Part shown: one piece after another, positions 1 to 40,551 of the stretch
How the letters are laid out: each line of letters begins with the position of its first letter
Position numbering within the stretch: position 1 is the stretch's first letter
Assembly: GCA_016869435.1 (NCBI GenBank)
Contig: VGEB01000017.1
Coordinates: 1-40,551, forward strand
DNA from: Alphaproteobacteria bacterium
GTDB lineage: Bacteria > Pseudomonadota > Alphaproteobacteria > Rhizobiales > Beijerinckiaceae
Length of the DNA: 40,551 nt
Direction of reading: 5' to 3'
The notes under the pieces: model-generated
Seen by the model: only the letters and a program-made list of their open reading frames with translations
What the model was told of the DNA's origin: nothing
Databases searched by the model: none
Position numbers and translations under genes: made by a program

Positions 1-32
1 GTGCGGCTGCCGAAGCTGATGGCGGCGCCGAC

Positions 33-122
33 ATGAGCGCGCCCGCAGGCTGCAAAATCGTTGGCCGCTGGCGGATCGTCGAGGCCGACATTTGGGATCG
101 GGACTATCTCGACCTGTGCTGA
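33..122 (+). pseudogene. 5' remnant of a small conserved protein cut by an IS3-type insertion
   Basis: A 29-codon frame begins at ATG 33 and ends with the motif GRWRIVEADIWDRDYLDLC. From memory, small proteins of unknown function in alphaproteobacteria share this motif and continue after DLC with Gly-Pro-Ala. Here the frame stops at exactly the point where the IS3-like terminal sequence starts, and the first three bases of that terminus supply the TGA stop. The frame is also open leftwards to the window edge, so the true start could lie upstream. It is most likely an inactivated gene. The family recognition is by eye and the function is unknown. Confidence 0.5.
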
Positions 123-299
123 CCTGCCCCTGCAAAGTTCCTCCATGGGGATTTAGAGTCCGACCTTGTAAAGGACGGACCAATGAAGCGTGCACGGTCT
201 ACGGAAGAACAGATAATTGGCGTGCTGAAGGAGCACGAAGCCGGCGCCAAGACCGCCGATCTCGCTTGCAAGCATGGCGTCTCGGAAGCGACGCTGGAA
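120..299 (+). mobile_element. IS3-family left-end remnant
   Basis: The segment starts with TGACCTGCCCCTGCAAAGTT, which resembles the terminal inverted repeats of IS3-family elements (IS407-like group). It is followed at normal distance by the first 38 codons of an OrfA transposase. Resemblance to OrfA stops near position 296. There is no OrfB and no right terminal repeat before the next gene, so only the left end survives. The element has interrupted the small gene at its left and was later deleted on its right side. Confidence 0.7.
183..296 (+). pseudogene. IS3-family OrfA transposase, N-terminal fragment
   Basis: The reading frame MKRARSTEEQIIGVLKEHEA, followed by a helix-turn-helix ending SEATL, matches the start of IS3-family OrfA proteins, which use this HTH to bind the element ends. 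A full OrfA has roughly 90 residues and continues with a tryptophan-containing segment and a leucine zipper. Here the frame runs into unrelated sequence after residue 38. The partner gene orfB, which carries the DDE catalytic domain, is missing, so the fragment cannot encode an active transposase. Confidence 0.7.
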
Positions 300-438
300 G
301 TCGCCAATCTCTCGGCTTCCGCCCCGGATGATTCGCGCGCGTGGCTGCGGCGCGCAAATTCGAGGCCTTTACGAGCCCACGCCGCGCAGGAAAGCATTCC
401 TCCATCCCACATTGCTTCTTCAAGCCGCGAGAAAGCAT

Positions 439-1596
439 CTAAGATTCAATCAGGTGGTGCCGGGCCGCTGTAATATCATATCCGTCGTGGTCGGTTACGA
501 AGCCTCGCGCTTCTAACTCAAGCAACATCGAAAGCCGCTCAACCGGAGGCAAATGATTTGATTCGATGTGCGCGACTTTCACGCCATATCGGTCCAAGTC
601 AATCTGACGAAATATCTTATAGTCGTGCCCCTCGGTATCGATTTGGAGAACGTCTATCTTGTCGATGGAAAACCGCTCGGCGAAATCAACGAAGGACATG
701 CCATGCACGGTCTCTGTAATGAGATGTTTTGCGTAATTGCACGTCAAGTTCTTTGCCGAGATTGATGACACGCCCTCGGCCCAAGCGGGGTCCAGGCCGT
801 CGACACCCATGCTCTCTGGATTAATCCGTTGGATTTGTACCGGGCCTGTCTTGTCCGTGATCGCGACATTGGCGAGCGTCGCGAAACTATGCTTCGCGTA
901 ATTATTCGTCAGCCTGGCGAATGAATCGGCTACAGGCTCAACCAGGATCGCCGACCAGTTTCGCGATGTGATGAACGGATAAAGCGCGTCCGTCTTCACG
1001 CCATCATTCGCGCCGATCTCTAAAACGGAAGTATCTGCGGGTAGCTTCCCCAAGATATCCTCGTAGGAAAAGCGGCCAGTCTTCATCAAGAGCACGTGTT
1101 GCATGTAGCGAAGATTTGGCCAGCGAATAAGATCGACGCCACCGATGCGACGTTCCAGCCAGTCGAATCTGAATTTCGTTTCGTCAATATCTGGACGAAA
1201 CGAATAGGCGGAATCAATATCCGCCGACGCCGCTGAATAGTTTCCGTTACAAAGGCGCGACAACGCTCGCAAGAACAAGAGGTCGTGGAGATACCACCGT
1301 TTCTGCTCTGAATGCTCCGCAACAGAAATTCCTTCCGACAAGAGGTCTTCAGGGATCGTTGCGCCCATTTTCGCCAATTCATAGGCCAACATAAAGATTG
1401 AACCGATTCTGGCATCTTCTTGGAGGTTGGCGGCATCTGCCAATACTGACATGGCCTTAAACCTCTGGCCCATGCCGAGAAGGCATCGAGCGGTCCGCAG
1501 CTGTGTCCAATAGTCCGCGGGATCAGGCGTTATTCCCGCGAGGGCGGCTTCAAAAGCTCTTTTTTCGATCAAGGCGTCAATTTGGTCTGGTGACAT
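439..1596 (-). CDS. FkbM-family methyltransferase with N-terminal helical repeat region
   Basis: Encodes about 385 residues. The C-terminal half carries a class I SAM-binding fold: VLEIGANDG is motif I, followed by AILVEPVADSF, and later VLQIDTEGHDYKIF, which is the typical FkbM block. The FkbM family (Methyltransf_21) methylates hydroxyls of sugars or secondary metabolites; the substrate here cannot be told. The N-terminal 160 residues look helical and TPR-like, as in proteins that act on surface glycans. I chose ATG 1596 because GGAGA stands about 9 bases upstream. A GTG at 1653 extends the frame by 19 residues but has poorly spaced ribosome-binding bases. The gene is less GC-rich than its neighbours and sits beside an IS remnant, suggesting transfer. 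Confidence 0.8.
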   Translation of the reverse strand: MSPDQIDALIEKRAFEAALAGITPDPADYWTQLRTARCLLGMGQRFKAMSVLADAANLQEDARIGSIFMLAYELAKMGATIPEDLLSEGISVAEHSEQKRWYLHDLLFLRALSRLCNGNYSAASADIDSAYSFRPDIDETKFRFDWLERRIGGVDLIRWPNLRYMQHVLLMKTGRFSYEDILGKLPADTSVLEIGANDGVKTDALYPFITSRNWSAILVEPVADSFARLTNNYAKHSFATLANVAITDKTGPVQIQRINPESMGVDGLDPAWAEGVSSISAKNLTCNYAKHLITETVHGMSFVDFAERFSIDKIDVLQIDTEGHDYKIFRQIDLDRYGVKVAHIESNHLPPVERLSMLLELEARGFVTDHDGYDITAARHHLIES

Positions 1597-2062
1597 GATT
1601 GCCGTATCTCCAGCTTTTGCATTCTTTTCTAATAATGGCCGCAATCGCCACACCCCTTAAACATGGGGCCGGACGAGCAGCATACAAAATGCTGTGGTTC
1701 ATTCTAGCGGGTTGCGACAGACGCTAATCCATCCCCACCCGGTATTTCGGCCGTCAATCCTCGTCGGACGGACGCGACGCGATGGGCTGCATCTTGCACC
1801 ACGCCATCAGTCGCCTTCGCACAGCGTCACTTTGCATTGAAAGCCTGCTCAGACGCATTTTTTTGTCGGCTAGTTTATCACTCGTGTGGGTATGCACTTT
1901 TCGGCGCCCTCAACGAATTTAGCTTGGCTGCCTTCGCAATTTCGCCCCAAGCACAAACAATAAAATAAACGCGCCTAGATATGAAACTAAATTCTTCGTC
2001 GAAATCAATGAAACCGAAAACAAAAGAGGCGGCGGCTGGGGACGCGGACGCTTCGTCGGCCG
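1597..2062. other. Intergenic region without recognised gene
   Basis: This stretch between the FkbM methyltransferase start and the rlmH stop has lower GC, with AT-rich patches near 1855-1875 and 1955-2010. I see no convincing coding frame, tRNA or strong hairpin. A 62-codon minus frame (1878-2066) touches the rlmH stop by an ATGA overlap, but its composition is not convincing. Confidence 0.5.
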
Positions 2063-2542
2063 TCATGCCCTGTGGTACGGATGGCCGGAGAGAATTGTCA
2101 TCGCGCGATAAATCTGTTCGGCAGCGAGAATGCGCGCCAATTGATGCGGCAGCGTCATCGCGCCGAAGGAGAAGATCGCGGTCGCCCGTGCGCGCACGCT
2201 CTCATCGAGCCCTTCGGCCCCGCCGATGGCGAACCAGAGCGCCTTGCGGCCCTGATCTCTTTCGTCTGCAATGAACTGCGCAAAGGCGGGACTCGTCGTC
2301 GCCTTGCCGCGTTCGTCGAACGCCGCAAGTCGCGACTCGGTCGGCAGCGCCGCGAGCAGTTCCGCGCCTTCGCGCGCCGCGCGCTCGGCCGCAGAAGCTG
2401 ACTTGTTCTCGTCGATTTCCTTAAGTTCGAGGCCTTCGAGGCCCAGCCGCCGGAAAGCGGCGATGCGCTCAGCGAATCTCGCATAAAGCTCTCGCTCCGG
2501 ACCGGCTTTCAGCCGGCCGACGCAGATCAGGCCCAGTTTCAT
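2063..2542 (-). CDS. rlmH: 23S rRNA (pseudouridine(1915)-N(3))-methyltransferase RlmH
   Basis: A protein of 159 residues, the usual size for RlmH, a SPOUT-class enzyme that uses SAM to methylate N3 of pseudouridine 1915 in helix 69 of 23S rRNA on assembled 70S ribosomes. Visible signatures are the start MKLGLICVGRLK, the conserved IDENKSA segment, LAAFDERGKA, the knot-region FAIGGAEGLDESV, and the C-terminal block LPHQLARILAAEQIYRAMTI ending in HPYHRA. I take ATG 2542 rather than a start five codons earlier because the family begins with MKL. It follows rsfS on the same strand with about 60 bases between, the usual alphaproteobacterial order. Confidence 0.95.
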   Translation of the reverse strand: MKLGLICVGRLKAGPERELYARFAERIAAFRRLGLEGLELKEIDENKSASAAERAAREGAELLAALPTESRLAAFDERGKATTSPAFAQFIADERDQGRKALWFAIGGAEGLDESVRARATAIFSFGAMTLPHQLARILAAEQIYRAMTILSGHPYHRA

Positions 2543-2605
2543 CCGGCGGCCCAGCAAGACGAAAAGACTGACAAGCGATCCAAGAGGAACGCTCGATGGC
2601 TCCGG

Positions 2606-3034
2606 TCAGACCAGGCGAATCTCCACCGGACGGTCGCCGCCCCACATCTTTTCAAGATTGTAGAACTGGCGCACTTCAGGGCGAAAGATATGGACGATGA
2701 CGTCGCCGGCGTCGATCAGCACCCAGTCGCACTGAGGCAGGCCCTCGACGCGCGGCGCGATCACGCCAGCGGCCTTGAGAGCCTTGATCGCCTTGTCGGC
2801 GATGGCGCCGACATGCACGGTCGACCGTCCCGTCGCGATGATCATGTCATCGGCGAGAGCCGTCTTTCCGCGCAGATCGATGGAGACGATGTCCTCGGCC
2901 TTGGTTTCGTCCAGGCTGGCGAGAACCTTTTGCACGATTGAGCCGGCCAACGGCGCTCCTGCGCCAATTCCCGGCCGGAGCGGAAGATGATCCGCGCCCG
3001 GATGAACACCTGTCGACAGCGTTGCAACCCTCAT
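2606..3034 (-). CDS. rsfS: Ribosomal silencing factor RsfS
   Basis: Encodes about 142 residues. The core from IVQKVLASLDE to the C-terminus carries the RsfS/Iojap fold: DIVSIDLRGKTALADDMIIA, then STVHVGAIADKAIKALKAAG, CDWVLIDAGDVIVHIF and FYNLEKMWG. RsfS binds ribosomal protein L14 and blocks subunit joining when nutrients are scarce. ATG 3034 gives an N-terminal extension of about 30 low-complexity residues before the core. A TTG at 3106 would extend it further and seems unlikely. In many alphaproteobacteria nadD and proA lie just upstream; here they are absent and a terminator stands upstream instead, so the pair rsfS-rlmH is its own unit. Confidence 0.93.
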   Translation of the reverse strand: MRVATLSTGVHPGADHLPLRPGIGAGAPLAGSIVQKVLASLDETKAEDIVSIDLRGKTALADDMIIATGRSTVHVGAIADKAIKALKAAGVIAPRVEGLPQCDWVLIDAGDVIVHIFRPEVRQFYNLEKMWGGDRPVEIRLV

Positions 3035-3457
3035 GCTTCGCGGCCCAAAGCCCGCGAGAAAGGCCGGCCGCAACGCAAGGATGGGGCCCTTCCCGAAAAA
3101 TTGCAATAGAAGCTGCGGTGTTGCAGAGCGCCGACAAGAAAAAAACCCGGCTCGGGCGCCGGGTTTTTGAAGGCGGTTCGGGCTAATCGAGAGGCGGGAG
3201 GAACCTCAAAGCCGGAACATGCGAAGCATAATCGATTTGCGCCGAAAGCGTAGAGCGAATTTGTCGGCGGACCGCTCCGCGAAGCGAAAAGCGGGGAAAA
3301 GCCGCTGAATCGCGCCATCCGACGCGTTTCGCCCAAGCAGAATCTGGTCATGTTAACAATGCCTTGAGAATGGAATGATCCGGTCAGTGGTCAATATGCA
3401 ACACAAGTTATGTTTGTTGCTGGAGCGCGGCTTTTCACGCGGTCCAATATGGCGAAA
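3035..3457. other. Intergenic region with terminator, possible untranslated or small RNA
   Basis: No credible coding frame lies between rsfS and the oxidoreductase gene. The region holds a strong hairpin at 3141-3168 and, on its upstream side, about 290 bases with several short inverted repeats such as the CGGACCGCTCCGCGAAGCG area near 3270. Because the terminator's best T-run is on the minus strand, a transcript from the 3170-3457 side probably ends here. It may be the 3' tail of the oxidoreductase mRNA or an independent small RNA. Confidence 0.4.
3141..3168 (-). terminator. Rho-independent terminator
   Basis: A perfect 10-bp stem pairs AAAAACCCGG (3141-3150) with CCGGGTTTTT (3159-3168) around an 8-base loop. 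On the minus strand the stem runs into seven T residues, against five on the plus strand, so minus-strand termination is favoured although it may work both ways. It lies upstream of rsfS and isolates that operon from read-through. Confidence 0.85.
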
Positions 3458-4429
3458 TCATGGAATTAGAACCATCGAGCCGCTCGTCGTGCGTGATTCG
3501 AGCGCGGCGTGCACCTTGGCCGCGTCGGCCAGCGGAAACCGCTCCGGCTCGCCGACAGACACCAACCCCTGCTTCATCGCATCGACGAGATCGTCCACCA
3601 TCTCCTCATAATCGCGCCGGCGCGCGATGTGGGTGAACAGCGACGGGCGCGTCGCATACAGCGAACCCTTGAGCGCCAGAAGACCGATGTCGAAAGCCGC
3701 GATCGGACCAGACGCCGAGCCGAAGCTGACGAACATGCCGAACGGTTTCAGGCAGTCGAGCGAATTTGGAAAGGTCGCGCGCCCGACGCCGTCATAGACC
3801 ACGTCGCACAGCTTGCCTTTGGTCAGGTCCCGCACCCGTTCGACGAAATTTTCCTCGCGATAGAGAATCGTGTGCTTGGCGCCCGCCCTTTCCGCGATCT
3901 TCGCCTTATCGGGAGAACCGACGGTGGCGATGACCTTTGCGCCCAGGCCATTCGCCCATTGGCACAGGATCTGTCCGACCCCGCCGGCGCCGGCGTGGAC
4001 GAGAACGCGATGGCCCTTCTTCACCTTGAACGTCCGGCGCAGCAGATATTGCGCCGTCAGCCCTTTCAGCATCATCACCGCGCCCTGCGCATAGCTGAAG
4101 GACTTCGGCAGACGGATCACCGAATCGGCGGCGATGTTGCGCGCCTGCGCATAGCCGCCGAGCGCGCCGACATAAGCGACCCGCTGCCCGACTTTGAAGG
4201 ATTTCACATTTTCGCCGACGGCGATCACGTCGCCGGCGCCCTCATGTCCGGGGATGAAGGGACAATCCGCCGGATAGGCGCCGGTGCGGCGATAGATGTC
4301 GATGTAATTGACGCCGATCGCGCGCTGGCGGATCTGCACTTCGTCGGCCGCCGGCGCCGGCAGATCGACATCCTCCATGACGAGCGTTTCCGGTCCGCCG
4401 GTTTGATGCACGCGAATCGCCTTAACCAT
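3458..4429 (-). CDS. NADPH:quinone oxidoreductase, zinc-independent MDR family
   Basis: A 323-residue medium-chain dehydrogenase/reductase of the Qor type, which transfers electrons from NADPH to quinones or reactive enones. The N-terminal GroES-like domain holds IGVNYIDIYRRTGAYP and FIPGHEGAGDVIAVGENV. The nucleotide-binding domain has VLVHAGAGGVGQILCQWA around residues 140-160. The zinc-binding cysteines of alcohol dehydrogenases are absent, as expected for this group. It overlaps the end of the pcs gene by 8 bases on the same strand, so the two are likely co-transcribed and translationally coupled. Its physiological substrate is not shown by the sequence. Confidence 0.9.
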   Translation of the reverse strand: MVKAIRVHQTGGPETLVMEDVDLPAPAADEVQIRQRAIGVNYIDIYRRTGAYPADCPFIPGHEGAGDVIAVGENVKSFKVGQRVAYVGALGGYAQARNIAADSVIRLPKSFSYAQGAVMMLKGLTAQYLLRRTFKVKKGHRVLVHAGAGGVGQILCQWANGLGAKVIATVGSPDKAKIAERAGAKHTILYREENFVERVRDLTKGKLCDVVYDGVGRATFPNSLDCLKPFGMFVSFGSASGPIAAFDIGLLALKGSLYATRPSLFTHIARRRDYEEMVDDLVDAMKQGLVSVGEPERFPLADAAKVHAALESRTTSGSMVLIP

Positions 4430-5135
4430 CGACCTTCTCCTTCGCGATCGGGCCGCCCTCGCGAAAAAGCGGCAAAGCCATAAAATAGCACCCTGTCGCG
4501 ACCAAAGCCGCCTTTACGCCGAAGGAGGCGGCCGCAAGATCCTGCCAGACCGCCGCGATCGCCGCCGCGGCCCAGATGACGGTGAGGGCGATCGTCACAG
4601 GGCGCAGGCGCTTGACGCGCAGCGGATGAACGAAGACCACCGGCGCGAACATGAGCGCGGCCGTCGCCAAAATGACCACGAGACTCGCACTCGCCGGCGG
4701 CCGCAACACAAGAAGATAGAACACGACGACGTTCCAAAGCGCCGGGAATCCGCGAAACCAGCAGTCAGGCGTCTTCATCCGCCGATCGGCGAAATAGAGC
4801 GACGAACAGGCGCAGACCGCGGCGCAAGCGATTCCGGCGAACGCCGGCTCGATCAGGCCGGAGCGCCACAGCGCCACAAGCGGCGTGACCACATAATTGA
4901 GAAAATCAACAACGAGGTCGAGCGCGACGCCGTCGATGAAGGACGCCGTTTCGGTCACGTTGAAGCGTCGCGCCAGCGGGCCGTCGACCGCGTCGACGAT
5001 GAGGGCGACGCCAAGCCAACCAAACATGGCGGCGAAGCGCCCTTCCGCCGCGAGGAAGAGCGCGATCATGCCGAGCGCCGCGCCGCTCGCCGTCAAGAGG
5101 TGGATAGAAAGGCCGATCGGCCGGGAAGACGTCAC
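4422..5135 (-). CDS. pcs: Phosphatidylcholine synthase (CDP-alcohol phosphatidyltransferase)
   Basis: A 237-residue inner-membrane protein with about eight hydrophobic segments. It carries the CDP-alcohol phosphotransferase signature: an aspartate pair in DAVDGPLARRF followed by IDGVALDLVVDFLNYVVTP, where spaced aspartates bind the metal and CDP-diacylglycerol. The phrase DLVVDFLNYVVTP is characteristic of bacterial Pcs, which joins choline to CDP-diacylglycerol to make phosphatidylcholine in one step. This lipid is common in Hyphomicrobiales and in methanotrophs with internal membranes. It is the first gene of a two-gene unit with the oxidoreductase and starts divergently from the UbiH-like gene, with about 125 bases between. 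Confidence 0.9.
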   Translation of the reverse strand: MTSSRPIGLSIHLLTASGAALGMIALFLAAEGRFAAMFGWLGVALIVDAVDGPLARRFNVTETASFIDGVALDLVVDFLNYVVTPLVALWRSGLIEPAFAGIACAAVCACSSLYFADRRMKTPDCWFRGFPALWNVVVFYLLVLRPPASASLVVILATAALMFAPVVFVHPLRVKRLRPVTIALTVIWAAAAIAAVWQDLAAASFGVKAALVATGCYFMALPLFREGGPIAKEKVDG

Positions 5136-5260
5136 GAGGGCGCTGGAGCCTTGGAGAAGCGGGACGCAAGCCTACACCGCCGCTCGCGCCAAACCAAAGC
5201 CGCAGCCTTGCTCGCGCTCGGCAGAGTCTCCAGCTATAACCATCAAGGGAGACGACTGAG

Positions 5261-6538
5261 ATGGAAACGGCGCGAGACAACAGCATATCGGAAATACTCA
5301 TCGCCGGCGCCGGGGCGACCGGCCTCGCCGCGGCGCTGGCCTTCGCGCGCGCGGGATACAAGACCACGCTCGCCGGTCGAATTCCGCCGCCGCTCCCCGG
5401 CCGCACCGTCGCGCTTTTTGAAGCATCGGTCCGCTTCCTCGATGCGCTCGGCGCGCTGGAGCGCGTCAGGGCGCGGGGCTGCGCGGTCGAAGCGATCCAC
5501 ATGGTCGATGACACCGATCAGTTTCTGCCGGTGCCCGAACTCAGCCTGCGCGCCCGTGAGATCGGCCTGCCGGCGCTCGGCGTCAATGTGTCGAACAACG
5601 ACCTTGTGGCGATTCTGCTCGATCTCTGTCGTGACCGGCACGAGATCGAGATCGTCGACGCCGATATCGCGGATTACGAATTCAACAGCGACGGCGCCGT
5701 CGCCATTCTTTCCGACGGGCGACGCCTGACGGCGGATTTCATCGTCGCGGCGGACGGCCGCAACAGCCGCGCCCGCGCCGTCGCCGGCATCGACGTGAAG
5801 GAATGGACCTATCCCCAGATCGCGCTCACCATGCTGCTGCGCCACGAGTTTCCTCACGAAAATATTTCGACGGAATATCACACGCGCTCAGGGCCTTTCA
5901 CGCTGGTGCCGCTGCCCCCGCGCGACGATGCGCCGCATCGTTCGAGCCTCGTCTGGCTGATGAGCGTCGCCGACGCGCGGCGGCGACTCGCCAAGCCGCG
6001 CGAGGAGCTCGAATATGAAATCGAGGATTACGCCAAGTCGGAACTCGGCGCGATGCGCATCGAAGGCGACGTCGGGCAATTCCGAATGGGCGGCATGCAG
6101 GTGTCAAAACATGCGACCGGGCGCCTCGCGCTGGTTGGCGAGACCTGTCACATCTTTCCGCCGATCGGCGCGCAGGGATTGAATTTAAGCCTGCGCGACG
6201 TCGCCGATCTCGAAGATTGTCTCGCCAGCGTCGATCTCAAGAACCCGCGCGAATTGTCGAGGGCGCTCGCGCGCTATGACCGTCACCGGCGCGCGGATAT
6301 CGGCTTTAGAACGCACGGCGTCGATCTGCTCAACCGCTCGTTGATCGTTCCCTATCTGCCGGTCGATCTGCTGCGCGGCGCCGGCTTCATCGCTATGGCC
6401 GCGCTCGGTCCACTGCGACGCGCGGTCATTCGCGAGGGCGTGCTGCCGCATCTCGTGTTGCCGCGGCTGATGCGCCGGCCGGCGCATAAGCAAGAAATCG
6501 CCGACGCGCCGCACCGACACGCCGGCTGGCGATCATGA
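5261..6538 (+). CDS. UbiH/UbiF-family FAD-dependent hydroxylase
   Basis: A 425-residue class A flavoprotein monooxygenase. The FAD-binding Rossmann motif is ILIAGAGATGLAAALAFARA near residues 12-31. The second fold has the DG-type motif IVAADGRNSRARAVAGI, and the FAD ribityl-binding block reads GRLALVGETCHIFPPIGAQG followed by LNLSLRDVADLEDCL. This block is typical of ubiquinone-ring hydroxylases (UbiH, UbiF, VisC, Coq6). Alphaproteobacteria often have several paralogues, so which ring position it hydroxylates, or whether it is a repurposed relative, is open. AAGGGAGAC stands before the ATG. It is divergent from pcs, and hsp20 converges on it 30 bases downstream. Confidence 0.85.
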   Translation: METARDNSISEILIAGAGATGLAAALAFARAGYKTTLAGRIPPPLPGRTVALFEASVRFLDALGALERVRARGCAVEAIHMVDDTDQFLPVPELSLRAREIGLPALGVNVSNNDLVAILLDLCRDRHEIEIVDADIADYEFNSDGAVAILSDGRRLTADFIVAADGRNSRARAVAGIDVKEWTYPQIALTMLLRHEFPHENISTEYHTRSGPFTLVPLPPRDDAPHRSSLVWLMSVADARRRLAKPREELEYEIEDYAKSELGAMRIEGDVGQFRMGGMQVSKHATGRLALVGETCHIFPPIGAQGLNLSLRDVADLEDCLASVDLKNPRELSRALARYDRHRRADIGFRTHGVDLLNRSLIVPYLPVDLLRGAGFIAMAALGPLRRAVIREGVLPHLVLPRLMRRPAHKQEIADAPHRHAGWRS

Positions 6539-6568
6539 GAGACGCGAGTGGCGCCGCTGAAAGCGGCG

Positions 6569-7078
6569 CTACTTCGCGGCGATCTCGATCTTCTTTTCTT
6601 CCTTCTTGGACTCGGGCGTTTTGGGCAGCTTGATTGTCAGCACGCCTTTTTCGAAGTCCGCCGTGATTTTCTCCTGATCGACGCCCTCGGGCACTCGAAA
6701 GGCGCGCCGGAAAGAGCCGTAGCGGCGCTCCGAACAATAATAGCCTTCTTTCTTCTCTTCCTTTTCTTCGTTCTTCTCGCCGGAAATCGAAATCACGCCA
6801 TTGGAGAGCTTTACGTCGACGCTTTTTTCGTCGAGCCCGGGCAGTTCGGCGGTGATTTCATATCCGCCGTCCTTCTCGACGAAATCGACCGGCGGGCTCG
6901 CCGACCACTGCGACATCATCCTGTCGAACGGCTGAAAGTCGGCGAGGCTTCGGCGCGACGGAAAGTCGTCAAACAGGCGGTCGAACTGGCGCCGGAACGA
7001 TTCGAAGGGATGCCAATCGAAAATGCCTGGGGCCTGCGCGGACTCTTTTGACGCTGGCAGTTTGCTTTCTTCGGCCAT
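6569..7078 (-). CDS. Small heat-shock protein, Hsp20/alpha-crystallin family
   Basis: A 169-residue cytoplasmic chaperone that holds unfolding proteins without ATP. The alpha-crystallin domain spans about residues 55-160: FVEKDGGYEITAELPGLDEK, VDVKLSNGVISISGEKNEEK, and FRRAFRVPEGVDQEKITADF, followed by the family motif KGVLTIKLPK. The N-terminal arm contains FDWHPFESFRRQFDRLFDDF, which is typical of class A sHsps of Hyphomicrobiales. The C-terminal tail is lysine-rich and lacks a clear I-X-I/V motif. It lies 94 bases downstream of putA on the same strand. GAGGGAGA precedes the ATG. I did not find a convincing ROSE-type thermometer in the short leader. Confidence 0.93.
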   Translation of the reverse strand: MAEESKLPASKESAQAPGIFDWHPFESFRRQFDRLFDDFPSRRSLADFQPFDRMMSQWSASPPVDFVEKDGGYEITAELPGLDEKSVDVKLSNGVISISGEKNEEKEEKKEGYYCSERRYGSFRRAFRVPEGVDQEKITADFEKGVLTIKLPKTPESKKEEKKIEIAAK

Positions 7079-7172
7079 GCTGATCTCCCTCGGGACGGAC
7101 GATCGCCGGACAACCGCAATTCCGCAAAGATGGGGCCGACGATCGGTATGGAAACGTTAGTGACGTGGCGCG

Positions 7173-10100
7173 TCAGTCGCGTGACTTCAAGTTGCGCGTT
7201 TGCGCCAATTTGTCGCGATCAAGCTCGTCAAATTCTTCAAGCGACAACAGGGTGGCGTCGCCGCCCGATGAAGCGGTGTTGATCGTCAGCGTCGTCTCCT
7301 GAAGGAATCGCAAAAGGTAATCCGGCCCGCCGGCCTTCGGTCCGGTGCCGCTCAGGCCAAATCCGCCGAAGGGCTGACTGCCGACGACCGCGCCGATCAT
7401 ATTGCGGTTGACGTAGATATTGCCGGCCGGCGCTTCGCGCCCCAGCGCGCGAATGCGCTGCTCGATGCGCGTATGCATGCCGAGCGTGAGCCCATATCCG
7501 CCTTCTTCGATCTCGGCGAGCAATTGCGGCAGGCGCTCCGACCGCCAAGCGACGACATGGAGGACGGGTCCGAAAACTTCCTCCTGCAGGTCTCCGACCC
7601 GCTCGAGCCTGACGATGTGCGGCGCGACGAAAGCTCCCGTCGCGGGCGCGGCGCCGGCGTAGAGAATTCGCCCGGCCGCGCTTTGACGCGCCAGATAGGC
7701 GTCGAGCTTTGTCTTCGCCTCGCCGTCGATCGCTGGGCCGACGTGGGTTCCGATCTCACGCGGATCGCCGACCAGCAGCTCGCGCGCCGCGCCGATCAGC
7801 GTCTTGAGACAGGCGGGCGCGATCTCCTGTTGCAGGCAAAGAAGCCGCAGAGCCGAGCACCGCTGTCCGGCCGACCGGAAGGCGGAGGTCAGAACGTCGT
7901 CGACGACCTGTTCGATCAACGCCGTCGAGTCGACGATCATCGCATTGATGCCGCCCGTTTCGGCGATCAGCGGCGCAATCGCGCCGTCTCGCCCGGCGAG
8001 CATGCGGTTGATCCGATGCGCGACCTCAACCGAGCCGGTGAAGACGACGCCCGCTGTCAGCGGATCGGCGACAAGCGCGGCGCCGATCGCGCCGTCGCCG
8101 GGAGCGAATTGCATCGCGTCGTTCGAAACGCCCGCTTCGCGCAGCAGTTCGATCGCGGCTGCCGCGACGAGCGGCGTCTGCTCGGCCGGCTTGGCGACGA
8201 CGGCATTTCCGGCGACGAGCGCCGCTGCGACTTGGCCGATGAATATCGCCAGCGGAAAATTCCAGGGCGAGATGCAAACGAAGACGCCGCGTCCGTGGCG
8301 ACGCAGGACATTGGCTTCGCCGGTCGGGCCCGGCAGCGGCGCGTCGGCGCAGGCGATCCGCGCCTGGCCGGCGTAGTAGCGGCAAAGATCAGCCGCTTCG
8401 CGCACTTCCGCGAGCGCGTCGTCGAGAGTCTTGCCGCCCTCGTCTTGCAGCAGGGCGATCAGGGGGCCGCGCCGCGCCTCGATGAGATCGGCTGCACGTT
8501 CGATGATCCGCGCCCGCGTTTCGAACGGTTTGCGCCCCCATGCAGAAAAACCGCGCGCCGCGGCGGCCAGCGCGGCATGCGCCGCAGTTTCATCCGCCTC
8601 GACGACGTGACCGACGACGGCGCCGTCGATCGGCGACAGGACGGGACGCGCGGCCATGCGCGTCTCGACGCTCGGGCGCGCGCTAGGCGATGGAAAAGGC
8701 CTCCGCGTCTCCGCGATCAGCGCCGCAAGCGCAGTCCGATCGCCGAACTCCACGCCTTTGGAATTAGCGCGAAGCGGCAGATAGATTTCGCTCGGCGCTG
8801 GCAGACGTGGATGGCGCGCGCGATCTGGCGCGCCGAGCGTTTCGTATGGGTCGGCGACGAGCGCACTTTCCGGCGTGTCCGGATCGGCGGCGCGCGCGAC
8901 GAAAGAGGAATTGGCGCCGTTCTCGATCAAGCGTCGCACGAGATAAGCGAGCAGATCGCGGTGCGGGCCGACCGGCGCATAGACGCGGACCGCCGCGTCG
9001 CTCATTTCGGCGAGCGACTCGTAAAGCTGTTCGCCCATGCCGTGCAGTCGCTGAAACTCGAAGTCGCGCCGCTCGCCCGCCATCGTCAGAACGGCGGCGA
9101 CGCTGCGGGCGTTATGGGTGGCGAATTGGGGGAAAAGACGCGGTTGGGCGAAGAGCCGCGCGGCGCAGGCGTCGAAATTGAGATCGGTCATCGCCTTGCG
9201 CGTGAACACGGGATAGTCGGCGAGGCCGCGCTCTTGCGCCCGCTTAATTTCGCTGTCCCAGTAGGCGCCCTTGACGAGCCGAACCATGAGTCGCCGACGA
9301 CAAACGTCGGCGAGCGACGCGACGTAGTCGATCACGGCCCCAGCGCGCTTCTGATAGGCCTGCACGGCGAGGCCAAATCCGTCCCAGCCGGAGAGCGACG
9401 GGTCCGCGATGACGCTGGCGAAGATATCTAGCGAAAGCTCGAGGCGATCCGCTTCTTCCGCGTCGATCGTGAAAGCGAGGTCACGATCTTTGGCGAGGCG
9501 CGCGAGATCGAGGATGCGGGGCGGCAATTCCCGCAATACCCGATCGCGCGAAATCGGCTCATAGCGAGGGTGCAGCCCCGACAGCTTGATGGAAATTCCG
9601 GGGCGCGCCGGCAGCCGCGCCATCCCCGCCGAGTCGCCGATGGCGCGGATCGCGTGGGCGTAGGCCTCAAAATAGCGCTGGGCGTCTTCGGCGGTCCGGG
9701 CCCCTTCGCCGAGCATGTCATAGGAAAAGCGTTCGCGCCGTCCATCGGCGCGTCGGATCGCGGCTTCGATGGTCTCGCCAAAAACGAAATGGGCGCCCAT
9801 CAGCCGCATCGCCTGACGGGCGGCGGTCCGCAGCGCCGGCGCGCCAAGACGACGCGCAAGATCGGCGACGAGCCCGCGAGCCTCGGTTACGTCGACGATG
9901 CGCGCCGAAATCCCCAGAGCGAAAGCGCAGGCCTGAACCAGCAGCGCATCGCTTGAGGATTCGTGATGAGAAAAATCGCCTTCGACGAGCTTATCGGCGA
10001 GGAGCCGGTCAGCGGTGGCGTCGTCGGGAACGCGGAGCAGCGCCTCGGCGAGCGCCATCACCGCGAGTCCCTCCCGCGATGACAGGGAGAATTCGTGGAG

Positions 10101-10289
10101 AAAGTCTTCGACGCCGCCGATGAGATCGCGCCTGGCGCGAATGCCGCGCACGAGCGCCAGCGCGGTTTTGTCGGTCGCCTGCGATGTGGCGGCGTCAGGA
10201 CGCGACTTGAGGAAAGCCTCGGCGAAGCTCTCGTCGGGCGGCGCGTAAGGCGCCGCAAAAGGCCCGGGCCGATCGTCTATTCGATTCAT
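7173..10289 (-). CDS. putA: Bifunctional proline dehydrogenase / L-glutamate gamma-semialdehyde dehydrogenase PutA
   Basis: A 1038-residue enzyme that oxidises proline to glutamate in two steps with substrate channelling. The FAD-binding PRODH barrel is in the first half, with ISIKLSGLHPRYEP, FTIDAEEADRLELSLD and MVRLVKGAYWDSEIKRAQ. The aldehyde dehydrogenase half has FVCISPWNFPLAIFIGQVAA, the glutamate in PLIAETGGINAMIVD, and the catalytic Cys811 in SAGQRCSALRLL. The end LQEEVFGPVLHVV to FGGFGLSGTGPKAGGPDYL is typical. There is no N-terminal ribbon-helix-helix DNA-binding domain and no long C-terminal extension, so it is a short type-A PutA that does not repress its own gene. It sits 34 bases after the small cysteine-rich gene. 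Confidence 0.96.
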   Translation of the reverse strand: MNRIDDRPGPFAAPYAPPDESFAEAFLKSRPDAATSQATDKTALALVRGIRARRDLIGGVEDFLHEFSLSSREGLAVMALAEALLRVPDDATADRLLADKLVEGDFSHHESSSDALLVQACAFALGISARIVDVTEARGLVADLARRLGAPALRTAARQAMRLMGAHFVFGETIEAAIRRADGRRERFSYDMLGEGARTAEDAQRYFEAYAHAIRAIGDSAGMARLPARPGISIKLSGLHPRYEPISRDRVLRELPPRILDLARLAKDRDLAFTIDAEEADRLELSLDIFASVIADPSLSGWDGFGLAVQAYQKRAGAVIDYVASLADVCRRRLMVRLVKGAYWDSEIKRAQERGLADYPVFTRKAMTDLNFDACAARLFAQPRLFPQFATHNARSVAAVLTMAGERRDFEFQRLHGMGEQLYESLAEMSDAAVRVYAPVGPHRDLLAYLVRRLIENGANSSFVARAADPDTPESALVADPYETLGAPDRARHPRLPAPSEIYLPLRANSKGVEFGDRTALAALIAETRRPFPSPSARPSVETRMAARPVLSPIDGAVVGHVVEADETAAHAALAAAARGFSAWGRKPFETRARIIERAADLIEARRGPLIALLQDEGGKTLDDALAEVREAADLCRYYAGQARIACADAPLPGPTGEANVLRRHGRGVFVCISPWNFPLAIFIGQVAAALVAGNAVVAKPAEQTPLVAAAAIELLREAGVSNDAMQFAPGDGAIGAALVADPLTAGVVFTGSVEVAHRINRMLAGRDGAIAPLIAETGGINAMIVDSTALIEQVVDDVLTSAFRSAGQRCSALRLLCLQQEIAPACLKTLIGAARELLVGDPREIGTHVGPAIDGEAKTKLDAYLARQSAAGRILYAGAAPATGAFVAPHIVRLERVGDLQEEVFGPVLHVVAWRSERLPQLLAEIEEGGYGLTLGMHTRIEQRIRALGREAPAGNIYVNRNMIGAVVGSQPFGGFGLSGTGPKAGGPDYLLRFLQETTLTINTASSGGDATLLSLEEFDELDRDKLAQTRNLKSRD

Positions 10290-10323
10290 TTGTCATGGAT
10301 GCGACCGCGCCCGAAGGCCTCGA

Positions 10324-10539
10324 TCAGATCTTGTCGCCTTCCGATCCCGGCCGGGCGCAGCGCCATTTGGTGACGGTCAGTTGCGGATGTTCGCCGCACC
10401 ACTGAGCGATATATGGCATCGCCTGCATCATGCAATTGTTAGTCGAGCCCGTGGCGGATTCGAGAACGATCTTGCGTTCGTCGCAGGCGGCGGGCTGGGC
10501 CAGCGTGCACACCGTCAGTATGAGTTCGACGAAATTCAT
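10324..10539 (-). CDS. Small cysteine-rich protein of unknown function
   Basis: A 71-residue protein starting at ATG 10539, eight codons inside the longest frame, because AAGGAGA stands at ideal distance before it. The first 20 residues are hydrophobic (MNFVELILTVCTLAQPAACD) and could be an uncleaved or weak signal segment. Four further features are CNNM-like spacing NNCMMQAM, YIAQWCGEHP, TVTKWRCARPG, and five cysteines overall, which would suit disulfides in the periplasm. I do not recognise a named family, although similar small proteins occur in Hyphomicrobiales. It lies between fhcC and putA on the same strand and could be transcribed with either. Confidence 0.65.
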   Translation of the reverse strand: MNFVELILTVCTLAQPAACDERKIVLESATGSTNNCMMQAMPYIAQWCGEHPQLTVTKWRCARPGSEGDKI

Positions 10540-10569
10540 CGCGATCTCCTTGCTAGAGCGCAATCTAAG

Positions 10570-10588
10570 CGCCCGCTCGGCGCGGGCG
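10570..10588 (-). terminator. Possible weak terminator after the fhc operon
   Basis: A 7-bp stem pairs CGCCCGC (10570-10576) with GCGGGCG (10582-10588) around a 5-base loop. On the minus strand it is followed only by CTTAGATTG, so the T-run is poor. It lies in the 76-base gap after fhcC and may attenuate rather than stop transcription into the small gene and putA. Confidence 0.35.
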
Positions 10589-10615
10589 TTTGCTTCCTAG
10601 CAAGGGTAATGCCCA

Positions 10616-11425
10616 TCAGTCGGGGGTCAATATCTCGCCCTTGCCATAGACCGCCGTGTCGCCGCCATAGCGGCGGAGCTTGCGTGACAGGAGCGCCGCC
10701 GCCGGGGCGCTGTGGTCTTTCAGGCTGCGCGCCAAAAGCCTAGCGAAAGTCAGCTGATGCGCACCGCAATCGACATAGGTCGAACCGAAACAGCCGCCGC
10801 GCGCGAGCACGATCGAGCCGCGCTTGTTAAGATAGCCGACTCGCCCCTTGCTCTCACCCAAGCAGAAGATCGTGCCGGCGATGACGCGTGCGCCGAGATC
10901 TTCAGCAGCGTCGCCTTCGATGACGATAATGCCGCGGCGCAGCCGATCGCCGGCGCGCGCGCCGGCCTTGCCGCGCACGATGATCCGGCCCCCCGCCATC
11001 CCGGCGAGTTCGCCTGCGAGCGGACCGGCGAGAAAATCGCCGGCGTCGCCCTTGATCTCGATATCGGCGCCCAAATTGCCGGCCGCCGCATGCGGCCCGG
11101 CGCTCCCGGCAACGGTAATCTTGCCGCCCTTCGCGAGACGCCCGCACTGGGCGCCAACGTCGCCTTCGACATGGATTTCGAAGCCGGGCAGAAGTTTCGC
11201 GCCGAGAAGATCGAACCGCGACGAGCCGCCCTCATAACGAACGCTCTTCAGATCGCCCGCGGAAATCTTGAAGAGGTCGCCGACTTTCGTCGAAACGCGC
11301 GTGACGCCGATCTCGATCTCTTCGATCTGCGCAACTGATTTGCCGGCGAGACGATCTGGCGCCAACGCGGAAAGATCGACGCGCTGGGGCGGCTCCTGAC
11401 GAAGCGTGAAGGTAAAGGGCTTCAC
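10616..11425 (-). CDS. fhcC: Formyltransferase/hydrolase complex subunit C (FhcC)
   Basis: A 269-residue homologue of subunit C of archaeal formylmethanofuran dehydrogenase (FmdC/FwdC). In methylotrophs it is the structural subunit of the Fhc complex that makes formate from formyl-H4MPT. It shows a parallel beta-helix with glycine-rich repeats, seen as GDVGAQCGRLAKGGKITVAG, IEIKGDAGDFLAGPLAGELA and IIVIEGDAAEDLGARVIAGT. The start is GTG 11425, overlapping the fhcD stop codon by four bases (GTGA), which couples translation. A longer open frame to 11653 lies in fhcD's shadow and is not the start. It is the last gene of fhcBADC. Confidence 0.95.
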   Translation of the reverse strand: MKPFTFTLRQEPPQRVDLSALAPDRLAGKSVAQIEEIEIGVTRVSTKVGDLFKISAGDLKSVRYEGGSSRFDLLGAKLLPGFEIHVEGDVGAQCGRLAKGGKITVAGSAGPHAAAGNLGADIEIKGDAGDFLAGPLAGELAGMAGGRIIVRGKAGARAGDRLRRGIIVIEGDAAEDLGARVIAGTIFCLGESKGRVGYLNKRGSIVLARGGCFGSTYVDCGAHQLTFARLLARSLKDHSAPAAALLSRKLRRYGGDTAVYGKGEILTPD

Positions 11426-12330
11426 GGCAGCAAATCCTTCAGATGATAATGGAACGGACCGAGCTTGCCGCCGTAATTGCCGGCGCCGACGCGCCTGGCG
11501 CCCTGCTCCGGTCCCATCTCGATGATGGCGCGCAGACCTGCGCGCATCGCCTCGCGCACCGCGTTGTCGGTCAGCCCGTCGATGACGATTTCCAGCACGC
11601 AGCCGATATCGGCGTCGAGCGCGCTTTTGGTCACGCCGCGAAGCGTCGGACAATAGGCGTCGTTGGTCGAAGCGCTCATGCCCTTATATTGCGACCCGAC
11701 CTTCGAACCCGACCGCACGATGCCGCCGGGGAACGGCGCAATCGCGTCGGCGACGCCGTCGATCGCCGAGACCGCAGCCTCGGTGGCGTGCATGGTCTTG
11801 TCCCAATCCGCGCCCATGATCAAAAGATTGCCGCCGCCGACCGACTTTTTGGTCAGGCCAACCTTGCCTTCGCAGAAGAATTCTCCGTCCATCACCGGCA
11901 CGCGCCAGTAACGCCGGCCGTCCACGACCTTGGACATCTGCCATTTGTCGCCGAACTGGCGCACCGCGTCGCCGACCTTGATCTCGAATTCTCCCGCGAC
12001 GGTCGAATAGACCGCCGAGCCCGGGCAGGTCAGCACGCACTGGCCAAGCCGGTTGACGAGCTGTTTCTCGGCGTCCTTCGACGACATGGCGAAGAGCAGC
12101 ACGCGCACGCCGGGACGCCCGTCCGGCGTTTCTTGCGGCGGGACTTCGCGATCGATCCCCGCCTCGCAGCCGCAGCCGATGACCGACGTGGCGAAGCCCG
12201 TCATTGTCAGCCCGGCCTGCCGCGCCCATTTGGCGTTAGGCGCGGTGATCAGAATACCCGTCCCGCTCATCGGGAAGGCTTCAGCGAAATTGTCGTCGAT
12301 CGTTACGCCGTTGCGAACTATATCCGGCAT
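11422..12330 (-). CDS. fhcD: Formylmethanofuran:tetrahydromethanopterin formyltransferase (FhcD)
   Basis: A 302-residue homologue of archaeal Ftr. In the bacterial Fhc complex it moves the formyl group from tetrahydromethanopterin to the methanofuran-type cofactor bound by FhcA. Family signatures are the start IVRNGVTIDDNFAEAFPMSG, TGFATSVIGCGCEAGIDREV, VLTCPGSAVYSTVAG, and the C-terminal RVGAGNYGGKLGPFHYHLKD. The length is normal for Ftr (about 300). The 5' end overlaps fhcA by 13 bases and the 3' end overlaps fhcC by 4, so the complex subunits are tightly coupled. Confidence 0.97.
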   Translation of the reverse strand: MPDIVRNGVTIDDNFAEAFPMSGTGILITAPNAKWARQAGLTMTGFATSVIGCGCEAGIDREVPPQETPDGRPGVRVLLFAMSSKDAEKQLVNRLGQCVLTCPGSAVYSTVAGEFEIKVGDAVRQFGDKWQMSKVVDGRRYWRVPVMDGEFFCEGKVGLTKKSVGGGNLLIMGADWDKTMHATEAAVSAIDGVADAIAPFPGGIVRSGSKVGSQYKGMSASTNDAYCPTLRGVTKSALDADIGCVLEIVIDGLTDNAVREAMRAGLRAIIEMGPEQGARRVGAGNYGGKLGPFHYHLKDLLP

Positions 12331-13955
12331 GGAACCTCCGCAAAGGCGTCCTTGTGCGGCAGCGCGGCGTCGGGCACGTCGAAAATGCTTCGCGGCAGGC
12401 CGTAAAGATCGTCGTAATAGGAATCGAGACGCCCGGTGATCTGGCGATCGTAGCGCGGGCGGATATGCAGCGTCTTGCCGCGCGTGTAATGCGAGACTTC
12501 GCCGTCGCGCACGATGAGATTGCCGTCCTTGAACACATAGGCGGCGCGGCGGAACATGCCAGCGACGTCGCGTCCAGGCTTATAGACGGCGATGTCGGCG
12601 ACGGCGCCGGCGCCGAGCCGGCCGCGGTCTACGAAGCCGAAGAGCTTCGCCGCGCCGGAGCGGCTCATCTGCGCGATCTCATACAGAGTATATTCGCGCG
12701 AGATCGACGGCAGCGTGGTGTGCTCCAGAACGTCAGCCGGCAGGCGCGAGAGATATTGCGCGCGAAGATCGGCGCTCATCAACAGCGCGAACAATTCCGG
12801 ATAGGTCGTGAACGGACCGCCGTTCGGATGGTCGGTGGTGAAGAACACCTGCTCGGGATTTTCAATCAGCAGGAAGAGCTCCAACCCCGCCGCCCATTGA
12901 ACGGCGTTGTAGTAGCTCGAAATCTTATAGACGTAAGGAACGATGCCGCCGCCATTGGCGTCGCCGTCGAAAATCGCGCCCTTTTTCGGGATCGCGCCGG
13001 GCAGGCTGTTGAACTGTTTCAGAACGTCCGACGAAATCGTGACCGTGTCGGAGAACATCACCTGGCCGACGTCGACGGAAACATTTGGATTGGCGTTGAT
13101 CTTCTCAGCGAAGAGCGCGCCGGCCGACGAGAATCCGTTCTTGCCTTCCTTGCCATAGGCGTAGAATTGCACATGGGCGAGATGCAGCGGCAGGCCCTGC
13201 GCGGCGTCGATCGTCGCCAGCGCCGTGTCGATGTTTCCGGCGAGGCCGAGATTGTTCATGTGCAGATGCAGCGGATGAGCGACGCCCACCGCCTGCGTCG
13301 CCTTCTGCAACGCCTGGAAGATCTGGCGCGACGTCAGCCCGTAAAAGGGCACCACGTCGTCAAGCCCGAAGGCGCGCATATTGTCCTTGAAGGCTTCGAC
13401 GCCGCCGGGATTGATGCATTTCAGTCCCAGCGAACGGGTGTTCTCGACGGTCAGCGCGACATAATCGTTGATCGCGCTGTCCTTCTCGCCGTCGCGCAGC
13501 ATGCCGAGCAGAAAATCGTCATTGCCGAGCACGGTGAGCGCGCCCTTGTCGATGATCGGAACGTCGTTGAATTCGAGATGGGTCTGCAAGGCGTGATGCG
13601 GCGCCATCGCCGGCTCGACGACAGTGGTGAAGCCCATCTGCGCATAGAGGCGACCGATCTCATAGCTCGACCATTTCGCGGTCGACAGCGGCGTGCCGGC
13701 GAGCCGCGCGCGAATCGCGCGATGCAGCTCGGGCAACAGCAGTCGCGCCGTGTTCACATTGCCGCCGGCGATGTGGGAATGAATGTCGATCGCGCCCGCC
13801 ATGACGATATGGCCGGAGACGTCGATCTCCTCGTCGGCACTGCGGCCGTCGGGACGCTCGACGATGCGGCCGTTCTCGAACCAGACGTCGCCGATTGCGT
13901 TCTGCCCCGTCGCGGGATCGACGATATGGCCGCCGCGCAAAACTGTCAGCGCCAT
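12318..13955 (-). CDS. fhcA: Formyltransferase/hydrolase complex subunit A (FhcA), amidohydrolase fold
   Basis: A 545-residue homologue of FmdA/FwdA. It is the hydrolase that releases formate from the formylated methanofuran analogue in the cytoplasm. The amidohydrolase metal site begins with DIHSHIAGGNVN (His59, His61). Later metal and active-site segments are LHLHMNNLGLAGN, LPLHLAHVQFYAYG and FFTTDHPNGGPFTTYP, the last carrying the aspartate. The start segment LRGGHIVDPATGQN is typical of composite amidohydrolases. It overlaps fhcB by 10 bases and fhcD by 13 bases. The known structure from Methylorubrum shows FhcA carrying polyglutamylated methanofuran; that detail is family knowledge and not visible here. 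Confidence 0.97.
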   Translation of the reverse strand: MALTVLRGGHIVDPATGQNAIGDVWFENGRIVERPDGRSADEEIDVSGHIVMAGAIDIHSHIAGGNVNTARLLLPELHRAIRARLAGTPLSTAKWSSYEIGRLYAQMGFTTVVEPAMAPHHALQTHLEFNDVPIIDKGALTVLGNDDFLLGMLRDGEKDSAINDYVALTVENTRSLGLKCINPGGVEAFKDNMRAFGLDDVVPFYGLTSRQIFQALQKATQAVGVAHPLHLHMNNLGLAGNIDTALATIDAAQGLPLHLAHVQFYAYGKEGKNGFSSAGALFAEKINANPNVSVDVGQVMFSDTVTISSDVLKQFNSLPGAIPKKGAIFDGDANGGGIVPYVYKISSYYNAVQWAAGLELFLLIENPEQVFFTTDHPNGGPFTTYPELFALLMSADLRAQYLSRLPADVLEHTTLPSISREYTLYEIAQMSRSGAAKLFGFVDRGRLGAGAVADIAVYKPGRDVAGMFRRAAYVFKDGNLIVRDGEVSHYTRGKTLHIRPRYDRQITGRLDSYYDDLYGLPRSIFDVPDAALPHKDAFAEVPCRI

Positions 13956-15046
13956 GCGCCCTCCGAAACTTCCGCCATGATGGAGTCGATCGCCTGCGCG
14001 ACGCTCGGCGCGTCGGTCGGCGCGCTCGCTTTGCGCAGCGTCATACCGCCGGTTTCCTGACTCATCAGCACGGCGTCATGGGTAACGCCGGGCTGACCGA
14101 CTTCGATGAACAGCCCACGCGACGGCGCCGCCTGCGCCGGGGCGAGCGTCACGAGCGGAATATCGGCGCGGGACCAGCTCGGCTTCTCGCCGTCGAAGGC
14201 GGAAATCCACAGCGCCGCATCGGCCTCGCCGCTGTCGACGAGACGCGACGCCTCGAAACGCCACGGGTCGTGCTCCGGATAGCCGCGGCCAAAGCCCGTG
14301 CGCGGTGGAAAGCCCGTCATCCAGCCGGCGGCTTGCGTAACGCCGGAAGCGCCGCTGCGGGCGCCGATGTGAACGCCGGTGAAGCGCGTCGTGGCGTTGA
14401 GATCGATCACCAGACCCTGCATCATCTCGATCGCCAACGGATCAAGCGTCGACGCCGACCAGACGAATACGCCAAAGCGCGCGCTTCTTAAGGTCTCAAC
14501 GAAGCCATCGATGCGGCTGACTTTTTCAGCGTCAAACGCCACGGGCCGTCCGCCGAGTCGGGCGCGCCATGCCGCCAGCACGCCGCAAAGCTCATGTGCG
14601 GAAGCCGGGATGATTTTGGCGCCAGGGACGGCGCGCGCCTCCTCGCCCTCGGGTCCGACCCAGATCACCTTGCGCGGCTGTTCGGCCTGGGCGCCACGGC
14701 ATGGCGTCCGATCGAGCGCAAGCCGCTCAAGCATTCCGGGCCAGGCTTGCGTCAGCCCGGGACCGATAAGCACGACGCAGTCGCTACGAATGCGCGCTTC
14801 ATTCGCCGTCGTGGTGAACATGCCGAAGGAGCGCTTGACGTCGAGATCGGCAAGCATTTCGCGCGACGCCAGATGATCGAAGGCGCCCTTCAGCCGCTCG
14901 GCCAGGAGAATGGCGGCGCGCGCGCCGGCGATGTCGGCGCCGAGGCCGGCGATCAGCGGAAACGCCGCCGCATTTAGAATTTTCGCGGCGTGTCGATAGG
15001 CGTCGTCAAGCGCAATCGCCTTGCCGTCGAGCGTCGCTGTTCCCAT
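13946..15046 (-). CDS. fhcB: Formyltransferase/hydrolase complex subunit B (FhcB)
   Basis: A 366-residue relative of FmdB/FwdB, the molybdopterin subunit of archaeal formylmethanofuran dehydrogenase. The bacterial protein lacks the cysteine motif for an iron-sulfur cluster and the pterin-binding residues. This is the reason the Fhc complex acts as a hydrolase and not as a redox enzyme. Conserved fold pieces are FPLIAGLGADIAGARAAILL, CVVLIGPGLTQAWPGMLERL, FGVFVWSASTLDPLAIEMMQ and HIGARSGASGVTQAAGWMTG. It is the first gene of the minus-strand fhcBADC operon. The gene starts at ATG 15046 and the next gene upstream ends more than 400 bases away, so the operon promoter should lie in that gap. Confidence 0.95.
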   Translation of the reverse strand: MGTATLDGKAIALDDAYRHAAKILNAAAFPLIAGLGADIAGARAAILLAERLKGAFDHLASREMLADLDVKRSFGMFTTTANEARIRSDCVVLIGPGLTQAWPGMLERLALDRTPCRGAQAEQPRKVIWVGPEGEEARAVPGAKIIPASAHELCGVLAAWRARLGGRPVAFDAEKVSRIDGFVETLRSARFGVFVWSASTLDPLAIEMMQGLVIDLNATTRFTGVHIGARSGASGVTQAAGWMTGFPPRTGFGRGYPEHDPWRFEASRLVDSGEADAALWISAFDGEKPSWSRADIPLVTLAPAQAAPSRGLFIEVGQPGVTHDAVLMSQETGGMTLRKASAPTDAPSVAQAIDSIMAEVSEGAWR

Positions 15047-15458
15047 CCCTACCCCGATTTGCGACCTGTCCCGGCCAAGCTTAAAAGCGTATCGGCCAAT
15101 TAGCGCTATCCATTTGTTTTTTAGCGCCTACTCGCCGAGCCGGGCGGCTCCTCCCGCGTTTCGCTATGCCTAGCAGCCGTCACGTCGCCTGTCGAGACGT
15201 CGGGCTGCGGCATTTGCATCGCAGCTGCTGGCGAAAATCCGCAAGGGTCGACGAATGGTTGGGGCGCGGCGCGCGCCGGTCGTCCCGGCGCTTTGCCGGT
15301 CGCGAAGGGATTGCGCGTTGAAGCCAATTTTTTGCAGAGACTTCTGGGCCCAGACCCGGCGTCGTTCCGAAGACTTTCAGAAAACCCAAAGGCCCAGGAA
15401 ACCCCCGGGCCTTTGGCGTCGATGACGATTCGAGTGGCGAGCGGGCTCGCCCGTTGGG
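15047..15458. other. Intergenic region upstream of fhcB
   Basis: It is the expected site of the fhc operon promoter, but I could not define boxes with confidence. It contains a terminator hairpin at 15386-15416. Two overlapping minus-strand frames of about 68 codons (15121-15389) have proline- and arginine-rich products and no convincing ribosome-binding site. I treat them as non-coding, although a decayed gene is possible. Confidence 0.45.
15386..15416 (-). terminator. Terminator of the peptidoglycan-binding protein gene
   Basis: A 10-bp stem pairs CCAAAGGCCC (15386-15395) with GGGCCTTTGG (15407-15416) around an 11-base loop. On the minus strand it runs into GTTTTCTG. It lies about 40 bases past the stop codon of the minus-strand gene at 15459, which fits transcription termination of that gene and shields fhcB from read-through. 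Confidence 0.7.
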
Positions 15459-15914
15459 TCAGCTCTTCAGAGCCGCCCAGGTTCTGATTCCGACGACGCC
15501 GTCAACCAGTAACGGCTTGTTCTCGAAATCCTTATGCCCCTGCTGGAATGCTTTGACCGCAGCCTCGGTTTTTGAGCCGAAATCGCTGTCTATCGGGCCC
15601 GGGTCGGAGCCCGCCAGCTTGAGGAGTTCTTGGAGGAGTTTCACGGCCGGGCCGTGTGCGCCCTTCTTGAGCTGTTCGGGATCGAGCCTGAACCAGGTTT
15701 TCGGACCCACGACGCCGTCTACAGCTAAAGGAAACGACAACGTGAGGGGCTTCGGTGGGTGACGATCCGTTTGGTAGGCCTTGACCGCGGCCTCGGTCTT
15801 CTGACCGAAATCGCCGTCGATTGCGCCGGGATCGTAGCCTCGCTGCTTGAGACGCGTCTGAGCCAGTTTTACCGCGTCGCCATGAGACCCCTTTTTAATA
15901 GTCGGATGAGCCAT
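15459..15914 (-). CDS. Protein of two peptidoglycan-binding (PG_binding_1) repeats
   Basis: A 151-residue protein consisting almost wholly of two copies of the three-helix PG_binding_1 domain. Repeat 1 reads KKGSHGDAVKLAQTRLKQRG, with IDGDFGQKTEAAVKAYQ and VDGVVGPKTW. Repeat 2 reads KKGAHGPAVKLLQELLKLAG, with IDSDFGSKTEAAVKAFQ and VDGVVGIRTW. Such domains usually target a hydrolase to the cell wall, but no catalytic domain and no signal peptide are present here. The two copies are closely similar, suggesting internal duplication. ATAGGAGT lies before the ATG and a terminator follows, so it is a single-gene unit. How it reaches peptidoglycan, if it does, is unclear. Confidence 0.85.
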   Translation of the reverse strand: MAHPTIKKGSHGDAVKLAQTRLKQRGYDPGAIDGDFGQKTEAAVKAYQTDRHPPKPLTLSFPLAVDGVVGPKTWFRLDPEQLKKGAHGPAVKLLQELLKLAGSDPGPIDSDFGSKTEAAVKAFQQGHKDFENKPLLVDGVVGIRTWAALKS

Positions 15915-16136
15915 TGAATACTCCTATTATTAACGGCGGCGCTCTACGCGCCAAAAAAACACCTTCCAATGCGCCTACCTCGAGCAATAAAAGCGACGAA
16001 CAAAAAGTAGACGATGCAAGGCGCAAAAAATTATCTAATTTCGGTGACTTGGAAGTCAAGCCCTCGCCATGGCGGCAAGTTGCGCGCACCCCCATTTGCG
16101 CAGTGGCGATGATCATGATAAATGCTGCGCCGAGCT

Positions 16137-16166
16137 TAAACCTGTTGGCGCTATGCGCCATATAAT
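16137..16166 (+). promoter_or_regulatory. Putative promoter of pqqA
   Basis: A perfect -10 hexamer TATAAT lies at 16161-16166, 38 bases before the pqqA ATG. The only -35 candidate is the weak TAAACC/TTAAAC at 16136-16142 with an 18-19 base spacer, so an activator may be needed. The upstream 250 bases (15915-16136) hold no gene, are unusually AT-rich for this genome, and could contain operator sites. The ribosome-binding site GGAGGAAGAA directly precedes ATG 16205. Confidence 0.45.
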
Positions 16167-16204
16167 CAGGACAGAGCCGAAAAGAGTCCTAAACGGAGGA
16201 AGAA

Positions 16205-16282
16205 ATGGCCTGGACAACCCCCGTGATTGTCGAAGTTTGCGTCGGCATGGAAATCACCAGCTACGAGTCCGCCGAGATCTAA
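16205..16282 (+). CDS. pqqA: Coenzyme PQQ precursor peptide PqqA
   Basis: A 25-residue peptide whose end VCVGMEITSYESAEI is the hallmark of PqqA. Glu16 and Tyr20, in the ExxxY arrangement, are the residues that PqqE cross-links and that become the carbon and nitrogen skeleton of pyrroloquinoline quinone. A strong GGAGGAAGAA Shine-Dalgarno precedes the ATG. No pqqB, C, D or E follows; the next gene is a cytochrome c peroxidase after 160 bases. It is therefore an orphan or extra copy, as known in several methylotrophs. PQQ is the cofactor of methanol dehydrogenases, fitting the lanthanide genes nearby. Confidence 0.92.
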   Translation: MAWTTPVIVEVCVGMEITSYESAEI

Positions 16283-16441
16283 TATCGGCGCGGCCTTCGC
16301 TTCGGTGAAGGCGCCAAAGAATTCCCGAATCGAGCCGGCAGGAAGAGCGCAGCGCAAAGCGGTTGCGCTTTTCGAATCGCCGGCTCGAATCGCTTTGGCC
16401 TCGATCGGCGGCGCGGCCGGCCGCGAGCAGGAGGCGTCGAC

Positions 16442-17479
16442 TTGCGCTCGTCCTCTCTTTTCATCGCGTTTCCCTTCGTACTGTTCGCCGCGACGACCGG
16501 CCGAGCGGAAAGCCCGAACGCCAAGACGCTCCTTGACGACGCGAGGCGGCATTTCCAGCCGATCGCCGCTCCCGCCCCCGCCAATGATCCCGTGACGGCC
16601 GCACGCGTCGAACTCGGCCGGCGGCTGTTTTTCGAAAATCGCGTGTCAATGGACGGCAATGTCAGTTGCGGTCATTGCCATCCTGCGGACAAGCAGGCGA
16701 GCGACGGACTGCCGAAGGCGATTGGCGTCTTCGGCAAGGAGAATCCGCGCAATGCGCCGTCGATCTTCAACGCCGCGCTGAATTTCAAGCAGCATTGGCG
16801 CGGCGATCGCGAGTCTCTTGAAGAGCAGGCGGAAAAATCCTTGCTTGGCCCGGCAAGCTTCGGCAATCCCGATCAGGCGACCGCGATGAGCAAGCTCAAC
16901 GCGATTCCCGCCTATGCCGACGCCTTCGCCAAGGCGTTTCCCGGCGACAAGGATCCGATCAATTCGAAGAATTGGGGCGTCGCCGTCGGCGCCTTTGAGA
17001 GGACCTTGCTGACCCCCTCCAAATTCGACGCTTTCCTCGCCGGCGACGTCTCGGCGCTGTCGAAGCAGCAGCAGGCCGGGCTGCGCAAGTTCATCGATCT
17101 CGGTTGCGTCTCTTGCCACAATGGCGCAGGCGTCGGCGGCAATTCCTTCCAGAAATTTGGAGTCGCGAGCGACTATTGGAAGGAAACCGGCGTCGCGACG
17201 CCTGACAAGGGTCGCGCGGAGGTCACCAAGAACGACGCGGACCTTTATGTCTTCAAGGTCGCGAGCCTGCGCAACGTGGCGCGAACCGCGCCTTATTTTC
17301 ATGACGGGTCCGTCGACGATCTGACCAAAGCCGTAAAAATCATGGGCAAAACCCAGCTCGGACAAGATCTGTCAGATAGTGACGCAGCCGACATCGTCGC
17401 CTTTCTCGGCGCGCTGACCGGCGCCGCTCCCGCGAATTACGCGTCGCCGGAGCCCTTTCCGGACGCCCAAGAAAAGTAG
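16442..17479 (+). CDS. Diheme cytochrome c peroxidase / MauG-family protein
   Basis: A 345-residue periplasmic protein. Residues 1-22 form a signal peptide ending TTGRA. Two c-type haem sites are CGHCH (Cys76, Cys79, His80) and CVSCH (Cys222, Cys225, His226). Further family motifs are RRLFFENRVSMDGNVSCGHC, NAPSIFNAALNFKQHWRGD and VASLRNVARTAPYFHDGSV. Members reduce hydrogen peroxide with cytochrome c or, like MauG, build protein-derived cofactors; the sequence alone does not separate these. The start is TTG 16442, supported by AGGAGG 7 bases upstream and by the signal peptide. It follows pqqA on the same strand, so a link to PQQ-dependent oxidation is plausible. It converges with the response regulator 30 bases downstream. 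Confidence 0.9.
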   Translation: MRSSSLFIAFPFVLFAATTGRAESPNAKTLLDDARRHFQPIAAPAPANDPVTAARVELGRRLFFENRVSMDGNVSCGHCHPADKQASDGLPKAIGVFGKENPRNAPSIFNAALNFKQHWRGDRESLEEQAEKSLLGPASFGNPDQATAMSKLNAIPAYADAFAKAFPGDKDPINSKNWGVAVGAFERTLLTPSKFDAFLAGDVSALSKQQQAGLRKFIDLGCVSCHNGAGVGGNSFQKFGVASDYWKETGVATPDKGRAEVTKNDADLYVFKVASLRNVARTAPYFHDGSVDDLTKAVKIMGKTQLGQDLSDSDAADIVAFLGALTGAAPANYASPEPFPDAQEK

Positions 17480-17508
17480 GACTGCCCTCTTCTGGAGGGG
17501 GCGTGCGC

Positions 17509-18126
17509 TTACAACTTGTGTTCCAGCGCGATGCGCATCAGCTCCATCGGCGTGCGGGCGCCGAGCTTGCGCTTCATGATCGAGCAGCTGTTGGCGATCG
17601 TCTTATAGGAGACCTGAGTGGCGTCGGCGATCTCCGCCATGCCGAGCCCGCGTCCCAGCATTCGCAAAATCTCCAATTCTCGCGCGGTCAGCGCAGAGAG
17701 TGGGCTGGCGGCGGCGCCGCTTTTCTCGAACGCCAGTCGATTGGCGATTTTAGGCATGAGAAACACGCCGCCCGAAGCGACTTCGCGCACCGCCTTCAGC
17801 AACAGATATGGGTCGTCGTTCTTGGTCACATAAGCCTTGGCGCCCATCTGAATCGCCCGCGCCGCGAAGATCGGATCATCGTTCATGCTGAAAACGACGA
17901 TGCGCGCGGCCGGATCGGTTTCCAGAATCCGCCGCGTCAGCTCGAAGCCGGAAACGCCGGGCAAGCCGATATCGACGACCGTCACGTCCGGCTTTTCCGC
18001 CGTGAAGGCGGCGAGACCGGTCTCCGCGTCGCGCGCGTCGACGACGTCGATGTCGCCTTCGCCGGCAAGCATCGCCGCGCAGCCGGAAACGATGATCGGA
18101 TGGTCGTCAACGATGAGAACGCGCAT
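17509..18126 (-). CDS. NarL/LuxR-type response regulator
   Basis: A 205-residue DNA-binding regulator. The receiver domain begins MRVLIVDDHPIIVSG, has phosphoacceptor Asp52 in VVDIGLPGVSGFELT, and the conserved lysine in GAKAYVTKND. The C-terminal LuxR helix-turn-helix reads LTARELEILRMLGRGLGMAE followed by IADATQVSYKTIANSCS. ATG 18126 is chosen because it gives the canonical receiver start; the frame extends 35 codons further without support. It is divergent from the histidine kinase with 104 bases between. Regulators of this class (AgmR/ExaE, FlhR, MoxX, PedR2) control PQQ alcohol dehydrogenase genes in other bacteria, so control of the surrounding PQQ/lanthanide genes is a reasonable inference. 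Confidence 0.9.
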   Translation of the reverse strand: MRVLIVDDHPIIVSGCAAMLAGEGDIDVVDARDAETGLAAFTAEKPDVTVVDIGLPGVSGFELTRRILETDPAARIVVFSMNDDPIFAARAIQMGAKAYVTKNDDPYLLLKAVREVASGGVFLMPKIANRLAFEKSGAAASPLSALTARELEILRMLGRGLGMAEIADATQVSYKTIANSCSIMKRKLGARTPMELMRIALEHKL

Positions 18127-18230
18127 ATTCGAATTGGCTCCACGCATTGAGGCCTGCAGAACGGGCGGCCGTGACATTGACGGCATCCGGACCTTTCGTA
18201 AAGTCGCCCGCTTCTCTAAAGAAATGGCCA

Positions 18231-19559
18231 ATGCTTCGAAGGCTCTCCCTGCGCGTTCGCCTGTCGCTGCTGCTCGGCGTCGTGCTTGCGGTGGGACTGG
18301 CGCTCGGCGTCGGCCTGCTCATCTTGCATGCCGGCGCGCGCGTTCGCGCCGAGGCCGATGGTGCGACGCGACTGGCGCGGGAGCTGGTTGAAGCGAATCT
18401 GCCGCGGCTCGACGCGGCGCCCGAACCACAGGTCGAGATCGCGCGACTTCTCGCCGAGGCGCAGCGGCTGCGTCATGTCCGCGTCGCGCTCGCCGGAGAG
18501 GAGACGCCCGCCACGGAGAAAGACGACCGCGCGCCGCAGTGGTTCACGCGGCTCGTGTTGCCGAACGCCGCCGCCACGCGGATCGAAACCGGCCACGGCG
18601 CGATCCTGATCTCCCCCAATCCCGCGGATGAGATCGCCGAGATTTGGCAGGAAATCGTCTGGCTCGCGATCGGCGGCGCCGGGATCGCGGTCGCCGCCTT
18701 CGGGCTTGTGTCGTTCGCCGTGTCGCGAACGCTGCGTCCGATCGCGACTCTCGCGGACGGCCTGCGGCGTTTGGAGCGCGGCGAACACTTGGTGCGCGTT
18801 CCCGCCGACGGCTCGCCTGAATTCATCATCATCGCGGAACGCATCAATGCGCTGGCCGCAACGCTGCAACAGCTCGACGAGGAAAATCGTCGGCTTGTGC
18901 GGCGCATGATCCATGTGCAGGACGAAGAGCGCAAAGGCATCGCGCGCGACCTGCATGACGAGATTGGTCCCTTCCTGTTCACTGTCCGCGCGGGCGTGGG
19001 CGCCTTGGCGCGCCGCGCGGCGGGTCCAGGCGCTGACGCGGCGCGTCTTGCGGATGATTGCGCGCGCATCGATGCGCAGATCGCCGCCTTGCAGCAGGTC
19101 AACAGACGCATTCTCGGGCGATTGCGTCCCGCCGCTCTCGAAGAGATGGGCCTTGCCGACGCCTTGCAGGCGCTGGCGCAGGGCTGGCGCGAGGCGAACC
19201 CCGGGGTCGATATCGCGCTTTCGCTCGACGGCGCCTCCGGCGATCTAGAAGAGGAAACCGCGCTCACCGCCTATCGCATCGTGCAGGAGGGCCTCGCCAA
19301 CGCGCTGCGACATTCGGGCGCCGATCGAGTGGAGGCGATCATCGAGCGCGCTAAGGGCGTCTTGCATATCGTCGTGAGGGATAACGGGAGCGGGCTCGAC
19401 GCGACGCGCAGCCCGGCGAGCGGCGGCCTCGGATTACGCGGCATGAGTGAGAGAGTGGGCGCGCTGGGCGGCGCACTCATGCTGACGAACGACGTGGAAG
19501 GCGGCGCGCGGCTGACCGCGTCGCTGCCTCTGCGCATTAGCGGCGCGGCGAATCGCTAA
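18231..19559 (+). CDS. HisKA_3-type sensor histidine kinase
   Basis: A 442-residue inner-membrane sensor. Transmembrane helices lie at about 10-32 and 143-165 and enclose a periplasmic sensing region of about 110 residues. A HAMP linker follows (about 166-218). The dimerisation and phosphoacceptor segment is DEERKGIARDLHDEIGPFLF with His242. The ATPase domain has the N-box region EEGLANALRHS-like stretch, DNGSGLDATR and GGLGLRGMSERV. This architecture pairs with NarL-type regulators, and the divergent neighbour is one. ATG 18231 starts right before the basic residues and first helix; a longer frame from 18147 covers the promoter gap. The sensed signal is unknown; the periplasmic domain could read a methanol- or metal-linked cue. 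Confidence 0.9.
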   Translation: MLRRLSLRVRLSLLLGVVLAVGLALGVGLLILHAGARVRAEADGATRLARELVEANLPRLDAAPEPQVEIARLLAEAQRLRHVRVALAGEETPATEKDDRAPQWFTRLVLPNAAATRIETGHGAILISPNPADEIAEIWQEIVWLAIGGAGIAVAAFGLVSFAVSRTLRPIATLADGLRRLERGEHLVRVPADGSPEFIIIAERINALAATLQQLDEENRRLVRRMIHVQDEERKGIARDLHDEIGPFLFTVRAGVGALARRAAGPGADAARLADDCARIDAQIAALQQVNRRILGRLRPAALEEMGLADALQALAQGWREANPGVDIALSLDGASGDLEEETALTAYRIVQEGLANALRHSGADRVEAIIERAKGVLHIVVRDNGSGLDATRSPASGGLGLRGMSERVGALGGALMLTNDVEGGARLTASLPLRISGAANR

Positions 19560-19918
19560 GCCGCAATCCAGGCGCGCGCCTCATCGGCTTGCGACGTTGG
19601 AAACAGCTTCATCTCGCCGGGGGTTATGAAGCTGAAGAGCTGCGTCGCGTGCTTGATCCACTCGACGTCGGTGACAAGCGCAATTCGCTCCCAGCGCGTG
19701 AGATGTCCCATTCCGACCTTAAAATCCTCGAACATCGCGCCGGGATCGAATCCTGAGAAGTCGGGCGCGATCTCGTAATAGATCCTGACTTTTTCGTGTT
19801 TCTTGAGCGCGTTCTCGACCGCCGAAACGAGGACGGAGTCGTAATCCGCCTTGGTGACGCACCCTCTGCAGACGATCGCGACGACATTATCGGGGAAGTT
19901 CGACAGTTGCTCAATCAA
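19556..19918 (-). CDS. SpoIIAA-like (STAS-related) protein
   Basis: A protein of about 120 residues of the SpoIIAA-like/DUF3478 family, seen in the pattern LSNFPDNVVAIVCRGCVTKADYD, IYYEIAPDFSGFDPGAMFED, and WERIALVTDVEWIKHATQLF. Members have a STAS-like fold, and their role is poorly known; some bind lipids or act in regulation. TTG 19918 is the preferred start because GAGGAGA stands just before it. An ATG at 19966 would add 16 residues without a ribosome-binding site. It converges with the kinase gene, the two overlapping by four bases, and is divergent from the DUF1614 gene. Confidence 0.8.
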   Translation of the reverse strand: MIEQLSNFPDNVVAIVCRGCVTKADYDSVLVSAVENALKKHEKVRIYYEIAPDFSGFDPGAMFEDFKVGMGHLTRWERIALVTDVEWIKHATQLFSFITPGEMKLFPTSQADEARAWIAA

Positions 19919-20050
19919 AGGCGTTCTCCTCAATGCTTGATGACGCGCCAGTGAAGGCCCCGTCATAGCGTTTTTCGTTGGACTGCATCTCGCTCGCCGG
20001 TCCCCTATATGGGGCTGCAGCGCTCGATAATGCGCCCGGGGAGGCGATGC

Positions 20051-20782
20051 GTGTATTCACATCAGCTTCACTATCTTCCGCTGCCGCCAATCGTCTACGC
20101 GATCTTGATTGGCGCGCTGCTGGTGGTCTTCGTATTGATACAGATCGGCGCGCTCAGCTACGCCTACGGCCGCATCGGCCTGAGCTCCAAATATGCGACG
20201 CTCACGCTGCTCGCTTCCCTTCTAGGCAGCTACATCAACATTCCGGTCGCGCATTTCGCCGGAGAGCACGTGGTCCCGCAGGAAGTAATCGACTTTTTCG
20301 GAAGGCGCTATGTCGTTCCGATGGTCGTCGATTGGCCGGGGATGATACTGGCGGTAAATGTCGGCGGCGCCGTCATTCCGTTTTTCCTGTCGTTGTATCT
20401 GCTTGCCCGCAATCGCATTTGGATCGTCGGCGCCGTGGCGACCGCGATTGTCGCTTTGGTCGTCCATCTCTTCGCGCGGATCGTGCCCGGCGTCGGCATC
20501 AGCGTTCCCATCGTCGCGCCGCCGCTGCTCTCGGCGGCTCTGGCGCTCGTGCTGTCCCGCGACCATGCTGCGCCGGTCGCCTATGTTAGCGGCAGCCTCG
20601 GCACGCTCATCGGCGCGGATCTGCTCAATCTCGGTAGGATTCAGGAGATCGGGACGCCGCTCGTGTCATTTGGCGGCGCGGGAACATTCGACGGCATATT
20701 CGTCACCGGAATTCTTGCCGTGCTGATCGCGAGCCTGCCCCTGCGCAGGAATCCTTCCGGCGTTTCGCCTGCGCCGCCGTAG
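20051..20782 (+). CDS. DUF1614 integral membrane protein
   Basis: A 243-residue protein with six to seven predicted membrane segments, for example PPIVYAILIGALLVVFVLIQ, WPGMILAVNVGGAVIPFFLS and IVAPPLLSAALALVLS. The glycine-rich motifs AVNVGGAVIPFF, PIVAPPLLSA and YVSGSLGTLIGADLLNL are those of DUF1614, whose function is unknown. The start is GTG 20051 with GGGGAGG upstream; an in-frame ATG at 20009 has no such site. The gene ends 70 bases before lanM on the same strand, so it may share a transcript with lanM or carry its promoter in the gap. A membrane protein directly before lanmodulin deserves attention as a possible transport component. Confidence 0.85.
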   Translation: MYSHQLHYLPLPPIVYAILIGALLVVFVLIQIGALSYAYGRIGLSSKYATLTLLASLLGSYINIPVAHFAGEHVVPQEVIDFFGRRYVVPMVVDWPGMILAVNVGGAVIPFFLSLYLLARNRIWIVGAVATAIVALVVHLFARIVPGVGISVPIVAPPLLSAALALVLSRDHAAPVAYVSGSLGTLIGADLLNLGRIQEIGTPLVSFGGAGTFDGIFVTGILAVLIASLPLRRNPSGVSPAPP

Positions 20783-20852
20783 TCCGGCCCTAGCAGGTTG
20801 GACGGCGCCCGCGCTATATTAGCTGCGATGACCATATTCAGAGGAGTCGCAA

Positions 20853-21254
20853 ATGAACAAGACATTGCTGCTCGGCGCGTTGGCGCTTGCCGGCGTCATG
20901 GCGGTGCCGGCGACGTCCGCGCTCGCGAAGGCGACCGGGCCTGTCGCTGCGCTCGACACCGACAATGACGGCACCGTCGACCTCAACGAAATCAACAAAT
21001 CCGCCAGTGGCCTGTTTACGCGCCTCGAGAAGGACTCGGACGGCACCGTCGACGTGAAAGAGATGAAGGGGCGCGTCTCGAAGAAGGATTTCAAGACCGC
21101 CGACCCGGACAACGACGGCACGCTCTCGAAGGATGAGTTTCTCGCCATGGTCGCTGGCATGTTCAAGGATGCGGATCCCGACAATGACGGAACGCTCGAC
21201 GCCAAGGAGCTTGCCTCCAAGAAGGGCAAGGCGCTTCTGCGCGTGACCATGTGA
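20853..21254 (+). CDS. lanM: Lanmodulin-like periplasmic EF-hand protein
   Basis: A 133-residue protein with a signal peptide (residues 1-25, ending SALA) and four EF-hand loops: EF1 D35-E46, EF2 E59-E70, EF3 D84-E95, EF4 D108-E119. The spacing between loops is 12, 13 and 12 residues, as I recall it for lanmodulin and much shorter than in calmodulin. The stretch KEMKGRVSKKDFKTADPDND and the end DAKELASKKGKALL also follow lanmodulin. The hallmark proline at loop position 2 is kept only in EF3 and EF4; EF1 has Thr and EF2 has Lys, with Glu instead of Asp at position 1. EF3 has Ser at position 9. Lanmodulin binds lanthanides with picomolar affinity in the periplasm. AGAGGAG precedes the ATG. Confidence 0.88.
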   Translation: MNKTLLLGALALAGVMAVPATSALAKATGPVAALDTDNDGTVDLNEINKSASGLFTRLEKDSDGTVDVKEMKGRVSKKDFKTADPDNDGTLSKDEFLAMVAGMFKDADPDNDGTLDAKELASKKGKALLRVTM

Positions 21255-21320
21255 TGGCCGAAGGCGCGCGGGAGCGCCGGCGAACTTGATCCCGCGCGCC
21301 AAAGCGGCCATTTAGGCGAC

Positions 21321-22499
21321 ATGAAAAGCTTGGTCGCCGCTTTCTGTATGCTGCTCCTCGCTGCGCCGGTCGCGGCTGAAACGTTAAGCGTCAAAATCGG
21401 CGTTCTGCGCGAAACGCATTCGCGCGAGACCCTCTCGATTCTCGATATTCCCGCCGCCGACGATACGCTCGCCGGCGCCCTGCTCGGCGCGGCCGACAAC
21501 AACACCACAGGCAAATTCACCAATCAGACCTTCGAGGCGATCGACGCCAGGCTTGAGGAAGGCGACGATGTCGTCGCGGCCCTCGACGCGCTTTTTGAGA
21601 AGGGCGCGCTTTTCATTATCGCCGACCTCTCGCCCGAACGCCTGCTCGCGGCCTCCGAACGCGCCAGACCGAGGGGCGCGCTGCTCTTGAACGTCTCCGC
21701 GACCGACGACAGGCTGCGCGAAGAGGACTGTCGCGCCAATGTCATCCACGTTGCGCCGACGCGCTCGATGCTCGCGGACGGTCTGGCGCAATATCTCGTC
21801 TGGAAACAGTGGCGACGCTGGCTGCTGATCAAGGGATCGCATCCAAACGACGAGTTCCTGGCGCAGGCCTTGCGCAACAGCGCCAGGAAATTCGGCGCGA
21901 AGATCGTCGAAGAGCGCATTTATGAAGACACCGGGGGCGGACGGCGCAGCGACTCCGGCTCGGTGCAAACGCAGCGGCAGATCCCGACGCTGACGCAGAA
22001 CGCGCCCGCCTATGACGCCCTCATCGCCGCCGACGAGAGCGACGTCTTCGGCGGCTATCTGCCATACCGCACCTGGGATCCACGCCCCGTCGCCGGCTCT
22101 GCCGGGCTGATGCCGACGAATTGGGATCCGGCGCACGAACAATGGGGCGCGCTTCAATTGCAGAACCGCTTCATTCAGACGTTCAGACGTTTGATGAACG
22201 CCCGCGACAATGCGGCGTGGCTTGCTATGCGGATGATCGGCGAAGCCGCAACGCGCGCCGCTTCGAACGATCCCGAAAAGCTGCGCCTCTACATGCTCGG
22301 CCAGGACTTCTCCATCGCCGCATTCAAAGGCGTCCGGCTGACGCTGCGGCTATGGAACCTGCAGTTGCGCCAGCCGATCCTGCTTTCCGACGGACGGATG
22401 GTTGTCTCGGTTTCGCCGCAGGAAGGCTTCCTCCATCAAGTCAGCGAACTCGACACGCTGGGAGTCGACCAGCCGGAGACGAAATGCAAACTGAAATGA
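21321..22499 (+). CDS. lutA: ABC transporter substrate-binding protein of PQQ/lanthanide clusters (LutA/PedA1-type)
   Basis: A 392-residue periplasmic protein with a signal peptide (1-19, ending APVAA). The fold is that of type I periplasmic binding proteins (leucine-binding-like): VKIGVLRETHSRETLSILDI, ALFIIADLSPERLLAASERA, RWLLIKGSHPNDEFLAQALR. The family is known from PQQ-dependent alcohol oxidation clusters and corresponds to lutA of Methylorubrum and PedA1 of Pseudomonas putida, both tied to lanthanide uptake. It lies 66 bases after lanM and overlaps the next gene by an ATGA junction. The assignment to the family is firm; the lanthanide role is inferred from the neighbouring lanM and from the named homologues. 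Confidence 0.85.
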   Translation: MKSLVAAFCMLLLAAPVAAETLSVKIGVLRETHSRETLSILDIPAADDTLAGALLGAADNNTTGKFTNQTFEAIDARLEEGDDVVAALDALFEKGALFIIADLSPERLLAASERARPRGALLLNVSATDDRLREEDCRANVIHVAPTRSMLADGLAQYLVWKQWRRWLLIKGSHPNDEFLAQALRNSARKFGAKIVEERIYEDTGGGRRSDSGSVQTQRQIPTLTQNAPAYDALIAADESDVFGGYLPYRTWDPRPVAGSAGLMPTNWDPAHEQWGALQLQNRFIQTFRRLMNARDNAAWLAMRMIGEAATRAASNDPEKLRLYMLGQDFSIAAFKGVRLTLRLWNLQLRQPILLSDGRMVVSVSPQEGFLHQVSELDTLGVDQPETKCKLK

Positions 22500-23623
22500 A
22501 GCGTGCCTCCACCTCGACACTGAGATGCTGCAGACTCGGCCTTGCCTTGCTGCTTGCTCGCTTTGCGCGTCATGGCCGGGCTTGTCCCGGCCATCCACGC
22601 GTGAGTCCCAACGGCATGGATGCGCGCGACAAGCGCGGGCATGACGCAAGTTACGCAATTATCATGACAATGTCCGCCTTGCTTTGCTCTATGTTCTCTT
22701 TGACGCCCGCTCACGCCTACAAGGCCTATGTCAGCAATGAAAAGGGTAATTCCATCACTGTCATCGACACCGACAAGCTCGAAGCGACGGCGACCATGAG
22801 AGTCGGGCGGCGCCCGCGCGGAATCGAGCTTAACAAGGACGGCTCCGAACTTTACATCTGCGCCGGCGACGACGACGCGATTCAGGTGCTTGACACGAAG
22901 ACTCTCAAAGTAACCGGAAAGCTGCCGTCCGGCCCCGATCCCGAGCTTCTGGCGCTCAGCCCCAGCGGCGACGTGATCTATGTCTCCAACGAAAACGACA
23001 ATCTCGTCACGCTCATCGACGTGAAGAAGAAGGAAATGATCGGCGACATTCCGGTCGGCGTCGAACCGGAAGGCATGGCCGTCAGCCCCGACGGCAGGTT
23101 GCTGGTCAACACGTCGGAGACCACCAATATGGCGCATCTCATAGACACGCAGTCGAAAGAGATCGTCGCCAATATTCTCGTCGATGGAAGGCCGCGCTTC
23201 GCCGAATTCAAGAAGGACGGCTCCGAGCTTTGGGTGTCGTCGGAAGTCGGCGGGACGGTCGCGATCATCGATCCGGTGAAACGCGAATTGAAGCAGAAGA
23301 TCAGCTTCGACATTCCGGCGATGTCGAAGGAAGCCATTCAGCCGATCGGCATATCGATCACCCGCGACGGAAAGCGGGCCTTTGTCGCGCTTGGGCCCGC
23401 CAATCGCGTCGCGGTGATCGACGCCGAAACCAAGAAAGTCGAGAAATATCTGCTCGTCGGACAGCGCGTCTGGCATCTCGCCTTCACGCCCGACGAAAAA
23501 TTTCTGCTCACCGCCAATGGCGTCTCCAACGACGTTTCGGTGATCGACGTTGCGTCTTTGAAAGTGCTGAAGTCGATTCCGGTCGGCGCTTTTCCCTGGG
23601 GCGTTGTTGTGGGGCCGCAATGA
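22496..23623 (+). CDS. YVTN beta-propeller protein of the PQQ/lanthanide ABC cluster (PedA2-type)
   Basis: Residues 75-375 form about seven YVTN/NHL-like blades, each with the pattern ITVIDTDKLEATATMRVGRR and PRGIELNKDGSELYI. Such propellers accompany the ABC genes of PQQ alcohol oxidation clusters and act in the periplasm. ATG 22496 overlaps the lutA stop as ATGA and begins a hydrophobic signal-like segment (CCRLGLALLLARFA). An 81-base interspersed repeat (22567-22647, 27 codons) then interrupts this segment, and the sequence resumes with SALLCSMFSLTPAHA, a normal cleavage region. Translation from ATG 22496 would make a signal peptide of about 74 residues with charged residues inside. An internal ATG at 22664 gives a short one of 18. 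Which start is used is not settled. Confidence 0.85.
   Translation: MKRASTSTLRCCRLGLALLLARFARHGRACPGHPRVSPNGMDARDKRGHDASYAIIMTMSALLCSMFSLTPAHAYKAYVSNEKGNSITVIDTDKLEATATMRVGRRPRGIELNKDGSELYICAGDDDAIQVLDTKTLKVTGKLPSGPDPELLALSPSGDVIYVSNENDNLVTLIDVKKKEMIGDIPVGVEPEGMAVSPDGRLLVNTSETTNMAHLIDTQSKEIVANILVDGRPRFAEFKKDGSELWVSSEVGGTVAIIDPVKRELKQKISFDIPAMSKEAIQPIGISITRDGKRAFVALGPANRVAVIDAETKKVEKYLLVGQRVWHLAFTPDEKFLLTANGVSNDVSVIDVASLKVLKSIPVGAFPWGVVVGPQ
22567..22647. repeat. Interspersed palindromic repeat inside the propeller gene
   Basis: The element begins GCGTCATGGCCGGGCTTGTC and ends GCGACAAGCGCGGGCATGAC, an imperfect long inverted repeat widespread in Hyphomicrobiales. It is exactly 81 bases as delimited, so the reading frame stays open through it. 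A related, longer copy lies at 33764-33893. Confidence 0.75.
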
Positions 23624-23640
23624 GTGTGAGTCTTAACGCC

Positions 23641-23749
23641 TGTCATTCCCGACGCGCGAAGCGCGATCGGGAATCCAGAGCCACGATCGGCGCTGTTGGC
23701 CGCGGCTCTGGATTCCCGGTTTTTCGCTTCGCGAATGCTGGTAATGACA
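23641..23749. repeat. Interspersed palindromic repeat between propeller and ATPase genes
   Basis: The element starts TGTCATTCCCGACGCGCGAA and ends with AATGCTGGTAATGACA, giving outer inverted ends TGTCATT/AATGACA. Inside, AATCCAGAGCC and GGCTCTGGATTCCC pair. It fills most of the 145-base gap after the propeller gene. A second copy stands at 24539-24638. Confidence 0.8.
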
Positions 23750-23768
23750 ACCCTGTCGGAGCGCCGCA

Positions 23769-24515
23769 ATGACCGCCGCGCTCGCGATCAGAAACGTCAG
23801 CCATTCCTATGGCGCGCGCAAAGCACTCGACGACGTGAGCTTCTACGTTTCTCCGGGCAGTTTCACCGTTCTTCTCGGCCTCAACGGCGCCGGCAAGAGC
23901 ACGCTGTTCTCGCTGATCACAAGGCTTTACGCGGCGCGCCACGGCGAGATCGATATTTTCGGCCATAATGTCATGCGCAAACCAGGCGCCGCGCTGCGCC
24001 AGCTTGGCGTCGTCTTTCAGGCGCGCACGCTCGATCTTGAATTGAGCGTGATGCAGAATCTTATCTACCACGCCGCCTTGCATGGCATCGGCCCGTTCGA
24101 GGCGCACCGACTCGGACAGGCGGCGCTGGCCCGCGCCGGACTTGCTGATCGCGCGAAGGACAAGGCCCGCTCCCTGTCCGGGGGACAGATGCGCCGCGTC
24201 GAAATCGCCCGCGCATTGCTGCATGATCCGCGTCTGCTGCTGCTCGACGAGCCGACAGTCGGACTCGACATCAAGGGGCGCGCAGATCTCCTCGCGCTTG
24301 TTCGCGATCTGGTGCAGGAAAAGAGTCTCGGCGTCTTGTGGGCGACGCATCTCATCGACGAGATCGCCGACGGCGATCAGGTGGTCATCCTGCATCACGG
24401 AAAGGTGCTCGCGACCGACAGCGCGCAAACGATCGTCGCCGAGCAAGGCGCAGCGAATATTGGAGGCGCCTTCACACGTATCACCGGCGCCGGCCAGGAG
24501 AAGCTGTCGGCATGA
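23769..24515 (+). CDS. lutE: ABC transporter ATP-binding protein (LutE/PedB-type)
   Basis: A 248-residue ABC ATPase. The Walker A motif GLNGAGKST is at residues 37-45, followed by the Q-loop region GVVFQARTLDLELSVMQNL, the signature SLSGGQMRRVEIARALL, Walker B RLLLLDEPTVGLD and the switch histidine in WATHLIDEIADGD. It belongs to the DrrA-like exporter class paired with ABC-2 permeases and is the family partner of the LutA-like protein in PQQ gene clusters. It is separated from both neighbours by inserted repeats, yet all genes stay on the same strand. In Methylorubrum the corresponding lutE is needed for lanthanide-dependent growth; the equivalence here rests on gene order and family. Confidence 0.88.
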   Translation: MTAALAIRNVSHSYGARKALDDVSFYVSPGSFTVLLGLNGAGKSTLFSLITRLYAARHGEIDIFGHNVMRKPGAALRQLGVVFQARTLDLELSVMQNLIYHAALHGIGPFEAHRLGQAALARAGLADRAKDKARSLSGGQMRRVEIARALLHDPRLLLLDEPTVGLDIKGRADLLALVRDLVQEKSLGVLWATHLIDEIADGDQVVILHHGKVLATDSAQTIVAEQGAANIGGAFTRITGAGQEKLSA

Positions 24516-24538
24516 GCGCGCGTGTCCTGCTCCGCATA

Positions 24539-24638
24539 TGTCATTCCCGACGGGCCGAAGGCCTGATCGGGAATCCAGCAGGGCGGCAGCCAATCATTGG
24601 GTTCCCGATCGCGCGCGATGCGCGCGTCGGGAATGACA
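24539..24638. repeat. Interspersed palindromic repeat between ATPase and permease genes
   Basis: It has the same outer ends as the copy at 23641-23749 (TGTCATTCCCGACG at the left, CGTCGGGAATGACA at the right) with a diverged centre. It lies between the ATPase stop and the ribosome-binding site of the permease and could form a long hairpin in the mRNA. Confidence 0.8.
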
Positions 24639-24665
24639 GTTGCGCTTTCAAAGGAGCGGGCGCCG

Positions 24666-25508
24666 ATGACTGACGCCGCAGCTCCCATAGGCGACATAAA
24701 AGGTTTCACCCTTCGCCAATATCTCATCTGCCTCTCGGGCGTCGTCTGGCGCGAGGGCTTGCGCTTCCTGCATCAGCGCGAACGCTTCGTCTCGGCGCTG
24801 GTGCGCCCGCTCGTCTGGCTCTTCATCTTCGCCGCGGGATTTCGGCAGGTGCTCGGCATCTCGATCATCCCGCCTTACGAAACCTACGTGCTCTATGAAG
24901 TCTATATCGCGCCCGGTCTGATGGCGATGATCCAGCTGTTCAACGGCATGCAGTCATCGCTCTCGATGGTCTATGACCGCGAGATGGGCAATATGCGCAC
25001 GCTGCTCGTCTCGCCCTTCCCGCGCTGGTTTCTGCTCGGCTCCAAACTTCTCGCCGGCGTCGCCATCTCGATTCTGCAGGTCTACGCCTTCCTGCTCATC
25101 GCCTATTTCTGGGAGATCGAGCCGCCGACGACATGGGGTTATCTGACCGTGCTGCCGGCGCTCGCGCTCAGCGGATTGATGCTCGGCGCGCTCGGGATGC
25201 TGCTGTCGTCGCTGATCAAGCAGCTCGAAAATTTCGCCGGCGTGATGAACTTCGTGATCTTTCCGATGTTCTTCGCCTCTTCCGCGCTCTATCCGTTATG
25301 GCGCGTCAAGGAGTCGAGCCCCTGGCTGTATTACGTTTGCGAAGTCAATCCGTTCACCCATGCGGTCGAACTGATCCGTTTCGCCTTCTATGAGAAAGTC
25401 GCGTGGACGTCGCTCGCGATCGTCTTCGCCTGCACGAGCGCGTTCCTTGTCGCCGCGATTCTCGCTTACGACCCGGCGCGCGGCATGCTGATGCGAAGGG
25501 GCGGTTAA
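24666..25508 (+). CDS. lutF: ABC-2 type permease (LutF/PedC-type)
   Basis: A 280-residue inner-membrane protein with six hydrophobic segments, such as ALVRPLVWLFIFAAGFRQVL, LLAGVAISILQVYAFLLIAY and TVLPALALSGLMLGALGMLL. It follows the DrrB/ABC-2 pattern: MVYDREMGNMRTLLVSPFPR after the second segment and VNPFTHAVELIRFA near the end. ATG 24666 has AAAGGAGC upstream; a longer frame from 24597 is only the translated repeat. Together with the ATPase it forms the membrane part of the Lut/PedA1A2BC-type system. ABC-2 permeases are usually exporters, so the direction of transport is not obvious from the fold. Confidence 0.88.
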   Translation: MTDAAAPIGDIKGFTLRQYLICLSGVVWREGLRFLHQRERFVSALVRPLVWLFIFAAGFRQVLGISIIPPYETYVLYEVYIAPGLMAMIQLFNGMQSSLSMVYDREMGNMRTLLVSPFPRWFLLGSKLLAGVAISILQVYAFLLIAYFWEIEPPTTWGYLTVLPALALSGLMLGALGMLLSSLIKQLENFAGVMNFVIFPMFFASSALYPLWRVKESSPWLYYVCEVNPFTHAVELIRFAFYEKVAWTSLAIVFACTSAFLVAAILAYDPARGMLMRRGG

Positions 25509-25514
25509 GAGGCG

Positions 25515-25715
25515 TCAGCGCCGGCGATAATGGTAGTGGCGCGTATCGTGACGATGTGAGCGACCTTCAGGACAATTGCCGTAGCAGTCCCAGCGCCCGT
25601 GCCGCGCGCCATGCTTGAACCACTCGGCCTGTCCTTCGGTCCAGGGACTTGCCGTAACGGCATGCGGCGGGAGGAGCATCGCCAGAACGATTATCATCGT
25701 GGTCAGTTTCGACAT
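25515..25715 (-). CDS. Small exported histidine-rich protein
   Basis: A 66-residue protein. The first 22 residues form a signal peptide (MSKLTTMIIVLAMLLPPHAV, cleavage after TA/S). The mature part of about 44 residues has one cysteine pair (DCYGNCPEG) and ends in a basic, histidine-rich tail SHRHDTRHYHYRRR. Histidine clusters of this type may bind metal ions. I recognise no family. It converges with the permease gene, with six bases between the stops. The next minus-strand gene upstream, at 25748-26668, is 32 bases away and might be its operon partner. Confidence 0.6.
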   Translation of the reverse strand: MSKLTTMIIVLAMLLPPHAVTASPWTEGQAEWFKHGARHGRWDCYGNCPEGRSHRHDTRHYHYRRR

Positions 25716-25747
25716 TGCGCGCCTCCGCCCAAATGTTTCCTCTCGCG

Positions 25748-26668
25748 CTATTTCTTCACGTCCTTCTTGGCGTTCTCAGCCGCGAGTTCTTCGGCGACCC
25801 CCGGCGGCAATTTGACGCCAGCGGCGAGCTGGGCGCCGAGCGCGATCGCCCGCGCCTCCGTCAAGCGCAACGCGCAATAGCCGAAATCCGGCTCGCGCGC
25901 ATAGGAGCGGCACACTTCCTCGCGCCAGGAGGAGAAGCCCGCCTGCTCCTTGACGAGGTAGTTGCGGATCGGTTTTTCCTTCTTGTTGCGCTCGTAGAGC
26001 TCGCGAAACGTATTGCGAACCGTCTTTTCGACGCGCGCGCGGGCGCCCAGCATTTCTTCGCCCTTCTTCGGGTCGATTTCGTCGGCGCCCATCCCCCAAA
26101 GCCCTTCCGGATCGGCGCGGCACCCGGCTTCCTTTAGTTCGCAGGCCTTGCCCTCATTGGTGACGAGGATCGCGCCGTCAAGAACGGTGAAGGAAAAGGG
26201 ACAGGCGGGAAAGGCCACCTGATAGCGGCGCAGGCCGGTGTCGCTCTCACGCGCCGAGAGCTTCAAAGGCGTTCCCGCGACCTCGACTCGGCAGGTTTCC
26301 CCGGAACGCCTCAAATCGTCGCCGACGAGCGTGAGTTTTGCGACCTGCAAAATTGCGCCGGCGCGAGAGAACTCGATGGCGCTCCCCTCGCCGTCGAGCT
26401 TGAGGGTCTTTCCGACGATCGCGTCTTCGGCAGGCGCCTTCGGCATGATCGCGGGCCCAGCGGCCGCGCCCATCTCGCCACCGCCGGCGCTTTTGTTCTT
26501 GGCGGCGCCGGCGACCGTCCCCTCGGGGCTGGGAGCCACCGCTCCTGGGAGCACAATCTGTGCGCTCGCGGAGACGCCGCCGATCGCGATGAGCGCCGCC
26601 GCCCCGAATACGCGGGCGCGGCGCGCACCTGGAGTCCGAAACCCAGATTCAAACATGGCGATCGCCAT
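25748..26668 (-). CDS. Exported protein of unknown function
   Basis: About 306 residues. A signal sequence follows a short basic N-terminus (VFGAAALIAIGGVSASA, cleavage near residue 36). A low-complexity Ala/Gly/Pro linker spans about 37-80. A beta-rich middle part (KTLKLDGEGSAIEFSRAGAI to ACELKEAGCRADPEGLWGMG) includes several cysteines. The C-terminal part is helical, with EEMLGARARVEKTVRNTFRE and YAREPDFGYCALRLTEARAI. The last segment loosely recalls proteins with LprI-like Cys-containing repeats, but I cannot assign a family. It lies just downstream of infC (46 bases) on the same strand and upstream of the small His-rich gene. Confidence 0.7.
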   Translation of the reverse strand: MAIAMFESGFRTPGARRARVFGAAALIAIGGVSASAQIVLPGAVAPSPEGTVAGAAKNKSAGGGEMGAAAGPAIMPKAPAEDAIVGKTLKLDGEGSAIEFSRAGAILQVAKLTLVGDDLRRSGETCRVEVAGTPLKLSARESDTGLRRYQVAFPACPFSFTVLDGAILVTNEGKACELKEAGCRADPEGLWGMGADEIDPKKGEEMLGARARVEKTVRNTFRELYERNKKEKPIRNYLVKEQAGFSSWREEVCRSYAREPDFGYCALRLTEARAIALGAQLAAGVKLPPGVAEELAAENAKKDVKK

Positions 26669-26713
26669 CCCCCCGGCTGCAGACCGGCCCCTGCCTTCGC
26701 GGCGAGGCGCGCG

Positions 26714-27253
26714 CTATCGAGGCGCGAGCACCATCACCATCTGCCGTCCTTCCATGGACGGTTCGAGTTCGACCTTGGCCAGCGTGGCCGTTTCCGCTTT
26801 TACGCGCGACAGAAGTCGATAGCCGATGTCCTGATGCGCGATTTCGCGGCCGCGAAAGCGAAGGGTGACCTTCACCTTGTCGCCTTCTTCGAAGAAGCGG
26901 CGGACCGCCTTCATTTTCACGTCGTAATCGTGGTCGTCGATGCCGGGCCGAAGCTTGATCTCCTTAACCTCGACGACCTTCTGCTTTTTGCGGGCCTCGG
27001 CGGCCTTTTTCTGCTCGGCGAAGCGGAAACGCCCGTAATCCAGAATTTTGCAGACGGGGGGAGTGGAATTTGGCGCGATTTCGACGAGATCGAGCCCCGC
27101 CGTCTCGGCCATGGCCAGCGCCTCCGGCAATTGGACGACGCCGTGATTTTTCCCCTCGGAATCGATTAGCTGCACTTCTCGCGCGCGAATTTCCCGGTTG
27201 ATGCGCGGCCCTTCCTTCTGGGGGGCTGCGACGCTCTTCATTGGACGGCGAAT
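26714..27253 (-). CDS. infC: Translation initiation factor IF-3 with probable AUU start
   Basis: A protein of 179 residues with both IF-3 domains. N-terminal domain: [40 protein letters not shown] and [19 protein letters not shown]; the C-terminal domain is [20 protein letters not shown] followed by [22 protein letters not shown]-3 keeps 30S subunits free and checks the start codon. I place the start at ATT 27253 because AAGGAG lies 7 bases upstream of it. The nearest ATG, four codons further in, is then 19 bases from that site. An AUU start is the known autoregulatory feature of infC in enteric bacteria, since IF-3 rejects non-standard starts. rpmI-rplT do not follow. Confidence 0.93.
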
Positions 27254-27422
27254 GGATCCTCTCCTTCTCTTGGCCAAAAGCCGGCCGCTGAGCCATAGGC
27301 GCAAAACAGCGACCGCCGGACTCGCAGGTCCGGGACCACGGGACAGATTCCCACGCCAGCGCGTCAAGTCAACCGTTGGAGACGCTCCGACGCCGCTTTT
27401 TGCGCGGCAGGCGTCGAATATC

Positions 27423-28298
27423 CTACAAAAAACCCAAAATCAGCTCGTTAACCCTTTCGGGCGCCTCTTCAGGCGTCCAGTGCGACACGCCGAGCAAAAG
27501 TTCGATCCTAAGATCGCGAACATAGCGCTCCGTGCCGTCAAGGCAGGATTCGCCGAGCGCGGCGTCTCGAAGCCCCCACACGACAAACGTGGGCGCATTT
27601 ATGGGCGAATCGAGGTCTTCCGCTTCAAGAATCTCGCGGCCCGCCGCGCGATACCAATTGAGCATCGCCGTCGCCGCGCCGGGCGACGCGACATTGGCGC
27701 AATAGATGTCCATCGCTTCTTTTGGGAAGACGCATTCGCGGCCCGCCGACCATCGCATCAGCCATTCGGCGAAAGCGCCGCCGCGCATCGACAATAACCG
27801 GTCAGGCAGCCAGGGCAGCTGAAAGAAAGCGGCATAGGCGGATTTGAGCTTCTGCCCGAATTCCTGTTCGAGCGCCCGTCGAAAGCATAGAGGGTGCGGA
27901 ATATTCAAAACGACGAGGGCGTCGATGGGACGCAGCCGGCGAATCGCCACGACCCAGGCGATGAAGCCGCCCCAATCATGGCCGATGAGCGAGACCGAAG
28001 CGGGACGCGCCGCGTCGATCAATCCGGCGACGTCAGTCGTCAGCGCCTCAAGCGAATAGGCGGCTTTCTCAGCCGGGCGTGTGGTCCCGCCATAGCCGCG
28101 CTGATTGACCGCCCAGACCCGAAATCCCGCCGCGGCGAGCGGGCCCGCGAGATGGCGCCACATGATCGCGCACTGGGGGAAGCCATGCAGCAAGAGCGCT
28201 AGCCGGTCGCCCGCGCCAGCTTCGAAAACCTCGAATTCGATTCCATTGGCTGGAACGATGATACGACGCGCCCCGAGAAGGGTCGCCGCCGACGTCAC
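27423..28298 (-). CDS. Alpha/beta hydrolase, epoxide-hydrolase-like
   Basis: A 291-residue alpha/beta hydrolase. The oxyanion motif is [20 protein letters not shown] and the nucleophile elbow is [16 protein letters not shown] with Asp108 as nucleophile, as in soluble epoxide hydrolases and haloalkane or fluoroacetate dehalogenases. [17 protein letters not shown] is typical of that group. The C-terminal histidine is in [20 protein letters not shown]. The substrate is unknown. Its gene overlaps the fmdB-like gene by four bases (ATGA), and infC follows on the same strand with about 170 bases between. A hydrolase of this type next to infC is common in Hyphomicrobiales. Confidence 0.88.
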
Positions 28299-28519
28299 AT
28301 CTGGCCCGCCAGCGCCGGGCAGCTCGGACAGGGCGCGCCGCCCGCCATGGCGGCGCAGCTTTCCGCCGACTCTCCTCCCGCGGCGGGGCGCGCGATCAAG
28401 GAGAGCTGCCGCTCGACATGGGCGCCGCCACAGGCCGGACAGTCGGGAGTTTCATCGAAACGCGACAGGGTCTCGAATTCATGCGCGCAATCATTGCAGC
28501 GATAGGCGAAAAGCGGCAT
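28295..28519 (-). CDS. FmdB-family zinc ribbon protein
   Basis: A 74-residue protein starting MPLFAYRCNDCAHEFETLSR, the signature of FmdB-type zinc ribbons. The first Cys pair is C-x2-C (CNDC) and the second is CPACGG, together a four-cysteine zinc site. The C-terminus has three more cysteines in SCAAMAGGAPCPSCPALAG. The family name comes from a putative regulator of formamidase genes, but its actual role is not established. ATG 28519 is the family start; the much longer open frame upstream is antisense to the acyl-CoA dehydrogenase gene. It is translationally coupled to the hydrolase. Confidence 0.88.
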   Translation of the reverse strand: MPLFAYRCNDCAHEFETLSRFDETPDCPACGGAHVERQLSLIARPAAGGESAESCAAMAGGAPCPSCPALAGQM

Positions 28520-28660
28520 TAGCCCTCTCAGGCGGCTTGTCGGATGGAGAGGCGATTTTACCGGACCGCTCGCCGGGCGCAAGGCGCGTCGGAGACGCCG
28601 GCCTTGCCCTACAGAGGCCGCGCTAAATTCCATGCATCGATTCATGTCAGGGATATTCGG

Positions 28661-30400
28661 ATGACCTATCGCGCGCCGCTCGACGACATTCTCTTCGCCC
28701 TGCGCCTCGCGGCCGGCAACGGCGCGATGGCGACGGGCGGCATATATGGCGACCTCGCCGACGGCGTCGCTGATCAGACTCTGGCTGAGGCGGCCAAATT
28801 CGCCGAACAGGTTCTCCTGCCGCTCGACACGATCGGCGATCGCGTCGGTGCGACATACGCCAATGGCGCCGTTACGACCCCGCCCGGCTGGCGCGAAGCC
28901 TACGCGCAATGGAAAGAAGGCGGCTGGAACGCGATCGGGGCCGGCGAGGATTACGGCGGCCTCGACCTCCCCGCCCTGCTCAACGCCGGCTGCACCGAGA
29001 TTTGGAACGCCTGCAACATGGCCTTCGCGGTCTGTCCTCTGCTCGGCCATGGCGCCATCGAGGCGATGGAGGCGCATGCGACGGATGCGTTGAAAGAAGC
29101 CTATCTGCGCAGAATCGTCAGCGGCGAATGGACGGCGACGATGAATCTGACCGAGCCCGGCGCTGGATCAGATCTCGGTTTGATGCGCACGCGCGCCGAA
29201 CGCGCCGAAGACGGCTCGTACCGTCTTTTCGGCCAGAAGATTTTCATCACCTATGGCGAGCACGATCTTGCGCCGAATATCGCGCATCTCGTGCTGGCGC
29301 GTCTTCCCGACGCGCCAGAGGGCACGCGCGGCATCTCGCTGTTTCTGGCCCCGAAGTTCCTGCCAGACGAGACCGGCGCCTTCACGCGGCGCAATGATCT
29401 GCGTTGCGGGGGGATCGAGCACAAGCTCGGAATACACGGATCGCCGACCTGCACCATGATCTATGGCGATGAAGACGGCGCCGTCGCTTTTCTCATCGGC
29501 GAGGAAAATAAGGGCCTCGCCTGCATGTTCACGATGATGAACAACGCCCGCCTGTCGGTGGGCCTGCAAGGCGTGGCGCTCGCCGAGCGCGCGACGCAGA
29601 TGGCGATTCAATACGCGCGCGAGCGCAAGCAGGGGCGCGCGCCCGGCGCCAAGGAGACGAGCGCGATCATCGAGCATCCCGACGTCGCGCGCATGCTGCT
29701 GACCATGGCGAGTTCGACGGCCGCCGCGCGGGCGATCTGCTACGAGACGGCCGCGTCCATCGATCGCGCGCGCCGCGACAGCGATCCGGCGCGCGCAGCG
29801 GCGGCGCATGAGCGCGCCAGTCTGCTCACGCCCGTCGCCAAGGCGTTTTCAACCGACATCGCCAATGAGACGACGTCGCTCGCCATCCAGGTTTTCGGCG
29901 GCATGGGCTATATCGAAGAGACCGGCGTGGCGCAGCTGATGCGCGACGCCCGCATCTGCGCGATCTACGAAGGCACGAACGGCATTCAGGCGATCGATCT
30001 CGTCACGCGCAAGATTCGCGGCGGCGACGGCGCGGCGCTGGCGCGCGAGATCGACGACATGCGCGCTATCGCGGGCGAAGCGGACGTTTCGCGCGAAGCG
30101 TTGCGCGAGTCGGTCGAGGCGCTGGCGCGGGCGAGCGCGTTTCTGACGAAAGCCGAACTCGCCAGCGCGCTCGCCGGCGCGACGCCTTATCTGCGGCTCT
30201 TTGCTCTGGCGCGCGGCGCGACTGTGCTGATGAAGGGCGCGAAGGCCGCGGCGCTGGAGAATAATCCGAGCGCGACGCGCTACGTCGGGCTCGCGCGCTT
30301 CTTTGCCGAGAATATCGCGATCGCCGCGCCGGGCTTGGCGAAGTCTGTGGTCGAAGGCGGCGATTCGGTAAACGTGTCGCATGCGGCGCTTGGGGAGTGA
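28661..30400 (+). CDS. Acyl-CoA dehydrogenase (long, with C-terminal AcdA-type domain)
   Basis: A 579-residue flavoenzyme. The acyl-CoA dehydrogenase core has TATMNLTEPGAGSDLGLMRT, FGQKIFITYGEHDLAPNIAH, GIEHKLGIHGSPTCTMIYGD and ARLSVGLQGVALAERATQMA. The end of the core reads VFGGMGYIEETGVAQLMRDA and ICAIYEGTNGIQAIDLV, the last containing the usual catalytic glutamate position. An extra C-terminal domain of about 110 residues follows, as in the FadE5/DmdC-like long subgroup. It oxidises acyl-CoA to enoyl-CoA with FAD; chain-length preference is not visible. ATG 28661 begins the conserved MTYRAPLDDI. It is divergent from fmdB and converges with glpD across a repeat. Confidence 0.92.
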   Translation: MTYRAPLDDILFALRLAAGNGAMATGGIYGDLADGVADQTLAEAAKFAEQVLLPLDTIGDRVGATYANGAVTTPPGWREAYAQWKEGGWNAIGAGEDYGGLDLPALLNAGCTEIWNACNMAFAVCPLLGHGAIEAMEAHATDALKEAYLRRIVSGEWTATMNLTEPGAGSDLGLMRTRAERAEDGSYRLFGQKIFITYGEHDLAPNIAHLVLARLPDAPEGTRGISLFLAPKFLPDETGAFTRRNDLRCGGIEHKLGIHGSPTCTMIYGDEDGAVAFLIGEENKGLACMFTMMNNARLSVGLQGVALAERATQMAIQYARERKQGRAPGAKETSAIIEHPDVARMLLTMASSTAAARAICYETAASIDRARRDSDPARAAAAHERASLLTPVAKAFSTDIANETTSLAIQVFGGMGYIEETGVAQLMRDARICAIYEGTNGIQAIDLVTRKIRGGDGAALAREIDDMRAIAGEADVSREALRESVEALARASAFLTKAELASALAGATPYLRLFALARGATVLMKGAKAAALENNPSATRYVGLARFFAENIAIAAPGLAKSVVEGGDSVNVSHAALGE

Positions 30401-30403
30401 ACG

Positions 30404-30552
30404 GCCCCCTCCCCAGCCCTCCCCCGCTTCGCGGGAGAGGGAGCAGGTGGCGCCGTCATCAGGATTTCGCGAAATGCACGGGACGATCTCGCGAACGGCT
30501 GATCGTTAGGGTCCCCTCTCCCGCGAAGCGGGGGAGGGACAGGGAGGGGGTC
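30404..30552. repeat. Inverted-repeat element filling the gap between acyl-CoA dehydrogenase and glpD
   Basis: The left arm CCTCCCCAGCCCTCCCCCGC (from about 30407), continuing TTCGCGGGAGAGGG, is mirrored by a right arm CCCCTCTCCCGCGAAGCGGG continuing GGAGGGACAGGGAGGGGG (to 30552). Each arm has its own small hairpin around GCTTCGCG/CGCGAAGC. The element spans nearly the whole 150-base gap between two converging genes and could serve as a bidirectional terminator. This arm sequence is common between genes in GC-rich alphaproteobacteria. Confidence 0.8.
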
Positions 30553-32131
30553 AGGCGCCGACGAACTCCCGCAGCGCCTGTTGCTGCGCGTCGGCCATAT
30601 GCAGGCCGAGTTTTGAGCGGCGCCAAAGCATGTCGTCGGCGGTTCGCGCCCATTCCTTTTCGCGCAGATAGGCGATCTCCGCCTCCGTCAAGCCGCAACC
30701 AAAATCGCGGCCAAGATCGCTCACGCTCCGCGCATCCTTCAAAATCTCGAAGACGCGCGTTCCATAGGCGCGCGCGAGACGCAACGCCAATGCGTCGCCG
30801 AGAAACGGCTTATCGCGTTTGAGATCGTCGAGAAATTGATCGAAACCTTGCGGCATGTCGCCGCCGGGAAAAACGGCGCTCGCTGTCCAGGCCGGGCCAT
30901 GCACCGGAAGAAAGCGAGCGAGCTGGTCAAGCGCATGCTCGGCGAGCCGCCGCGCCGTGGTGATCTTGCCGCCGAATGTCGACAGCGCCGGCGCCGAATC
31001 CTCGGGCGCGTCGAGATCGAAGGCGTAATCGCGCGTGACCACCGAGGCTTTGAGCGCGCCGTCGTCGTAAAGCGGCCGCAGGCCGGCGTAGCTCCACCTG
31101 ATGTCGTCGCGCGTCGCCGGTTGGCGCAGGAAATGGTTGAGCGACGCGAGCAGATAGTCCGTCTCCGCATCGCTGATCGCCACGGCGCCCGGCGAACCTT
31201 CATAGGAAACGTCGGTCGTGCCGACGAGCGTGAATTCGCGCTCATAGGGAATCGCGAAAACGATGCGACCGTCGGGGTTTTGCAGAATATAGGCGTGGGC
31301 GCCCTCGAAGAGCCTGCGCAGAACGAGATGCGAGCCCTTCACCAGACGCACATGTTTGCGCGAATGGATATGGAGCGCGTCTTCGATCACTTCCGACACC
31401 CAGGGGCCGGCGGCGTTGACGAGCGCCCGCGCCTCGATCGTCTCGCCATCCGTGAGCGTCGCCCGCCAATTATCGCCCTGTCGCGCGGCGTGAACGAGCT
31501 TCGCGCCGACGCTGATCGCCGCGCCGCGCTCGGCCGCGTCGCGCGCGTTCAAGACGACGAAGCGGGAATCATCCACCCAGCAATCGGCGTAAGTGAAGCC
31601 GACGCGGTAGACGTCGCGTAGCGGCGCACCCAGCAAATCACCGGTCAGAGCGCGCTGCGAAAAAGTGGGAACCGGTTTTTCGCGTAAAGCGCGCTCTAAA
31701 CTTTTGGAATCGATCACGTCATCTGCATTTGGGCGATTCCGCCCAAATGCAGCGTGATCTAGCCTCACCATATGCGAGCCTTCGAGGCGTTTGCGGCGCG
31801 CAAGATGGTCGTAAAGGAACAGGCCGAGACGCAGCAGCCAGACCGGCCGCAGGCCCTTCTCATAAGGCAGAACGAATTTTAGCGGCCAGATGACATGCGG
31901 TGCGGCGCCGAGCAGCAATTCGCGCTCGGCGAGCGCCTCATGCACGAGGCGAAATTCATAAAGCTCGAGATAGCGCAGACCGCCGTGGATGAGCTTGGTC
32001 GAGGCGGAGGACGTTCCCTGCGCGAGATCGCCCTGCTCCACGAGCCTGACGGCGAGTCCGCGCCCGGCGGCGTCGCGGGCGATGGCGCAGCCGTTGATCC
32101 CGCCGCCGACGATAAGCAGATCGTAAATCAT
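30551..32131 (-). CDS. glpD: Aerobic glycerol-3-phosphate dehydrogenase with an in-frame repeat insertion
   Basis: A 526-residue FAD enzyme that oxidises glycerol-3-phosphate to dihydroxyacetone phosphate and passes electrons to quinone at the inner membrane. The FAD motif is LLIVGGGINGCAIARDAAGR, followed by GTSSASTKLIHGGLRYLELY. Later motifs are LVNAAGPWVSEVIED, GSHLVLRRLFEGAHAYILQN and VGTTDVSYEGSPGAVAISDA. Residues of about 123-163 do not belong to the family: they are the translation of a palindromic repeat at 31647-31762, which lengthens the protein by about 40 residues between the LYDHLARRK segment and GAPLRDVYRVGFTYADCWV. The gene follows the helicase with 35 bases between and may be its operon partner. 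Whether the enzyme is still active is unknown. Confidence 0.93.
   Translation of the reverse strand: MIYDLLIVGGGINGCAIARDAAGRGLAVRLVEQGDLAQGTSSASTKLIHGGLRYLELYEFRLVHEALAERELLLGAAPHVIWPLKFVLPYEKGLRPVWLLRLGLFLYDHLARRKRLEGSHMVRLDHAAFGRNRPNADDVIDSKSLERALREKPVPTFSQRALTGDLLGAPLRDVYRVGFTYADCWVDDSRFVVLNARDAAERGAAISVGAKLVHAARQGDNWRATLTDGETIEARALVNAAGPWVSEVIEDALHIHSRKHVRLVKGSHLVLRRLFEGAHAYILQNPDGRIVFAIPYEREFTLVGTTDVSYEGSPGAVAISDAETDYLLASLNHFLRQPATRDDIRWSYAGLRPLYDDGALKASVVTRDYAFDLDAPEDSAPALSTFGGKITTARRLAEHALDQLARFLPVHGPAWTASAVFPGGDMPQGFDQFLDDLKRDKPFLGDALALRLARAYGTRVFEILKDARSVSDLGRDFGCGLTEAEIAYLREKEWARTADDMLWRRSKLGLHMADAQQQALREFVGA
31647..31762. repeat. Bipartite palindromic repeat inside glpD
   Basis: Two adjoining palindromes make up the element. 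The first runs from AGAGCGCGCTGCGAAAAAGT to AAAGCGCGCTCT (31647-31697). The second is GATCACGTCATCTGCATTTG with CCCAAATGCAGCGTGATC (31714-31759 approximately), pairing CTGCATTTGGGCG with CGCCCAAATGCAG. This family, with its AAAAGTGGGAACCGGTTTTT core, is widespread between genes of Hyphomicrobiales. Here it lies inside a conserved gene and keeps the frame open. Confidence 0.85.
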
Positions 32132-32166
32132 GGCGTCACTCGATTCGAGACGCCATGACTATAGCG

Positions 32167-33495
32167 CTACGCCTGCGGACGGGCCGCCTGCCGACGATTT
32201 GCGCCGCTGTTGGCGCGCCGCTTCTGGCCGTTCGGCGCGCCTTGGCGCTTGGTCGCGGGACGCTGTCCGTCGCGCCGCGGATGCTGCGCGCCGCTGCGAT
32301 GCGGCGCCGGCGGCTTTGGCCTTTTCGGCGCCTGGCGCATCGGCGCAGCGTCATCGTTCCGCGCTTCCGCGCCGCGCCGGTCGGTGCAGTCGAGCGTCTG
32401 CCGCGTCAGCTTCTCGATCGCGCGCAGCAGCGGCCGCTCGCCATTGTCGCAGAGCGAAATCGCCCGGCCGGTGGCGCCGGCACGCGCGGTGCGGCCGATG
32501 CGATGCACATAGGCTTCGGCGACTTCCGGCAATTCGTAATTGACGACATGGGTCACGCCGTCGACGTCGATGCCGCGCGCGGCGATGTCGGTCGCGACCA
32601 GCACGCGTGTGCGGCCCTTTCGAAAGCCGTCGAGCGCGCGCAGACGCTGGCTCTGGCTCTTGTTGCCGTGGATCGCGTCGGCGCCGACGCCGGCGCTCTC
32701 CAGATGCTGCGCGACGCGATCGGCGCCGCGCTTGGTGCGCGTGAACACGATCGCCCGCGAGATTTCGCGGTCGCTCAGCAATTCCAACAGCAGCTCGCGC
32801 TTGGCGTTGCTGGCGACGAGATACACATGCTGCTCGACGCGCTCGGCGGTGGTCGCCGCCGGCGTCACCGACACTTTCGTCGGCTCATGCAGCATGTCGT
32901 CGGCGAGCGCGGCGATCTCCCGCGGCATGGTCGCCGAGAACAGCAGCGTCTGCCGGCGCTTCGGCAGTTTCGCGACGATCTGGCGGATCGGCACGATGAA
33001 TCCAAGATCGAGCATATGATCGGCTTCGTCGAGCACCAGCGCCTCGGTCGCCGCGAGCTTCAGCCTGCCGCTGCCGATATGGTCGAGGAGCCGGCCTGGC
33101 GTCGCCACCAGCACGTCGAGGCCGCGCGCCAGCATGTCGATTTGTGGACGATGCGACACGCCGCCGACGATCACGCCGACGCTCGGCCGGAAGAACTGGC
33201 CGTAAGCGCGGAAACTGTCGGCGATCTGGGTGGCGAGTTCGCGCGTCGGCGCGAGAATGAGCGCGCGCGCCGTATTGGGCGCCGGGCGGCGCCGATCGGC
33301 GAGCAGCCGCTGCAGGATCGGCAGCGCGAAAGCCGCCGTCTTGCCGGTGCCGGTCTGGGCGACGCCGAGAAGGTCGCGCCCTTGCAGAAGCGCGGGGATT
33401 GCCTGGGCCTGGACCGGCGTCGGAATTTCATAGCCTTCGCGCGCAAGGGCGCGCAGCAGGATCTCGTTGAGGCCGAGATCGGAGAATGTCTTCAC
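32167..33495 (-). CDS. DEAD-box ATP-dependent RNA helicase (RhlE-like)
   Basis: A 442-residue helicase. The order of motifs is complete: Q-motif YEIPTPVQAQAIP, motif I GVAQTGTGKTAAFALPILQR, Ia APTRELATQI, Ib VATPGRLLDHI, II DEAD in LVLDEADHMLDLGF, III SATMP, IV AIVFTRTKRG, V ATDIAARGIDVDGVTHVVNY and VI HRIGRTARAG. The C-terminal 70 residues are Arg/Lys/Pro-rich and disordered, as in RhlE, which works on ribosome assembly or mRNA turnover. The start at 33495 gives the typical MKTFSDLGLNEILLRAL. It reads towards glpD. Confidence 0.93.
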   Translation of the reverse strand: MKTFSDLGLNEILLRALAREGYEIPTPVQAQAIPALLQGRDLLGVAQTGTGKTAAFALPILQRLLADRRRPAPNTARALILAPTRELATQIADSFRAYGQFFRPSVGVIVGGVSHRPQIDMLARGLDVLVATPGRLLDHIGSGRLKLAATEALVLDEADHMLDLGFIVPIRQIVAKLPKRRQTLLFSATMPREIAALADDMLHEPTKVSVTPAATTAERVEQHVYLVASNAKRELLLELLSDREISRAIVFTRTKRGADRVAQHLESAGVGADAIHGNKSQSQRLRALDGFRKGRTRVLVATDIAARGIDVDGVTHVVNYELPEVAEAYVHRIGRTARAGATGRAISLCDNGERPLLRAIEKLTRQTLDCTDRRGAEARNDDAAPMRQAPKRPKPPAPHRSGAQHPRRDGQRPATKRQGAPNGQKRRANSGANRRQAARPQA

Positions 33496-33985
33496 TTAGC
33501 TGTTGCTTTCAGTTGTCGATTCGCGCCCAAAGGACCGCGCGTGAACACGCCGGCTCCGGGCGAAACAGAGATCGGGCCCCGCGTAACGGGCCGTCAATAT
33601 GGGAAAAGGGGGCGCTCGACAGCTCGTCGACGGTCACGTCGACATACGCGGCTGGAGCGCCTCATGCTGCGGCGCAGCGCAGTCTTCATACAGGAGCGCG
33701 GCGGCAGGGTCAATGCGGAGCGCATGCGGGTGCGAATTCGCGTTAACTTCAGCTCGCTTTCAGCCGTCATGCCCGGCCTTGTGCCGGGCATCCACGCCGG
33801 ACAATCGCAAAACGCATGGCGGGGAGCCAGCATGTTCTCACATTTGCGTCGTGTCGTCGCGTGGATGGCCGCGACAAGCGCGGCCATGACGCGGCGAGGT
33901 AGCGCCTGGACTTTCGTCGAAGGCGACAACTCTCGCCCTCTCGCCTATAAGCCGGCGCTCGTACCCGCGAAAGGGATGCGAACCC
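33496..33985. other. Intergenic region between the helicase and mgtC
   Basis: The two flanking genes diverge, so promoters for both should be here. The right half is occupied by a repeat (33764-33893). The short segment just before mgtC carries small inverted repeats, but I recognise no known riboswitch. No coding frame is convincing. Confidence 0.5.
33764..33893. repeat. Interspersed palindromic repeat upstream of mgtC
   Basis: The left end CCGTCATGCCCGGCCTTGTG (continuing CCGGGCATCCACG) and the right end CGCGTGGATGGCCGCGACAA (continuing GCGCGGCCATGACG) form long inverted ends around a diverse centre of about 60 bases. It belongs to the same family as the 81-base copy inside the propeller gene at 22567-22647. 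Confidence 0.75.
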
Positions 33986-34699
33986 ATGAACGCAATCGCA
34001 AATTTCGACGGCGCGGAAATTCTCAACACTTTCGTCTCGCTCGCCGTGGCGATCGTTCTCGGCACCGCGATCGGCGCCGAGCGTCAGTATCGCCAGCGCA
34101 CCGCGGGGCTGCGCACCAACGCGCTGGTCGCGCTCGGCGCCTCGGCCTTCGTCGATCTCGGCATGCGGCTGATGGGCAATCAGGGCGCGACCCAGGTGCT
34201 CGCCTATGTCGCGTCGGGCGTCGGGTTTCTTGGCGCCGGCGTCATCATCAAGGAAGGCATGAATATTCGCGGGCTTAACACTGCGGCGACCATTTGGTGC
34301 TCGGCGGTGATGGGAGCCTTCGCCGGCGCCGACCGGCCGGCGGAAGCGGTCCTGCTCACGGCGTTCATTCTCGCGGGCAACACCTTCCTGCGGCCGCTCG
34401 TTCATTGGATCGAGCGCGCGCCGATCGACGAGAGCGCGACGGAAGCCGTCTATGAGGTCCGCGTCGCCGGCAGCGAAGCGCGGCGCGACTCCATTCGCGA
34501 CCAGATGATCGAAAGGCTGGAGGCCGCCGCCTATCCCATTCAGGACATCGCCGAACATGAGCGCGAAGACGACGTCGAAATCATCGCGACGCTGGCGACG
34601 TCGAGCGTGACCAGCGAACAGCTCGACGCGGTCGTTGAGTCCCTCGCCGCGCTCGACGGCGTCTCGCATGCGACATGGTCTTCGCACACGAGCGATTGA
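33986..34699 (+). CDS. MgtC/SapB family membrane protein
   Basis: A 237-residue protein. The N-terminal MgtC domain has four to five membrane segments with the typical sequences FVSLAVAIVLGTAIGAERQY, GLRTNALVALGASAFVDLGM, VASGVGFLGAGVIIKEGMNI and RGLNTAATIWCSAVMGAFAG. The soluble C-terminal domain of about 85 residues is ACT-like. MgtC proteins modulate ATP synthase or magnesium homeostasis in pathogens; many environmental bacteria have SapB-type homologues of unclear role. The start ATG 33986 is preceded by GGGATGCGAACCC, which is not a strong Shine-Dalgarno. It marks the end of the ordinary GC-rich section before the accessory region. Confidence 0.9.
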   Translation: MNAIANFDGAEILNTFVSLAVAIVLGTAIGAERQYRQRTAGLRTNALVALGASAFVDLGMRLMGNQGATQVLAYVASGVGFLGAGVIIKEGMNIRGLNTAATIWCSAVMGAFAGADRPAEAVLLTAFILAGNTFLRPLVHWIERAPIDESATEAVYEVRVAGSEARRDSIRDQMIERLEAAAYPIQDIAEHEREDDVEIIATLATSSVTSEQLDAVVESLAALDGVSHATWSSHTSD

Positions 34700-35001
34700 G
34701 GGGGCGGGGCGGGAAGGAAGTGACGCCGAGTCTTGATTGGCGATTTCAGCTTATAACCCTGAGTGATCCTTCACAAGGCGCGCATTGCGCCTTACCGCGC
34801 CATTGCCAAAATGTCGGCGCGAACTTCAGTGCGCGTCGGTTTTATCATTGGGAAAAAAGCAGGAGCGCTCCATCGTGAGCGGGCGAGCACGCAAGGCTCC
34901 AACTTTACGAAAACCCCGATTTAGAAGTAATTTGAACCTCAGCCGCCCCGAAAGAGTTGAACATCCGATATTAGTCACTGGCGTCGAGACCGGAGGGAAT
35001 C
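34700..35001. other. Intergenic region at the border of the accessory segment
   Basis: GC content drops here relative to the left side. I see no tRNA gene or direct repeat that would mark an integration site. A GGAGGG ribosome-binding site at about 34992 precedes the GTG of the next gene. No other feature is supported. Confidence 0.4.
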
Positions 35002-36600
35002 GTGCCGACGATCGTTCCAATTCACGGAACCTTCGCTGCCGGACCAGAAGAAGGTGACCAGTGGTGGCAGCGAGGATCACCATTCGAACGTCACTTTCGG
35101 GAATGCATCGAGGCCAATGAGGGTGACCTCTCGTTTCAGCCCCTGCATTGGAATGGCAAGAACAGCGAAGACTCTAGACGAAAGGCTGCGGCAAACCTGC
35201 TGAAGCAGTGCGAGGCGCTTGAGAACAGGGGTGAAAAATATGTTCTGATAGGTCATTCTCACGGGGGCTCCATTATAAGCAACGCGTTGCTGCTGGCGAG
35301 CAAGGCGAAGTTACCGTTGCCCAACTTGATGCAAGCAATCACGGTGGGGACCCCCTTTATCCACCTCGCCAAACGCAGCGCCTTATTGAACATCTTCGTT
35401 CCCGTTCTGCTCATCGTTGTGTTTCTTGCCGCGCTCGGAGCAGTTGTCTCCTCCGCGACTACCTCCGGAGGCTTTCTCAACCGCCAGCTCGCAGCCCTCG
35501 ATCCCGCCTTCAATCATGAACGCTCATCGCAGTGCGCGCTTGGTGATTCCCCCGCTCCACCTTCTGCTCGGCTAGCGATAGACGGAAGGAAGCCATTTCC
35601 CGAAACGCATGGGTTAGTCCCACTGACGCGCTCTGACCTATTCTCGCTTCCCAGTGCATTCGAGATCATCGAAAATACTTACAAGGGCATCGTTGGCTTT
35701 GCGGTCTTGTTCATTATCAAGCTCTTTCTTGACGAACGCGCTAAGGCGGACAGTGCGATCAGCCGGACCAATATACACAGGGCAAGGAACCAGTATGCGT
35801 CACGGTGGTTAGGGATTGCGCATGCGCACGATGAGGCCATTGGAGGCCTGTCGCGTGCGATCACGCTAGGTCAAGACTTGCTAATGCCAAAGATTAATAT
35901 ACAAATTTGGGCCATTTTCACGCTGTTACAGGCCGCGCTATTCATTGTTTTCTTCCTCTTTTGGGTGGTGTTGTTCTCAGCGGCTAAACAAATCCAACCT
36001 TTTTCTCCCAACATCCTTTCGAACGTCCTGAGGGCGATAACTGAATCGCCAGGACCGAAAATCGGACTTGCCGTCGCGATTGTCTTTGCCGGATGCTTAA
36101 CGGTCGTATGCATTTCCAAGAGATTAAGCGAGGCATCTGTTGGCGCCCTTCTCAGTGAGTTCTCGCAGCGCCTCTTTCTCCGTTTGGACTTCCCCGGGCA
36201 AAGCGCCACCAAAATTTCGGATAGGCCGATGTGGTCGGAGCAGCCGCCCGTGGGCCTGCCCGTTGGCCTCGCCGAACAATTGACCGTTTTTGATGAGTCT
36301 CAGTCACTGGCATTCGTTGAGACATTGCGTCGCGAACTCTACTCGGCCTTGGAGTCGAAGAACGCAGAGGCTCTTCCGAATTTCTCCGAGTTGATGGCCG
36401 CCTTTGAGCTTACGCATACGGCCTATTTCAACTCCCCCCTTTTTAGAAAGCTGATATTCGCTGCTCTGATCGAACAGCCGGCTTTGCGAGCTACGTCCGT
36501 CTTTTCAACTGACCCGGATTTCGGCTGGCTGAGGGAATGGTTGAGAAAATACCGAACACAAGCGAGTAAAGACGCAAGCGTTTCGGCGTCCGCAATGTAG
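35002..36600 (+). CDS. Membrane-anchored alpha/beta-hydrolase-like protein
   Basis: A 532-residue protein starting at GTG 35002 with GGAGGG six bases upstream. The N-terminal 120 residues look like an alpha/beta hydrolase: TIVPIHGTFAAGPEEGDQWW, then the nucleophile elbow YVLIGHSHGGSIISNALLLA with Ser86, and ITVGTPF, where lipases carry a similar VTLGTP. The fold is then interrupted by four hydrophobic segments near 127-148, 226-242, 305-328 and 352-370, with soluble parts between and a C-terminal soluble domain of about 150 residues. I do not see the acid and histidine of the triad with certainty. GC content and codon use differ from the core genes, suggesting transfer. Lipase-like membrane effectors of this kind occur in accessory islands; a defence or toxin role is only a guess. 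Confidence 0.75.
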   Translation: MPTIVPIHGTFAAGPEEGDQWWQRGSPFERHFRECIEANEGDLSFQPLHWNGKNSEDSRRKAAANLLKQCEALENRGEKYVLIGHSHGGSIISNALLLASKAKLPLPNLMQAITVGTPFIHLAKRSALLNIFVPVLLIVVFLAALGAVVSSATTSGGFLNRQLAALDPAFNHERSSQCALGDSPAPPSARLAIDGRKPFPETHGLVPLTRSDLFSLPSAFEIIENTYKGIVGFAVLFIIKLFLDERAKADSAISRTNIHRARNQYASRWLGIAHAHDEAIGGLSRAITLGQDLLMPKINIQIWAIFTLLQAALFIVFFLFWVVLFSAAKQIQPFSPNILSNVLRAITESPGPKIGLAVAIVFAGCLTVVCISKRLSEASVGALLSEFSQRLFLRLDFPGQSATKISDRPMWSEQPPVGLPVGLAEQLTVFDESQSLAFVETLRRELYSALESKNAEALPNFSELMAAFELTHTAYFNSPLFRKLIFAALIEQPALRATSVFSTDPDFGWLREWLRKYRTQASKDASVSASAM

Positions 36601-36795
36601 CATGGGCGATCGCCGCCCAGGCGCCTAGCAATGTCCGCATCCGGCGCGTAGCGGAAATCTAATCGAGCCATTTCTGTCGCCCCACCTTGCTCTTGACTCT
36701 TTTCCCGCTTAGCGTTTCCGCACGAGTGCCGGTCGATTCGTCGAGTCAGCTGTCGCGGACGCTGTGGAAAGTTCGCGCTTTCGAGGGATCAGAAC

Positions 36796-37869
36796 ATGGA
36801 TCGGGATACGCTCGGCGACATCGCCGAGTCCGCCCCTTTGGCGGGCGAAAGCGCCGATGATCGCAGCCCCGCCGCTTCCGTCGCCGGCAAGAATTCCATC
36901 AGCGTTCCGGCGCAGCTCGTCACCCAGGGCAAGCACCGCTTTTATGCGCTGGTGTTGCCGAGCGGGCTGCTCGCCGAGACCTGCGTCGTCGAGCCGCGGG
37001 TCGAAAATCCGATCGAGGGCTTCCAGCGCCTGCTCGACGAAAAGCGCGCAAAATCCATCGCCAAATATATCGACGCCGGCTTCGGCACGGTGCCGGGCGC
37101 CGTGGTGCTCTCCGCCCAGTCCCGCGCCCATATGCATTATGACCGCGCCGCGGGAACGCTGACCTTCCGGCAGGACCCCCGCGCCTTTCTCATCATCGAC
37201 GGGCAGCATCGTGTCTTCGGCTTCAAGCTGGCGAAAGGCGCGGTCGACGTCCCCGTGGTGATCTACAACAGGCTGAGACGCTCGGAAGAATGCCGCCTGT
37301 TCATGGACATCAACACCAAGCAGCGGCCGGTGCCCAACGAACTCCTGCTCGACATCCGCCGCCTTTCCGAAGTCGAGACGCAAGCCGACGCGCTGCTGCA
37401 CGACGTTTTCGATCTCTTTCACACGCGGGGCGACAGCGCCCTCAAGGGCCTGCTCAGTCCGGCGGAGCGGCGCAAGGGCGCGATTTCGCGTGTCACCTTC
37501 AACGCCGCGCTGCGCTCGATCAAGGGCGCCTTCGACGACGCCCGCGCCGAGGAAGTCTACGCCGTCCTCAACGCCTATCTGCGCGCCTGCCGGCATGGTC
37601 TCGGCCTGCACAACGCCGACGAGCAGATCGCGCATCCGGCGCTGTTCAAGGCGCTGGCGCTGCTCTTTACCAATGTCGCGGAGCGGGTGGCCGACCGCCA
37701 TGGCGGAAAATACACGGTGGCGAATTTCGAGGACGTGCTCATTCCCTTCTTCAAGCGCCTGAAGAAATCCGATCTGCCGCGCGCCGGCATGAGCCATGTC
37801 GCGCTGCATGAGCATTACAGCAAGGCGCTAAGCGCCGGCTTCCTGATCAAACAATGGCTCTTCTCCTGA
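36796..37869 (+). CDS. DGQHR-domain protein, DndB-like
   Basis: A 357-residue protein with the family's key motif FLIIDGQHRVFGF (Asp135-Arg139), preceded by QRLLDEKRAKSIAKYIDAGF and followed by ECRLFMDINTKQRPVPNELL. These three blocks define the DGQHR family, which includes DndB, the regulator of DNA phosphorothioation, and proteins of other DNA-modification or defence islands. The fold is ParB/sulfiredoxin-like and may bind nucleotides. No dndA, C, D, E or restriction genes are visible nearby, so this is an orphan. ATG 36796 is used; the following glycosyltransferase remnant overlaps its 3' end by 42 bases on the other strand. Codon use is GC-rich and similar to core genes. Confidence 0.85.
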   Translation: MDRDTLGDIAESAPLAGESADDRSPAASVAGKNSISVPAQLVTQGKHRFYALVLPSGLLAETCVVEPRVENPIEGFQRLLDEKRAKSIAKYIDAGFGTVPGAVVLSAQSRAHMHYDRAAGTLTFRQDPRAFLIIDGQHRVFGFKLAKGAVDVPVVIYNRLRRSEECRLFMDINTKQRPVPNELLLDIRRLSEVETQADALLHDVFDLFHTRGDSALKGLLSPAERRKGAISRVTFNAALRSIKGAFDDARAEEVYAVLNAYLRACRHGLGLHNADEQIAHPALFKALALLFTNVAERVADRHGGKYTVANFEDVLIPFFKRLKKSDLPRAGMSHVALHEHYSKALSAGFLIKQWLFS

Positions 37870-38940
37870 GCTGAACGGATCGACGCTCATGTCCGCGTCG
37901 AGGACGCCGCGCATGGTGAGACCATGCTCGGTCTTTTCCCAATGGAAAGGTCGCCGCCAGAGTTCATAGACGGCGCGCCAGGCGGCGACGCTCAGCATCG
38001 TCAGCCACAGCGGCAGATAGATCAGCGACGGGCGAAACCGCGTCAGGTTCCGACGGCGCATGCCGACAGCGAGCGGGAGAACGAGGGCGGCCGCGCCGGC
38101 GATCGCCAGAAAGCACCATAGCGCGCTCAGGGCGATCTCGAGCGGCGAAACCGGCGTCAGCAGCGCGCCGAACATCGCGTCATGCGCCATCCGCGCCGCC
38201 AGAAACGGACCGAGCAAGGGCCCAAACAACGCGCCGGCGAACATCGCGAGCACGGCGATGGCGCGACGGGCTCCAAGATCGACGAAAAGCCGCACCGGCC
38301 GGCGGCAATGCACGACGAAGGTTTGCATCCAGCCCTTAAACCAGCGGGTGCGTTGTTTCACCAACGCCCCGAACGTCGCCGGCGCCTCTTCGAAGGTTTG
38401 CGAAGCGAAGGTTTGCACCTCGAAGCCCGCGCGCGCCAGACGCAGGCCGAGATCGGCGTCTTCGGTGACGTTGAACGCGTCCCAGAAGCCGATCTCGCGC
38501 AGCGCCTCGATGCGGAAATGATTGGACGTGCCGCCGAGAAATAGCGGCATGCCCATCAGGGCCAGTCCCCTGTTGTGAACATCGAAGAGAGCGGCATATT
38601 CGAGAGCGAACATCGCCGTCATCCAGTTGAGTTCGCCATTGTCGATGGCGAGGCTCGCCTGCAGACAGGCGACGTTTGCCGGCAGTTTCGCAAAGAATGT
38701 CGCGGCGCGTCGCAACTGCCGCGGCTCGGGCAGGTCTTCTGCGTCAAACACGGCGACGAGCGCGCCGCGGGCAAGCGGCATGGCGACGTTTAGCGCGCGC
38801 GGCTTGGTGCGCGGAACGCCCTCGGGCGCGACGACGATCTCATGCGGCGCGCGGGGCGGATGCGCCCGCAACGCGGCCGCTGTCGCTTCGTCGTCGGCTT
38901 CGATGACGAATTTCACGTCGAGCTTCGCTCTTGGATAGTC
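37828..38940 (-). pseudogene. Family 2 glycosyltransferase lacking its N-terminus
   Basis: The frame encodes the rear part of a processive-type GT2 enzyme. It begins abruptly at DYPRAKLDVKFVIEADDEAT, which in full proteins is the segment after the first strand and helix of the GT-A fold. Then come the metal-binding DAEDLPEP, LGGTSNHFRIEALREIGFWD, TEDADLGLRLARAGFEVQTF and the QRTRWFKGWMQT (Q/RxxRW) motif, followed by membrane helices and the tail. All catalytic blocks after the start are present, but the nucleotide-binding N-terminus and any upstream domain are gone. Upstream of 38940 the frame loses similarity and meets a TAG near 38972. A GTG at 38916 could start a shortened protein of 362 residues. 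I judge it to be truncated by the event that brought in the material to its right. Confidence 0.75.
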
Positions 38941-38998
38941 CGGTATTATGGCGCAAACGCCACAAGCGATCTAGCCGATAACGCCTTATTTTCTCGGC

Positions 38999-39427
38999 AT
39001 GGCCGAGATTCGCACAGTCACCACGCTGCGCCGAAAGCGCGACGAAATCATCACCGTCATCAAGCTCTATGAGCGCCAGCTAGAACAAGCCCGCGCAGAC
39101 CTCGCGCACGTCAATGCCGCGATGCGCCTATTCGACGCCGGCGCCGACGTGAGGCCCTACGTCGATATTCACCGTGTCTTTAAGCGGGCAGAGAAAATCG
39201 AACTGTGCCGGGAAGCGCTCACCGCCGGCCCGATGACGACGAAAGAAGTCGCGCTGTTTTTGATGTGCCGGAAGGGCCTCGATACGGGCGACAAGGTTCT
39301 GGCGAAAGCCGTCGCCAACAATCTCATTCATTCGCTGCGGATGCAGGCCGCGCGCGGGCGCATCGTCATGGACGGGAAGCGGAAGGGCGTTTGCGTTTGG
39401 CGTATTGGCGCTAAATATCAAGTTTAA
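38999..39427 (+). CDS. Hypothetical protein with N-terminal coiled coil
   Basis: A 142-residue basic protein. Residues 8-45 form a probable coiled coil (RRKRDEIITVIKLYERQLEQ then ARADLAHVNAAMRLF). The C-terminal part (AEKIELCREALTAGPMTTKE, then VALFLMCRKGLDTGDKVLAK) looks like a winged-helix or small helical DNA-associated domain. Similar short proteins appear beside transposons and plasmid genes in Hyphomicrobiales, but I cannot name the family. The start ATG 38999 lies just beyond the broken end of the glycosyltransferase. Its end overlaps the DUF2513 gene on the opposite strand by 17 bases. Confidence 0.65.
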   Translation: MAEIRTVTTLRRKRDEIITVIKLYERQLEQARADLAHVNAAMRLFDAGADVRPYVDIHRVFKRAEKIELCREALTAGPMTTKEVALFLMCRKGLDTGDKVLAKAVANNLIHSLRMQAARGRIVMDGKRKGVCVWRIGAKYQV

Positions 39428-39824
39428 TTCCTGTATAATCTTCAATTTGTTTCTTCGCAAATCCGCGAGCTAAAGACTTTAGTAAATCAAAAGAAAATGA
39501 CCCGGCAGATTGGGCTCCATCCTTCGTTTTTCGCCATATTTCATTGTCCCTGACTTCATCCAAAAATTCATGTCCACACCACGTTAGCTCAATGAAACCA
39601 TATTCAATGTGACCGCAGATATATCCTTCCGATGTTATGAGCCCAGCATCCGTCATTTTCTTAATAAGATATAATATTTCTTCCGATCTATCTTGATGAT
39701 CTTTTATGATAGCAACAGATGAAGTTGGTTCTGTAGATTTCTCTACAGCAATAAGTATTTCCCTTACTAAATCCATATCACGCTTCACGTCAAAATCCTC
39801 GTCGGAAAAATGCTCCACCAGCAT
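39411..39824 (-). CDS. DUF2513 family protein
   Basis: A 137-residue protein of the DUF2513 family: VKRDMDLVREILIAVEKSTE near the start, YLIKKMTDAGLITSEGY in the middle, then FIELTWCGHEFLDEVRDNEI and WRKTKD. Family members occur on prophages and mobile elements and look like winged-helix proteins; function unknown. Two starts are possible. ATG 39824 has GGAGGG upstream, and GTG 39788, where family members usually begin, has GAGGA seven bases before it. The gene is much more AT-rich than everything around it, a clear sign of foreign origin. Confidence 0.8.
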   Translation of the reverse strand: MLVEHFSDEDFDVKRDMDLVREILIAVEKSTEPTSSVAIIKDHQDRSEEILYLIKKMTDAGLITSEGYICGHIEYGFIELTWCGHEFLDEVRDNEIWRKTKDGAQSAGSFSFDLLKSLARGFAKKQIEDYTGIKLDI

Positions 39825-39948
39825 GACAAGCCCTCCCGTTTCGTGTAGCCTAAAGGCTCACGACGATGGGCTTCGTCATCCGGTCTAAGCGGGGTTGCCG
39901 CCCCGCCGACCACCTTACAAGATAATCAAGATGTTGTCGGCGCGCCAG

Positions 39949-40551
39949 TCACGCCGCAACATGCCGTTGCCAATATCCCGTGAAATCCGGGCTGGCCTTT
40001 TTCTTCGTCATTAGAGACGCAAGGCGCTCAACCTGTTCGCCGTTGCTCATGCGGCGGTGATCCTCGCGCCATGACGCTTCCTGCGCATAACGGAGCAAAT
40101 AGACGCCCGCGACGTGGTGGTGATGGCCGATCTCGGCGCGGCGCAGGCGCGAGAAATAGGACTCGGCGTCGTTCGTGCACGCGCCGTCCGCGCTATAAGC
40201 CTCTTCATGATTGATCCGGCGCATCTCGAAATGGCTGTGAAGGGCGTTCCATGCGCCGGCTTCGTCGGCATGGACGATTGAGCCTTTGACGATGCGCGCG
40301 CGAATGAAATCGAGTGCATGGCCTTCCGAGCGGAAGACGGCCGGAACGGAGCGTCCGTCGCGGGCGCGGACGATGACGACGCATTGACGCTTGCCGGTCT
40401 GATTGATGGCAAGACGACGATCACGGCGGTTTTCGCGGTTATTAGCCGGCTTAACGTAGCCGCCGAAGTAGCCGCCGTCGATTTCCACTTCCTCGCCGGC
40501 GCCGCCGACAACGCGGCCCTTCATTTCTTCGGCCATCGCTTCGCGCAGCTT
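39949..40551 (-). mobile_element. IS1595-family (ISXO2-like) transposase, 5' end outside the window
   Basis: The frame runs off the right edge and encodes the last 200 residues of a transposase. DDE-domain features are EVEIDGGYFGGYVKPANNRE (first acidic residue), IVHADEAGAWNALHSHFEMR (second) and GACTNDAESYFSRLRRAEIG (third region with the Asn-x-x-Glu pattern). The N-terminal zinc ribbon is expected outside the window. The stop is followed by a GC-rich inverted motif near 39885-39915 (GGGGTTGCCGCCCC) that may be part of the element end, but I could not confirm a terminal repeat. The element bounds the accessory segment. Confidence 0.85.

Follow-up and report, generated by a model that had tools for sequence, protein, structure and literature searches.

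Does the stretch from pqqA to lutF in this Methylocystis genome form a working unit of lanthanide uptake, and which of its genes belong to that unit? The window, by which we mean the whole stretch of 40,551 nt that was analysed, carries between positions 16205 and 25508 pqqA, a diheme peroxidase, a divergent response regulator/histidine kinase (RR/HK) pair, genes for a SpoIIAA-like and a DUF1614 protein, lanM and lutABEF (Table 1). A first-pass annotation had called this a PQQ/lanthanide block; profile matches placed every one of these genes where it had put them, and gene identities and gene order throughout the genus bear the reading out. Its gene content for 16205-25715 holds, while the end at 25715 takes in a His-rich ORF on the minus strand and the lut genes end at 25508. 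The genes upstream of the block, which by sequence we take to be fhcBADC-like, are conserved neighbours in the genus. An Rfam scan of 15000-26800 gave no match at gathering score. Judged by its predicted proteins, the stretch would serve lanthanide uptake in a Methylocystis and combines lanthanide genes of known kind with a module for PQQ and signalling.

Table 1. Predicted features of the block and its flanks, with positions in the window and the evidence for each
Feature	Position	Strand	Evidence
pqqA, PQQ precursor peptide (25 aa)	16205-16282	+	PF08042 34.2 bits, cut-off 21.1
Probably exported diheme cytochrome c peroxidase of the bacterial type (BCCP)	16442-17479	+	PF03150 151.8 bits
Response regulator of NarL/LuxR type with an mxa-linked paralogue	17509-18126	-	Response_reg + GerE; trees; lutA linkage
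HisKA_3 histidine kinase, likely periplasmic domain + HAMP	18231-19559	+	HAMP 22 bits, cut-off 25 narrowly missed
SpoIIAA-like protein	19556-19924	-	PF11964 97 bits
DUF1614 membrane protein	20009-20782	+	PF07758 186.6 bits
lanM, lanmodulin	20853-21254	+	NF053806 161.8 bits, cut-off 135
lutA / pedA1-type periplasmic binding protein	21321-22499	+	TIGR03863 464 bits, cut-off 413.6
lutB / pedA2-type beta-propeller (start codon a choice between 22664 and 22670)	22664-23623	+	TIGR03866 508.7 bits, cut-off 287.3
lutE / pedB-type ABC ATPase	23769-24515	+	TIGR03864 328 bits, cut-off 302
lutF / pedC-type ABC-2 permease	24666-25508	+	TIGR03861 399.9 bits, cut-off 241
Small His-rich ORF, outside lut	25515-25715	-	ORF list
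fhcBADC-like genes (formyltransferase/hydrolase complex), upstream of block	10616-15046	-	ORFs

The proposed four-gene ABC system linked to lanthanides was recovered in full, with the models for binding protein (lutA), beta-propeller (lutB), ATPase (lutE) and permease (lutF) all above their family cut-offs and in order. The lanM product aligns with 6mi5 without a gap over about 100 aa (Mex-LanM spacing) and has four EF loops. A hallmark of LanM, seen in Mex-LanM, is a proline at position 2 of the loops; in the window protein it is found in EF3 and EF4 only, with T in EF1 and K in EF2, the latter preceded by E at position 1. The diheme peroxidase is, as far as its translation tells, a classical bacterial cytochrome c peroxidase of the ordinary kind, with two CxxCH motifs and a near full-length match to solved BCCPs. 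Its best solved relative is 6qkn (E 6.5e-80 over 302 aa). An assignment to MauG/MbnH was rejected, as TIGR03791 gave 136 of 444 bits and TIGR04039 180 of 363 bits, and the best MauG chain matched far more weakly than 6qkn (3.6e-15). A LutH-like TonB receptor precedes lanM in 20 of the 29 block loci of the genus; it is absent from the block of the window, and a long relative is coded on another contig of the same genome. In the predicted structure of the long TonB receptor of L170 the receptor part scores 70-84 in places and the C-terminal extension between about 20 and 37, a prediction that speaks neither for nor against a second barrel.

The comparison of the arrangement drew on 39 genus genomes, 297 order genomes and 80 named lanM loci. 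Among the 39 genus genomes, 29 have a block locus in which lanM adjoins lutA, and 24 of these 29, the window included, show the unbroken order pqqA-peroxidase-RR/HK-lanM-lutA; three of the others are cut by contig ends and two have no pqqA. The laboratory strain M. rosea SV97 also carries the block. Because the unbroken core recurs this often, the order of the block is beyond chance, and gene order around lanM, the comparison that the first-pass annotation had set as a test of itself, turned out to be conserved. Its judgement that the arrangement is unusual applies to Methylobacterium, where none of 31 titled lanM loci whose stretch included lutA has it (0/31), and fails within Methylocystis, where it is common. 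The block kinase is present at ≥65% identity in 29 of 39 genus genomes, with pqqA at most 4 kb away in 25 of 29 (two contig-cut, two absences), and lutF is 79-95% identical in 35 of 56 loci searched. The blocks of G020 and G031 lack pqqA. In G002, G012 and G033 lanM is missing though the kinase still adjoins lut, and G002 and G012 also lack the TonB receptor; these two were not placed at the base of the genus tree.

The block might also be a mere neighbourhood, in which methylotrophy genes (fhc, pqqA, lut) were gathered on the chromosome without shared control. The genes of the block lie on both strands, the flanking genes on the fhc and IF3 sides are about as stable, pqqA is missing from two blocks, and in the part of PMC9291206 covered here the Methylocella homologues of lut and lanM respond oppositely to lanthanide. 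Against this stands the same RR/HK-TonB-lut core in another family, described below, and we regard the neighbourhood explanation as improbable.

The first-pass annotation had counted the sensor-regulator pair among those that control PQQ dehydrogenases. In agreement with this, the pair has a paralogue at the mxa (calcium) operon, and that operon comes with a pqqA of its own. Within the same genome the two copies are 44% (kinase) and 55% (regulator) identical. We found the mxa-linked kinase, 39-44% identical to the block kinase, in 26 genomes; counted by hand, 25 of them have an mxaF-like gene at most 15 kb away and 23 have pqqA at most 600 bp away. Linkage of the regulator to lutA was then assessed in the 297 order genomes, which were not selected on lanM. 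With the genus left out, all nine regulators at least 56% identical to the block regulator lie ≤2 kb from lutA, all in one other family and in genomes related to each other. At 45-55% identity only 1 of 16 regulators is within 5 kb of lutA, and at 36-44% identity 4 of 74. Five loci of the second family were fetched, all of which read lutFEBA-RR|HK-TonB, and two of them add xoxF. The pair seems to be a constant member of the block and is a strong candidate for its regulator.

Regarding the descent of the pair, the best kinase tree joins block and mxa kinases as sisters (87/86, not starred), and sisterhood of the corresponding regulators is not rejected by the AU test (p-AU 0.43). A grouping of block and second family was rejected (p 0.0005 for regulators, 0.016 for kinases) when rows nested in the second-family clade were left out; with the full clade neither grouping was rejected (p 0.10-0.40). 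The xoxF-linked pair of G008 was not counted as block in these tests. Because the groups were redrawn after the trees had been seen, we claim no branching order for the block, mxa and second-family lineages. The block kinase is taken here as a paralogue of MxaY only, as it falls outside the mxa-linked kinase clade in a separate block clade. Its match to the periplasmic domain LapD_MoxY_N reaches 15.5 bits, below the cut-off of 25, where the mxa-linked paralogue reaches 25.7. An ErdR/ExaE type of regulator (PedS2/PedR2) was rejected as well: the ErdR model NF041830, which we take to stand for PedR2, gave 65.9 bits against a cut-off of 390, and MctR scored higher (122.9 bits), all NCBIfam models remaining below cut-off. 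Just before the second membrane helix of the kinase an acidic run (D133, E134, E137, E141) is kept in ≥95% of 22 block kinases, and these would be candidate sensing residues; as eight mxa-linked kinases and one Gemmobacter kinase inspected have a similar run, it may serve the whole kinase family.

The tree, the pqqA adjoining both pairs and the shared acidic run would all suit a second MxaYB methanol-dehydrogenase regulator that came to lie here by chance and still acts on mxaF/xoxF promoters rather than on lanthanide uptake. Such a regulator would hardly be expected to stay by lut across the genus, to recur beside lutA in nine of nine genomes of another family or to form a clade separate from the mxa kinases, and we consider this reading rather doubtful. 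A further view, also tentative, is that Methylocystis may keep two cofactor modules side by side, a calcium module at the mxa operon and a lanthanide module at lanM/lut, with a separate pqqA copy and MxaYB-type pair for either. On this view the block pair, as something other than MxaYB, would be dedicated to sensing the supply of lanthanide, with kin running lut-TonB-xoxF loci in Bradyrhizobium-like bacteria.

The SpoIIAA-like and DUF1614 genes had been put forward as new parts of lanthanide handling. They lie directly before lanM in the window, and 15 of the 17 judgeable loci of the window's subclade retain DUF1614, which speaks against reading that gene as a passenger. Within the 18 loci of this subclade DUF1614 is in the block in 15, absent in two and undecided in one; these 15, the window included, are all of its occurrences in the 29 genus blocks, and the SpoIIAA-like gene was found at ≥70% coverage in 11 of 29, again including the window. 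Other genus blocks have neither gene, and no DUF1614 match at all turned up in three close relatives, G026, G032 and the 64% complete G029. Thirteen other genus genomes carry DUF1614 elsewhere, and the 11-12 kb retrieved around these copies contain neither lut nor pqqA; among the order genomes it occurs in 8 of 297, beside a listed lutA only in the window. A role in lanthanide handling is thus very unlikely. Because both genes are in the block only in one subclade, are lacking in some nearest relatives and, for DUF1614, occur elsewhere in other contexts, they look like local passengers gained in that subclade. An AlphaFold2 model of DUF1614 from 12 close sequences had a mean pLDDT of 40, and a search of one literature library for DUF1614, alone or with lanmodulin, found nothing.

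Gene identities, genus-wide order, the two paralogous pqqA-sensor modules, the regulator-lutA linkage in a second family and the subclade limit of the passengers were observed directly; the steps of regulation and transport set out below for this organism are all inferred. Taken as a whole, we find it fairly probable that this is a lanthanide-uptake locus with a PQQ and signalling module, in which lut and lanM are under the block sensor pair and SpoIIAA-like and DUF1614 are passengers acquired in one subclade. The LutH-like receptor would carry lanthanide into the periplasm, where LanM would act as a buffer, and LutA/LutB with the LutEF ABC pair would pass it across the inner membrane. With its likely periplasmic domain, at residues about 33-145, the kinase may sense lanthanide in the periplasm, be it directly or indirectly, and together with the regulator would set lut and lanM expression, possibly not in the same direction, and perhaps also control the adjacent pqqA. 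For the removal of H2O2 by the peroxidase, c-type cytochromes would supply the electrons. That lut and lanM respond to lanthanide as one is doubtful, since in Methylocella silvestris they respond oppositely (LanM strongly up, LutBAH homologues down three- to fivefold; part of PMC9291206) and since lanthanide lowered the LutH-like receptor of Methylosinus trichosporium, where LanM could not be quantified (part of PMC12482762). Also counting against the explanation are the close lutA linkage outside the genus, which comes from one family of related genomes, the regulators at 45-55% identity, mostly not beside lutA, the two blocks without pqqA and the sub-threshold LapD/MoxY sensor domain of the block kinase. 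What the comparison offers is a known type of lanthanide-uptake machinery, by prediction, in a conserved arrangement and with a strong candidate regulator. The second, lut-linked pair gives one gene pair on which to probe lanthanide sensing in alphaproteobacterial methanotrophs, and two tempting genes, DUF1614 and SpoIIAA-like, are demoted to poor candidates.

Known systems are compared here from the parts of the cited papers that were covered. Lut genes are required for lanthanide transport, and the lut cluster of Methylorubrum extorquens AM1 resembles the Methylocystis block in having lanM with lutA, lutB, lutE and lutF, and a TonB receptor as in the 20 block loci above; the Methylocystis block adds pqqA, the peroxidase and the sensor pair, and that of the window is without the receptor (PMC7391723). 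In other bacteria the lanthanide switch is controlled by MxaY and PedS2/PedR2 (PMC5018670, PMC6115532). The ped cluster of Pseudomonas putida (pedA1A2BC by pedS2/pedR2) has the same four kinds of ABC-system genes beside a kinase and a LuxR-type regulator; unlike the block it shows no lanM in the part of the gene table covered, and the periplasmic region of PedS2 is reported to differ from LapD/MoxY (PMC12997753, PMC6115532). The window regulator differs from PedR2 in lying nearer to MctR than to ErdR, at the sub-cut-off scores given above. A lut-linked sensor pair may already be in print for Bradyrhizobium-type bacteria. In Methylocella, MxaY has been suggested as regulator of the lanthanide switch, and mxaY is the one gene for which a role in regulating methanol dehydrogenases has so far been predicted there (PMC9291206). 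The paralogous kinase and regulator are MxaY/MxaB, which Methylocella, Methylosinus and Methylocystis have at their mxa cluster (PMC9291206); in Methylocystis our comparison finds the two genes divergent and pqqA close by. Unlike them, the block pair lies by lanM and lut, and its kinase (44%) and regulator (55%) are only distantly like the mxa copy of the same genome.

Judged by the kinship of its nearest loci, which include M. rosea SV97 (L123) and M. suflitae NLS-7 (L117), the window's genome (209 contigs, 3.16 Mb) is a Methylocystis. The Lut proteins score above the curated cut-offs of the NCBI PQQ-linked ABC models and LanM above that of the lanmodulin model; LanM aligns without gaps to the solved lanmodulin 6mi5, its loops being DTDNDGTVDLNE, EKDSDGTVDVKE, DPDNDGTLSKDE and DPDNDGTLDAKE. 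The peroxidase resembles classical cytochrome c peroxidases across nearly its full length (6qkn, E 6.5e-80) and matches MauG weakly. The uncharacterised ORF downstream of the block gave no Pfam match, and the small His-rich ORF has a match in 6 of the 28 other genus block loci.

Features of the window, in order, and the receptor relative on contig C28 of the same genome
Feature	Position	Strand	Remarks
fhcBADC-like genes	upstream of the block	minus	name presumed by us
Protein matching peptidoglycan-binding domain	15459-15914		between fhc and pqqA
Block	from 16205 onward		pqqA, diheme peroxidase, divergent response regulator and histidine kinase (RR/HK), SpoIIAA-like, DUF1614, lanM, lutABEF
Palindromic repeat element (TCATTCCCGA...)	23640-23718		lutB/lutE gap
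Palindromic repeat element (TCATTCCCGA...)	24533-24644		lutE/lutF gap
Small His-rich ORF	25515-25715		after lutF; 66 aa, signal-peptide-like start
Uncharacterised ORF	downstream of the block
IF3-like gene	downstream of the block		name presumed by us
TonB receptor relative (L057)	G000:C28:7078-10560		1160 aa

Within the genus (39 genomes, numbered G; L denotes fetched loci) lanM matches were found in 36 genomes, and 46 stretches around lanM were fetched from genus and non-genus genomes. In 29 genus loci, the window counted, lanM adjoins lutA and, where the contig extends far enough, the block kinase. The order pqqA-peroxidase-RR/HK-lanM-lutA is uninterrupted in 24 of them; three loci end at contig edges (G011, G028, G032) and two are without pqqA and peroxidase (G020, G031). 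The block kinase is present at ≥65% identity in 29 of the 39 genomes, with PqqA ≤4 kb away in 25 (manual count), and at 56-62% in four more. Two of these, G002 and G012, show the arrangement pqqA-peroxidase-HK-lutABEF, in which no lanM, TonB receptor or regulator was detected at its usual position; in G033 the order is lut-TonB-HK/RR and lanM is absent, and the stretch fetched from G034 shows the kinase only. Outside the block setting lanM occurs in G002, G006, G007, G012, G024, G027 and G034, and in G006 (L047) it adjoins lutABEF with the kinase absent. Since there are genus genomes with partial blocks or with lanM in other settings, the block counts as a common but not a universal feature of the genus. 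In G035 and G036 (L014, L021) the block kinase apparently carries an in-frame insert of about 100 nt near residue 340.

As selecting loci by lanM would bias linkage, the regulator was searched in 297 genomes of the order and its positions were compared with the lutA matches listed for the same genomes; the counts exclude the window and G009, which is of the same genus. Among the matches listed, all nine regulators of ≥56% identity have lutA no more than 2 kb away; of the 16 with 45-55% identity, 1 is within 5 kb of it and 3 are within 12 kb, and of the 74 with 36-44% identity the corresponding numbers are 4 and 12. The nine are not independent cases, because all belong to one family, f36. Each of the five f36 loci fetched reads lutFEBA-RR|HK-TonB, xoxF following within the stretch in two, and Methylosinus sp. 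Ce-a6 has HK/RR-lanM-lutABEF. In 31 titled Methylobacterium lanM loci, taken as stretches of up to 10 kb per side, some shorter, neither lutA, pqqA (motif) nor the sensor pair was found, and L155 alone has a lutB match. Because lanM is reported with lut in M. extorquens (PMC7391723), these loci may be other lanM copies or reflect a different layout. A PqqA-like motif lies ≤1.5 kb from lanM in several loci of Bradyrhizobium.

Contig C2 of the window's genome carries a paralogous sensor pair, next to genes of the mxa type and another copy of pqqA. This mxa-linked kinase (39-44% identity) occurs in 26 genus genomes, with an mxaF-like gene ≤15 kb away in 25 and pqqA ≤600 bp away in 23 (manual count), and on the M. 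iwaonis plasmid pSS37A-Re-1 methanol dehydrogenase genes, RR/HK and pqqA are consecutive. The pair is called MxaYB in Methylocella, and the same source states this arrangement for Methylocystis (PMC9291206). In the trees block kinases and mxa kinases form separate clades; no single branching order of the block, mxa and f36 lineages is supported. An additional sensor pair in G008 (L103), near an xoxF-like gene, joins the mxa-linked clade. In L089, L090 and L091 (G024, G006, G031:C4) one 20 kb locus holds an mxaF-like gene, sensor pair, pqqA, lanM and TonB receptor, the lanM match of G031:C4 being split into two pieces.

Twenty of the 29 block loci have a LutH-like TonB receptor directly 5' of lanM, about 800 aa long where measured and of a long form in G008. 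The receptor is absent from eight (window, G011, G017, G026, G029, G031, G035, G036), and G032, whose contig starts at lanM, counts in neither group. The C28 relative is 60% identical, extends about 350 aa beyond the receptor barrel at the C-terminus and lies ~15 kb from an xoxF-like PQQ dehydrogenase (xoxF and mxaF names were assigned from context). The extension resembles outer-membrane barrels of the Omp25 type (OMP_b-brl; its 21.9 bits fall short of the 28.7 cut-off). Long forms with a similar extension were seen in G002, G026, G036, G031, G008 and L170, while the G035 receptor stops at 816 aa; among 119 family genomes, 45 contain relatives of the extension, many of these in ~300-aa frames.

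DUF1614 and SpoIIAA-like, taken in the first-pass annotation as candidate new parts of lanthanide handling, look from their distribution like passengers of the block. DUF1614 is inside the block in 15 of the 29 loci. All 15 belong to the subclade of the lutA+lutB tree that includes the window and has 18 rows; of the other three rows, L015 and L017 are without the gene and L024 is cut. A near-full copy stands outside the block in 13 other genus genomes, and the 11-12 kb stretches fetched around these copies contain neither lut nor pqqA. No match was found in G026, G029 (64% complete) or G032, which are among the genomes closest to the window's. Of the 297 genomes of the order, 8 have a match, in 7 cases above the cut-off, and among the best 80 of 330 relatives whose named lanM loci were compared DUF1614 occurs in 11, all Methylocystis or close kin. 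SpoIIAA-like is covered to ≥70% in 11 of the 29 block loci, the window counted, with a fragment in G029. With this fragment scored as present and G032 (cut at lanM) scored without DUF1614, SpoIIAA-like and TonB, the lutA+lutB tree requires at least four changes for DUF1614, five each for SpoIIAA-like and TonB, and two for lanM.

With moderate confidence we read the block as a lanthanide-uptake locus joined to a PQQ and signalling module. That confidence is slightly lowered by Methylocella, where, according to PMC9291206, lanthanide raised LanM 26- to 39-fold and lowered LutBAH homologues three- to fivefold; these opposite responses count against a single shared lut/lanM response. The roles of the Lut proteins and the TonB receptor are taken from PMC7391723 and PMC12482762. 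We infer all regulatory steps in the window's organism; for other bacteria, lanthanide control is described in PMC5018670 and PMC6115532 as acting via MxaY and PedS2/PedR2.
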